From Takashimella koratensis (lineage: Eukaryota > Basidiomycota > Tremellomycetes > Trichosporonales > Tetragoniomycetaceae): 64,000 bases of DNA. The position numbers and the translations under genes are program-made. Shown here piece after piece: positions 1 to 64,000 of the stretch. The stretch is from assembly GCA_003116875.1 (NCBI GenBank), contig BCKT01000008.1, forward strand, positions 310,001 to 374,000. The letters run 5' to 3'. The notes under the pieces were generated by a model that worked only from the letters and a program-made list of their open reading frames with translations, had not been told where the DNA came from and searched no databases. Each line of letters opens with the position of its first letter. The first letter of the stretch is position 1.

Positions 1-683
1 GGACGGGCCCGATATGGTCCCAGGTCGGGCCAGCGCTGTCTTTGCTCGAGCCCGCGGAGTTGGAAGAGGGAGGGAGGAGAGGCGGTTGTTCGAATTTACG
101 AATCTCGACTCGGACCCATTTCGCTTTGATGGCTGATACTCCGACTCGAAGCTCGACGGTCCCGCTCACCGAGGCGGGCGGGCGGTTGGGATCCGCCGGG
201 ATGCCTGGGAAACCCTGGACAAACGGGAGGTGCGGCGGAGCACGGAGCGATAGCCTCGCCGGCCCGACGACGGACATGAAGGTGAGGTAGGGGCGAGGTG
301 GTAGGTGTCGATGAAGAAGTTGGGGGAGGGATCAAGATGCAAGTCGTGTGAGCGAACCCTCGGGGAGCCGGCGAGAACGACTGCGCCCGGAGCAGGTCAG
401 CGGTGATGGTGTAGACTGCGCAGTAGCTCGTTTGCTCTGATAGGCGCGGGTGGGGGTCGGCGACGTGTTCCGGATCGTACGAGGGGCGTGGATGCTGTCT
501 GTGAGCTGATTATAGGAGTGTCAAGAGTGCGAGGTGTTTGTAAACAGTGAACAGAGCAAGAGGAGGAAGGAAAAGGGCCAGACCTGGACACGGGATGCAA
601 TCGACATCATCGTCTAAGGGTTCTTTCTGTTTTACTCAAATACACACAGATCCAAACAGCCATTCTACTCAACATAATCCCCG
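1..683. other. No convincing gene at left edge
   Basis: Only short overlapping frames of mixed composition are open here on both strands, none with a recognisable domain, membrane span or convincing splice pattern. It lies downstream of the first array gene (minus strand), so it holds at least that gene's 3' flank. A gene whose body lies left of the window could end here, but I cannot support one. Confidence 0.4.
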
Positions 684-1180
684 TTACAGCTCCCTCCAGA
701 CCAGTTGGCCGTCGGGGACAAGCTGCCCGGTCCCCTCTTCCCCCTCCCCCTCCTCTTCAGTCCCTCGCTTCTCAACATGCACCTCTCCCTCTCCACCGCC
801 TACAGGTCCACCACATAGATTCCAAAACCTCACGCTTTTCGACTCTCCACACGCCCTCGTCCAGTCCCCTGTCCCATCATCTTGGCTGAGATCCACTTCG
901 CCTTTCGCAAAATCATGTATCGAGCCACTTTTGACACCCCCTCCAAAGCGGCGTGACCAGGCTTGGCAGGGGTATATACGATACCCGCATTGGGCGCGGA
1001 TGCATCGTCGTTGGTAGGGGATCAGGCCGCGGGGGCAGAGGAGTCGGAGAGAGACGAAGGAGAGGATGAGAGCGGCAAGGCAAGCTGCGACGCCTGTGAA
1101 CGCGGTCAGAGGTGCAACATGTGGAGGAGGAAATCATGTCACGGACCTGCGGCTGACAGAAGAGGAGAGGATAGAGCCAT
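684..1180 (-). CDS. Array member 1: small single-pass membrane protein, 147 aa
   Basis: Exons 1147-1180 and 684-1093, with a 53-nt phase-1 intron (donor GTCCGT, acceptor TTCACAG). Function unknown. Exon 1 encodes an 11-residue N-terminus (MALSSPLLSAA). Exon 2 opens directly into a membrane span (about residues 12-31) followed by RLLCPRG. A divergent Cys module follows (CIRAQCGYRIYPCQ), in which GYRIYP sits where other members have HRIFLP. The tail is long, acidic and Glu/Gly-rich. Length and the intron just before the span match its neighbours, so I place it in the same tandem family as a divergent outer member. The donor is weaker than GTGAGT, so the first exon is less certain than the second. 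Confidence 0.6.
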
Positions 1181-1382
1181 GGTGCCCTTGTTCAACCAAC
1201 TGAACCCTTCTTATATGATGGTCACGATTGTAATGACAATCTCAACAGCTGGTCCTAAAGAAGACATAGGATGGCTAACGGGTGATACATCACAAAGGAC
1301 GAGACCTCTCGTGTTTCACCTTTCCACCTCAACGTTACACCGTCGACTATCCAGAACGTCTCCCGCCTTTTCGTCTGGGGTA

Positions 1383-1793
1383 TTATCTACCGCCTTGATT
1401 GCCGGACCACGGTTCGAGCATCAACTCCCCTTGGATCGGTTTCCTCCCCAACGGCCACCACGATTTCTTTGACCTCGTACAGTCTTCGGGAAACGCATGT
1501 TGATATCCATATGATCCCTTTTCGTAAGGCATGGCATCTTGCTGTGGTTTGAAGATCCGATGATGGCAGACTCGACAGTACAGGTCGTTGCACATGCAGC
1601 AGCAGCAGCCAAACCGCATCCCGAGGAGCGTCAGCAGGCATAGAAGGAATGCACCGCCGGCTGCGACACCGATGACTGTCGGAAGTTGGGTCAGTTCCGG
1701 GTTCTAGATAAAAGTTACGACTGGGCAAAGGGTACCAAAGTCGAAAAGCTTACCGATCCCGGTGGTGCTAGAGCTAGGAGTGGAACCAGTCAT
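1383..1793 (-). CDS. Array member 2: membrane protein with Cys/His module, 110 aa
   Basis: Exons 1754-1793 and 1383-1675; phase-1 intron GTAAGC...CGACAG. I chose the ATG giving MTGSTPSSSTTGI because the sister genes have N-termini of similar length and Ser/Thr content; in-frame ATGs at 1829 and 1910 are possible. The membrane span (VIGVAAGGAFLLCLLTLLG) is followed at once by an exceptional Cys run, CCCCMC. Then come CRVCHHRIFKPQQ, a His-x5-Cys (HAFPEDC) and the family motif KSWWPLGRKP. The Cys run beside the membrane could be palmitoylated, which is inference. Cellular role unknown. Confidence 0.75.
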
Positions 1794-2178
1794 GGGCTCG
1801 GTCTCGATTGATGATTTAATGAGCAACATGACAAGTATGTGGGCTTTCACCAAGTCGCGAAGAGTTTCAAAGACGAAGACAACCAACAGTCTCTCTCCAT
1901 CCTGTTTCATCGAACCTCACGTCCACAAGCTGTTTACGATGTTGAAGCCATGGGTATGAGAGTAAGAGTTGGCCAACTCACTTGCTTGCACAGAACGTGA
2001 AAGTCCCACGAGGTGAGAGGTACAAAGGTGAGTGGGAATAGTATGTCTGTTCATCTCACATCTACTCTCTGGCAGGTTCCATCATCTCCTCCCAGCCCCC
2101 CTGACCAACGACCATCCCTGTGTACTTATTCCCTTCCCACTGATTAACCCTCTCCCATCTTCCCGTTCCCACCACTCC

Positions 2179-2626
2179 TCACGCGGCTGAAATCACGATC
2201 GCGACCCTCGAATACTGACTCGGCCTCCTGGTAAGCGGATACCAACTCCTAGTAGACGTTTCGCACGCTTCAGGTGTCGTGTGATGCCATTTTCCCTTCT
2301 CATCGACGTCGGCTAGCAGTTGCTGTTCCGGGAGGAAGATACGACCTTTGCATGTGGAGCAGCGTTGGTCCGCGCCCGGAAGGCAGATGGCGAAGTGTTC
2401 AAGAATGAAGATGAGGAAGATGAATATTGTGAGGAAGATGAGAAGGACGCTGAAGCACCAACCTAAGGTTGGAGGATAGGGGAGGTGGTAAGCGAAGGTA
2501 TCGGGGAGAGTGGGCGAGAGTGACAGGGAGGGAAGGGAGGAAACAAGGAGGGGTAGGGTTGGACGCACAAAGCCACTCAGTGGCGGGGGACGGATCGACC
2601 AGCGACGAGTATCTCGCTTGAATCAT
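2179..2626 (-). CDS. Array member 3: membrane protein with Cys/His module, 113 aa
   Basis: Exons 2569-2626 and 2179-2462; phase-1 intron with GTGCGT donor and ACCTTAG acceptor. The 19-residue N-terminus (MIQARYSSLVDPSPATEWL) is followed by a very hydrophobic span rich in Phe, Leu and Ile (WCFSVLLIFLTIFIFLIFIL). The cytosol-facing part carries CSTCKGRIFLPEQ, then HTTPEAC (His-x5-Cys) and SWYPLTRRP. These match members 4 and 10 closely, so this is one of the better preserved copies. The four ligand-type residues would suit one zinc ion, by analogy with treble-clef or LIM-like half sites; no named domain is recognised. Confidence 0.75.
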
Positions 2627-3120
2627 TGTGTATACAGTGTCTTTCTCGTCGACGATATAGAATCGATTTCGGTACCAGCGACCGACTGGTTAGTTCCCTT
2701 GGAAAGGGTGGACGACATCAAAATGCTGTCCAAGATCCGGGTCTACAGTACCAAGCCCCAGTGCAGGTTTCACCCTCGTTTCATCGGCGACGTACATAGG
2801 ATGTGCCAAGGAAGAGGTTATGAAAGGAGGCTAATCCCTGGCCGAGCTATCTTTGTACTCTTCAAACAAAGTATCCTTTGATTCACCCCTCGCGACCGCG
2901 GTCGTCGCTCCCATAACTACGCGACGTGGGATAGTATCAAGCCCTCTGCACATCATCTCACGTCTCGCCAGGTGGCACGCCCCCTCCCTCCCCCCCTCCC
3001 TTTCCTCCTCTCGCAGAGCTCATCTCGTCTCAGGGGATAAACTTCCGTTCACCCCCCTGTAAACTGATAGACACCATCACCGATGTGAATCTACCTCCCA
3101 TTTCCGCGTCAGTACAGCTC

Positions 3121-3561
3121 TCATAGCCAATCTCTTTCACGGGTCTTGCTTACCTCGTCAAGTGATTTGGAAGGTAAAGACTTGGGTCGCTTCCACAACC
3201 AACACTTCCTCGCGTCGACGCATGCAGATTTGGTGGTGTGTTCCCATCCCCCTTCGGGGCTCTTCTTGTATTCGTACTCTTGCTCGGGGAGAAAGATGCG
3301 GTGTTTACATCGATCGCAGATCTTGTCTTTGCCTCGGCAGATACAACCGCCTCGGTGGAGGAAAACTACCGTCATCAGAAAACATATGAAGAATACGCCA
3401 CCGATGAATACCCCTGCAAGTTGCATTGGCAGAAGGGATGAGAGTCAGCGGCCGTTGAACAGGCAGCGGTAGATGGAGAGAGTGTGGGAGATAAAAGACG
3501 AAAAAGATCGCTTACAGATGTATTTGTCCGCAAATTCATCTTCTGCGTCGGTACTCGACAT
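3121..3561 (-). CDS. Array member 4: membrane protein with Cys/His module, 112 aa
   Basis: Exons 3516-3561 and 3121-3413; phase-1 intron GTAAGC...CTTGCAG of 102 nt. The N-terminus is short and acidic (MSSTDAEDEFADKYI). The span is VFIGGVFFICFLMTVVFL, followed by HRGGCICRGKDKICDRC. The module reads CDRCKHRIFLPEQ, then HTTKSAC and RKCWLWKRP, so the usual KSWYPLGRRP is changed here. CICRGKD is shared almost exactly with member 10 (FICRGKD), which argues for recent common descent. Function unknown; topology N-out and C-in is inferred from the basic residues after the span. Confidence 0.8.
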
Positions 3562-3922
3562 GACAGTTACCCGTGGTTACTGGACACGGAGATGGAGGGG
3601 GTATCAAACCGGTTCTGCAAGTGCAGTGTTCTTGGCGAGGACTTGCGTTAAGTAGAGCTGGAAGAAGCACAAAGTCTTTTACTCTTGTAAATCAATGCCC
3701 ACTACATAATGAGTGAGTACCCTTCCCGCGTTCCCACGCGACATCCACAGTCTGTGAGATTATGCATGCACTTCTCACATCCTCTCTTGTGACTAGGGTG
3801 CAAGGAAAGCGTGCGAAAAGCCCACTGCTCGGACTACATGCATACGCCCCACGCACGGCGTCGCCAGAGCTCATACTCAGGTTGCGCCACATAACACTTC
3901 GCTTCATCCCTGTCACATAGGA

Positions 3923-4600
3923 TCATCGTATGATACCGTGTGAATCACCCCTCTCGGCTGCGTCGGCCGCTTCCTTCTTCTGCTTGAGCCAACGTCGTTT
4001 GTTATAATAGTACACCCCAATAATGGTTGCAAACGTTACAGTGCCCTCCAGTAAATATTTGCCCGCTTGTGGCAGTCTGCCTGGTGCGGGTTTACATGCC
4101 TACCTGGTGTTGAACATGACAGCATGCAAACAACCTTTGCACNCTNTGGGAAAAACACCATGAGACAACTATTGTACCTCAGAGGATTGCACAGGTGCTT
4201 CCTGATGCATCCTCAGGCTGTTTGTTCAGAACACACCAATTGGAACAGGCAGGGAGTTCAATCTAAAAGGCCCCTTTNTTCCACACTCAGGCGCAGAGGT
4301 GCTTATGCTTTGTGGGCCAGCAATAAACACTGGGATGGCTAGCAAAGGCATGGGGGCAAAAGGAAGAGAAAAAGTGCAAAGAGGGATGAGATATGTGAAG
4401 TTGAAGCCAACCTCTGCCACAAGCGGGCAAATAATTATTGGAGGGCACTGTACCACCGCCACGACGATCAGTCCAACTGCGTCGTAACGATTCTGGGATC
4501 AGTATGGTTGAGGACTTCAATTCTAGATCTTTCTGTCGCATCGTGTATACTCACTGGTTAGATCGAGGTAGGTAGAGTTGCTAGCGTCGAAGAATCCCAT
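3923..4600 (-). pseudogene. Array member 5 (short form), interrupted by a transposable element
   Basis: Exon 1 is 4555-4600 (MGFFDASNSTYLDLT) with a phase-1 GTGAGT donor. Exon 2 begins at 4476 after CGACGCAG. It encodes GLIVVAVV, and the frame is then broken by the element at 4039-4450. Directly on the other side (4038-3923) the same frame resumes with TFATIIGVYYYNKRRW and ends at a stop. With one TA copy counted, the flanking coding parts total 62 codons including stop, so the pre-insertion gene was a 61-residue short-form member. As the sequence stands, the minus strand reads in frame from GLIVVAVV into the element and stops at 4226, which would give a chimeric C-terminus. It is probably non-functional in this strain. 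Confidence 0.8.
4039..4450. mobile_element. 412-bp MITE-like element, pogo/Fot1-type ends
   Basis: Terminal inverted repeats of 37 bp (4039-4075 and 4414-4450), starting CAGTGCCCTCCA, match at 35 of 37 positions. They are flanked by TA on both sides (4037-4038 and 4451-4452). TA duplication and CAGTG ends are typical of Tc1/mariner-superfamily elements of the pogo/Fot1 kind. No transposase frame is present, so it is non-autonomous. Three undetermined bases (4143, 4146, 4278) fall inside it and nowhere else that I noticed, which suggests a multicopy sequence that was hard to assemble. It sits inside coding sequence of array member 5. Confidence 0.88.
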
Positions 4601-5283
4601 TTTCACGGAAGTCAACTCCAGCCTGATCAAATGCGATACGGTGGGCGAAGATCTGGGCTGGGCCAAAACTGCTATGACAGATCAACAAAGTGTCATAACG
4701 GCAAGCGTGGACTCGGTTCACCTGGTAAAGTCAGCAGGAGTACCAGTGATCAGAGGGCTTCGGCGAGGGGTCGGTGACAGCGGGTCTTGACCTCTTTTGA
4801 TCAGCACCCTGCAGGTGAAGGGTGAGCAGTTGTACGGAGAGTTCCATTGCGGAGTAGGGGTTGGGGATTCGGCGAATTTGAGACGTTTGGCGATACCTTT
4901 GATGCGTCTAGTCTAGGAGGCGCATGTTGTTAAAAGGATGTATCTGAAAGGTTGGAAGCCGTTCTTTCCGCCTTGGTTATGACGTCCGTTTACGGCAAAC
5001 GGGTAAGGCTGATTACCTGGTTTAGTGTAGGGGTGCCAAGTGCGCTGTTGACAATGACAGACCGGAAAACATTAGGCAGGTTTTGCCAGTCGCACAGCGT
5101 AACACAGCTTGGATTGAGCGTGCGCCCAACTTTGAATTCACCTCGCTATTCTACCTAGTGTATCATATACAGCTATGACTAGCTAGAGCATTCAAGTCGT
5201 CTTGTCATCCTGCTTTTCCCACTCTTCGCTTATCTCGCGACCCTCATCCAGACTTCGTGTCACCGACTGTCTTCGCCCATCTG
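4601..5283. other. Intergenic, upstream of array member 5
   Basis: No exon pair resembling the array pattern and no known domain is visible. Plus-strand frames such as the one near 4952-5158 have no start context, homology or neighbour support. The region holds the promoter of member 5 and the 3' flank of member 6. Confidence 0.45.
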
Positions 5284-5493
5284 TCAAGCTGTTGTATGAT
5301 CCTCCCTTGCCTTCTCCTCCGCTTTGAGCCTCTGACTACGCCACCTTCTTTTGAAGATCTCAATGATGAGGCACATTGCCAAAATCGCGCCAACGCAGAC
5401 GACACATAGAATAACTATATCACACTCTTCAGCCTTGGTCAAGACTTTGATGTTTTAACAAGACTCACTCGCGATCTTCATATCTGACTGCAT
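5284..5493 (-). CDS. Array member 6: minimal membrane protein, 51 aa
   Basis: Exons 5469-5493 and 5284-5414; phase-1 intron GTGAGT...GATATAG. The N-terminus is only eight residues (MQSDMKIA), then the span ILCVVCVGAILAMCLIIEIF, then a basic tail starting KRRWRSQRLKAEEKAR and ending at 51 residues. It has no Cys/His module, no RIF motif and no WYPLG motif. It is the shortest intact member, and was found only by following the splice pattern because neither exon makes a long open frame. The KRRW after the span is shared with member 5 (NKRRW). Function unknown. Confidence 0.65.
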
Positions 5494-6075
5494 GGTGGAA
5501 GAAGAACCTTAGTGTGGGGCACGAAGTGGGGCTACGTGAAATGAGGTAAAAGTGTGTGGTTTGAGTGGGAAGGGTCCAGTCAAGTTGTGGAAGTCTGAAA
5601 TGGACGTTTGGGTCGAGGGTATATGCTCGAGCCCGCTCCTGTAGGGATATAGGGTGTCATAGGAGCACCCGCAGTCGGCCACCTGGTGTCTTGCCTAAGT
5701 TTGATCGTCCATGAACGGAGGGTCTAAAACGGATGTCTGTGACTCGATGAGGAGCCTCTCCCATCTCCCTATGCCTCTCTTTTATTCCATGTTGGTCGTG
5801 CATCACAAAGTTTTGGGGGCTCAGGTGCACGGACGTGAACGAACAAAGCTCGACAATTTCAGTATATCATAGTGATGCGCTGACAAGTACGTATTCTCGC
5901 ATGGTGATGAGATTCAGAAGAACTTCTAGCTGAAAGATGAATCTCCTGAGCTAGCCCGCCAAGTAACCTACATGCCTTCACATCATCTGCACGCTCTTAG
6001 TTTTGCTTCCATCGTGAGCGTACCTTGTGTCCCTCAAAGCTCCGGACGCATTCAATCCCCTTTCCCAGTTCATCC
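5494..6075. other. Intergenic between array members 6 and 7
   Basis: No supported gene. The sequence is AT-richer than the genes and contains the promoter of member 6 (near 5500-5750). Confidence 0.4.
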
Positions 6076-6338
6076 TCAAGCGTAACCGATACTAGGTCTG
6101 CGTAACTCTTTTCCTCCATTTTCGTCGTCCTCCGAAAGTAATGCCTTCACCCTTGGGTAGAGGAAGATCATGAAAGCCGTGAAAAGCGTGACATAGAAGC
6201 CGAATAAGACTGCAAAATATTCCATTAGGCTTGAATCAGGACGACAGGTATTCTCGGATCTATACTAGGGGCAAGGGGACGTTTTCACTCACTGATAGCG
6301 TCTACGATGGTAAAATCGAATGTTGAATCGAGCCACAT
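6076..6338 (-). CDS. Array member 7: minimal membrane protein, 59 aa
   Basis: Exons 6293-6338 and 6076-6209; phase-1 intron with GTGAGT donor and TTTTGCAG acceptor. N-terminus MWLDSTFDFTIVDAI, span ILFGFYVTLFTAFMIFLY, short tail PRVKALLSEDDENGGKEL and onward to the stop. It is a short-form member lacking the Cys/His module. The tail is more acidic than in other short forms. Start and stop are fixed by the shared gene architecture, since each exon alone is too short to stand out. Function unknown. Confidence 0.65.
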
Positions 6339-6727
6339 GGTAAACACCTCGATGCGAAATTAGCGGAAGATGTCAGTTGGTCTTTAGATAGTTATTGTCG
6401 ACTTCCGAGATCGCGATTGTTCGAGTGGTGAACTTGAGATATAAGTTTGCGTTTCCGGTTAGAGCACTAACACAACAAAGGAAGAAACAAAGGATGACTA
6501 AGTGACCATGTGTTGTATGCCCAGTGTCATCGTCCGGAACCGGTACTCAAAGGATGCTGAGGGGTACTGAGAGAAGCCTCGCTTTGGATCTGTCACTCGA
6601 CACCCGAGTCCATACTCGCCTCCATGTTCAACGTTTGTTTCAAGGTTCACATTGCAAGAAAGTAGCTGGGGTTGTCAAACGGTTGATCTACGTATAAAGG
6701 CACGTCTTGACACTATCACTCGAGAGC
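6339..6727. promoter_or_regulatory. Upstream region of array member 7
   Basis: Around 6517-6560 (about 180-220 bp upstream of the member 7 start) lies a block ending CTCAAAGGATGCTGAGG. It resembles blocks upstream of members 8 and 9 and of the relic at 9.7-9.9 kb. This suggests the promoter was copied together with the genes. Nothing else coding is seen. Confidence 0.35.
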
Positions 6728-7096
6728 TTAAGGATACGGCAATCCATTCCGCGCTTGCGCCGTATTCATCAGGTGCTCAAATCTTTGCGCCTCCGCTTTA
6801 GTCATGCGTCTACACATTGGCTTGGGTTTCACCTCCCCCTGTTCTCCGCCTGCCTGGCTATTCCCCTGAGCAAGACGTCGCCTTATTAAGCAACACCAAA
6901 CGATACCCCCAAAAACTGCCAGGGCAAGGACTACGCCCACAACGACTGCGGAGATAGATCACGTCAGTTACCATCAAACTTGTTGGCTGCTCCTCGATTT
7001 AAGGAGGGAAGATCGGGTCGGCTTACTCTCAGCCTCCATCATATAGTGGGATTGGGAAATTCCCGCATTCGTAGTAGAGTTTGTATTGATGTCCAT
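6728..7096 (-). CDS. Array member 8: short-form membrane protein with extended tail, 95 aa
   Basis: Exons 7027-7096 and 6728-6945; phase-1 intron GTAAGC...GACTGCGGAGATAG region with acceptor CTCCGCAG. N-terminus of 23 residues with Asn/Thr/Ser (MDINTNSTTNAGISQSH), including a possible N-glycosylation site NST. Span VVGVVLALAVFGGIVWCCLI, then RRRLAQGNSQ. The tail is longer than in other short forms and contains PKPMCRRMTKAEAQRFEHL. The span and following residues are nearly the same as in member 9 (GVVLAVAVVGGIVWCYLIKR), marking the two as recent tandem duplicates. Function unknown. Confidence 0.75.
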
Positions 7097-7567
7097 GGTG
7101 AAACGTTCGTTGAGAGATATTCTGGGCGCGGTAGGTGTTTGGACAAGTAACTTCCAGTATCATCTTGACGGAACAGTCTTAGAGGAGAGTATTGCTCAGT
7201 GCACATGAAGGCACAAAGGACGGGTTCGTGTCAGTTAACCCGTGTGATCGGACGTGAATGGAGAAGCTCAAAGGATCTCAGAGGCTATCGTTCCCCCTTG
7301 GGTGAGACTTCTGTACAATGAGAGTTTTGCAAGGAGAGGTGTCAAGTCCGATTGCCAAATTTAGAGTGCATCGGTTCCATCTTTGCATCTTTGCATCTCT
7401 GCCCAACTTTTGGCTCCGTCTAGCTCGCAATAAAGTATTTCCGGTTTCAAGTGGCGTCCAGTCATGGACATACGAATGTTAAGACATTCTTGCGTGCCCT
7501 TACTTTCAGTTTCAGCCCACATCTTGCACGTACCTTGCTTCTTCCATTCCGTTGGTATCTTGGATTT
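7097..7567. promoter_or_regulatory. Upstream region of array member 8
   Basis: Contains CCCGTGTGATCGGACGTGAA followed shortly by AGCTCAAAGGATCTCAGAGG (about 7225-7285), about 130-190 bp upstream of the ATG. A similarly ordered block is found upstream of member 9. No coding feature seen. Confidence 0.35.
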
Positions 7568-7860
7568 TTAGGCAGCTCTGTCACCGGTTGCGTGAAATGA
7601 TGCCTCCGCCAACTCCTCTGCCTTCTGTCCTTTCTCCTGAGCGAGACGTCGTTTTATGAGGTAGCACCAGACGATACCGCCGACAACTGCAACGGCAAGA
7701 ACGACTCCAACAGTGACTGTGGAAACGGTTGCAAGTCAGTCACCAACAGAATCATCCACTACCCTTCGATCTAGGGAGGGAGGATAGGTGTTTGCTTACT
7801 CTCAGCGTATAACCTCAAATTAGACTGGCTAGATTGGTCAGATCCTGTGTCGGTACTCAT
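7568..7860 (-). CDS. Array member 9: short-form membrane protein, 69 aa
   Basis: Exons 7800-7860 and 7568-7716; phase-1 intron GTAAGC...TTCCACAG. The N-terminus is Ser/Asp-rich (MSTDTGSDQSSQSNLRLYAE). The span is VGVVLAVAVVGGIVWCYLI, followed by KRRLAQEKGQKAEELAEASF and a stop soon after. Closest paralogue is member 8, with similarity also in the intron start and the upstream region. It lacks the Cys/His module. Function unknown; predicted N-out, C-in from the basic residues after the span. Confidence 0.75.
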
Positions 7861-8340
7861 GGTGAGATGCTTGTTGTAGTTGCAGTTATTAGTGAGGCTT
7901 TGGAGACGCAGTATGGTGTTACATATTACAATATTTGGTTTGTTTTGGGCTGAGCAGCGGTGGAGGAAAGCATCATCCAGTCGACGACTCCTTGAGGTAC
8001 AAAGGACAAGTCGGTGTCCCGTGCGAGTGACCATGAAAGGAGGGTTGCTCAAGGGATGCTACCAAAGGTTTTGCATCTCTTTTCACCTGTAGGTCACCAA
8101 TGACGGACTATCAGCTCGAAGTTGCAGGGAGGGCGTCTGTATAATGTTTCAGGAAAACCGAAGATGTTGATCCATGTAAAAGGATGATGTCTGAACACTG
8201 CATACACAGAATACTACTGAACCGACCGCAAAGCCGCCCCCCTCCCCCCTTGGTTCCCCAAGCCCCTCATGCCTCCCTTAAATCCTGCTAGTAAATCTTT
8301 CGTAACAGTTGAGGGCCTCTATCACCTGCCCGACATTGGG
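7861..8340. promoter_or_regulatory. Upstream region of array member 9
   Basis: Carries CCCGTGCGAGTGACCATGAA, a short GA-rich spacer and GCTCAAGGGATGCTACC (8018-8058), a diverged copy of the block upstream of member 8 in the same order and at similar distance from the start. Nothing coding is supported. Confidence 0.35.
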
Positions 8341-8793
8341 TTATGAAGCCCGCGGTCGCCTGCCTAGCGGGTACCAGCTTTTTCTGGACACTTCGCAGCG
8401 ATCGCTTGTGATGTGAACGTGTTGTACTTTGTTACGCGAATCACCGGTGTTTTGTTCAACATATTGACCTTGTTGTTCCGGAAGGAAAATCCGCCGTCGG
8501 CATTCGCGGCAAATGTGGTCTTTGCCACGACAAATAAAACCGCCGCGAACGAATATGAACAGGAAGAGTAGAAAGAAAAGGAAACCAAAGACGCCGACGA
8601 TAATCCCTGAGAAGTTAGAAAGCCTGTATGAGTTGGATTGAAAGTCTGAAACAGCAGAGGACGACAGGAAGATTTCTTGGGAGACGAGAAGTCGGCCAAG
8701 TCGACACTCACAGACGTAAAATCCGACGCTGTCGGAACTACCAGAGTCCATGTTTGCGGCGCCGCCATCAACAATGACATTGGAGCTACTCAT
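8341..8793 (-). CDS. Array member 10: membrane protein with Cys/His module, 115 aa
   Basis: Exons 8712-8793 and 8341-8606; phase-1 intron GTGAGT...TTCTCAG of 105 nt. N-terminus of 27 residues (starts MSSSNVIVDGG, later MDSGSSDSVGFYV), then a Phe-rich span (IIVGVFGFLFFLLFLFIFV). Next are RGGFICRGKDHIC, the module CRECRRRIFLPEQQ, HITSDRC (His-x5-Cys) and KSWYPLGRRP near the end. This is the best copy of the family consensus. The intron is a multiple of three and contains no stop, so a retained-intron form would add 35 residues before the span. Function unknown. Confidence 0.82.
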   Translation of the reverse strand: MSSSNVIVDGGAANMDSGSSDSVGFYVCECRLGRLLVSQEIFLSSSAVSDFQSNSYRLSNFSGIIVGVFGFLFFLLFLFIFVRGGFICRGKDHICRECRRRIFLPEQQGQYVEQNTGDSRNKVQHVHITSDRCEVSRKSWYPLGRRPRAS

Positions 8794-9276
8794 CGTGTTG
8801 ACCGGAAATAAAAGTTTGGGAAGTGGGAAGGATTGTTGATGGAGGTGAGAGGTGATTATATGCTCCCCAAAAAATAGTAGGGCTCCATTCCAGGATGGCA
8901 CTGGTCACTTCACAATGGCTACGGGTGATATCGGACGACTACCTGTTTGAAAGGAGCTGACTGTCTTCTCACCTTTTTGGATGAGATCCTTATACGTTGC
9001 TCGCCAAACCCTGATCGACGGTTGCCGATCAACATCTCATCCCTCCCCGGGGATCAGGAGGTCATATCAAACATCGTTGCAGGAGCACCGAGGTACATTT
9101 TCAACATACGGCAGATGCCCTCAAGGCAGGGCGTGGGTGGTAGCATTACTCCTCTCCGTAGATCCCTTATCACCGCCTCAGACGTGGTTCCAACGTAGAT
9201 GTTTGCTTTGAATTTACTGAACAACACTCCACAACATACATCGCGTCTACTTGATGTTCAGCTGCCGGCTTTCTAC
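8794..9276. other. Intergenic upstream of array member 10
   Basis: No array-type exon is visible. Plus-strand frames near 8947-9211 overlap one another in two frames and match nothing recognisable. Region contains the member 10 promoter. Confidence 0.4.
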
Positions 9277-9444
9277 CTAAGAGGACCTGTACCAGCTTTT
9301 TTTGGAAGCCTCTCAATCGGCGGCGTCATGATGCTCCCATCGTCTTGTCTCTCCCACAAAGATCGGCATTTGTGCAGAACTGAACATTCGCTGTCGACAT
9401 TTGGTGCAGTAGTCTACTGGCATGCTCATCCTGAACACCCTAAA
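9277..9444 (-). pseudogene. Relic A of the Cys/His family
   Basis: Reading the minus strand from about 9444 gives a stretch ending DYCTKCRQRMF, a family-type Cys-x2-Cys-x-x-R-M-F module. It continues to WEHHDAAD, where an in-frame TGA stands exactly where the His-x5-Cys cysteine is expected. After the TGA the frame continues EASKKSWYRSS, matching the KSWYPLG tail, and then hits a stop. A one-base shift there recovers LGRKPAAEHQ. No upstream membrane span or splice pattern survives. The order of motifs is clear, so this is a decayed member and not a chance frame. Confidence 0.65.
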
Positions 9445-9464
9445 CATACCGACCTTGTTTTCCA

Positions 9465-9683
9465 CTACCCATTCTTTCTCATCAACCTTTCACCGTCTTC
9501 CAGATACATATCGGAGTATTTTTGTTGCGCTCTAATCAAATCCCCCCTGCTGTACAGTGTACATCCCTTCACTTGAGGATCTGGCCTCCCGCCGAGGTAC
9601 TCCCACCAGCTTTTTTCCCGACTAGGGTAATCAAGGCGGCGCACCGAACCGGTCCCTCTCGTTTCGAGCCCTCTACACATCAT
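9465..9683 (-). pseudogene. Relic B: isolated C-terminal motif of the family
   Basis: An open minus-strand frame contains SREKSWWEYLGGRPDPQVKG, which resembles the KSWYPLGRRP tail of intact members, followed by unrelated sequence ending LEDGERLMRKNG. No Cys-x2-Cys module or membrane span precedes it. It directly follows relic C, so it may be a second, partly duplicated tail end. It could also be a chance resemblance; the match is one motif only. Confidence 0.4.
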
Positions 9684-9960
9684 CTCCGACGAACTTCACC
9701 TCTTTCGGCGCTGGTCGCTTGCCGAGTGGGTACCAACTCTTCTTCAACGCCCGGCAATCCGCGTCTTCCATATGTTCATATCTTTCTCCGTTTTTCGCCC
9801 CGCTATCCTCTATGGTCTTGCATCCTTGTACGAGGGTGAAAATTCGGCGGTGGCATCATTTTGTTCTAGCTCTCGGGTATGGTAATGCACTCAAATCGGT
9901 TATTCCGAGCGTGTTTCACCACCACCGTGTACGTTTTTTTTTTGCTATGGCCGTTTGCAC
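9673..9960 (-). pseudogene. Relic C of the Cys/His family
   Basis: From 9855 downward the minus strand reads CHRRIFTLVQGC, then YEHMEDADC (His-x5-Cys) and KKSWYPLGKRPAPKE to a stop at 9673. This is a complete downstream half of a family member. Directly before the CHRRIF codons there is an in-frame TGA. Further up, frames carry more stops and a run of ten T on the plus strand near 9932, with no recognisable span. The upstream block near 10033-10085 resembles the promoters of members 8 and 9, so a full gene probably once stood here. Confidence 0.6.
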
Positions 9961-10391
9961 AACCTCAAGCAGGCATTTGGTATTGTCGCACGTCCGGTGG
10001 AGCCTCTCTCCCCAGGCTGCGCGTGAACGCAGTATGGGAGTGAACGGACGCATAAGGAGACCGAATGGGGCTCAAAGGACCACCACGTTGGGCTAGATGA
10101 AGGATGAAAGGAGCAAGAGGTGAGATCCGTTCAAATGACCCCGACGTCACCATTGTGGACTTGCAACACGTTACATAGTTGGCGATCGCCTCCTCGTCTT
10201 AAGGGGAGACCGGAAACGCACTCGTCTGCCTGCTCAAGTATCCGCTGAGCTTGCTCGGAATCCCCTGGCACAGTACGGCATGGTACGACATGGTCGTCTG
10301 ATCCAACGAGGCTAAATCCTCAAATGCTCCAGAATTTGTAAAGTACAGATGTCTATGCAAAGAGTCCGAGAGCCCCCTTATCTCTTCCCTG
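9961..10391. other. Flank between relic C and array member 11
   Basis: Contains GGGAGTGAACGGACGCATAAGG and then GGGGCTCAAAGGACC (about 10033-10083), similar to the upstream block of members 8 and 9. No intact gene is seen. Confidence 0.35.
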
Positions 10392-10805
10392 TCATGCCAC
10401 CTGCTTGGACAACGGCCCTGGTCTTCGCCAAAACGTCCAGGAACACCCACTCCCTCCTGCTCTCAAACACCCGTCAACTACCTCTCCATCCTCAAACTTG
10501 GTTTTGACATGCTGAAATGTTCCTGTAAATCTCCCATCCCCATCCGTTAACCTTTCCCACTCGATGCCTTCTTGTTGATCGGGGATATAGATCCTCGCTT
10601 TGCACAGCTCGCATGGAAGGTCGTTGCCTTTACAGATGAGGTCTTGGCGCCACATGACGAAGAGACAGAGGAGGAGGATACAAGGCGCCATGAGGCAGAA
10701 GAGGATGAGGTTGCCCTGAGGGGAGAGACCGGTGGAGTTGCATAGGTTGGAGTTGGTGTATGTCGTCGCGCAGTTGGTCGCGCCGAGGCGACGGGGAAGG
10801 ATCAT
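10392..10805 (-). CDS. Array member 11: intronless membrane protein with Cys module, 137 aa
   Basis: A single open frame. N-terminus of about 30 residues with several Asn/Thr and two Cys (CATTYTNSNLCNSTG), giving a possible N-glycosylation site NST. Membrane span about residues 32-53 (LILFCLMAPCILLLCLFVMW). Then DLICKGNDLPCELCKARIYIPDQQ, which aligns with the ICRGKD..C-x2-C-x-x-RIFLPEQ region of members 4 and 10. The His to Cys spacing is longer than in sisters (FQHVKTKFEDGEVVDGC), and the tail has GCSWTFWRRPGP in place of KSWYPLGRRP. Unlike the other intact members it has no intron before the span. Function unknown. Confidence 0.78.
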   Translation of the reverse strand: MILPRRLGATNCATTYTNSNLCNSTGLSPQGNLILFCLMAPCILLLCLFVMWRQDLICKGNDLPCELCKARIYIPDQQEGIEWERLTDGDGRFTGTFQHVKTKFEDGEVVDGCLRAGGSGCSWTFWRRPGPLSKQVA

Positions 10806-11382
10806 GGTGAATGAGAGTAGGAGGAAGGAGGGACGAGGAGGGTAAAGAGGTGTAAGACGATGTGGAAAAGAGGAAGAAGTAGAGTGTCCGTTTAAGGAAG
10901 GCAGTCGAGAATGTACGTGCGACAGCTAGGCATCGAGCCAGTTTGCGTACCTTCGGTTGGGTCGAAAAGAGTGGGCGACCTCAGACTTGGACTCGGTCGT
11001 TTGTTGTACTCGTTCAGATACAAACTGATTGCGGATATGGATATCTGAGTGAAGGCATATGTTAAGGTCGTGGACTAGGTGTCGTAACAGTATGGGAGCT
11101 TGTGGAAAGATTGTGAAAGGGGCAGATAAACAAAAGACGGTTCGCGCGGGATCCCTTCCTTTGATACGTATCGTTGCCACGCTCGTTGCTGGATATGGTT
11201 CACGGTGCCTTGTCATGTCTCTTGGTACAGCTAGTCTTTCTATACATACTCGATACATATTCGGATATAATAATTCACGGCGATGAAGGTTTACACATTC
11301 ACGTACTGCCTACGCTCACGGCAACATCATTTACCAACCAAGACTAACGAGACGAGCTACCGACTAAGGCTAAAGTACCAGA
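10806..11382. other. Intergenic between array members 11 and 12
   Basis: A minus frame at 10926-11258 is open for 110 codons but has no span, Cys module or splice pattern of the array and no recognisable domain. I treat it as non-coding flank. Confidence 0.4.
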
Positions 11383-11726
11383 CTATTTTTTGGTGGGACA
11401 ACCTTCATGAAAGTTTGTTCCCTCGTTTGCAGGAGCGCTCTTGGTGAACGGTATCTTACAATAATGGCATTTGGGACGTCTCGACCTCCAAAATGCGTAG
11501 CTGATTCCTACAATCACTACGATGCTGATGATCCCGATTGCGACGGGAGCTGAGCAAGAGTAGGGTGTTAGTGTCTGTCATGGTAGAAAAGAAGACGAGC
11601 GTGAAGGGATTGTACGGGAGAGGAGGGGAGAGTTTGCTCACCCCAGTATTTTTGGAATTCACTCTCCACGCTCGAAGTATCGGTCGACGAGGTGTCGGTG
11701 GTAGTATCTCGTAGGAGCAAATACAT
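11383..11726 (-). CDS. Array member 12: small membrane protein with minimal Cys/His module, 83 aa
   Basis: Exons 11642-11726 and 11383-11549; phase-1 intron GTGAGC...GCTCAG. N-terminus MYLLLRDTTTDTSSTDTSSV and onward to QKYW, strongly Thr/Ser/Asp-rich. Span PVAIGIISIVVIVGISYAFW, then RSRRPK and a compact CHYCKIPF, ending FHEGCPTKK. The pattern Cys-x2-Cys ... His-x2-Cys is a shortened version of the module in members 2-4 and 10. It forms the right-hand end of the array, next to a divergent housekeeping gene. Function unknown. Confidence 0.72.
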
Positions 11727-12223
11727 CTTGTCAAGCAGAGGCCGAGCTCGTCTTCTATTGTTTCTTCGCTTATTACGTAGCGGCGAGGAATAGACGAGCT
11801 GGGTGATAGCGCGAATTGCGTGAGTTGCGTGAGTCGAGGGAGATGGGTGAATATGGCGAGAGGTAAGTGAGAGGAGAAGGCTAGCCGAGACTGGTGATCA
11901 TTTTTGTCACTCGGGGTTAGAGAGTATTGAACTGCTGGGTGAGGTAGAATTGGAATCGGTATCGGGGTATGCATATGTAGGTGACGTGGGTGAGCCCCCC
12001 GATTGCGGGGAGTGTTTGAGCATGTGTTTGAAGGTATGAGGGGGTTACAAAGGCAGCGAACGTGAAGGGTGGGGTAATGGTGAAGGGAAGGCCAAATTGA
12101 CCTTGCTGCCACAAAATCGCCACTCACTTCAAATCGTCGCGTCGCGTGTTTCGTCGAAATGACTTTTCGCACCGACTTCCGACTTGTCCGTTTCACCATC
12201 AACCTCTCAACCACAAAAGCACA
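11727..12223. promoter_or_regulatory. Divergent intergenic region, array end / TXNDC9-like gene
   Basis: Lies between two head-to-head starts (11726 minus, 12224 plus). A long minus frame crosses it but is low-complexity and overlaps exon 1 of member 12 in another frame, so I leave it out. It should carry both promoters. Confidence 0.5.
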
Positions 12224-13478
12224 ATGAGGTCAGTCCTGCCCCCGTGCTCCCCGTTCCCACCCTTCTGACCCATGCATGATAGATACTAACCCTCTCTTCC
12301 CTCCTCCTCCATCTCGCTTTTCGCTACATATCCATAGCGCGCCCCCTTCTCCGACGCTTTCCGACTCGGCCCTCCTCGATTCCCTCGAAGCCGAATTCGA
12401 CCTCGGCAGCGAACGCGAGCGCCGTATGGCCGCTGTCCGTGAACAAGTACATAAAGCGCAGGCGCTGAGGGAGAGCGAGTATGGCCGGGTGGTCACTTAT
12501 GGAGAGGAGAAGAAGTTGGTAGAGAGGATGACGTGAGTACCTCATCCGAAGCCGAAGGCAAGGCGAGCAGAGGAGAGAGGGAGAGAGAGGGAGAGAGAGG
12601 GAGAGAGAGAGAGAGAGAGAGAGAGATAGTCTAGAGGAAATAGATGCAAGCGGGGATCTTGGGTTGAATCGTAGCTGAATGACCCCTGGCAGGAACGAGA
12701 AATGGTGTTTGATACATTTCTTTCACCAAGAGTTCCCACGGTGTCGAATCATGGACAAGCGTCTCGAAGTGAGCATTAGGGCTCCTGATCCATATACCTA
12801 ACCCATATCCCACCTTTTTCCCCCTATGCTCCTTGTCTCTCCGGCTCTATCTCTCTTATCAAGGACACAAGCTGACCTTTACGTGACAGGAACTCGCCCC
12901 TAAATACATCCACACTCTCTTCCTCCGCGCTTCCGTGGCGGACACGCCCTTCATGGTGGGCAAATTTGGGATTCAGGTGTTGCCTTGTGTCCTGGTATTC
13001 GTGGACGGGCGGTGTGCGGATCGGTAAGTACGAGTTTGGCTCGAAGTCGGGAGTTGGAGATGCGCCTAGTCGTCAACGACGTCTTCTCGAAATGCTGGAT
13101 TTGAGACGATGGAGAGCAGGGCGTGGGAGATTTGCTTTCTGTCGACGTCTTACTGACCACCCCAGGTTGATCGGATTCGAGGAACTCGGCGATTCGGACG
13201 CCTTTACATCAGCTACTCTTGAATTCCGTCTGAAAGCATCCGGCGTCCTCCCTACGGGCCCTATCACGCTATCCTCTATGCTTCCTGCGGGCTTACAACA
13301 AGGCTCGGCATCCGGGCCGGATTGGGTGGGTGTGAGTGGGGATGGTGATGAGGACTCGGACGATGAGAGGGAGAGGTGGGGTGGGAAGGGAACCGGAACA
13401 GGGGCGAGGGGAGCAAGGAGGGGAAAGACGGGGATTAGGGATGGGCTGGCTAGTCTGGGTATGGACGAGTATGAGTAA
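12224..13478 (+). CDS. PLP1: TXNDC9/Plp1-type phosducin-like protein, 240 aa
   Basis: Exons 12224-12228, 12338-12532, 12693-12768, 12890-13023 and 13166-13478. Family role: phosducin-like proteins of this class bind the CCT chaperonin and assist folding of tubulin and actin in the cytosol. Residues 1-66 are helical and charged. The thioredoxin-like fold begins at EKWCLIHFFHQEFPRCRIMD (about 69-88), then KYIHTLFLRASV and FMVGKFGIQVLPCVLVFVDG. There is no redox CxxC, as expected for this family. The C-terminus is Gly/Arg-rich and ends GIRDGLASLGMDEYE. The first coding exon is only five bases (ATGAG), phase 2. A GA-repeat lies in the second intron. Confidence 0.88.
12568..12627. repeat. GA-rich microsatellite in an intron
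   Basis: Runs of GAGAGAGG and then (GA)n within intron 2 of the TXNDC9-like gene. It has no coding effect. Confidence 0.85.
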
Positions 13479-13647
13479 GCACTGGGGAGGGTGGGTGAGA
13501 AGGGCAGGGTTGGCAAGGTGATTGAGGCCGGGACGAGTGGGAGGTCTCGTGGGACTATGTGAAGGGGTAGGCAGTAGGTCACACATATCATCTTGGATAA
13601 CTCTTGCACACTGGCATTATCGGCATATGTACACATACAATCGCGCC

Positions 13648-15100
13648 CTAAGCGTCTCCACGCATCAGCCCCCAGAGCTGTTTAACCTCCTCATCGTCTC
13701 GGCTCAGGTTAATACGTTCTGCCGCCACAGCATCTGCGACGTGGTCGGGGTTGGTGCTCCCACACAATGGAGTTATCCCCCACCTACCCAGGTAGTCAGC
13801 TAGGGCACTCTATTGTTTTGGATGTGTCTCAAAGTGGGATTGGTGGTATATTGGTCGTTGGGTGGGTAGGGGTGAGAAGAGACGTACAATTGGCAGACCC
13901 GATAGAGCGTTGATTCTGGCGTAGCTCCGACTCGACGAGCAAGGGAGACCAGCGTCGGATGCGCAAGGAGGCTAGGCGAACCGGTAAGTGTCCAGAAGGA
14001 TTGGTACATGATTCCTCTCTCTTGACAGAGATCGTACACTAAACAAGGAGTCAGTACGTGCTCATCAACCTCGTCGCTGGTGCCCCCCCAGGTGCCCCAC
14101 GACACTATTCCCACTGTTTTACAGTCACTCACCGTCCCAGTCCCATCCGTTCCCCTGATACCACCTATTCTGAACTATCTCTACTCCCTTGCCTTCTCCC
14201 TTGACACCATCCAACCACCTTACTTCCTCCGCGTCATAACAATTCGAAACCCCGATCCGTCTCACTTTCCCGTCCTCCACAGCTGCCTTCAACACCCCCC
14301 ACGCCTCCTGCGTCTGGGCGCGGGTTCTGAGCGGAGAGTGGAGGACGAGTGCGTCAAGATAGCTCGTGTGCAAGTTGGAGAGCGAACGGGAGAGGGAGGA
14401 GAGGACTTGAGAAGAGATCGGGGAAGAGGGATCGTAAGGAAGTGGAAGGGAAGGGTCTTGTCCGTCGATCGAGGTAAATCTGCACGAATGAGCAAAGGAG
14501 ACGTGCGGGGAAGAGTTGATGAACGGGAGGACGCGGTGAACGCGGGAGGAAGAGGAAGAGGAGGATGGGAACGAAGACAGGCGATAAATGTGGATAAAAG
14601 GATCAGGCGTACTTGGTTTGGATGTAGAGCTCTTCTCTGGTGACGATACCTTCATCGATGGCTCGCTTGATCCCTTGTCCCACTAGGTCTTCTCTATGAG
14701 TCTATCAGCCCCGTGCAGACCATGACCAGTAGTTCAGGTCATTGGGACCGCGAGACACAGGACACAACGTACCGATAGTGCTACGACAATCCGTCAGCCT
14801 CGTGTGACCTCTGTAAAGTGATGTATACGTTGGCCGTGTCATGGCCAGGGCTCACCTTGGGTTGGCAAGCGGTGTCGATGGCTCGGAAACCAGCTTTAAG
14901 AGCCGAGTAGACAAGGTCCGCGGTACGTTCTTTCTTCCTAGGGGTAAAGGGGCTCAGCGTAGTCGTTGGGTTGGTGTCAAGATTGGGAGGGGGTAAAGAG
15001 GTGTGGAGCATTGAGCCGAGAGCAAGGAGGTACCAAGAAGAAACACGACATACCACGCTGTCCCGTAGATGATCTTGGGAATGCGCATATTGTCTTCCAT
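13648..15100 (-). CDS. Aldo/keto reductase, 291 aa
   Basis: Exons 15054-15100, 14856-14937, 14773-14780, 14613-14693, 14479-14133 (read downward), 14038-13888 and 13807-13648. A NAD(P)H-dependent carbonyl reductase of the AKR superfamily. Catalytic tetrad visible: Asp37 (RAIDTA), Tyr45 (KHYRED), Lys73 (IQTK) and His120 (LVLHSP). Later motifs: RRIGVSNCYDAEEV, then GITPLCGSTNPDHVADAVAA. Substrate cannot be told. The third exon is only 8 nt (His-Tyr-Arg codons), and it supplies the catalytic Tyr; without it the frame and tetrad are lost. The last splice site (acceptor AATAGAG) is chosen for frame and homology. Confidence 0.85.
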
Positions 15101-15280
15101 GGTCTGAGCCAAGGTGGAAGGGGCGAGTCCAAGATGAGGAAATTGGTTGGTGTGGTAGCGGTAGATGTGAGTGGAGGAGCAAAGTGGAGGTCGGTCACGT
15201 CACGGTGAAAGATTCAGATGGTCCAATATCCATCCATGGTTGGTGCTACAACAACAAACGACATCTACAAACGCCCCTAT

Positions 15281-16414
15281 CTAGTCGTCGTCCTCATCTT
15301 CACCGCCTCCATACCCCTCACCTTCACCCTCACCCTCCTCATCCTCATCATCTCCACCTCCAATCTCAATCCCACCATCTTCTTGTTCCTCTACCAACCC
15401 CTTGGCCTCCCTTCTTCTCCTCTTCTTCTCCTCCAACTTTCTCAGAATCTTCTCGGCCTTGTTAAAGATCCCAGATGTCGCCGCTCCGCACGCATAACAT
15501 TTCGGCGACTTGACAAACCGGTCGATCGCGCACTTCATGCAAAAATAGTGTCCGCATTTCGTGATGACTGGCTCTGTGAATTCTTTGCGGCAGATCAAGC
15601 AGGCGAATGGCAAGTCTTCTTCGTCACTGTCGTCGTCGGGGACTGTAGCGGAAGGGTCGGCAGGGTCGAGTTTATCAAGTTGCCAGCCGGCAAGATAATC
15701 GCCTCGGTCGTGTAGGAACTTGCAAGAGTCGCCGTACCCACAGAACCCAGTCTCCTTATACGGCTTGCACACGTCAGGCTGGTAGTCGACCAGCGTAATG
15801 GTGCGGATATTCGCAGTCGCTCGGATCGGACCAAACTTTGACTTGGCCTCGAGCGCTTCTTTGCTCTTGTTGATCGTGGGTAGGTAGTTGGCAGCTCCGC
15901 GGTATATCCCGTCGTCAATCTCGCCGTCCTGCATAAATGTCAGCGTGCGTCTTTGAATCACGAGCGGCGTGTGCGAGACTTGTAATCGGTAAGAGCCGAC
16001 CATCGAGCTGGGAGAAACGCTCAAACTCACCTCGTTGAGCTTGACTCGCTTATCATCTTTCTGCTCGACACTCTCCAAATCCCAATCTGCACTTCGGGTG
16101 GCCAAGTCGTCTCCCTTCTTCATCAACCCTTCGTCTGCCCGATACTCGAACTCGTCGAGCCCTCCTCCGGCGTCGGCTCCGTCCGCATCGCCCGCTACGT
16201 CTCGGCGCCGTTTGCTACCCTGTACGAGGGGGTTGAAGCCGGACTTGAGGTTAGGGCGGACAACAGAAGATGTCTCGGGGGTGGAAGTCGGGTCGGCGGA
16301 GGTGGATGAAGGGGAAGGAGAGCGTTTACGGGATTGAACAGGGCGAGAGCGAGGGCCCTTTTTGAAAGCGACGACGGGTGCCGGGGCGGATGAGGAGGAT
16401 GCTTCGGCAGACAT
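15281..16414 (-). CDS. CWC24: Pre-mRNA splicing factor Cwc24 (RNF113A type), 343 aa
   Basis: Exons 16031-16414 and 15281-15928. Spliceosome-associated protein of the Prp19/Bact stage. A disordered N-terminus with SPSPSS is followed by a C-x8-C-x5-C-x3-H zinc finger (CKPYKETGFCGYGDSCKFLH), the linker GDYLAGWQLDKLD, and a C3HC4 RING (CLICRKEFTEPVITKCGHYF, then CMKC and CYACG). Both domains in this order define the family. The tail is an acidic Gly/Glu run. The 102-nt intron is a multiple of three without a stop, so intron retention would insert 34 residues after KRVKLNE. Divergently placed from the zinc-cluster gene. Confidence 0.93.
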   Translation of the reverse strand: MSAEASSSSAPAPVVAFKKGPRSRPVQSRKRSPSPSSTSADPTSTPETSSVVRPNLKSGFNPLVQGSKRRRDVAGDADGADAGGGLDEFEYRADEGLMKKGDDLATRSADWDLESVEQKDDKRVKLNEVSLSVSPSSMVGSYRLQVSHTPLVIQRRTLTFMQDGEIDDGIYRGAANYLPTINKSKEALEAKSKFGPIRATANIRTITLVDYQPDVCKPYKETGFCGYGDSCKFLHDRGDYLAGWQLDKLDPADPSATVPDDDSDEEDLPFACLICRKEFTEPVITKCGHYFCMKCAIDRFVKSPKCYACGAATSGIFNKAEKILRKLEEKKRRRREAKGLVEEQEDGGIEIGGGDDEDEEGEGEGEGYGGGEDEDDD

Positions 16415-16641
16415 GGTGGTGGTGGTGGTGGTGGGATAGGCGATGAGTAAGGGATTGAGACGGCTGAGAGTAGTCGTCGAAAGAGATATATGATTCTACT
16501 TTCCCACGGCGGCTGACAAAGCAGCTGACTCAGCCAAGGGAGGGAGGGAAGAGTGCCACACTCGGTGTTAGTGTGATGCTTTCGGCGTTATTGAACCACC
16601 TCGCTGCTGTCCCACCCTGGATGCTCGAATATACTCTGGGC

Positions 16642-16689
<48 letters not shown>

Positions 16690-17045
16690 CCCAATCTGCC
16701 ACCATAAAAACACCGCATGTCGCCGTTGCGATCAACAACTTCTTCACCATCCTCCCGTTGTCTCATTCCGCCATACTCCTCCCTTCTCGGCGTTATCCTC
16801 TTGCCCCCCTACCTAGCCAAGGCCTCCACCGACCAGGTCCACCTCGGATCCACCTCGGACTCGCACACCAAGAACCAAACACCCCCGGCCACCACCACCG
16901 ACCTGGTCGAGCCCACCCCACCTAGCCCAATCCCCGCACCCACCCCATCCTCACCCCGCCCCAGCCTATCACTCACCCACCACGGCCCCATCACCACCTA
17001 CCACCACCCATCACCATCACCCATCAACCACCGCCCACCCTCACC
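16415..17045. promoter_or_regulatory. Divergent promoter region with GT microsatellite
   Basis: Lies between CWC24 (start 16414, minus) and the zinc-cluster gene (start 17046, plus). It contains a (TGG)n run near 16415-16436 and a long (GT)n tract (16643-16688). Open frames here are produced by the repeats and by C-rich sequence just before 17046. Confidence 0.6.
16643..16688. repeat. (GT)n microsatellite
   Basis: Over 20 GT dinucleotides with one TTT interruption, inside the shared upstream region. Confidence 0.95.
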
Positions 17046-18961
17046 ATGGACGACATCCACCACGAGCTCGAGGAACACCTCCGACAACGCGACAACGACG
17101 CCGTCGTCGCTGCCCAGGCCGCAGCGGCCGCCGCAGCCGCAGCGCAACAACTCGCTCTCACCCAACCCCACCACTTCGCCCACCAACTCCAGCAACCCGA
17201 TTTCGGTCAGGCCCATCTCAAAGACGACGGAAGTGGCGATGGTCTCTCTCATCATGAGATTGATGTCAACGCGTTGCACATCCCTTCCCCCGACGACGAC
17301 GGTGTGGGGCTGCACGAGAGCGACGGGGATTTGGATCTCGGGCTGAGCATCGACGCCCAGATCGATGGAAGTAGATCAGCGTTTGGCAGGCCACCCAGTA
17401 TTCGAAAAGGTCAGTCCATCCCCCTGTCGTCGATGAGCCACAGCTGACTCGCCACCCAGCATGCGATCTGTGCCACTCTGCAAAACAGGTCAGTCCTATT
17501 CTTCCCCCTCCTTTACCCTCTTGCATCACACCCACTGACACCGCGCAGAAATGCTCTGGTGAGCGTCCATCATGCTCTCGATGCATCGCAGGCGGCTGGC
17601 AGTGCAACTACGCTCCCCGTCAACGCCGACGAACAGTCCCCAAAGAGCCCAAGCTCTCCTCCTCCCTCGACGGCCGCGGCTCGGCGCACAGCAACCACTC
17701 GCAGATGGGCGAGAGTATGCACATCCCGGAGAGTAACGGCATGTCAATGCCATCACAGGCGCCCAAGAAGCGCAAGATCTCGCAGAGGGACAACAGCCTG
17801 GCAACGATGGCCTCAGACGCTATCGATCTCCGTGTGGCAATGGCCATGGACTCGATGTTGCATGAGGACGAGGAGGACGGAGACTTGATGACCCTCTCGG
17901 ACGAGCAGATGGTGAGTCGGTTTTTGTCCAAGCCTCACACTGTCATCACCGTAATCTTACACTAACACACTTAGCTTGAATCCATCGCGATCGACGGATA
18001 CCTCGCCGACCTCCCGCTAGAGACGTTTGTGCGAAATCTCCCTTACACCGCTGCACCAGCAACCAACAACAACAATGTCAACTTTAACGCGGAGGATTTC
18101 CAAACCGGGGGTGACAACTCATACTCTGCCGAGATGGACCAGCACACCACGTCGGCACTGCGCGATGCGATCTTCTCGCTCAACGAATCTTCGGGAAACG
18201 CGGGGCAGGGCGTGGAGGGCGGGCCCGGTGATGGTGGTGAAGGAGGGGACGGGCACGGGTTGGAGAACTTAGACGGGCAAGGAATCGACCCTCATCTGGC
18301 TTTGCTCGATTTGTCACATGCGATGCCGGTCGAGGACGGCGGGCACGGCGGTGGCGACGCAGGGGGTGAGCTCAACCTCGGTCTCGGCGGACACCACTAC
18401 CAACAAGGTCCATGCTCTCACGTCGCTCTCGTCCCCCATGTTCTCGCATTACTCATCAACCACCCTCTCGAGCCTAAACCAGGATCCAACACGCCTCTCA
18501 ACTCCCTCATTTTCCCTCCCCTTGCTCGGTCGTTGCGCCTCTTCCACTCCCTCATCCACTGCCAACACTGTCTCGGCTCGCCCCAACAAACCCTCCCCCA
18601 ACTCGCTCTCCTCTCGCGGACAACGACTATTCTGACCTTCCCATTCCCTGCATCCCCGCTCCACTCGTCAGGCGGGACCTCGGCTCAGCTCACCGTTCAT
18701 GGCGCCAAGCTCACAGGCACCGGTATCTCCGAGGCGATCGAGCAACACATCGTTGGAGTGGTGTGGGACTCGTGGAGAGCGTCAATGAGGGAGATTTTTG
18801 CGACAATTGAGAGAAAGGCGCAAGATGTGATTGCTCAATCGACGATCCCGCCGGCAGATCAACAACACACACAGTCGAGCGCGGAGACACAGCGAGCGGG
18901 TCTCATGTTCCAGGCGGCAACGAGGTTGATCACCGCCATGGACGAGGTTGAGGCGATGTAA
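17046..18961 (+). CDS. Zn2Cys6 fungal transcription regulator, 580 aa
   Basis: Exons 17046-17409, 17460-17488, 17549-17911 and 17975-18961. The DNA-binding zinc cluster is C-x2-C-x6-C-x6-C-x2-C-x6-C at Cys123, 126, 133, 140, 143 and 150 (CDLCHSAKQKC, CSRCIAGGWQC). It is followed by a basic linker (APRQRRRTVPKEPK) and a nuclear-type KKRK. Two introns interrupt or flank the cluster, with a 29-nt exon coding its first half. N-terminus has polyAla and His/Gln-rich runs. The C-terminal half is Gly/Asp-rich and no fungal-specific middle domain is clear. One further intron around 18410-18480 cannot be excluded. The regulated pathway is unknown. Confidence 0.85.
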
Positions 18962-19299
18962 GCAGCAAGGTAGGACGAGTGGGTCGAGTGTTGTGTTTAG
19001 GGTATTGGACTCGGGTATCATTGTACAGTAAGAAGGGTATGTGGCAGTGGTGAACAAGCTGGTCGTGGCGCATGTCGATGGGTACAAGAAGAAGCAGTGC
19101 ACAGTGCAGGTCTGCAGGCATCATCAATAGTCGAAACAATCACTTATAGTGCCCGTGCAGTTTCAAACACTCCAAGTGATTCATTCTCTCGGGTTCTTTT
19201 CGAGTCTAGTCTATTCCTATCTTGAAGACAATAAATACATGTAACAAGATGTCATCTGTTCCACGAATGTCACACTTGGCCCAGCTCTTTTGGAATCAA
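18962..19299. other. Convergent 3' flank
   Basis: Lies between the 3' ends of the zinc-cluster gene and the minus-strand orphan. No gene seen. Confidence 0.5.
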
Positions 19300-20263
19300 T
19301 CAGGTTCCCTCTGCGCCGCCGTGGACGATCCCGCGTCGTCGGCCTCGAGATTTAGCGCTGATCCATAGTCGACGAAAGGGTGCGCTATCGAAATGTACAC
19401 GCTGGATACGGGGTCGGTATCCGTCGATCGAGATACGCATGAGCGCATCTTCCGCTTGCCACACTGAATGTCTCAGAAAAGGCAAACAATAGACAGACTC
19501 ACGGAAAAACTCGTCTCTAAAGTGAATGTACGCAATCCATCGCTCCTCGTCATCGCCAACCGTCTTCAGACCAGGAACTTCAGTTTCCCGACTTTCAGCA
19601 CCCACGGTCTCAACGGTGTCCGAAGCATCTCCATCCATGTTTTCTCGGTGACTGTCGCTTTCGCCGAGGTCTGAACTTGGTCTGGAGATTGACTCTGAGC
19701 CTGAACCCGAGCCGGAGCCGGAGCCGGACCGGCGGTGTGATACGGGACTGTGGTTGACCACGATCCCTTCGGTCTCGCCTAACAGGAATGGAACTCCCAT
19801 CGTGGGATCGGTAGGACCGGTGGCGCCGATGTGAGAGTCGCCGGTGATGGAGGGTGATATTGGAGGTGAGGACCGTTGAGAAGAAAGAGGTCGACGAAGC
19901 CAAGGGACGGTGTGGCGAAGAGCTGACGAGTACCGAGGGGATCGGGGAGTCGGTTTACTTGCCGTTGAGCAAGGTTTTGCGTTCTTGGGCGGGAGGACCT
20001 CGATATGGACTCTTACCATCCATCAGCTCTCAACCTCTCAGTCACTCAGCCTCTTGGTCTCAGAGAGTCGGAAGGTGAACTTACATGCTCACACCGATAT
20101 CGCCGCGCTTGTATTTGAGGTGTGGAGGGGCAGTCAGGATATGTGTGAGGTGATGTGGGAGCAAGGAAGGGGGTAAGTTGGAGAGTCGGAGCATGGCTTT
20201 AAACGGGGACCAAGCAGGCTTGGGACGGATAGTAGGCATGTAGATGCCGTCGGCTTGAGCCAT
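19300..20263 (-). CDS. Orphan protein, about 296 aa
   Basis: Proposed exons 20085-20263 and 19300-20011. Exon 1 has MLRLSNLPPSLLPHHLTHIL, which faintly recalls the first strand of an RRM, but no RNP motif can be confirmed. The middle has a (GS)n run (SGSGSGSGSGSES) and acidic Ser-rich sequence. The C-terminal part has RWIAYIHFRDEFF, then WQAEDALMRISIDGYRPRIQ and a basic RGRRRG end. A further short intron (39 nt, GTGAGT...ATTCAG) after DEFF is possible. Splice junctions are uncertain and no function is assigned. Confidence 0.5.
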
Positions 20264-20911
20264 GGTGAAGTGTTTCCCGGTAAAGTGGTTTGATTAGGAA
20301 TAGGGAAAGATGGTGAAAGTTGGGATACGCAGAAATGGTTGAAGATCGGGACCGTTGATCAGTTGTCTCAAGTCACTCTCATCTGATGTTGAAAAAACTG
20401 TAAGATCCTTTGTACTGCCGCTCCTTTCAAGTGATGGTAGGCGGATGATGCGGTAAGTCTAGCCGCCACAGCTGCGAAAGGCATGGTTCCAACTTTTCCA
20501 GGCCATGTAGAAAACGCGGAGTGGGTGTCAAGGGGGTTTGAAATGTGAAGGGTGCTCGCTTCGAAAGGTGAAGGGTGCTCTATTCGAAAGGGTCAGCTCT
20601 CCTTTATCCTCACCAGGGATAAAGCCCAAACACTTTCTAAGGATTTCTTTCCTGTTTCTATCACCACGCTACCTTCTTATCGACTTGCAGTATATACATT
20701 TTGTAGACCAAGAGTTGGAACTCGCTTATACATGTTCTTGGGGGGTAGGAGAGTATAAGTTCCGTTACCTGGTCGCAGGGGTAGTATTTGAAAAGGATGG
20801 TGGAAGAGGTATGTGTTGCGAGGAGAAGGGAGGAGGTTCAAAGTGGAGTCATCGAGGATCCGCAGATGGATAGAAAGTATGATCCCCACCGCATCGTTTA
20901 ATAACAGTACT
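20264..20911. other. Intergenic
   Basis: Between the start of one minus-strand orphan and the stop of the next. It carries the promoter of the 296-residue orphan and AT-rich flank. No coding feature is supported. Confidence 0.45.
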
Positions 20912-22282
20912 CTAAGTCTTCCAAGCGTCTCTCTGCTCTTGAATCTTCTCTTCAATCCTTTCCTCAATCTCCTCGGAAGAACAAAAAATCACTCTCATAC
21001 CGCCCAACATATCAACCACGATATCGGGATCGAATTCGAAATGATGATTCTCCTCGTCAGCGCTCCAGAAGGTATCTTCACTTTGGTATCCGTCTTCATT
21101 ATCTTCATCCTCTTCATCATTGTCATTGTATCCCGGTATCGCACCGCCCTGTCCTGCCTCGAAAGCTATTCCTTCGTCCTCGTCATCGGACCAAGGGATG
21201 ACCCGTGGCATATAGGCTGCCAGTTGGAAGCCGCGCACCCAGGTTTTCCAAAAGATACCGAAGACGGCGAGATCAAAGATCCTGCTGGGGGCCATATTGT
21301 GGGGCATCCCGGCGGCCCAGAAGGCTAAAGTCCGCTCCGAAGTCGCAGCGATCAGCTCGGCGAGATGGACCGGTGAAGAGGCCGGCTGGACACGTGTCTC
21401 AATGGCGACCGTCTCGCTGTCGTACAGCCATAGCCGTCCAAAACTGCCATTGATAAGAACGATGCCCAAACGCGTACCAACAAGGTATTGCAGCGCCCGA
21501 AGGGACCAGACCGTGTGTAAGAGGCGTGCCTTCCAAATCGCCATGATTGTCTCGGGGTCTTTATCAAGGGGTATCGTGGTACCGCATTGAAGGACCATCG
21601 ATTCCGACACCGGTTGGCTCCATCCAATCTCTACGTGCATATCGAGTTGGGCGAGTCTACGACGACGAGCCTGGTATGGTTCATCGTGATGATACTTTTC
21701 GAGAATAGAGTCGTCCGACACCTTGACTTTGGGTAGCCGAGCCCGACGTTCGTACTCTAATTGCATTGGCGAGTTTCTCCATTTGTTTGGAGGACCAACG
21801 TAGAATAATCTCCTGAAGTAATCCACTCTGACGGCATCGGGCGAGATGGTGGGAGGATCGCCTGTAGATACACGACTTATTCCTTCCAAGGTATGCGAGA
21901 GTTTCCGCGCAAGATCGTTTTCGCGCAAGTTCCAACAATACCCTTTGAATTTCCAGATTAGCCAGTCGGGGTCGCAGCGGCCGCACCGAGACGGGAAGCA
22001 TCCCTCCTTGTTCTCCCACCTGAATCGATTATTGGTATCGAGCCGAGAGGCGTCGATATTGGGAACGGGTGAAGCGTCGTCGACTTTGGGTTGGTCGACC
22101 TTGGGAACAAGTGGAGCGTTGTCGACTTTGGGTTGGTTTTGGCGTTTTGCCTTGCCTTTACCGCGCCGATTCTTTCCATGTCGACTTTTGCCTCGACCGC
22201 TCTTGCTACGGCCATACTTGCGCCCCTTACCTCGGCGCTTATGAGTCATCGTACAGGTATTGGCGTAGATGGTCAACCTCAA
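20912..22282 (-). CDS. Orphan intronless protein, 456 aa
   Basis: A single long frame; a second ATG at residue 12 (MTHKRRGKGRK) may be the real start. The N-terminus is very basic (GRSKSGRGKSRHGKNRRGKG), like a nuclear or nucleolar signal. It is followed by two imperfect repeats of QPKVD(N/D)A(P/S)(L/P)VP. The body has a possible Cys pair (SRCGRCDPDW), Trp/Arg-rich stretches and LVGTRLGIVLINGSFGRLWL, which gives a Fbox-like or HNH-like impression only. An acidic tail (DNDEEDEDNED) and a Glu-rich end close it. Lack of introns stands out in this intron-rich window. No family recognised. Confidence 0.65.
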   Translation of the reverse strand: MRLTIYANTCTMTHKRRGKGRKYGRSKSGRGKSRHGKNRRGKGKAKRQNQPKVDNAPLVPKVDQPKVDDASPVPNIDASRLDTNNRFRWENKEGCFPSRCGRCDPDWLIWKFKGYCWNLRENDLARKLSHTLEGISRVSTGDPPTISPDAVRVDYFRRLFYVGPPNKWRNSPMQLEYERRARLPKVKVSDDSILEKYHHDEPYQARRRRLAQLDMHVEIGWSQPVSESMVLQCGTTIPLDKDPETIMAIWKARLLHTVWSLRALQYLVGTRLGIVLINGSFGRLWLYDSETVAIETRVQPASSPVHLAELIAATSERTLAFWAAGMPHNMAPSRIFDLAVFGIFWKTWVRGFQLAAYMPRVIPWSDDEDEGIAFEAGQGGAIPGYNDNDEEDEDNEDGYQSEDTFWSADEENHHFEFDPDIVVDMLGGMRVIFCSSEEIEERIEEKIQEQRDAWKT

Positions 22283-22851
22283 TTTGCGGCGAGATCTTCA
22301 AGCGAACTGAATGGTTGAAGAGAGAAGAAGAAACAAAAAACAAAAAGGACGCGGCAGTTCACACGGGCTACGGTGACCCACAGAATTTAAACTCTATAAT
22401 TTGGGTCTCAAGTTGGCGACCTAGGGATAGGGGTCAGCAAATGTGGAATCGACGACAGCAGCTGTGACGTTCATCCTGCGCCTCGCCACTGATGACCACT
22501 CCGGTACCAGCTTGGAAGACAGAGACTGATCACAGCCGCCCACTCTCACCAAGACTCGCTCGTTCCCACGGCTTTTGTAATGTGGAGATAAACATGAATG
22601 GATCGGGGCGTTGAAGTCCGAGCCTGCAGTGAAAGAGATAGTGAAAGAGAAACTCTGCATTAACCTCATTCCTATCGCCGTGACCTGTGTATAAATGAGA
22701 GCAGGAGCCAAATCAGAGCAGTGAAGAGAAGAAACGAAAAAAACAAAAAAGCCAACACGAGCGAACCTAACTGACCAAGTGTATTGATCGCAACCACCAA
22801 CTGAAAAAGAGAACAACCGGTCAGACCTAGATCCTATCCCCTTGACCCTCC
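22283..22851. other. Intergenic
   Basis: Lies upstream of the intronless orphan and downstream of the oxysterol-binding protein gene. A minus frame (22421-22888) overlaps the end of that gene in another frame and has no recognisable content. Confidence 0.45.
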
Positions 22852-25800
22852 TCAGTCCTCTACAAAGATATGCTCGACCTGTGGCCACTTGGCATGTTTC
22901 TCCCCATTAGCTTCTCTCTCCGCCCAAAATTTGACTTCTCCATTCTCAACCCTCTTAGGCTCCCACAACCGCTCGCCTCCATCCTTGTCAATCGTGTTGA
23001 CAAACCACCTTGGTTCGTGAGGTGGGAGTCGACCTTCAGCTCGTTGTTTACGTGTGTCACGCTGTTTCTCCTCGTTGGCCGTCTTGAGGAGTTGGGCTTT
23101 GTCGTACTCGGCGTTCTCGAAGGCTCGTTGGTCAGTTCGCAATCGGCAGTCGGTCGGGCACAACCACGTGTCGAGGCCTTGAGGGATATCGTTCTGCCAA
23201 ATGATGAGACAAAGAGGAGGAGGAAGAGGAAGACAATCAGCTTTGTGGAATTTATTAATATGAAATCAGGTAAACCCACAAGAGTAACGGCAAAGGGGGT
23301 AAGGTTGAATGGAGCCTTGGGCTTTTCACTGTTGCGCCACAGCAACAGGTACTCCTTCTGCGAAGGCTGGACCTCGGTATCAACGTCCAGCGGGGCCGAG
23401 CTACCAGCCTGACGAGCAACGAGCTGCGAGTCCCATCCTACACGCCAGCGTCTCATCAGCGTTTGTTCCCACTTTCCCCAATCTCTCCATCTCTCTCCTC
23501 TCTCCCTTTGGTCCACTGGGCAAATCCTGAACTTACGACCTGCAATGTCCCAGGCGACTTGACCAGCCGAATCGACGACAGAGCCCTTGATTTCAAACGC
23601 GTCCTTGCCACGCCACCCACGGGGCTTGAACGTGAGAGTACACGTCTCCCCTGTCCGGTGGTTGGTCACAACAAGGTCGCCATAATGGTCGATGATTGGA
23701 GTTCCCATGATAAAGTTAGACACATTGGTCGTCACTTTCTTCCACCTGGACGATTACTCGTCAGCACTCATGCCCAAACTCTGCGCGCGAAGACGTAGCT
23801 ATTAGACAGGTGGCAACTTACGAGTAGTGCTCGACGACAAATCCGTCGCCATACTCTGCTCCAGCCGAGGGGTAGTTCAACCCTTCGCGGATCCACGACT
23901 TTGGGATGATCAGCTCGGCATGAGCGACACCGGTAGGCCGAATCTCAAAGCTTCTTCCTTGGAACTTGTTCTGCGCATCGACTTCGCCAAAATACTTCCA
24001 CGTTGGGGCTTCGCAATAGCACGCCGAGATGGGCTGTAATCGCGAATGTGTCAGTTGTGCAACCCTTGGGTTGGATATAACCAGACGAAGACGTAGGACG
24101 TACCGGGTGGTGCGAGACCTGTTCAGAGATGTATCGATACCTGTTCGGAATGGCGTACTCGAAGCTCTGGCTAAGAAGTGGGTTGAACGGCTTGGCGATA
24201 CGGCCGATAGTAGAAGAATAGTTGGACATGGCAAAGGCACCGACAAAACCGATACGCTTGAGCGAGTCTTGCTCGGACGCCGCGACGGTCAAGCATGCGT
24301 CGTACTCCATATCTTCGGCTGCGTAGGGTATCAACACTGTTACGGGCTGAATCACAGTGCCAGGATAATCAGGGATCAAGCTCACCCATTCGTTGCAGCA
24401 TGGAAGTACACTCGTTGAAGCTGACAGGGAACGAGATCTTTGTAAGATCCTTGCCGACGGACGATTTGAGGATGCTCCAAACTACAAATGTCAGCTCACT
24501 TCTCGACATACATGCTAAACATACGAGAGACGGATGGTCGCTTGTCGTCGTCAATAGGCAACCTGTTCCTAACATGCGCGTACGGTTCCAAGCTCTTCCT
24601 CGCCAACAATTGCTTGATCGTCCCCGGCGCGTCCGAAGTCGGTGCTGATTCAGGTGCGAGCTCAAGTTTCTTCTCCGAGTCCGCCGCCATTACACCGGGG
24701 GTAGCCGACGGCGTCCCTGGCCGTTCTGGGTGAGCGATTGACTCGTGCAGTTTGAGGTTCGGCAGCGTTCCCGTTTCGATGGCATCAAAGAACTCGTCGG
24801 CCTCTTCGTCGTCCGAGTCCTCCTCGGTCGCTGCCGCGACAACGTCGTGTACTTCTTGGATGTTGGAGATGGATCCGCGGGGCAAGGAGGGTGAGATGAG
24901 GTTGGACTGGATCGAGGTGGAAGTCGGGAGACCACTGATGGCGATCGGAGCAGCGGCGTCGAGGATTCCAGCGGTGGGAGGGGCAGAAGTACCAGAGATG
25001 ACGCTGTCCCCCGCTGGAGGAGTCGGCATGCTTGCTGAGCTCAGACCAGCGAGAACACCGCGTGCCTGCCTCAGCGCACGCCGCTTCTTCTCATTGTCCC
25101 TTGCTGCCTCGCCGAGTTGTCGGTCCGTCTCCGCCTGTTGCTGAGCCACCGCGAGCATGTTCTCCTCCCACAGCTTGCGAGCCTCAACCTCCCGATGTAT
25201 CCGGCTGAGGAGATATTTCTCCCTGTCCTGAGTCATCACATCTTGTTGCGAGACGAGGAGCGAGAGGGTGGAGAAGGACTGGCGAATCGCCTCCTTGACC
25301 TGCGCCGAGGGCTCGCGTTTGAGCTGAGCCGAGTGCAGAGTGCGAGAAGGGTCAGGCGAACCCGTGAGCGAGGCCGCGGGGCTGGCGATCGAGTTGACGA
25401 GTTGCTCGGTGAGTTCGAGCTGAGCCTTGATGTTGAGTACGCCGAGCTCAAACACCGCCTCGTGAGGCATCCCAGCTTCCGCATTGGGACCAACGCTGCC
25501 GACCAAGCTGACCTGATCGACATCGACGAGCGAAGTTGCATCCAGAACCTCGTCGAGGGTCTCCACCGTGTTACTCGGCGATGCGCTTCGTTTCTTCGAT
25601 CCGAGGATATTCGCCGTCGCGTCCTCGGACGGCGGGGCCATTCCAAGGCCACTGAGACCGGTAGCAGTCCTCTGTAGCGTCGGGCTGAGGAACGAGTCGG
25701 TCGGCGGCATACTACTCAGCGCCGAGCCAGCCGCAGCACTAGGGCCAGTGGTATTGAGACTCGGCGTGCGCTTGACGGTCGCGGTGTGGATCGACGGCGG

Positions 25801-27342
25801 TCGCGATGGCTGTCCGCCCTTGCCATAGTACTCGAGGTTGAGACGAAGGACTTGGACCCAGCGCGCGATCTCCGCTCGGTGCGACGATTTCATGATCATT
25901 TTCGGAACAGAGGATGAGATGCGAGACTCGACCTCGAATCGCACGCCGTCAGACGAAGCGTGGAGGTTGGCGGTGCCTAGAACGATGGATCCACGGCAAG
26001 CGATACCCTCGTCCTCACGGTTACGATCTGATCATATAAGTGCCTGCAGTCGGTCATGGTCTTGCCGCACTCACAGTAGCTCAACACTCCATTCTCAAGT
26101 ACAAGCCAACGAGACTTCCATCCGCTCCTGTAGTTGACCCATTTGCTGAGATAGCCCTTGAGATCGGGCGGTCGGCCGTCGCTCTTCTGCTGGACAAGGT
26201 TTTCCTGGTTGTGGACTATTTGTGTGTAAGCTAAGCCGAAGCTGATTAAGCTTACATTGCCTCAGGTAAACCTTGATCCTTTCGTCGGCGTTCTTGTCGC
26301 CCTCGAGAACACGCTTGCCGCGCTTGTCACGGAGGAAGACGTCGGCGCCGCGCTTAAGGGCCAGCTCGACGAGGCGGAGATCGCGACGGCTGGGGACGAT
26401 CAGCTCGAGACCCTGTATCTATTTTATCGTAAGCTTACCGAGCTGCCTCGTGGAGTAGACTGGTTCCAGTCTTCTGGTCGAGAGCGTTGAGGTTAAGGAT
26501 GTCCGCTCTGGAAGAGGTCAGTCAAGCTCTGTCTCATTATTATTGTATCGCAAGCACCTACCGAGGTCCTTCAAGGAAAGTCAAGATGTTGGACGCTTCA
26601 TCCGCCGAACTGAGCTGGCTGGAGACGTAGGTAGAAAGTAGCGCGAGGTACCTTTCCTGCAATGCAGCTCGGGAATCTAGATTGACCTCGTCAGCCGATT
26701 TGGAAGTCGTTGAAACTTTATCTACCAACCTTCGATCAGAGCGATCACATCTGCGTTGGAAGCAGCCTCGAACGCGGTCCGACCTTGCTCGTCGCGGATA
26801 GTATCGTCGATCCTGGGGTCGTTGAGAAGGACCTCCACTGTGAACAAGAGTCAGCTAAGGGCGCTCAAGGCAGAGGAAGCTTCAACACATTAGGCGCTTT
26901 GCTCACCAGCATCGGCTCGGCCAATCTCGCTCGCGATGTGTAGCGCCGTTGCGGATGATTTCGGGAGTACGGGAAGGTTTGGGGAAGGGATCGCGGGAGA
27001 CGAGAGGATCTGGATGATCACGGAGACTTCATGAGGTGTCAGTGTAAGTGCTGTCTTTGACTTGGAAGGGAGAAGAGACGAAGAAAAGGTGGAGGGGTAG
27101 GTGAGGGGGGGACCAACTGAAAACCCGTACTCACCTGGTGCAACGCGGACAGCCATACCAAGGAGCTTGCCCGCTGCAGCCTTGGGATCAAGTCCCTCTG
27201 GGCTGTTCTTGAGCTCATCGAGGAACGGCTGAATGTCCGAGGGTGACTCGGATCGGAGGGCCGAGAGTAGACGAAAGTTGTAGAGAGCGGATTGGGGAGC
27301 GGAAGAAGAAAGGAGTGACGCGGAGGAGGTGGATGGTTTCAT
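22852..27342 (-). CDS. Oxysterol-binding protein, Osh1/Osh2 type (ankyrin-PH-FFAT-ORD), 1217 aa
   Basis: Fourteen exons: 27135-27342, 26907-27050, 26730-26837, 26562-26676, 26439-26507, 26256-26389, 26075-26215, 24525-26027, 24386-24481, 24104-24318, 23822-24033, 23537-23745, 23280-23437, 22852-23193; all phases close. It would carry sterols or PI4P at membrane contacts. Ankyrin-like repeats in residues 100-245 ([36 protein letters not shown]). PH domain about 278-374 ([20 protein letters not shown]). A charged coiled-coil region follows. An FFAT motif EFFDAIE at 718-724 binds VAP proteins on the ER. ORD from about 808 ([17 protein letters not shown]), with the fingerprint EQVSHHPP at 905-912 split by an intron. 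An extra 5' exon starting at 27594 (MSLPQPQQPSEI) could lengthen the N-terminus. Confidence 0.93.
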
Positions 27343-28188
27343 TGTCTCTGCGAAGTGTTAGAAAGGGAAACTCATGAGGGATGGATGAGGAGAGGGAGTT
27401 GGTGTTGAACAAGTGGTAAGAGGTATGATGGATGAGGAGGGATGTGTGCATGGGTCGCCTGAAACCACGGAACACTCCGCTCGGGGCATGTTGTTGACAC
27501 GGGTAGAGCGTGGAAATTCTAGATAGATGGACGCGAGGCAAAGGACCAGGAACGTACTGATTTCCGAGGGCTGTTGGGGCTGGGGCAGGGACATGATGTA
27601 CGAGCGACGTGGTGGGAGTCGCCCGGAGTGTCTGTCCAGTCGATTGAGAGGGCTGGGTGTGAGGAGAGGGAGGGAGGGGTGATGGATGAGGGGGTGGATG
27701 TGGATATGGATTAGATGGAGCGGGAAGGGTCATGAACGTGACGTGACGTGCACAACGGGAGCATACAAGGGAGGTGCGGGGGAGTGCGGGGTAACGGGAC
27801 TAGGGCCATGTCATGTGACCCGCAGTGGAACCGGTGGCGGTGCCACCATTGCTTGTGGCGAGGTAGTGATGGGATCAAAGGAACAGACACTCACTTTGCA
27901 CAGTCCCTCGGTCTCGGTAGGTACTCTCCCTCCCCATCCCCCTCCTCCTCTTTGCCCCGAACAAAAGAGGCCGGGTGGGAATGATGGGAGCATGTCAAAG
28001 GCGAGGAGACGACAATGATGGTTGATTTCCAATTGCAAATTGCCATTGCCAGCTCACCGATCTCACCGATGTCACAGTGACGACGGCCTGATTGATCGTG
28101 AACACACCTCACCACATATCTCCCACTCTCACATCCCGTCTCCACCTCTCACTCCCCTCCCCTCTTCCCCCTCCCTCTCCACGCAACC
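27343..28188. promoter_or_regulatory. Divergent upstream region
   Basis: Between the oxysterol-binding protein start (minus) and the 837-residue orphan (plus). A possible 5' coding exon of the former lies at about 27557-27594 (minus) and splices in frame. The rest is low-complexity, with no other gene seen. Confidence 0.5.
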
Positions 28189-30998
28189 ATGGCCCCGTGG
28201 TTTCGCCGCTCCAAGCTGCCTGACCCCGTCTCCACCTCGCCACCCGTTCCCCAGTCCACCAACTTACCCCTCGACGACCCAGACACCCCTTTCGAGACTC
28301 CTCGTCGGGTTCCTATCCAATTCTCTCCTTCCCGTCTCCAAACACTCTACATCTCCCCCTCGGAGCGTAACCTATACATGGCTGCTTTGAGCGAGCTTGA
28401 CCAACCTCCTCCTCGGCTTCCATTGTGGTCTGAACCCGCACCGGTCCTCCCTCAACTCGACAAAGTCAACACCGCATTGGCTCTTGCTCTCCCACGCCTT
28501 CCTCAGAATTCCCCTCAGGCGTCCGCAGTCCCTGCGTCCTCAAGCTTCGGGCAGGCTTTTACCGCTACCACCAACGGCACGACCGGAGGAGTGCAGTGGC
28601 CAACTTCTCCTAAACTCGTGCACTCGCCTGATGCAATGCTCACTTCTGGCCTCATGGTGCGGGACGAGTTCCAGCGTGTCCCGGCACGCTCCACCCCACA
28701 TGCAATGGTCACGCTCTCTCCGCCATCGGTGTTGCGGTTCGCCAACTTGCCTGTGGAGACGCTAGCTGCCGTGGATGCGGCCGTGGGCAAGGCCTGGGCA
28801 CTCGGGATCGGATGGAGGAGCGAGACGGTCGAGGCGTTGCGCAAGCGTCCAGAGGGTGCCAGGGAAGGGGTGGTCTGGACCATCTCTCTGAATGGACAAG
28901 CGTGGAAGCGAAAGGGCAGTCAAGAGCTCGAGTGAGTAGGGCCTATAGTTGAACGAGAACTGTGGAGGCTTGGAAGCCAATTCGCTAATAGATTTACATG
29001 ACAGCTCAATCCGCCTTTTGCTGGCCGTCTTCTCGGCCTTGGGAGCCAACGGTTGGGCCTTAGTCGACAACCTCCAAGCCGCATCGTCCAAGGTGAGCGA
29101 ACTCACTTCTTTGATACCTACGATCAAACTGACTCTCACCAGAAAGACACCCACAATTTGCTCTTTGCCTACTCACCCGATATCGCTGCCATCCCACCTG
29201 TTTTCTTCGCCATTACTCTGCCTGGTACGTATCCTCTCTCCTGTTCTTCACCATACACGTACTGATATATTGTCCCAGTACCTGATCGAATCTCACTTAT
29301 TTCTCCTCCTCCTCGCGTCACCCCGGCTCTGATCTCCTCCATCCGCAACTCTATCCTCTCCGTAGCCTCGACCTCAACCAGCGGCAGCCCTGTATCTCCT
29401 CTTGGTCCCTTCCCCCCTGGCCATTCCAGGGGTGCTACAACAGCTACGACCGGTACGACGGGGACGGCTGCAACAGGAGTGACCGCCGCGACTGACGCGA
29501 GCTGGGGGAACGTCAAGTGGAGGCACAAGGGCCTGATCAAGCTTGAAGGTTGGGTACATCCGGGTGTGTACAGGTTCTGGGTGTCGGGTCTGCGCCGATG
29601 GCCCGGGGGAAGGGTCAGACAAGAGCTCGTTGATCAGTGAGTACGACCTCTGTCTTCACCTAGCGCACTGCGACAGTCTTCACCTAGCGTACTATGACAT
29701 GAATCAGAAAGATCCGTACCGCAGCAGAGCCTCACTGACCACCGTCTACACTTAGAATCCACCCTCCCTTGATCCTGGGGATCCTTGACGCCTTGTCCTC
29801 ACACCACCTCGCCCTGGTCGCTTCTGTCCCTCTCATGCCCCTCTCCAAGGGCCGCGACGTCCTCGTCTTCTCTTCCCTTCCCTCTTCGGGCTTAACCTAC
29901 CGCGACGCTTTCGACCCCGACAAACCGCCTCGTACGCTCCCCGAGACACCGAGGATGGAGACACCGGTGCTTGTTACCCCGCCTAACGAGGAAATTGGGA
30001 TCGCCGGGAGCGAGACGGTCGTTGATCCTGTTCGTGGAGAAGGTCGAGTCCTCCCTTGGCAGTCGGTAATTGACGACGGACCGCCCGAGCTCCAGCCAGG
30101 ACCCGATCACCCTGTTGTAGTCACCGATAACAACCCCCCGCCTTCGATCCCACACGAAGGTCGAACTCCATCCAACTCATCCAACCGCCCTCTCCTCCCA
30201 GCTCAGAGCGCCCAATCTTCCCCGAAACGCGCACACAAACTCCTCAAGAAGAACTCTGCGCGTAAACGCACTGCCTCTGAACAATCCGCTCAGCCTGAAC
30301 CCTTGGCCGGAGGCGACGAGGCATGGCAGATCGTGCACCCGCCAACCCCACCTGAAGAAGGCGTCCAGCCTAACCCGATCTCCATACTGAAACGGAACAA
30401 CCGCAACGCTGTGATTGAACCTGATTCGACTCGGCCTTCAACGATTTCAAGGTACACTGATCCGGATGAAGTCGACTTTGAGCCTATCCGTGGCCAATTC
30501 GGTGACTTTCCGCCACCTCCCACCGATGCCGATACCTCTGGTCTTCCTCGGGGTGAAACGGCTGCTGAGCTCCTGGGCGTGGCTGAGCGGCTCCCAGCGA
30601 CTCTTGCGCTCTCGCTTGGGGCGCCGATAAGGGACTCGGAAGTCACCCATGTCCCGATTCACGACTCGTCCGAGCGCGACGTGGTTTCGGAACCGGGAAG
30701 GCACGGGGTCCAGAGCGAGTATGGGTCAGTTGGGTACTTGCCCAGCGTAATGAGTGGGCAAGTCGGGCATGGGTACGCGCCCGAAGGGGAGAGGAGTGGG
30801 AGTGTGTCGGTTTCCCGTGATGAGCATGAGGGCGGGGGCGGGGTCAGTGGAACGGATGGAGTGAATAGGGATGCTGAGGGAGTAAGTGCGGGTGTGGCTG
30901 GGGAAGGAGCTCAGGGACATCCTACGGTGCCGCCCCCACCCCCGCCCCGGCCAGCTGAGGCAGCAGGGAGTACCAGGACAAAGATGGTAATCGGGTGA
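28189..30998 (+). CDS. Orphan protein, 837 aa
   Basis: Exons 28189-28931, 29005-29092, 29143-29224, 29279-29636 and 29756-30998; phases close. The N-terminal half looks folded: FSPSRLQTLYISPSERNLYM, then SIRLLLAVFSALGANGWALV, DTHNLLFAYSPDIAAIPPVF, and KWRHKGLIKLEGWVHPGVYR. It then reads LGILDALSSHHLALVASVPL, followed by GRDVLVFSSLPSSGLTYRDAF. The C-terminal 350 residues are Pro/Ser/Gly-rich and probably disordered, with KRAHKLLKKNSARKR as a basic patch and a polyPro stretch near the end. Regular introns and the conserved-looking core show a real gene, but I do not recognise the family. Confidence 0.75.
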
Positions 30999-31434
30999 AA
31001 GAGTCAGGCCACTACTCAGGACAAAGAATGACGATCGAAGACGAAAGAAGAAAGATTATTTTTCATATCGCTGTCTTGCTATACTGTGGACATTACGACT
31101 GCTAAGACGAAATAAAGAATGAAATGTCCTGCTTTTTTTACTTGTGTGTTTATACTTCTCCTAACCAAGGTGAACGATGTGATGTGGTTTGTCGACACAG
31201 AAAGGAAAAAGAGGAAGGAGGAAACGATGTGCATGAGATGAATCATGATGCTTTCTATAGACACAAATAGGCCACGGCTGAGGAAAGCGGTGATATACAC
31301 TAAAACGACATTTTTTTATACTTGAACCAGACTGGAGAGGGTATCGAAAAGAAAGCCAGCAAAGGGAACCGAGAAAAAGATGCGGCGCAAAGGTGCGATT
31401 ACCAGTGGATTCACGAAGAATACCAATTCTTCTC
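30999..31434. other. Convergent 3' flank
   Basis: Lies between the 3' ends of the 837-residue orphan and MRI1. AT-rich with T runs; no gene. Confidence 0.55.
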
Positions 31435-32950
31435 TCACTTGCAGACAGTCGCAACGTCGATGCTCTTCTCGCCCTCTTTCCTCTCCGCGACGCCGAGCTC
31501 GGTGACGACTGCGCTAATCAGTTCCGCAGGAGTCACGTCAAAGCTCGGGTTGTAAACCTGGTTCCAAGGTTCCGGACCTGCCCCAACACCTTCCGGTGTG
31601 ATCCTAACCACCGCCATACCGCCCTTCTCGATATCTCGACCACGGACGAGGGTCGCCTCGACTGACGGGCGCTGCTCGATATGAATCTCCGCTCCCGTCT
31701 TCAAGGAAAGATCTACCGTCGTCACTGGCGCAACGACAATGAAGGGGACGCCGTGACGCTGAGCGAGGACAGAAGCTTGATAGGTACCAATCTTGTTGGC
31801 AGTGTCACCGTTCGCGACAACACGGTCCGCACCAACGATAACACCGTCAATGTCGTTGTGCTGCATCAAGGAACCGAGCATGGTATCGCAGATCATGCAG
31901 GCCGGAATCTTGAGCGTGGTGAGTTCAAGCGAGGTGAGGCGAGATCCTAAAGCGAGCGAAACGAGCAATCAGCCCAGGCCAAAAAAGGAAGGGAGGTTGA
32001 TTAAGCCAGTCTGGAGGGCCGCTCTGACCCCAAATGAAGGCAACACTCACCTTGGTGGTACGGAGTGGTCTGGGCGTAGTAGGCCGTGTCAAGCTGGTCG
32101 GCCTCGAACAGTGCGGTAATCACACCAATCGCGGTTCCGTAGCCCTATCGACATCAACCGTCAGTTTCACATTTACACCCATCTACGCCTCCTCTCTGGC
32201 TGCTCCATTACCACTCACCGAAGTCGCGAGGCTTCCCGTGTTGCAGACAGTGATGACCTTGAGACCTTTACCCTCCTTCCCTGCTCCTCGTTTCTTCCAC
32301 AGCCACTCGGCGCCTCTCCTCCCCATATCCATGTTCCGCTGGAGATCTTCCTCGTGCACGGCGGTACACGTGTCCTTGACGATCTTCACCAGCTCGTCAG
32401 GGTCAGCCTGGGACTCGGAAGAGAGGACCGCGCGGATCCTGTTCATCGCCTCGGAGAGGTTGACGGCGGTCGGACGGGAGGACTGGAGGTAGTCGAGGAT
32501 AGGAAGGAGGTGGGAGGTGAACTCGGGAGAAGATGAGTAGCTAGCGTTGGCGCTAAGGTGGGAGCGGATGCTGAGAGCGGCCAGAGAGGCGATGGCCGGT
32601 GCGCCGCGAATCTAACGGGTGGTTAGTTGGGCTGAGCATCGGACTAGGTAGTACAAGCCAGGACTGGAGTTGAGACAGTAAGGAAACACACCTTCATCGA
32701 CTTGATAGCGTCAAAGGCTTGCTCAGGGGTCGAGACCTCCTCCCACTTGACCGTGTGCCTGTGGAAACAGGTATCAGCAGGCAGTCCATCACAGGCGTCA
32801 CTTAGAGACGCATTGACCTCCACCGCTATCAACAACTCACGGGAGCAAGAGCTGGTCGATGATCTCGACCTTGCCCGAGTCCGCGTCGATACGGATCGAA
32901 GTCATCATGTCCGGGAGGGGCTTCTTGCCCGAAGGAGCTTGCGAGACCAT
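31435..32950 (-). CDS. MRI1: Methylthioribose-1-phosphate isomerase Mri1, 391 aa
   Basis: Exons 32841-32950, 32692-32758, 32219-32611, 32051-32144 and 31435-31946. It converts 5-methylthioribose-1-phosphate to the ribulose form in the methionine salvage pathway; the fold is that of eIF2B alpha-type proteins. The catalytic Cys is visible at 182 (CNTGSLAT) and the catalytic Asp at 262 (GADRVVANGDTANKIGTY). The N-terminal IRGAPAIA and the GYGTAIGVI loop that binds substrate phosphate also match. Length is close to yeast Mri1. It is head-to-head with the CDK gene, with about 520 bp between starts. Confidence 0.96.
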
Positions 32951-33470
32951 GCTGAGGAGGTTGCTGTGATGAGAGAAGTTGTTGAGAAGAGTTGATGCGA
33001 GTTTTGAAACGTGTCACGCAATGTACAAATCTGGAACAGTTGTCACGTGATGAATAAATCGGCGTTACTAATCACAGTCCACTCTCCGGCTCACTTCGAT
33101 CCTGTTCTACTTGATGCCGTCCCCACCGGATCGAAAATGTCCTTGACCATCCAGATGGACTGTCCATCCACCGCTCTTACCATCCATCTACTTTTACCCA
33201 AACCAACAGCGACCAAGGACCTCTTAACACCCAGCTTAGGTAGATAGATTGAATATTTACCGTACGCACACACTTGCGGACCGGGAGGAGACCGCTTCTC
33301 GAGAACCTTCTTGTTCAACCCCGTCAACCTTCATTAAGTGCTCGCCGCTCGACTCTAGCCCTGGCGAGCGAGCGACGACTACTCGCCTCTCTTCGCGAGC
33401 CAGGCGCTCCCCGCCTTCCCCATATCCTACACGCTCTCGACCACTGGCTTGCACGGGCCTCTCTGTAGCC
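32951..33470. promoter_or_regulatory. Divergent region MRI1 / CDK gene
   Basis: Non-coding space between two opposite starts. A plus frame runs in from 33249 in phase with the CDK gene, but I place the start at 33471 (MSQSQYYMPP), where the sequence becomes protein-like. Confidence 0.55.
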
Positions 33471-36400
33471 ATGTCGCAGTCGCAGTATTACATGCCGCCA
33501 AGTTACCGCGACCGGGACCGGGACCGTGAGAGGGAAGACCGAGACCGAGATCGCGATGTGGATCGGGATTGGGATAGGCGGGACAGGGACAGAGAGAGGG
33601 ACAAGGATGAGGGCGGCGACAGAGGTGAGGGACCAGAGCGAGCGAGGGATAGAGGGTGGCAGCGTGATCGTGATAGAGATTCGGACAAAGACCGTGATCG
33701 AGACCGCGATAGTGACTTGGGTTCATCACGATGGAAAGAGAAGTCTCCTGCCCCGCCTTCAATCCTCGTTCCCACCGCCATCAAGCGAGAGACTTGGCGA
33801 CCCGTTCGCATACCTGCATCCACCTCGAACCCGACACCTGCACCTCCCACTGGTCCTCGACAACTAGGCTTTTCCGTCCCCGCCTCGGCTTCGGGAACTG
33901 TGGAGACTTCGTACCCCTCTAGTGGGGCGGGGGCGAAGCGGGAGAGCGCCGGTCGACCAGAGAACGCATGGGGAAATCAACGGTCCTCTTCACCTGGACC
34001 CAGCCGCAGTGGAGGTGATGCCCGCAAGAGCGACCGCAAAGATACCGAGGGAAGCTATTATCAACCCCCTCCCCGGTCCCCTGCCCGTGGAGAGGGGAAG
34101 GACGACGACTTGAAGGACCGGTACCGCGACGCCGAGCGGAGCCGGAGAGACGATGATAGGTGGCGAAACGAGCGCGATGGGGATCAGGATAGGGATGGGG
34201 TAAGGGGCGGGGGTAGAGGGACCGACAGGGGGAGTCAAGCGTGGGGCAGGGAGAGAGGAGAGAGGGATAGAACGAGGGAAGTGAGAGGGAGGAATCGAGC
34301 GGATCGCCCGGGTCATGGAACCGACTCTAAGCTTCGGTGAGTGCATAGTCGCAAGGCTACAGTGGTCTTGTATCCGCTTCATGGATAGGAGCGCATAAGG
34401 CTTTCAATCTCGGCTTCATTCCGTTTTCTCACATTCCCTTATACCAACGCTGATACAACCTATGGCACAGCTACTCGCGTTCCCCATCCCCTATCGCTCC
34501 CAAACGCCGACATCCCTCGCCCAACTACCCTCGCAAACGACTACGGTACTCCCTCTCTCCTTCCCCTTCTTTCTCCTCTACACCATCATCTCGATCTCCG
34601 CTTTCTCGGTCCCGTTCTCGGTCGCGATCTCGATCACCTACGCTCTCGCCTCTGCCTGATTCTCGGCGGCGCGGGGTTGTCGAACGGGGCGGGGGTGGGG
34701 AACGGGGTCGGGGACGGGGACGGGAGAGAGGGAGGACGAGTTTGTCCAGGTCCATATCGAGATCGGTATCGCCGTCTCGGTCAGTATCGTCGGTGAGCCG
34801 AAGCCCGAGTCCCCGCCGATCCCGAGGAGGAAGAGATGATAAGCGGGAGCGAGGAAACGAACGCACGAGTATCGGTGGTGAACGAGGCCGGAGTGTAGCT
34901 GGGCAAAATATCACAAAGAACAGGTGGTCCCGCTCACCGTCGCCACTTGCGGGATCCAGCAAGATCAAGGTCAAAAAGAGCAGCTATAGGTCTGAGTCGA
35001 GGTCACCTTCGCGTTCTCGAGTGGGTCCTAGCAGTGTCGCAAAGGACAAGGATAGGATCAGGGAGAGGGAGAGAGAGAGGGATAGCGGGAGGGATGAGGG
35101 AACGGCATCTAGACGACACGATAACGGGTGGGGAAGTATGAGTAGGGAGTTTAATGGGGGTGGAGGAGCTGGGGATAGGGATCGAGCGAGGGGAGGTGAG
35201 CGGGACTCAGACAGAGATTGGCAAAGGGAGAGAGAAAGGGAACGGGATAGGGAGCGAGACCGAGATCGAAACAGAGACCGAGACCGACTCTTTAATCGCG
35301 ACAGTCGCGATATTCGTGACACCCGCGAGAATTGGGACGTACGCGATGGTCGAGACAATCGAGACAACTGGGACAATCGAGACAACCGCGGGGTACGACG
35401 TGTTCAAGAACGTTGGAGACCGCCCTCCCCGCCTGTCAAGATGCGACAATGGGGTCGAGCTTCTTCGCCTTCTCCTCCGCGCGAGCAGGGACCCGCGGTC
35501 CTAGGACATGGCGGGAAATCGCCTACAGAACAGGCGACGGTCAATGGGCATGCGCATGGTAGTGGTAAATCTGACACAAGCGTACATGGCATCAGCGGTG
35601 ACCGTGGCGAACGTCGTGATCGTCGAGACTCGGAGCAGGAGGACCAATCAACCGCGCTGGAGACCAATGGAGCAAGAGTGCGGATCGATGTTCAGAGTCT
35701 CAGTCCGACCAAGGGCGGGTGGAAGTCGATTTCAACCAAGACGGTGTTAAATTCAGTCTTTGACGACGACGACGAAGCTACTGATATCGCTGGTGTCGGT
35801 AATGGTGCTGTTGATGACCGTGACCGCGCTAACGCGTCGCAAAGACATATGGATGTTGACGAACCCTCAACCACCTCCACTCCATCGAACTCTCGCATTC
35901 CTCCTACCCACCCCGCGGGCTCGACCCCGGCCGAGCGCGCATACGCAACACACCTCTCCTCCGCACCCGAGTTCATCCAGTCCGCGTTCACACAGTGGTT
36001 TGACCTGTACGGGTCGGCCAACTCGAATGGAGCCGGGTTAGCAGCGTGGTTAGATCGGTATCTTGGTCGAAGGGCGAGCGGGGGGGAGATCGATGTGATC
36101 CAGGAAGTGAGGAGGAGTCGGGTGGCTTTAGAGGCGGAGAGGGCGCAGAAGGGATTGGGTGGGTTGAGCGGACAGGGTGGGCAAGGTGGGCAAGGTGGGA
36201 GAGGTGGGTTTGGACATGGGATGGGGCAGAGGAATGGAATCGGGCTTGGGTATAGGAACGGGCATGATAAGAGGGGGCAAGACAGGGGTTGGGAGAAGGA
36301 GTTCGGCGCTGGTAGGGGCGGGGGACCTGGTTTGGCCTCGAAGAGAGGCAAGTCGAGGTCTATCTCGCCGACTCAACCGGGTACTGGCGTCGTTCCTACC

Positions 36401-38038
36401 GCACCGACCATCTCGGCGTCTTCGTGGCGCCGGTTATCTGATTCGCATGATCCACACTCGCATAGTGATGTTCAAACACATACGAGCGACGCACCTGCCC
36501 CAGTCGACCCCCGCGTTCCGCTCGCTCCAAAAGGATTTAATGGGACTCGCGATCAGCCCGCTCCGTCTGACGTGAACTCTGCTATACAAAGTCCCTCAAC
36601 TCCCGCCGATCTTGCCGACCCCGGCCCTACCGCCCCGGCCCCACTCGCCACCATTCCACCTCCGCTGGCTGCTCACCCAGGTCCTGCTCCGACACCCGCA
36701 CTATCTACCCTTCCATCCCAGGGAGAGGCATACGAACGCCTCGCCCAAGTCGGCCAGGGAACCTACGGCAAAGTGTACAAAGCGCGCCAAGCTGGCTCGG
36801 GCGCTCTCGTTGCGCTCAAACGGATCAGAATGGAGGGCGAGAAAGATGGGTTCCCGGTCACCGCGATGAGAGAGATCAAGCTTTTGCAGACACTAAGGCA
36901 TGTGAACGTGGTACGGCTTCATGAGATGATGGTCTCCAAAGGTGAGTCGCGTCTCGGTCTCCACGCGTCATCACATGCTCTGTGGTGTTTCTTCTGCCGT
37001 GGAAACAAGCTAATACGGTGTTTCTCACAGGATCCGTGTACATGGTCATGGAGTACATGCCACACGACCTCACTGGTGTCCTCTCTCACCCTGAGATCTC
37101 ACTATCACCCGCCAATCTCAAATCGCTCAGCCATCAGATGCTCTCTGGCCTTGCGTACTTGCATGCGCGCGGTATCCTGCACCGAGACATGAAGGGCTCC
37201 AACATCCTTCTCGGGGGGTCGGGTGAACTCAAACTTGCCGATTTCGGATTGGCTCGCTTCTACCATCGACACCACAATACCTACCCCGCCGCTGGGACCT
37301 CGATTGAAAGTCGCCAGGGGAAAAGAGAGGATTATACCAATCGAGTGATCACGCTATGGTATCGAAGCCCCGAACTGTTGCTGGGTGAGACAGCATACGG
37401 ACCCGAGGTGGATATATGGTCAGCGGGTTGTATAGTCCTCGAGCTGTTTACGTCAAAGCCGGTCTTTCAGGGATCGGACGAGATCAACCAGCTCGATGTG
37501 ATATGGAGTATCATGGGGACGCCTGTGGAGACGGCGAACGAGTCTGATCTCATCAACATCGACCCATCCGCACCCGTAGCCGCCGACACCGAAACCACAA
37601 CGGGTACCGAAACCAAAACTGCAGCATTCACCACAACGTTGACAAATCTGTGGCCCACGGTCATCGACTTACCATGGTACGAGCTGGTCAAGCCGAAATC
37701 TCCTTTGGCTAGCCGGTTCCGAGCGAGTTTCCAGAAATGGCTATCCCCAGCTGCACTCGACCTCGTGGAAGGTCTACTAGCGATGGACCCTGCGAAACGA
37801 TTAACTGCGCGAGTAGCGTTACAGCATGCGTATTTCACGAATGAGGAACCGGGGATGGAACCGCCTGTCCAGTGAGTCGAGGTCTTAGGTTGAGTTTGAG
37901 GAGAAGAGGGGATTGATATCGTGTCTGGGATTTGAGAATTTGGCTTGCTGACGCGGAATCTGTAGACTCGCGTCGAGTGGAGAACACCATGAGATGACTG
38001 TCAAGATGGAACGACGAAGGAGGAATGAGGCCAAGTGA
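33471..38038 (+). CDS. CTK1: CDK12/Ctk1-like RNA polymerase II CTD kinase, 1416 aa
   Basis: Exons 33471-34336, 34471-36941, 37031-37871 and 37966-38038; phases close. Residues 1-400 and much of 450-800 are low-complexity RD/RE and RS repeats, as in splicing-linked kinases. The kinase domain starts near residue 1043 (YERLAQVGQGTYGKVYKARQ). Lys1072 is in VALKR, the C-helix PVTAMREIK replaces PSTAIRE, Asp1165 is in HRDMKGSN and Asp1183 in DFG. The T-loop carries about 20 extra residues (TYPAAGTSIESRQGKRED) before TLWYRSPE. The last exon restores the family-type C-terminal end (KMERRRRNEAK), so a model stopping at 37875 would be short. Expected to act with a cyclin on the Pol II CTD in the nucleus. 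Confidence 0.9.
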
Positions 38039-38597
38039 GGCGTTGGCGAAATTTTACCTCGTCTCGAACACAGCCAGCAACAGATTACTCGCATTGTATC
38101 AATAGCATCACCACGACCTTTGGCGACATATCCAAATCGATTACTCCTAAAGCGAATCCGATACCTCCTCCACCTCCATGCCCTGCACACTTCATACCAC
38201 TCATAACATACAACGATACACAATTCCTACTCCGAGTTACCATGATTTACAATACCCTTCATCACGTATCTCTGGATGCACATGGACGATCACTTTGTGC
38301 AACTTTGCACCCACCGCACAATGCATAGCTACGCACTTATCTCACATCAGGTATCTTACCCTCTATCTGAACTTGATGGATTGAGGATTGTGAATCGGAC
38401 ACATGGGAGATATCGGATACCTGGGTCGAGTCGAGTACCATGCGTGCATATATTATAACAACAACAACGTATCTATCGTCTCTGGTTGCGCGAGCATACA
38501 TACCTGGTCATTACCACCGCTCCGCATCTATACCATCTGAACATCGGAGAACACCTACTCACTTCCCCCTGTCCCACTGCATTTTCCATTGCACCCG
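38039..38597. other. Convergent 3' flank
   Basis: Lies between the 3' ends of the CDK gene and the LYR gene. Short plus frames overlap each other; nothing recognisable. Confidence 0.5.
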
Positions 38598-39367
38598 CTA
38601 CATACGCCACGTCCTCTTCCCTCCCCGCCCTACCAGCTTTGCCCCGCTCGCTCCCGCCGCGCCGAGCCCTGACAGTCCCAGACTTGGTACCAGTTGTTTC
38701 AGGCTCCTATTAAAAGACGATAAATGCGTTTCGAGGACGGTCTGGTCATGGAGCCGTCAGTCAGTTTCAGTCGCGAACACGAAGATGAGCACAGATGAAT
38801 TTTTATAAGGGAAAGTGATATAGGAGTGGTAAGGTAGCTGATAGTGAGCAGGTGGAGAGATACAGAGAGAAACAGGGAATACAAGGGATACTTACAAGGT
38901 CAGAAGTGGAGCGTAACCGTTCCAAATCAGACCGAAGCCAATCGAGGGTCTCCCTTCTAGTCCGCTCATCCGGAATCGCTAAGACCGTTAGTTTCTCTAC
39001 ACTCTCTACTCAACTTCGCTTCCGAGCCCATGTCTATTTCCGGACCGTCCTCTGGAAGCCTCGGCAAGGCAGAAAACCAACCCCGAGTTTGCTACCTTAC
39101 TCACGTCGCGTTGCTCGCACGGCTTTCCGATAGGACGCGATGAGTTCAGCCTGGATGATGAACTGAGGATATGGAACGCAGCAGAGGATGGTAAACAGGT
39201 AGGACGGGTCAGTTTAATCATATTGTAGAAGGAACGAAGAGCGAGGTGAGGTAGATATTGGCCCCAAGGATATGGCTGGTCCAGACCGAACAAGGTATGG
39301 TGGAGGGAGAAGGAGAAGGGTAACTCACATGTTGTAGACTAGGCCCGCGTTTGAGCGCCGCACTCAT
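38598..39367 (-). CDS. LYR-motif mitochondrial protein, LYRM2-like, 107 aa
   Basis: Exons 39329-39367, 39105-39162, 38896-38978 and 38598-38741; every exon is short, so this gene hides among shadow frames. Start MSAALKRGPSLQHFIIQAEL, then IASYRKAVRATR, a variant LYR signature. It continues PIPDERTRRETLDWLRSDLE, close to the LYRM2 pattern of R-x-IP-x(4)-R-x-x-L-x-x-W-x-R-x-x-F. Then THLSSFNRSLKQL and a basic Gly-rich end. LYR proteins work with acyl carrier protein in assembly of respiratory complexes or Fe-S delivery; LYRM2 is linked to complex I. The leucine of LYR is replaced by serine (ASYRK). Head-to-head with the lectin gene. Confidence 0.8.
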
Positions 39368-39755
39368 GGTAGATAAATCGGATTATGAATCTCAAGTCGC
39401 CAGACCGCCTGTGAATGTGATGATTGTCGTCGTCGCGATAAAAGTGCCCTTGCTCGCCGGTCGTCGGTGTCAATATCGGTGTCGGTGTCGGTGTCGGTCT
39501 GGAGGTGTGGTCGATCGACAGACATCATGGACATGAAATTTCAGATTGCCATTGTGGTAGGGACGGATCTTGGCTGTTTTCAACGTCTCATCTAGCAACT
39601 TCCAGACCGCATCACGTGATCCCATTCTCCACTTCCACGACGTCTTTGATCGTCTGCACGGCTCACAGCTGGCAGGAAACCCATTGCAACCCCTGCAACC
39701 CCTTTCCTACCTTTCCTACCCGACCACAACCCCCTACTCTCACCTCCTCACGACC
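39368..39755. promoter_or_regulatory. Divergent region LYRM2-like / lectin
   Basis: 388 bp between two opposite starts, with a short (GGTGTC)n-type repeat near 39466-39500. No gene. Confidence 0.6.
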
Positions 39756-41745
39756 ATGATCCGCCCCATCGCCGTCCTACTACTCGCATTCACCGCGTTG
39801 CACTCTGTCGTAGCTGCCGAAGAGCCAGGAGAAGATAGCTTGCAAGGAGTCATTGAACGCGTGAGTCGCGTCGGACTCCTTGACCTACCACGCCCCATCG
39901 GAATGATGACTGCCTGGTCTGGAGGCTGGGAGCCGCTGTGAAGGGCTATCATGTCTCTGGTCGTATACTAGGGAAGGTGAAGACGAGTACTGATGCTGGC
40001 TCTTTCCGTTTGGTGTGCAGAAAATCTCGTTACGGACACACTCGCTCTCCGCGCCATATGTCGATAGCGACCTGCAAAATCGATGGTAAGTTCTTGGCGA
40101 TACCTCCTAACCCAGTCTGAACTGCACTCACATGAAATATGCTGATGCCATTCAGGTGGGACTTTGGTGCCGACACCGTCATCGTATGTCTTGCATTCTT
40201 GGAATGGTGCAACAGACCAACGCTTGGAGATTTGTTCGAGTCGAGCTGACGTGACGATGTAGAACACCAACAAACACGTTCGTTTGACACAGGACAAACC
40301 TTCCCAGACTGGGTGGCTGTGGAGCCGTATGCCCCTGAGCGTATCCAATTGGCAGATGGACGTCGAGTTCAAGGTGCGTCCTAGTTTTGAGGCGAGAAGT
40401 CCATCAGGGCTATATCTACCGCCCTCTACCCCTCGTCTTGGCAGATTGCAAAATTGGTGGAGTACTAATCCCTCATGATAGGTCGATGGGAAGGCGCATA
40501 ACATGTTTGGTGATGGATTCGCTGTTTGGGTAACGAAAGAGCGCGCAGAGGTCGGACCTGTATTTGGAAACAGAGATTACTTCAACGGCCTTGGGATCTT
40601 CTTTGACACGTGAGTACGCTGAACAGGAATCTCATGAGACTGCCTCGCCCTTGCCTTGAACTGCACGCTGACATGTCCAATTCATGACCATTCATCGCCC
40701 CCTATGTTTAGCTACGCGAACTCTCGGCACGCATACTCGTGGCCTCGCGTGACGGCGATGCTCGGTGACGGCACAGCTTCGTATGACCACGACCACGACA
40801 ACGCCGCTCACGAGCTGGCCGGATGTTCGGTGAGTCCTGTATTCCATCACACTGATTCATCACCTTTCTTGTCTGCATATAATGAGAGCAAAAATCGCAA
40901 AGAGAATATACGGCTTACTATGGGTCTACTTGGATAGGAGCAATTCAGGCGTCGCGATGTCCCGACCAAAGCGAGGTTGACATACATCAAAGGCCGCTTG
41001 CTACAGGTGAATGGAATGTCGCAGAGATGAAAGCCGCCTCTGGTCGTCACCGTGCTCTGGAGAAGTATGAACACTGATAATCGTCATCTCCAGCTTAAAC
41101 TGCAGACGAAGAAAGAGGACGAGTGGATGGTCTGTTTCGAAACGGATGTTAAACTTCCCGATGGCCCTTATATCGGCTTCACCGCGCTGACTGGTGACGT
41201 CTCGGACAATCACGAGTGAGCCATCGAGGCTATGGATGAACTATTTTTCTCTCAGACCATAGCTGACCGTAACCCCAGCATCGTGTCGATCTCTACATAC
41301 TCGGCTACCCTGACGCAAGAGTACAAGAACTCGATCAAGCAGTCGCCAATGGCTGCGGACTCGATTGTCAGTGGACGAGGGGGCAAGGCGAGCCGAAAGG
41401 GACGACCAGCGTCGAGGGACGGCAAGTCGAGTGGAGCAGGCTGGTTCTTGTTCATCCTCAAGGTAAGCACGGGGTCTGGTTCGGATGAGGAGTGGGAAGG
41501 CCGGTCACGTGTTTGATATGGACAACGATGTGCTCACCGTCGCAGATTATTGGCTTCTTGGCATTTGTCGCGTTTGGTGTGGCTGCATACGTGAGTGAAG
41601 GGACTGCGGCTAGTCGCACGATCCAGGATTGGTATTCGGCTTGAGACGGCTTGAGATGGCTTGGTACAAGTTGAGCTAATACGTGGAATCGATGCAGCGG
41701 ACATACACTGCGCAAAAGAAAACCAGTCGCCCAGCATACTTCTGA
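39756..41745 (+). CDS. L-type lectin cargo receptor (VIP36/ERGIC-53 family), 340 aa
   Basis: Exons 39756-39860, 40021-40085, 40156-40183, 40263-40373, 40482-40609, 40712-40829, 40938-41006, 41094-41215, 41279-41462, 41546-41590 and 41698-41745. Type I membrane protein cycling between ER and Golgi and binding N-glycans. Signal peptide at 1-20 (MIRPIAVLLLAFTALHSVVA). Lectin core: LWSRMPLSVSNWQMDVEFK, HNMFGDGFAVWVTKER, FGNRDYFNGLGIFFDTYAN and YDHDHDNAAHELAGCS. The Ca and sugar-binding Asp and Asn positions are present. A Lys/Arg/Ser stalk, one transmembrane span (FILKIIGFLAFVAFGVAAY) and a short tail ending RPAYF complete it. The tail lacks KKxx but ends in two aromatic residues, as ER-exit signals do. 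Confidence 0.93.
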
Positions 41746-44212
41746 GGCGGTCTTGCCGATAATCGGACTTTCACGAAGACATGACGAGACGAGACGAGAC
41801 TGGTCGAGGCGGAAGCGAGGAGAGGAATCAGGGCGTAGACTGTAGGGTATCCGGTAGCCAGTAGGGGTTGAAACGTTGACGTTATGCATCCCGTACCATG
41901 ACCTATGCTACCAGAACCTAGACTAGGTCAACACGCTGAACCAACGTGGGCAACAACGTCGCACCGACACGGCCGTGGACGAGGTACGAGCCGGGCGGAG
42001 AGAGAGAGTGAGGGGTGGAGGTGTGCACACCGGTGTATGGAAGTTTGGGAAGTCCAAATAAGTGGACTCTACCCGGTGGCAGCGTTGTAATTGATCGTGA
42101 CACTGGCGCGCGGGACAGACCCCTGGCGAAGGTGATGGTGGGCCTGGCCCGACCTGACGAGAGAGCTCACCCTGGCTCACCCTGCACCTGGTCCACCCGT
42201 GGCCGTACTTCACGGCGGCCGTGTGGAAATAGCTTTTCGGAGGGGGTTGAGCCAATCAGATCCAACGTGCATGACGAGTAAGAAACCCCGTACAGAAGGG
42301 AGGCTGCGCAATCGGGGCTACATGCTGATTTGGGAAGAGAGGAGAAAGAGCCTCGGGCTGTTTGACGAGGATCTCGTCTTGGTTGACCGATGACACCGAG
42401 TTTTTACTGGATCTGGAGAGGTTGTGGGGTTTTGGGCCAAGTGTATGCCCGTTGGTCTCGGTCAGGTCAAACGCCTTGGACCTCCCGGGATCGCCGCTGT
42501 TCAAGCCCAGGTACGTTACCTCGAAATCCGTGGGAAAGGTTAATGCGGCAAGGGGCCAGAGGAGTCAGGTTGAGCGAGCAGATCGCAGCACCACAGGTAC
42601 CCGGGGGTAGGGGGTAAAGGTTCCGAACGCATGGGTTGCTGAGCTAGCTACAGTATATGCTCTATCACACTTGCTCGGACCTGATGGCTAGGTACAGAAC
42701 AATACGGGGACCACCACCCCTTTCTACAGCATTGAAGCTCTCATGTTTCGGTCGCGCGCAGTTGGCAGTCTAAAAGACCTCGGGACGTCTAACCACTTTG
42801 TACCAGAATAGAATTAGCCTCGGAGGCAAATCCAACTGAGACCATTTAGACTGCGCAAAAGTGTCTCGGATTTTCATTAGCAGCTTGCCGAGGTCGAGGA
42901 GATGCGGCAAGTGGGCGACGTCGTCGACGTCGGTTGGCGGATAGATCGTGGATGCATGGATGTATGGGTGGGTGTAAGCCGAGAGGAGAGGGGGGGGAGG
43001 GTTGGGTGGTGGGGGTTAAGGGCTGAGTGGTGTCGTGGGTCCCGTCGCACTCCCGTTTTCGGACATTAATTAATCGACCTTCTCGGGTCCTCTGCCTGGC
43101 CACCACATGTCTCACTCCCGGAATCAGGACAGCTCTCGACCGACCCGAACGAAGGTCTGCTTCGAATACCTCGGACGCTGCGGCAGATCACCTCGGCCCA
43201 GGGCTCTCCGGGACGGGTTCTCAGGGGAATTGCGTGCCGGGATACCGCCCGGCAGAGCTAGTGGGTCCTCGATTGGCTCGTGCTGTCTGAAACATGACCT
43301 TGATTCACCGAGACTGTCACTTCCTCAGCGCAGTCACATCTACCCACCATACACTCAGCATCCATCCACAAGCATACAGTAGACCAATCTTTACTCACTG
43401 CCTGCACTCACCCTCTGCTCTGACGCGTTCAGAACCAATCGCCCCTGTCCATCCCATCCGAGACATTCGACCACTGCTGCTTAAAAATTATTCCTCGCTG
43501 CTTCCTACCATCACTTGAGACATCATCGTCCATCCCGCATAGGACGCCCCTGGCTCCCGTCTACATCGCTACTACTCTGCTCATCCAACCCCCTACTCAC
43601 CTTACCCCTCTCTGCTCGGATCGATCCAGCTCACATTAATGCGAGACAACTGCCTATTTCGAAACGGGACCTCCCCGCTTCACCACCTCGCCCTTCTCTC
43701 CACTCTAGCTCTCCCACCTTTCCCCTCTCTCGTCACTCCACACTCACCAACACGAGCTACCAGACCCAGATCCTCTGACCTCACCCGCCGTCATGATCAG
43801 ACCCCTCAATCCACTCGCTCAGGACTGCGGTCGCGGGACGCGATGGTCCATTCTGGATCCTGTCACCGGGAGCAGCCACAACGCGCCCTCGAGAGAATTT
43901 TGCTTGCTCAATGATCGGTCACCAAAGATCGAGACCATCGCCCAACCCGACCTCAACATGTTATATCAATACTGAGATCTGACGACTGACATCCCCCCAA
44001 TTTTCCCCCCCTCCCCCAACTCTCTCTCATTCTTTCTTTCATCACCCCACCACACACAGTCATTTGATCACCACATAACTCGATCGACTACACGAGAACC
44101 AACCGCGACGACGACCACCAACACAGTCTTTCATCACCTGTCGTCTGCTCGCCACTCCTAGGCAGCAACTTCCCTCCTCTTCCTCCTCCCTCCCCTACTC
44201 CCGCCACACACA
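41746..44212. other. Gene-poor 2.5-kb region upstream of the PriA-like gene
   Basis: No spliced gene model could be built on either strand. Several frames of 60-110 codons overlap one another without recognisable content. The last 700 bp is pyrimidine-rich, with many short ATG frames on the plus strand (for example 43515-43778 and 43793-43975). This would suit a long 5' leader or a promoter of a highly regulated gene. A non-coding transcript is possible but not visible from sequence. Confidence 0.5.
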
Positions 44213-46465
44213 ATGAAGTTCTCCAACCTCGCCGTCGCTCTCCTTGCCGCGGCTGCGCCGTTTGTCGACGCTCGCGGCAGCCAGCCCAACCGTATCGGCC
44301 GCGCCTCCGTTGCCGCCGTCACCCCTCGTGCTCCCGCCACGCAGATGGCTGAGCGTAACTACGTCAACCTCGGCTGTCTTAACCCGATCTCGGTCCTTGC
44401 CTGCACGCTCAAGCTCCAGAACACCAACGCAGACTGCACCTGTGGAAGTGAGGCGACCACCACTTCGTCCACCAAGGCCGCTACCTCCACCTCTGCTTCC
44501 AAAGCCGCTTCTTCTTCCGCTGTCCCGTCATCAGTCGGCGGAGTCTGCATCAACTTCCTTGCTATCGCCGAGTGCTACCTCGAGGGCAAGTCGACTAACG
44601 GTGACTGCTCATGCGCTTCCTCTTCTTCCGCCACCGTCCCCGTTGGTGGCAGCACAAGCTGCAAGAACTCCAACTCGCTCGCCAACTGCTGGTCTTCCGG
44701 CTACGGTTGCGACAACTCGTGTAACTGCGTGAGCGCGTCGACCTCGACCTCATCTTCCAAGTCGACCGCGGCGCCTAGCTCGTCCTCGTCTTCCAAGACT
44801 TCTTCCGCCGCCGCCACTACCTCGTCCTCGTCCGCCGTCTGCACCAACTGGCTCTCAATTGCTGAGTGTTTCCTCGAGGGCAAGGGCACCAACGGTGACT
44901 GCTCTTGCTCTTCGTCGTCCCCGAGTTCCTCCATTCCCGGCGGCACCTCGTCTTGCAAGAACTCAAACTCGCTCGCTACTTGCTGGTCTTCAGGCAAGGG
45001 ATGCAACTCCGACTGCTCGTGCGCTTCCACTACTTCGTCCTCCAAGTCGACCGCCGCCCCGACTTCCTCGTCGTCTTCCAAGGCCTCCACCACCTCGTCC
45101 ACCCCGGCCGCCACCTCTTCGTCCGCCTCGGTCTGCACCAACTGGCTCTCCATCGCCGAATGCTACCTCGAGGGCAAGGGTGTGAACGGCGACTGCTCCT
45201 GCTCGTCTGGCTCCCCGAGTTCCTCGATCCCTGGCGGCTCGTCTTCTTGCAAGAACTCCAACTCGCTCGCAACCTGCTGGTCTTCAGGCAAGGGATGCAA
45301 CTCCGACTGCTCTTGCTCTTCGACTTCCTCGTCGTCCTCCAAGTCGTCGACTTCCACCGCGGCCTCGACCACCTCCAAGTCATCCACCACCTCGAGCGCT
45401 CCCGCTGCGACCTCCTCGACTTCGTCCGTCTGCACCAACTGGCTCTCGATCGCCGAATGCTACCTCGAGGGCAAGGGCGTGAACGGTGACTGTTCTTGCT
45501 CTTCGTCTTCGCCTAGCGTCCCCGGTGGTTCCTCTTCATGCAAGAACTCGAACTCGCTTGCCACCTGCTGGTCTTCCGGCTGGGGCTGCAACAGCGACTG
45601 TTCGTGCTCTTCCACCTCTTCCTCCTCCAAGGCTTCGTCGACCTCGACCTCCTCGACCAAGACCTCATCCAGTGCCACCTCGACCCCGTCTTCGTCGGTC
45701 TGCACCAACTGGCTCTCGATCGCCGAGTGTTACCTCCAGGGCAAGGGTGTTGCCGGTGACTGTTCCTGCTCTGGCACTCCAAGTGTTCCCGGCGGCGGTT
45801 CGAGCTGCACCAACTCGAACTCGCTTGCTACCTGCTGGTCTTCAGGACGGAGCTGTGACTCCAAGTGCTCTTGCACGACCACCTCGTCCAGCTCTTCCTC
45901 GACCTCGTCGTCGTCCATGACCATCCCTTCGTCCGTCGGCAAGTGCACCAACGTTGCTTCTATCGAAGCGTGCGTTCTCAAAGGCCTCGGTGTCAACTCG
46001 GACTGCTCTTGCGACACCTGCAGCTACCTCACCCAGTGGGAGTGCGCCCTCCAGTACGGCGGTACCCTCGACGGCAACTGCAACTGTGTCAAGCCATCGG
46101 GCTCTCGTCGTCGTCGTGACCAGACTGTCTCCAACAACCTCTGCCCCAAGTCCATGTCCGCCTGCAAAGTCGAGACCGGCATCAGCTCCAAGTTCTCTGG
46201 TAGCTTCGAGTGCCTTGACCTCACTTCCAACATCGACTCGTGCGGCGGTTGCGTCTCCGAGGGTCTCGGCCAGGACTGCACGGCCATCGAGGGCGCCGGT
46301 GACGTCGGCTGTATCAACTCCAAGTGTGTTGTCTCGTCCTGCATGCGCGGCTGGTCGCTCTCTGCCAACGGAACCGCTTGTGTCCCGACTAGCAACAAGG
46401 CTCGTCTCAGCTCGAAAATCGCCATGGGTTCGCTCAAGGGTGTCGAGAAGTTCTGGGGCTTTTAA
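44213..46465 (+). CDS. Secreted Cys/Ser-rich repeat protein with PriA-like C-terminus, 750 aa
   Basis: A single intronless frame. Signal peptide MKFSNLAVALLAAAAPFVDA. Then a run of modules, each C-(I/T)N-(F/W)L-(S/A)IAEC(Y/F)LEGK-x-x-NGDCSC, then SCKNSNSLATCWSSG and GCNSDCSC. At least five are well conserved, with divergent first and last ones. They are joined by Ser/Thr/Ala linkers that are probably O-mannosylated. After SRRRRDQ, a possible Kex2-type site, the C-terminal domain reads NNLCPKSMSACKVE, FECLDLTSNIDSCGGCVSEG, then CTAIEGAGDVGCINSKC, CMRGWSLSANGTACV. This matches the PriA family of basidiomycete cell-surface proteins. No GPI signal is evident. Probably a wall or adhesion protein; ligand unknown. 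Confidence 0.88.
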   Translation: MKFSNLAVALLAAAAPFVDARGSQPNRIGRASVAAVTPRAPATQMAERNYVNLGCLNPISVLACTLKLQNTNADCTCGSEATTTSSTKAATSTSASKAASSSAVPSSVGGVCINFLAIAECYLEGKSTNGDCSCASSSSATVPVGGSTSCKNSNSLANCWSSGYGCDNSCNCVSASTSTSSSKSTAAPSSSSSSKTSSAAATTSSSSAVCTNWLSIAECFLEGKGTNGDCSCSSSSPSSSIPGGTSSCKNSNSLATCWSSGKGCNSDCSCASTTSSSKSTAAPTSSSSSKASTTSSTPAATSSSASVCTNWLSIAECYLEGKGVNGDCSCSSGSPSSSIPGGSSSCKNSNSLATCWSSGKGCNSDCSCSSTSSSSSKSSTSTAASTTSKSSTTSSAPAATSSTSSVCTNWLSIAECYLEGKGVNGDCSCSSSSPSVPGGSSSCKNSNSLATCWSSGWGCNSDCSCSSTSSSSKASSTSTSSTKTSSSATSTPSSSVCTNWLSIAECYLQGKGVAGDCSCSGTPSVPGGGSSCTNSNSLATCWSSGRSCDSKCSCTTTSSSSSSTSSSSMTIPSSVGKCTNVASIEACVLKGLGVNSDCSCDTCSYLTQWECALQYGGTLDGNCNCVKPSGSRRRRDQTVSNNLCPKSMSACKVETGISSKFSGSFECLDLTSNIDSCGGCVSEGLGQDCTAIEGAGDVGCINSKCVVSSCMRGWSLSANGTACVPTSNKARLSSKIAMGSLKGVEKFWGF
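44540..45900 (+). repeat. Tandem coding repeats, about 270-330 bp units
   Basis: Five well-conserved copies of the WLSIAECYLEGKG ... CWSSG ... CSC module, with near-identical DNA in copies 3-5. Linker lengths differ. Such repeats are prone to copy-number change. Confidence 0.85.
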
Positions 46466-46994
46466 ATAAAATAGGCAAAACAACATCAACTCTAACGATA
46501 ACGACCTCCTTCTCCTTCTTCACCAAAAGAGCACCCAACGGACAATTACCCTTCGACTACCCTCGTCGACTCTGTGCTCGCTCTATCACCTGCCTAGCCC
46601 CAACTTCATCTTTTCACGACACATTTCGAACTTTTCCTGCTCCTCTGATAGACCTTTGGGCACTTCTTGTACGCATAGCATTTTTCACTTGACACGTAGC
46701 TTCTTCCATCCTCACTTGAGGCTGAACTTTTTTCTTGGCTTTGGCCAGTGTATATACCCAGGTAGCTACGGCACCTCTGATTCTATAATGCACGACAATA
46801 TAGATTTGAACACTTGTCTGGAACACGAGCAAAACTAACCGCCCAGCAACATCTGGTACCACTGATGACTCTAGGTCGGCTCATCGATATCATACATGAC
46901 TAGTGTGCTCGATACAAGATACGGTACTGTATGTACAACTCCCAATGATCGTCTGAACCAACACCACATCAACCTACCTCAACCTCACTCACCC
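46466..46994. other. Convergent 3' flank
   Basis: Lies between the 3' ends of the PriA-like gene and ATG101. No gene seen. Confidence 0.55.
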
Positions 46995-48520
46995 CTACCC
47001 TGCGCCGGTCCCACCTGCACCTCCTCCCGTTCCTCCACTACTCCGACTAAACGCGGCCCCGACTGCTCTCCCTCCCCATCCTACCCCTGCACCTGCCTTT
47101 GCCCCCACCGCCAGGAGCCCATCTTTGGCTTGTTCTAGATACCCCATTGGCCCTGAACTTGTTCCCGTTCCAGACCCTGCTCCAACCATTGGCGCCGACG
47201 CCCTCCTCGCGTCTCCGGCACCGACCATGCCCCCTCCTCCCCCTCCTCCGCCGGCCGAGCCCGCACCAGCGCCCGTCCCGCTGGTCGCTCGGCTGTGGCC
47301 GTACCCGTACCCGTAACCGTATCCGTGCGAACCCGGGGCTGAGCTGAGGGGAGCGGGCGACGCAACGTCTTTCGCAGTGGCCGTGGCTTGCGTGGTGGTC
47401 GATGGGACAGGAGCAGGTGGAGGGGATAGCAAGCGTACAGGGCCGAGGGGAGGGGAGTTCGGAGCGAAGAGCTCGCTAGGTGGTGGCGGTGATATTAAGA
47501 TCTGGCAAAAGTGTAAGGTAGGAGTAAGTTAGGTCTTCAAGAAGGTGGGGATCCAGATGAGGACTTACCTGATGTGAGAGGTTGTTTTGCTCCTGAAAGG
47601 CAAAGACAACGCAGGACGAAGTATCGAAGAAAAGGACACAAGGCGGTGAGATCAAGCGAGACCTAGTCAGCGGCAACTCCAACAGCCAGCTAAGCAAACC
47701 AACCTAACGCTACTCACTCCCGATCCTACCAAAGGCGGCACATTCCCCTTATTCTCAGAACAAAACGAGACCAGCTGGAACAGCGCACCCGTCAATGCTC
47801 CCGGTGGCGTCCGCGATGCGAAATCAATCGTAACAAGGTGTTCTTCCCACGGTACGAGCTCCTCAGTGACTGCGAACCATCCCTTGCGATTTTTACGCTG
47901 TAAGAAGACCACGGCGATCTAGTGAGAGTGTCAGATACGTTGCCACAACACGCAGCAAGATCGCAGAGGGGAACTGGATGGAGCTGAATCAGTCGCCAGT
48001 GCGGAGAGGTGGAGAGGGCTTACCTCGCCGCTGTGTGCGCCAGCCTCAATGAACGCCTGTGCAAACTCGTCCGTCTTTGCTGCAATCTCCTTCTCCAGCT
48101 CCCGACTCGATGCATAAGCCTAACCAGCCAAGTTCAGCTACCAGCTCTCATCCTTAAGCAAAAGCCGAGGCAAGCAGGGTAGATGCGAGGTAGCTGTAGA
48201 TATTGCCCAACTCACTACATGCGCATCAAGGAAATCGTCCGTGTCAGGCTCGACGTTGTCCAAGTTTCGATGAAAGAAGATTGCGTAGAGCACGTATCGA
48301 AGTAATGCTTTCGCCTGGGTCCTCTCCACTCGCTGTAACCAGGGATGAGTTGGAGTTGGGTCAGCCCCTCAGCTCTGTGACCTGCTCCTGCTCCGGTAAC
48401 GCTCGCTCGCAACTACCACCTGACCTTCCCGCCCATGATCTCGCTCAATCGATGACCCCATATCCCATCTCTGTTGGCGTTTCCCTCACTCACCAGCTTG
48501 ATGTGGTTGACCGTGTCCAT
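46995..48520 (-). CDS. ATG101: Autophagy protein Atg101 (HORMA), 323 aa
   Basis: Exons 48494-48520, 48216-48332, 48024-48119, 47718-47918, 47569-47592 and 46995-47501; all phases close. Atg101 pairs with Atg13 in the autophagy initiation complex of fungi other than budding yeast. Core: MDTVNHIKL joined to RVERTQAKALLRYVLYAIFF, then HRNLDNVEP. Next LEKEIAAKTDEFAQAFIEAG, VVFLQRKNRKGWFAVTEE, and VPWEEHLVTIDF, which includes the Trp of the family's WF region. It ends the HORMA part with NNLSHQILISPPP. The last 120 residues are a Pro- then Gly-rich, GYGYGYG-containing tail not typical for Atg101. The start is the less certain part. Confidence 0.85.
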
Positions 48521-48735
48521 GAGTGGTGGTGGCTTATCGCTTGGACGATGTGGAATATCCCCGGTTCATCTGGTCTTTGGATGGGGGCTTTTTCCTCTTT
48601 CCGTCCCTTGAATTGCTAAGAGCGACCCCCGAATTTCCATCTACTAGTCTTGGCTTTGTGCGTTTCGCCATCCATCCACATCCACATCCACATCCACCTC
48701 CATCTCGACCCATCTGGCCAACGACTCGCCCGACA
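48521..48735. promoter_or_regulatory. Short divergent promoter ATG101 / IST3
   Basis: About 215 bp separates the two starts. It holds a (CCACAT)n repeat near 48675-48700. Confidence 0.6.
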
Positions 48736-50592
48736 ATGAAGTGAGTAAAGAGCACAGCACACCCAGCCAGGAGCCCGGTAGCTCCAGCATCTAGGTCTGA
48801 AATATGGCAAGAGTCAATCACCGGTTCTTAACGAGTACCCTCTCGCTGACCTGCCCCAGCTCGATCGCAGAGATCAACAGGATCAACCAACGCGAACTCG
48901 AGCTCGGCGTCAAGGGATCATGGCACGACCAATACAAAGGTGAGCACGGCGAGGAGTGTATTCAAGGCTTTGCATGGTGTATGAGATGATATAGGAGCTG
49001 ATATCGATTGATGTTGGGTAGATTCGGCATACGTGTTTGTAGGCGGGCTCGCATATGAGCTCACGGAAGGGGATGTGATCACCATCTTCTCTCAGTAAGT
49101 CTTGCGTCTCCCTTTTGTCCCTTCATCTCTTCCTCCTTCACATCTCACATCTTGACTCGTTTGATTCCCCTTCGCCTCAGTGTATCTGCTTTTCACTTGT
49201 GCGGAATTCTCAAAAGCCCACGGCTAACAACTCGCAGATTCGGTGAAATCGCAGACGTCAACTTGCCTCGTGATAAAGAGACGGGAAAGACCAAAGGGTT
49301 CGGGTTCTTGATGTATGTCGATCAGAGGTCGACAGTCTTGGCTGTGGACAATATGAATGGTGCGCAGGTCGTGGGGAGGACCATCAGGGTGAGTAAGAGT
49401 AAGCGAAGAGAGTAAGAGAAATGGCTAGCGGTTGGATCTGCGGAGGAAGTGAAGAAGACGAGGTGAAGGCTTCAATGGAGTTTTCTGACAGCTGTGCGCT
49501 TAGGTCGACCATTGTCGAGAGTACAAGCATCCGGGGAAGAGGAATGACGAAGGGGAATACGAGGAACCTGATAAGCCGACGTACAACGCTCTCCCGCCCG
49601 AACTGGATCGTGAGTCTCATGGGGTGGCAAAATTCTGTTACATCTCTCATCCTTCAACAAAATCAACCATATCATCCCACACCTACGGCTTTTCATCTCT
49701 CTGCTTTCTGCCTAACTTTCTACTGACCTATCTCCCAGAACCAGACGCCGAATCAGAAGCTGCTCCGTCCGAAGCTGACTCTCTCGACGAAGAAGATCCG
49801 ATGGCCGCGTTCCTCCGTGAGCAGAAGAAGGCAGCGAAAGCGATTACTACGGGAGATGGGAAGCGGAAGCGCGGGGAGGGGAAGGAAGGGAAAGATGAGC
49901 GAGCAAAGAGAAAGGAAGAGAAGCGAGCGAGGAAGGAGGAGCGCGCGAGTATTAGGGAAGAGCGGAAGCGAGGGATGAGAAGCGGAGTGGGGCTCACGAG
50001 GGATGAGGAGGAGAGTGAGAGTGAGAATGAGAGTGAGGGCGAGAGGTATAAGGCGAAAGTCAGGGAGATGGGGAAGGATGGTAAAGGGTTTGAAAGGCGA
50101 GAAAGGGAGAGAGCAGAGTCGAGGAGAGATGAAGAGAGGGCCGAACCCAGGCGGAGGGAGGATGACCGACGACCGGACCGCGACGAGCGGGGAGATCGAC
50201 AAGATGGCGGGAGAGGAGGGCCTCGTGACGATGACGGATACGAGGGTCGCGACCGACGGAGAGAACCTGAACGAGCGACGGGTCGGGACGATCGGGGAAG
50301 TTACGATCGTCGAGGCGCTGATCGCGAGCGCGAGCGGGACCGCGATAGGGAGCGAGACCGAGACTGGGACCGTCGTGAACGGGTCGGAGGACGTGACCGA
50401 GAAGACGAGCGAGAGTACCGACGTCCGGAAGGCCCAAAGAACGGGAACGGGAATGGGGCCGACCGAGGGCCGAGGGATCATGCCCGGAGAGACGAACGGC
50501 GAGATGGGGATCGCCGGAGAGAAGAGTACGGGCGAGATGATCGGGGCGACCGGGGTGCGCGGGATAGAGGCTGGGATCGCGAAAGGCGATGA
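48736..50592 (+). CDS. IST3: Spliceosomal RRM protein Ist3/Snu17 (RBMX2), 422 aa
   Basis: Exons 48736-48740, 48860-48939, 49022-49094, 49238-49388, 49504-49609 and 49739-50592. Component of the RES complex that helps pre-mRNA retention and splicing. Start MNSIAEINRINQRELELGVK is typical for the family. RRM about residues 30-105, with RNP2 YVFVGGL (32-38) and RNP1 KGFGFLMY. After it comes the conserved VDHCREYKHPGKR, which binds Bud13 and Pml1. A long RD/RE/RS-rich tail follows that budding-yeast Ist3 lacks but RBMX2 has. The first coding exon is only five bases (ATGAA), and the splice restores AAC TCG. Confidence 0.93.
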
Positions 50593-50787
50593 AGAGTTGC
50601 AGCGGGCGATGTCTGAGTGTTGGCGATGGCCAGTCTGTAGCTTGTCTAGCGTATATGCACTCGCACTCATGACCTGGTTGACCTTGGGTGTCAAAATCTC
50701 ATGATGCCGACCTCTGCCTCCTCAGTCCCCTTCCCCTCTCTCTGTTCTCTCTATCGCCAACGTGCAGCGCGCTCAAGCGATGAACGA

Positions 50788-51600
50788 TCACAGAACCCAA
50801 TTGTAGATCGTTGTGAGTCCCGCGGCAACAGCTAGCGTGACCAGCGCTATCACGCTCGTAACGATGAATGCAATCTCCTTGCCCGTGGGTCTTTGGAAGC
50901 TGTCCACGCCTACGCCTGCAGGCCCATCGAAGACTTCCAATTCGTGGACGGGTGCGAATGTGACCGATTTGGTGGGGTTGGAACTAGGCAAAAGGGCGGA
51001 TTGGTCGTCGTGAGTGCTGGGGAAGGGTTCATCGGTGGTGTCGTAGCTCGTTCCAAAGGCGTCTCGAACGTCTCGTACACTTCGATTGTGACTATCCAGG
51101 TCGAGAGCAGAGGCGGATGGAGGGGAGTAGTCATAGTTTTCATTTCGGGAGGTGGATGATCGTGTACCTCGTGCGTGGAAATCGAGCGTGTCTTTATCGT
51201 CACCTATGTGTTCTCGCCCAACAGCGACGCCAGAACTCGCAGCGTCACTGAACTCGGCTGAGCTGTAACCTGTCTCTGGAGTATGTGAGAGAGACCGGGA
51301 GTATGTATGACTGAGACCATGCCCCAGCCCGTGCTCATGCTCATGCCCGTGCTCGGCATCATGTCCGTGCTCGTGATTGTAATCGTGGAGGTAGTGGTGT
51401 GGGAAGTGATGCGTATCGTCGTGCCCTGGGACCCCGGCAAGAGCCTGGGCGAGGGTCGTCGATGATCCCGAAGGGAGAGATGGTGATCGCGCGAGATTGA
51501 GGTTGACCGACGCTGATCGAGTCCGGCGGTCTCGTGAGAGGTCGCGGTCAGACGACGCCGACGGGAGGGTGATTGTTGGCAGCCTGAATGGAGGCGCCAT
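50788..51600 (-). CDS. His-rich C-terminally anchored membrane protein, 270 aa
   Basis: A single frame. The N-terminal 250 residues are Ser/Asp/His-rich and probably disordered, with HDDTHHFPHHYLHDYNHEHG and further HEHEHG runs. One membrane span lies at the very end (IAFIVTSVIALVTLAVAAGL), leaving only TTIYNWVL after it, which is a tail-anchored layout. His clusters might bind zinc or nickel or may reflect composition only. Family not recognised. Head-to-head with the DPW/GDF-motif gene (270 bp). Confidence 0.7.
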   Translation of the reverse strand: MAPPFRLPTITLPSASSDRDLSRDRRTRSASVNLNLARSPSLPSGSSTTLAQALAGVPGHDDTHHFPHHYLHDYNHEHGHDAEHGHEHEHGLGHGLSHTYSRSLSHTPETGYSSAEFSDAASSGVAVGREHIGDDKDTLDFHARGTRSSTSRNENYDYSPPSASALDLDSHNRSVRDVRDAFGTSYDTTDEPFPSTHDDQSALLPSSNPTKSVTFAPVHELEVFDGPAGVGVDSFQRPTGKEIAFIVTSVIALVTLAVAAGLTTIYNWVL

Positions 51601-51870
51601 GAGGTGAGGAAGGGGAGGGGGTCGGGGGTCGGGGATGTGGATGAAGATGAGGACAACTCAAAGGTGCGCTTCGCGTGATTTCCTTTTCGTGTCTTCCGTT
51701 TACTCCATTCTTCACTCTACACACTTAACGATCATTAACCACCAAGCAAACCCGCGCTCGCTCATCCTTGAAGTACAGAGACGACAAGGACGAGGAACCC
51801 CACAGGCTCGGTATAGAAGCTACGAAGACGATACTTTATTTTCTACATTCTTGGTTGAACTAGGCCAAAC

Positions 51871-54800
51871 ATGGAGGACCCGTGGGCCGCTGGGCCATCA
51901 TGGTCCACGCCCTCGAAACCCACTTCCGACCCGACCCACGCCGACGCGTTGTCCGCTTCTACATCCACGGCCACCTCCAGTGCGACGGATACGAGCGCGC
52001 ACACTTCGGCTGGGGAGATCGACGATCCGTGGGGAAGTAACAAGACGCCAACAGTCGCCCCAACCGCGACCCCGACCGCGGCAGGCGACGTGGGCGCGGG
52101 GATGGCGGCACTCTCGCTGGATGCCGACAAAGGGTTTGGAGGTTGGGGCGAGGATGTGAATGCAGGATGGGGTGCGCCAGTGCCATCAGCTGTACCTGCG
52201 CCTTCAGCAGTGGTCGAGACGCCACAGGCAGAGCCGGTAGTGCCGTTGGAGTCGGCTCACCCAGACGGCGACGGACACGTACAGGGCGACGACGAAACCG
52301 TAATCAGTGTACCTATACCGAAAGCGACTACCCATGATTCGCGTGACGACGAAGGTCCCACTTGGGGTCTAGACAGTCCTCAGCACGAACCCGCTGCTTC
52401 CACGTCCACCGCCGACGCATTACCCTCGGACACGCTCCCGTCGGCTGTCGCGCTCCCTGGCTCACCACCACCCATCGTCCACACACCCCCTCCCGCGGAC
52501 GCGCCCCTCCCTTCCATCACCTCTCTCGCCTCCGGACCCTCCTTCTCCCCCTCGCTCTCCCACGGCTCGCCAGGCCTGGGTTTCCCGCCCTCAGTTGCCG
52601 CCCGGGTCCTAGACGAAGGGTTCGGCGGAGGCGGGCTGGGAATGGGGATGCCGAAGAGTCCGTCGTTCGGGTCCGACTTTGGCGGGTTTGCGACGGTCGC
52701 TGAAGGCGATCCGTGGGGCGGAGACGCATGGGGCGGTGGTGCGGCAGGGAGGCGAGACTCCGGATTCAGTTTCAGTGAGAGGAAAGAAAGGGAAGAGGAA
52801 GGAGAGGAAGGGGGAGGGTGGGGTGGAGCGAGAGGAGTAGCGAGTCCAACGGTGAATCAGGGAGACGATGAGTGGGAGTCAGCCCAAAGACGGATGAAAG
52901 TACAACAAGAACGTGTGGTGAGTTTCGTGATCATAGGATCTTAGCCCAGGCAGTGATTCACGCAAGACCGATGGGAGATCCTTGTGCTAACGCTCATTGT
53001 TCAGCCGCATGAGAGGATCGAGTCGATTCGACAGGGTTGGAAAGAGGTTGCGGGTGCGGTGATTGGGCTCGACAAGGTTGTCGAGTTAACAGATGAGGAA
53101 GAGCGGGTGTTGGAGAATGCCGTGAGAGAGATCCAGGCAGATACGTGAGTAGGCAAAGATCACTGGACTTTGGTGTTCTGATGATCTCTTGAGTCGAGTG
53201 TGAGTGCTAACATCTATTCTCAACCCTTTACTTTCCAATTACTGCAGTGCGGACACGCTCACCGCTCTCTCGACCTTGCCACAAGACACCAACATCTATC
53301 CGCCTGTACTCACGTCCCTATCAACGTATCAGCGATACCAGACCGCCCTGTCCCGACCGAACCCTAACCCATCAACATCCCTCTTGACTATCCCCTTCAA
53401 CGCAAACATGCGGCGGCGCACAGACGACAGCCTCGTCTTTGATGTCCCCGACTACTCGTGGGCTGGGCGATCGCGCCTCGGCGAGCCCGATGCTCCGGCA
53501 CAGGACGCAGCAGTCGCGGAGGAAAGCGGTGGGAGCCGGTGGGCGTTCTGGAACCGAAAGGCAGGCGCCGCGGGGGGTACCGCCACGCCCAAGGCGCTTA
53601 CGACGTCGGGAGGAGGTGTGTTGGAGGTCAAGTCGGCCACAACACCAACGAGTACCATGTCGTCGCCCATGAGCGCGGCAATCGAGGCGGGCGCATCGGC
53701 GTCCTCGATCAACTCGCAGCAAGGGTCGGCTGGCATATCAGGTCTTTTTGGGCGATCTCGACCTGCCACTCCCGAACCAACCTTTGCTGCTGCCCCAACC
53801 CAAAGCTCGCCAGCCTCGCTCGCGTCTCAGAACCAGGCGGCTGCTGCAGCCGCCGCCGCGTCGCAGGGGACCTACGAGGACTCGGGCCATATGGCACCCG
53901 GCGGCTCCCTGGATCCGAACAACCAGCCCGCGTCCGCCGTTAGCCGCTTCTTCGGTCGTTTCGGGGGCGCCAAGCGGTCTCTCTCTCAGCGCAACCTCAC
54001 GACTTTCGACGCAACAGATTACGACGTGGAGTTGACTACGGATGACTTGAGCTACCTCGCAGAGGTACCGTCGATGCCGGCGCCGAATGCGGCGCAGGGG
54101 GTCGGCGATTTGCTCCAGCTCGACCCGTCGCACCGGCCCGCAGCGAGCCTCGAGGCAGTCTTGGGGAACAACAGCGGCCAGGCGGTGGGGGTTGGAGGGT
54201 TCCAGGGTCCGCCACCGTCGAACCAGCCGTTGACGTACGGCCAGACTGCACCGGCGTACCCTTCCATCGGTCGTCCGCCGCCCGGTGGTCGCACGTCCGT
54301 ACCTGGGTCGCGCCAGGCATCGAGCAGCTTTGTGCCACGCATGAAGACAGACCAACGCTCGGTCACAGCCACAAGCTTTGATCTCTTATCCGGTCTCGAC
54401 TTTGACGAATCCGAGGGGCAAGCGACCAACACCGCCTCGGCCCCTCAGCCTGCTACGTCAGGGCCCGTTGTCACGTCACCCGTCTCAACGACCGGACCCA
54501 ACGCCCCCTCGTCCGCATGGGACGACTTTCTTGCCACCAAACCCACATCCTTCGTCACGCCCGTCATGCAAACCCAGCCTACCCTCGCATCACCCATCGG
54601 TCCTCCTCTCCCCAGTGTCTCCAAGGCACGCGCTCCACCCATCTCCACCTCGAGTCTCAACGACGATTTCGGCGACTTTGGTGATTTCTCCACACCTGCA
54701 TCACAGCCAACCCGCACCGCTCCTCAGCAGCCCGTGCCCACTGCGAATTCTGGGTTTGACGACTTTGGAGACTTTTCCGTATTCGAGACGCCCAAACCGG

Positions 54801-55294
54801 GACCTGCCCCGTCCACGACCACATTGGCCCCACCTCACCATAAGCCCATGCTTGACCATACGCCGACGATCAATTTACTCTCCGACGCATCGGCGTTGAA
54901 GGGACGGCGGTGGCCTGCGCCTCCTAGCCCCGTTGCGCCTCAGCTCGAGCCCCCACCCCGCGCCCCGTCCGGGTCAACTGCTGGGGTCGGCGCATTCCCA
55001 TTCCTTTCCCCTCCCCCGCCTGGGCGACCTGCATCAGGTGCTGGCCTCCGCCTCGACCTGATGGGCGAGGGCCAGGGCGGAGACCCCGCGGCGCCATCCA
55101 CTGCGCAGAACGGGATCGCATCGCCTCCGACACAAGCGGCGGGTCTTGGACTTGGGATGGGCCCGCAGCTCGCTTCACTCACCCCGGCTCGATCAGCGTC
55201 AGGCTCTGCCGCCAATCCAACAAAGCCGGCCTCGGCACCGATGGGCCAAGGCGGACTGTCCGCGCAGGAACTGTCGTTTTTTGACTCGCTCTGA
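51871..55294 (+). CDS. DPW/GDF-motif protein, probable clathrin-adaptor accessory, 1077 aa
   Basis: Exons 51871-52917, 53005-53144 and 53248-55294. Most of the protein is Pro/Ser/Ala-rich and unstructured. It starts MEDPWAAGPSW and has DDPWGS and GDPWGGDAWGG. Near the C-terminus are NDDFGDFGDF and FDDFGDFSVF. DPW-type and acidic G-D-F motifs are known ligands of AP-2 and gamma-adaptin/GGA ear domains. A central helical part (RIESIRQGWKEVAGAVIGLD to LTDEEERVLENAVREIQADT) spans the two short introns. It also has SRFFGRFGGAKRSLSQRNLT, and it ends ELSFFDSL. The role in endocytic or Golgi trafficking is inferred from motifs only. Confidence 0.7.
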
Positions 55295-55607
55295 GCAGTG
55301 GCCGAACAATCAAGGAGAATGGGTGTGCGGCGATCTGCCTGGATGAACCATATCTTTGCACTTGTATATTGCTTTGGCATTAACTGGGCTGTGTAGGTCT
55401 CACGGATGGGTGTGATATGCATATGTGCGATAGACGCAAACCATGCAGACGGGTTTTCTTGAGCCGAGCTTAGCCCGTCGATGCAGACTTGGGATTGAAG
55501 GCCGGGGATTTGTTGACGCAATTGGATGGTCATCTCTCTTTTGCTCTTTCTGTCACCATCCTCAGCAACAGCTTGAGGCCAGCGTGCCAAATCACCTGTC
55601 CCAGCCC
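55295..55607. other. Tandem intergenic region
   Basis: Lies between two plus-strand genes. 3' flank and promoter; no gene seen. Confidence 0.5.
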
Positions 55608-57346
55608 ATGTCCATGAGGCTCAGCGCGGCGCTACAGCAGCTTGCGCCCCCTGCTCTCCTCACTTACTTTGTCTGGGCATGGCGCAGGTGCACATTCACC
55701 ATTGGCCGTAAGTCCAGTCAACGAGGTTGCGAGGTTGCGAGGTCGTCGACTCCAAATTACTTGTGCTGACGAAGGAACTTCGCATTGTCTTTCTGTCATT
55801 GTGCTTGTCGTTCTGATCTGCTCTGCAGCGGCGTATATCTCACGGGAACTTGGTCGCCCAATCTTAGGCGGTGCGTCCTGTCTCCTACCTCTTCAGCAAT
55901 CAACGCCTGACTCACATCTCATCTCTTAAGCAATCTACACTGTCCTGCCGACGCTGTTCATTCCACCGCTCACCGTCATCTTCCTTCGACTCTACTTCCT
56001 CCCCTCGACGCAGTCTATCGCGCCCCATGACCCGCCGATGGAGATCCAGCTTCGGCATGTCATCTTCGAATGTCTCCCGCCGTCATCAGGGAAGCCCGTC
56101 GTGATTTCGCCTTACCCCCGCCGAGACGACGCAGGTTTGGGCGAGGGTTGGGATGCAGCCAGCACCGATAGATTTGGGGAAGCTGGAGGGGAAGAGGACG
56201 ACGGGCTTGAAAACGACCTGGTGGAAAGATGTTGGAAGGGGAAATGTAAAGGACGTTGGAAGCCAGCGAGGGCTCGACACTGCTCCGACTGCCAGACTTG
56301 TCGAGCGGGCTTTGACCACCACTGCGCATTTGTACGTATCTTCTCTCCTGGCCAAGATTCATCCTGACCTCCCTGCTGGCATCCAACTTCGATCCTCTCG
56401 CTTACCGACCTCTCTTCCCAGTTTGCCAACTGCTTGACGGCACCCTACGTCCCTCGCTTCCTGCTCCTCTTGATTCTCACACCACCGGCGATCCTTCTCC
56501 TCTCTCTCCCACTCTACATCCCGCTCATCCAACGAACGGCCCTCGCGTGGCGCCGGGCAAGCGCCGGGACTGATGCAGATACAGCGTGGTGGTGGAACGC
56601 GTGGTGGGCGTGGATCGTCGCGGGCGGGCCGGTAGGGAGGTGGATGGCCGGTCTCGTGCTGGGCTGGAGACATCTGGATAGGGAGGATGCAGGAGGGGTT
56701 GCGGGTGTGTTGAAGGTTGAGTATGGAGCATTGTTAGGGCTTGGAGCGCTGTTGGCGATCTTCACAGCTGTGAGTATGGAACGGGACGATTTTGCGTGTT
56801 GGCCAACGTTTCTATGTCTTGAGATACACCGACCCGCATTACTGACATGGACCGGTGTAGGCGCTTGCATACTCGGCAATCGTCTTGAGCAGAGCTGGTA
56901 GATTGACAGTGGATCGTTCACGCGCAAAATCGCTCGCTCGTGCTCAAGCCGCTCTCGCAGACCTGCCATCGCCTGATCTCGCATCTCCCCATTTGAAGAC
57001 CGACCTGGCAAGGTTCGGTCTCGTACGATGGTTTTTCGTCCCATTTCCCACGACCACCCAAACTTCACATGCCGCCCAGTCGCATGGAGACGGCAGCGGC
57101 GTGCTGTTACCTTCTTTACCCGAAGAGCGGCCGTATGACCACGGTGTGGAGGAGAACTGGCGGATGATGTTTGGTACCGATGGGTACAAGTGGGCGTTGC
57201 CTTGGGTAACCACCTCGGGAGGGATCTCGAGGGCGCAACTCTTTAATTGGCCCATAAGAGAAGATGTACGAGAGAGACTGGAGCAAGAAGCTGCGAGAAT
57301 ACAGAGCAGATTGAGAGAAAGAGGGGATGATGGGGTCGTGCCATGA
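55608..57346 (+). CDS. DHHC-type protein S-acyltransferase, 458 aa
   Basis: Exons 55608-55707, 55829-55870, 55931-56331, 56422-56769 and 56861-57346. Palmitoyltransferase acting at a membrane. The Cys-rich domain reads CKGRWKPARARHCSDCQTCR, then AGFDHHCAFFANC. The catalytic Cys179 lies in D176-H-H-C. FANC replaces the usual VGNC. Membrane spans flank it: VLPTLFIPPLTVIFLRLYFL before, LLLLILTPPAILLLSLPLYI after, and a fourth near LLGLGALLAIFTAALAYSAI. An acidic insertion lies between the second span and the Cys-rich domain. The C-terminal region has FFVPFPT and ends in a charged helix. The layout is nearest to Pfa/Swf1-like enzymes, but I do not assign a subfamily. Confidence 0.88.
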
Positions 57347-57583
57347 GCTGAGCATAGACATGTAAACTACCTTGGGGTGTGCGTTCATTCTCGTCCAGTG
57401 ACAAGAGCTCATCTTGATTCTGCATGCCAACGTTCTCTTACAAAGACTGCTTCTTCCTACATTTCTCTGAACCTAACGAGAACACCTATCAAACGCTGCA
57501 AGCATTGTTGTACGTTTACCAATATAGCAAGTGACCAAGATCGAAAAACCTAACGGGGAACACAGCCCCCCTTCAACCCGAAT

Positions 57584-59518
57584 TTAATAGACGTAGACGA
57601 ACTCATCGTTCTTGTAGTCGGTCAAGTCGAGGAAGGCGTTCTGACCGAGTCGGACAGTCCCCTCTGCGGCGTTCTTGTCCTGGCTGTCGTCCTGGCCGTA
57701 GGTGACGTACTTGTCGGCCATGGAAGTGTCCTTGATGAACCTCGGCTTGCCGTTGGCGACACGCTGGCGCTGTCTGACCTTGTTGAGGCTGAAAAGCGTG
57801 CCAACCTGGATACCGATAACAGCGAGCAATGCGCAGAAGATGCCGAGCACCGCCTTGACACCGGGAACGTAGTGGGGCTTGTCGGCAGCGTTGAAAAGAA
57901 GAGGACCAACGATGTTACCAGCAGACGAACCGGCGTTGTACATGCTCGCAATGACCGACTTCTTGGTCTGGCCCGCAGTGTTGGCGACCATCCATGAGAC
58001 GATGAGCGGGTTGCCACCGAAGAGGAAGGCGAGGAGGTAGTAGCCAGCAAGCGCGGCGCCTTGGTTGTAGTTGGACGAAACACCCTCGGCGTAGAGGACG
58101 GCGAGACCAACGATGACGGGGATGACGAAGAGGGCGATCATGACGGACTTGATCTGGAAGCGCTGGGCGAGCCAAGAGGCGAGCAGGATGCAGATGACCT
58201 GGAGCGCACCGAACGGCATGTTGAGGAGAGTCGCAGTGAACTGTGGCAACGAGTCAGTTGTATTCAAAAGCGAAAATAACACAACTCACCTTGTCCGGGA
58301 AGAGACCGTTGATGAGGGTCGGGCCAAACGCGTTGGTCACAGCCGCACCGACATTGAGGAGCAAGGACATGGAGACCCAGAGGTAAGACTTGACGTCGTA
58401 GAACATTTCCCAGACGTGGGCCCACTTGAACTCGTTGGAACCGGTACCGGTGTTGTTGGCACGAAGACGCTCAATGGCCTGAGCTTTCTCGTGCTCGTCG
58501 AGGAAACGAGCCGAGGCGACGTCGGCATCGACGAGGAACCAGACGACGGGGGCAGAGACACAGGTGATGACGCCGACGACGATGTAGATGAGCTGCCAGC
58601 CCTTGATGGTGGACGACTGGACGTGGCCGAGACCGTAGGAGAGGAGGGCAGCGACGATGGTGGCGAAGCCGTTGGTGCAGTACCACATGGCAACACGAAG
58701 TGGCTGCTCAGAGCGACGGTACCATTGAGCGGTCAAGAGAGAGAATAAGGGAAGACAGCCGGCTTCGAAGAGACCAAGCAAGAAACGAGTCGCAACGAGA
58801 GCGCCAAAGCTGGTGGAAGCTCCCATGCAGGCCTGAGCCGCACCCCAGCCGAACATGAGGATGACCATGAGGTATCGAGAGTTGACACGGACAATGAGGT
58901 AGGACGAGAACGGCTGCCAACCGAGTTGCGCAATGGCGTTCATAGTGGACACGAGCGAGTACTGGTTGCCGACGAGGTGGGTGTCGGTGGACAAGCCCTG
59001 TGGGTGGAAGCGATTAGCAATGTTTCCGCCACTGTCACAGAAGCGAGTTAAATAGCGTTGCTCGACACTCACGAATGTGTTACCGAAACCAAAAGCGGTC
59101 TTGTCGAGAATCTGGAGGAAATAGACCCAGACGAGCACACTGAAGGCGACAGTCAGCTTATGCATGGGAGGGAACTCGCTTGCGAGTGGCAAAAACGCCC
59201 CTAGGGTGAAATATCGAAATGCCACGCTCACTCACCTCAGAATGTACTTGTCAGTCTTGCGCCTGATCCTCTTGTTCTGCGAAACTGTCAGCGATAACCT
59301 TCGAAGACGGGACCGATGTCATGTGTGGGGAAAGGAACACTCACGTCCTCCTCGGTAAGCTCAACTCGCTCATCGCCGAGGTAGCGGAGCGCGTGGTCAC
59401 CGTGCTTCATCTCCTGCTGAGTGAGGTGGTGCTCGTGACCAGCACGGTGGGTCATACCGGCCTCGCCGACCTCGGCGTGCTCGACCTCGTGCTTGGGCTC
59501 GATATCGAGGTGCGACAT
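57584..59518 (-). CDS. MFS permease, Dal5-like anion:cation symporter family, 548 aa
   Basis: Exons 59345-59518, 59236-59276, 59073-59139, 58290-58997 and 57584-58240. Plasma-membrane importer; the family includes carriers of allantoate, nicotinate, pantothenate and related organic anions. The His/Glu-rich cytosolic N-terminus is followed by RIRRKTDKYIL, then the first span (VWVYFLQILDKTAFGFGN). GLSTDTHLVGNQYSLVSTMN and the loop motifs GLFEAGCLPLF and QWYRRSEQPLRVAMWYCTNG are typical of this family. About 12 spans in all, with the central cytosolic loop between the two halves (AQAIERLRANNTGTG). Substrate not determinable from sequence. Confidence 0.9.
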
Positions 59519-60634
59519 GGTGATTACGTGTACACTGGTATGAAAGGATTGGCTGTGGAGATTTTGTCGATGGGGCGTGGAAAGATCGTCAGAAGGCGAT
59601 CGCTAGAGGGCGGGTTCAAGGATGATATTGAGTGCGGAGGTAGGCGCAACTGCAGTGGTGGAGAGGCGTTTGTTGATGTGAATCACTCAGAGGGGAGGGA
59701 GGGGGAAGAAACGATGGGGTATCCATGACCCGCCTAAATACTTTTTTGCCTGCCGATACTACCGGCTTTCAAAACGTTCGATAGCGTCTAGACCTTCCTC
59801 AGGGCGGGCGGCGGGGGGTGAATCGCTTCATTGACGCACGATCTAGGTCGCCACTCTGTCCCCACCCTACCTCCCCGCTCTTTCCCCCTCTGGTCTCAAG
59901 CCACCCCCCTCGTAGGGCTCCACGGGACGGTCCGACCTTCCGGGGACCCCAGTGGTTTGCCTGCTCGTGCCGCTCATTGCCGCCAGGGTTGACGCTTAGC
60001 GAGTTCGGGGGGTCGCCAGGGGAGACGCGGGCAACCGCTTACCAGCTCTTGGCATTCGCTGAGAATACTCGCTTCCCTTTGCATGTGCCCAAGGGGACAA
60101 GGAGGAAACCGCGCGAGTGCGTCGGTGATGTGGAGGAACGAGAAACATTTCAATTGAAGCCTTACCCAATCCGGGAATTAACGGTTCTTAGATCCCCCCT
60201 GATTTGCCGGGGTCACTAATTACGAGATGCACTCGTCCACGATGACTCAGTGTTTAGAGAGACGAGCCGCCGGTCCGCAGTCCCGCGGGCAGCATCCAAG
60301 GGCGACGAGCAACTCTGAGGGTCGAGGGATGAGCAGGTGAGAAGGGAGGCCCCTAGCCTCGACCCCGGTGGCGGTTGGAGACGGCGTTCGGAACGATCCT
60401 CGCCAAGATAGCCGGTCCTGAATCACGACTTAACGTGGCGCGCACGCAAACAATCACTCGGGCAGACCCTTGGTCAGTACATACAAGACATCCAAGCTCG
60501 TGAAAGGACGAGGGGCATGCATGAGCGACCCTGTTGGACAAGCCAGAGGGATCCATGAACAGATCTAGGTTTCATCGCATGCGGTCCGATCCAGCGAAAG
60601 AGAAAATATATCCTGTGCCACTCCAAGACCCATT
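59519..60634. other. Intergenic, promoter of the permease gene
   Basis: 1.1 kb between the permease start and the PEX6 stop, both on the minus strand. Plus frames here (for example 59818-60219) have no recognisable content. The sequence between about 59930 and 60240 has no counterpart in the genes around. It may hold nitrogen or nutrient control sites for the permease, but none could be verified by eye. Confidence 0.5.

Positions 60635-64000
<3,366 letters not shown>

Follow-up and report, generated by a model that had tools for sequence, protein, structure and literature searches.

Introduction

Several described systems resemble parts of the locus analysed here. In zf-LITAF-like domains, a Cys-x2-Cys pair lies ahead of the membrane helix. 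Treble-clef C2HC fingers include the PARP-type finger, with the spacing C-x2-C-x28-30-H-x2-C, and the half-LIM finger. VAL1 and VAL2 are plant chromatin proteins for which we know of no membrane span. Phospholamban-type microproteins use their span to bind a larger membrane protein. At the promoter level, ACAAAG is the core of the PRE ACAAAGGGA in an excerpt of PMC3248468, and CTTTGT is the core of the Ste11 TR-box TTCTTTGTTY in extracts of PMC3713066, according to which two TR-box-like motifs of the studied gene are not critical for its expression. Mat2 of Cryptococcus binds PREs (excerpt of PMC3744442).

We analysed a window, i.e., a whole stretch of 64,000 nt from contig BCKT01000008.1 of Takashimella koratensis, which harbours a real tandem array of single-pass membrane microproteins.

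Results

Organization of the Array

The minus strand between positions 684 and 11,726 of the window carries 11 intact genes arranged head to tail, together with m5, which is interrupted, and two relics. The closest neighbours named by Pfam are a RhoGEF/DEP-type gene on the left (L007) and an aldo-keto-reductase-like gene on the right (14,128–14,682 of the window). This bears out the initial annotation, which had described 12 recognisable, mostly split genes plus relics on a single strand within 11 kb, with products of 51–147 residues: the 11 intact models (51–147 aa) span the same range and ten of them consist of two exons, m12 being a single exon. The part before the span comprises 6–32 residues. 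The net charge of the tail is positive in 8 of the 11 intact members, and seven tails contain at least three Cys; the m8 tail has one Cys and the tails of m6, m7 and m9 have none. The description of the tails as basic and mostly Cys-bearing was loose.

By sequence, only m2, m3, m4, m10, m12 and one relic form a clear single family. The assumption of one family is borne out by sequence for this part of the array only. The core members are m2 (110 aa, 1383–1793, exons 1793–1754 and 1675–1383), m3 (113 aa, 2179–2626, exons 2626–2569 and 2462–2179, a model set by eye), m4 (112 aa, 3121–3561, exons 3561–3516 and 3413–3121), m10 (115 aa, 8341–8793, exons 8793–8712 and 8606–8341) and m12 (137 aa, 10,392–10,805). 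Their conservation is strongest in the tail behind the span, where all five share the zinc-like motif C-x3-D-x2-C-x2-C-x2-R-I, followed by a later H and C. In total, 11 tail-side positions are invariant in all five (C41, D45, C48, C51, R54, I55, P58, Q60, H74, C80, P92). In m4, whose structure was modelled, the spacing is C-x2-C-x22-H-x5-C. In AlphaFold models (pLDDT 73.7 and 73.0), the Cys pair sits in a turn that follows a strand, the strand ahead of the next helix ends with the His, and the last Cys lies within that helix. According to these models of moderate confidence, the core tail would resemble a treble-clef zinc finger, with a layout of knuckle, hairpin and helix with four ligands. 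Fold searches gave no significant match, and the best hit of a sequence search against solved structures was zinc finger protein 295 (E 0.037), for which kinship was not accepted.

Relic B (9673–9861), a fragment of a tail that reads CHRRIF...H...C...SWYPLGKRP and begins with a stop, matches m10 with an E value of 1.7e-5. In relic A (9170–9489), a CTKC...RMF...H fragment and an end of the GRKP type are out of frame with each other; this relic was read by eye and by repeat comparison, and no homology search retrieved it.

A second sequence pair is formed by m8 (95 aa, 6728–7096, exons 7096–7027 and 6945–6728) and m9 (69 aa, 7568–7860, exons 7860–7800 and 7716–7568), which m6 (51 aa, 5284–5493, exons 5493–5469 and 5414–5284), with its short, basic tail, joins weakly. 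The spans of m8 and m9 stay alike and are their best kept part; the N-terminal exons align poorly. With dN 0.28 and dS 1.28 (dN/dS about 0.22), this pair is under purifying selection. For m4/m10, pS was 0.81 versus a pN of 0.36. Most member pairs are almost saturated at synonymous sites. The core profile gave no match to m1 (147 aa, 684–1180, exons 1180–1147 and 1093–684), which has a divergent tail with an RIY motif and the unusual splice donor GTCCGT, to m13 (83 aa, 11,383–11,726, exons 11,726–11,642 and 11,549–11,383), which has the tail C-x2-C-x16-H-x2-C, to m9, or to the sequence outlier m7 (59 aa, 6076–6338, exons 6338–6293 and 6209–6076). What links these four to the core is the architecture of their genes, along with the upstream element.

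The gene m5 (3923–4600) is split inside its span-coding part by a young mobile element. This inverted-repeat element of 412 bp (416 bp with both TA) lies at 4037–4452 and is flanked by TA at each end. Its arms of 39 bp (TA counted) are 95% complementary, and its first 97 bases match three further genome sites at 98–100%.

Intron Phase and Control Scan

All ten introns of the intact genes are in phase 1, and none is more than five codons away from where the best 19-residue window for the span begins. A two-exon scan of the array strand (11.8 kb) returned ten loci (m1, m2, m4, m6–m10, m13 and a read-through of m5), each in phase 1 and with a span adjoining the intron; m3 was missed because the branch-site filter found no branch site in its intron. 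No locus was returned on the opposite strand of the array region, or in L007, the stretch left of the window. The control strand of 363.4 kb, taken from the window outside the array and from 13 other stretches of this genome, gave 11 loci, four of them with a span adjoining the intron and one of these four in phase 1, with the phase and placement criteria added only after the array had been seen.

Searches for Homologues and Further Copies

A profile of the five core members was run against 5.8 billion proteins and yielded 727 candidates, none at E ≤ 1. A profile of m9, m8, m6 and m13 yielded 416 candidates from the same number of proteins and no homologue; m1 and m7 were left out of both profiles. 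In this database the neighbouring CWC24-like protein had 2725 relatives; among the best 120 of these 2725, many were from named Tremellomycetes with about 57–69% identity and none was above 71%, so the database covers the group but seemingly not this species. The protein search relies on shared 5-residue words and on gene calls, and a fast-evolving split gene could escape it. Within the genome, the queries m4, m9, m13, m10, m12, m8 and m6 (leaving out m1, m2, m3, m5 and m7) revealed no convincing copy outside the array: the C2 match (E 0.0035) is antisense to a long open frame and was taken as chance, and the C7 match (E 0.32) was not convincing as a copy.

When ten members were scanned against Pfam, every match was below its family cut-off. 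The lowest E value (0.00059) was for LapA_dom on m6, with 20.1 bits versus a cut-off of 28. The zf-LITAF-like family (PF10601, cut-off 23.8) scored 15.9 bits with m10 and 12.2 bits with m3; a true LITAF-like gene is located on C12, and the array was not listed in that PF10601 genome search. No PARP-type Pfam match was listed up to E 1, and the m4 spacing does not fit this finger. A single match to phospholamban was seen, for m12 (E 0.51). A literature search retrieved no account recognised as describing these microproteins. The view that the array matches no named family is upheld by the Pfam scan of ten members and by both protein searches.

An Upstream Element Shared by Most Genes

On the gene strand, CTTTGT, an HMG-box-type core, is found in one orientation upstream of 10 of the 12 genes, m5 among them. 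None of 500 shuffles reached 10 of 12 genes, for CTTTGT or any 6-mer, and a GC-matched binomial gave P 7.9e-7. The 60-nt flanks of the sites have a median identity of 0.25 and a maximum of 0.42 (m8/m9). Read as ACAAAG on the plus strand, 12 sites are spread over the ten genes. Single sites lie upstream of m1 (1292–1297), m2 (2022–2027), m3 (2866–2871), m4 (3669–3674) and m5 (4685–4690), and two upstream of m6 (at 5805 and 5843, within 5805–5848). Two ACAAAGG sites precede m7 (at 6475 and 6487, within 6475–6493), ACAAAGGAC is present upstream of m8 (7213–7221) and m9 (7999–8007), and ACAAAGG lies 321 bp upstream of m13 (12,047–12,053); six of the 12 genes have ACAAAGG. Genome-wide, ACAAAGGAC occurs 290 times versus 177 times for its reversed reading. 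ACAAAGG is sparse in the rest of the window and reaches up to 6 per 10 kb in other stretches; for this reason, the case for the element is built on shuffles, GC-matched background and orientation, not on density.

None of the 12 ACAAAG sites is part of the exact PRE ACAAAGGGA. The genome carries STE3 genes (C2; two on C15) and a pheromone-type gene. In the array orientation, a site is located within 500 bp of one of these four (one C15 STE3, at −470) and not of the C2 STE3, the other C15 STE3 or the pheromone gene (one site at −943), with STE3 starts taken from the profile match and not from a mapped ATG.

The zinc-like tail motif, the common intron phase and the common upstream element were absent from the initial annotation.

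Discussion

From the gene structures, the selection on m8/m9, the tail and the upstream element observed here, we infer, with a probability of roughly 0.45, that the array is a lineage-restricted tandem family of co-regulated single-pass microproteins with a cytosolic zinc-finger tail that docks a partner. Such a tandem family would be the outcome of genes duplicating locally, diverging and decaying. The N-terminus, which is short and mostly uncharged or acidic, would be outside and the tail in the cytosol, where the tails of m2, m3, m4, m10 and m12 would fold round one zinc via Cys-x2-Cys and His/Cys; the m13 tail may also hold zinc with a different spacing. With the finger as a docking surface, a partner from the cytosol could be recruited to the membrane, or the tails of sister proteins could pair, and the finger-less m6, m8 and m9 might act by their span alone, as partners or brakes. 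The common HMG-box-type site would turn on the whole set together. It is doubtful whether the proteins are a new family of membrane-tethered zinc-finger adaptors that arose and diversified at a single locus within one lineage of Tremellomycetes and are turned on together by an HMG-box factor, with paralogous tails that would recruit different partners in a developmental stage, for example mating or filament growth.

The shared site could also indicate a mating- or filament-stage programme. CTTTGT/ACAAAG would then be pheromone-response-type sites recognised by an HMG factor of the Mat2/Prf1/Ste11 kind, and the proteins would work on the surface of cells that mate or fuse. The most-shared upstream 6-mer matches the PRE and TR-box cores in the excerpts cited above, Mat2 binds PREs, and STE3 and pheromone-type genes are present; however, HMG-type sites also occur outside mating, none of the array sites matches the PRE exactly and three of the four mating genes have no site within 500 bp, and we regard such a programme as unlikely. 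By analogy to phospholamban, the proteins might be in-membrane regulators, the span binding a larger transporter or receptor and the tail merely tuning. This would suit m6, m7 and m9 (51–69 aa), which are hardly more than a span, and the span conservation of m8/m9, but conservation among the core members peaks in the tail and the m12 match establishes no phospholamban relationship, so that this role is unlikely.

The initial annotation had hinted at recognition, sensing or conflict by a fast-evolving outside part. Surface proteins with variable outside parts would agree with the poorly aligned N-terminal exons of m8/m9 next to similar spans, and with a tandem array in which relics occur and a young element has disrupted one gene. 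An outside part of just 6–32 residues, core conservation located in the tail and nearly saturated synonymous sites in most pairs all run counter to this hint, making it quite improbable. It is very improbable that chance open frames or decayed sequence were taken for working genes: two relics, one broken gene and the weak sequence support of m7 and m1 point in this direction, but the control scan, the substitution rates of m8/m9 and m4/m10, and the shuffles of the upstream element are all contrary.

That the array is real has internal support from one intron phase and place, one pair under purifying selection and the common upstream element. The predicted zinc-binding tail behind a membrane span is a biochemical claim open to test. 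The array would be a clean case of membrane protein family birth and co-regulation in one lineage, and since tiny split genes are difficult for gene finders, similar arrays may go unnoticed in other fungal genomes.

Among known systems, the match to the VAL1/VAL2 PHD-like domain (5yug, 5yuh, 5z28) is far below significance. Unlike zf-LITAF-like proteins, the five core members have no Cys-x2-Cys in the N-terminal part; common to both is a hydrophobic helix with a Cys-x2-Cys knuckle behind it. The tail is set apart from treble-clef C2HC families by the m4 spacing, by Pfam matches that all stay under cut-off and by a PDB sequence search that gave no convincing match, whereas its modelled order of Cys-x2-Cys, hairpin and helix bearing the last Cys would be like theirs. 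Fungal pheromone-response and TR-box promoters differ from the array with regard to the exact PRE and the sites at the mating genes of this species, and share with it an upstream ACAAAG core in one orientation.

Organization of the Array and its Gene Models

The window corresponds to positions 310001–374000 of contig C8 in a genome of 25.1 Mb and 24 contigs. Eleven intact gene models lie head to tail, all on the minus strand (window 684–11726). Ten of them have two exons and m12 consists of a single exon. In the two-exon genes, an exon 1 of 25–85 nt is followed by an intron of 53–106 nt and then by the sequence for the membrane span and the tail. All ten introns are in phase 1, and none is more than five codons away from where the best span window begins: the m1 intron is five codons inside this window, the other nine are within two codons of its start.

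The first exon and donor site of m5 are of the same kind as in the intact genes, and a 412-bp inverted-repeat element (4037–4452) with TA at both ends interrupts the part of m5 that encodes the span. The first 97 bases of the element were matched (98–100%) at three further genome sites, with both ends seen at C3:431314–431725 and C4:1652245–1652655, and one end at C3:669195 onward. In view of these matches the insertion is taken as young, and the element is probably recently active and non-autonomous. Relic A (9170–9489) was read by eye, with repeat D1, and relic B (9673–9861) was identified by homology search. Both m4 and relic B are followed downstream by one copy of an 88% repeat (2934–2959 and 9661–9686), perhaps the trace of a duplication that included the 3′ flank.

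A neighbouring gene encodes a CWC24-like protein, for which the nearest among the matches listed are from Tremellomycetes (Kwoniella, Cryptotrichosporon, Papiliotrema, others; about 57–69%). Together with the STE3 and pheromone-type genes described below, these matches make a Tremellomycete the most likely source. At 44162–46462 lies a gene with internal repeats of 294 bp, whose Ser-rich product has a CPL1-like end (PF21671).

Chance Controls and Selection

Within the array the scan returned 10 loci, all on one strand: the m5 read-through plus nine intact genes, m3 being missed because it does not pass the branch-site filter. The opposite strand gave none. The span adjoins a phase 1 intron in 10/10, by criteria of intron placement and phase that were chosen post hoc, with the array already known. 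The control DNA comprised both strands of the remainder of the window and of 13 stretches of 10 kb, selected non-randomly (six for mating genes, one left flank, one weak match, five across other contigs). In its 363.4 kb of strand, 11 loci were found; the span adjoined the intron in four, one of these in phase 1. The structure of the array is not due to chance. For m8 versus m9, dN was 0.28 and dS 1.28. Other pairs approach saturation at synonymous but not at amino-acid sites (m4/m10: pS 0.81, pN 0.36).

A Pfam scan of ten members (all except m7) gave no family above its cut-off, two protein database searches with array members gave no homologue, and seven member queries against this genome gave no convincing second locus. 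A LITAF-like gene above the Pfam cut-off is present at C12:1148858–1149099. Two sequence families occur inside the array, the core set (m2, m3, m4, m10, m12) and m8/m9. The core profile did not match m1, m13, m9 or m7; these four are linked to the core by their gene structure and orientation and by CTTTGT upstream (4/4).

The Upstream Element and Mating Genes

CTTTGT is the most widespread upstream 6-mer, present in 10 of 12 genes (m5 counted; m10 and m12 lack it), and occurs once in opposite orientation, upstream of m3. None of 500 dinucleotide shuffles reached 10 genes, for CTTTGT or any 6-mer; CCTTTGT, found in six genes, was equalled in 1/500. With a chance of 0.167 per stretch in GC-matched DNA, P for 10/12 is 7.9e-7, or about 0.003 when multiplied by 4096 words; sister genes are not independent of one another. 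Except for m8/m9, the flanks around the sites show chance-level identity, so that the sharing is not readily attributed to common ancestry of the flanking DNA alone. CTTTGT is the core of HMG-box sites: this core (CTTTGT/ACAAAG) is contained in the PRE, ACAAAGGGA (PMC3248468), and in the TR-box, TTCTTTGTTY (PMC3713066).

The genome encodes STE3 receptors, one of them adjoined by a pheromone-type gene. This gene, ending in CVVA, lies at C2:2042811 beside the STE3 gene (L014, C2:2038000–2047999), and the two probably form a pheromone/receptor locus. Two further STE3-like genes, about 3 kb apart, are present at C15:460000–469999 (L015). Only one of four of the organism's own mating genes has CTTTGT in array orientation within 500 bp; since this control was mostly negative, we go no further than to say that the array may have a role in mating.

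Topology and the Core Tail

The part preceding the span has 6–32 residues and, in 10/11 proteins, a charge of zero or below, and the first 15 residues behind it are net positive in 7/11, which favours a predicted N-out, C-in orientation for most members. The tail would dock a cytosolic partner, or sister tails would pair; we consider this likelier than recognition outside the cell, as the tail is the part conserved in the core members.

Eleven invariant positions, including four Cys and one His, are common to the five core members, and relic B retains the later part of this tail. Tail Cys are absent from m6, m7 and m9, and m13 differs from the core in its spacing (C-x2-C-x16-H-x2-C). AlphaFold models, based on six rows, were made of the tail with the span and of the tail alone (mean pLDDT 73.7 and 73.0). 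Fold searches with both gave no significant match, the top-ranked, non-significant one being the VAL1/VAL2 PHD-like domain in each case. In both models strands flank the Cys pair, followed by a hairpin and a helix with the last Cys, and the His precedes the helix. In this strand/hairpin/helix layout the modelled core tail resembles a treble-clef finger.
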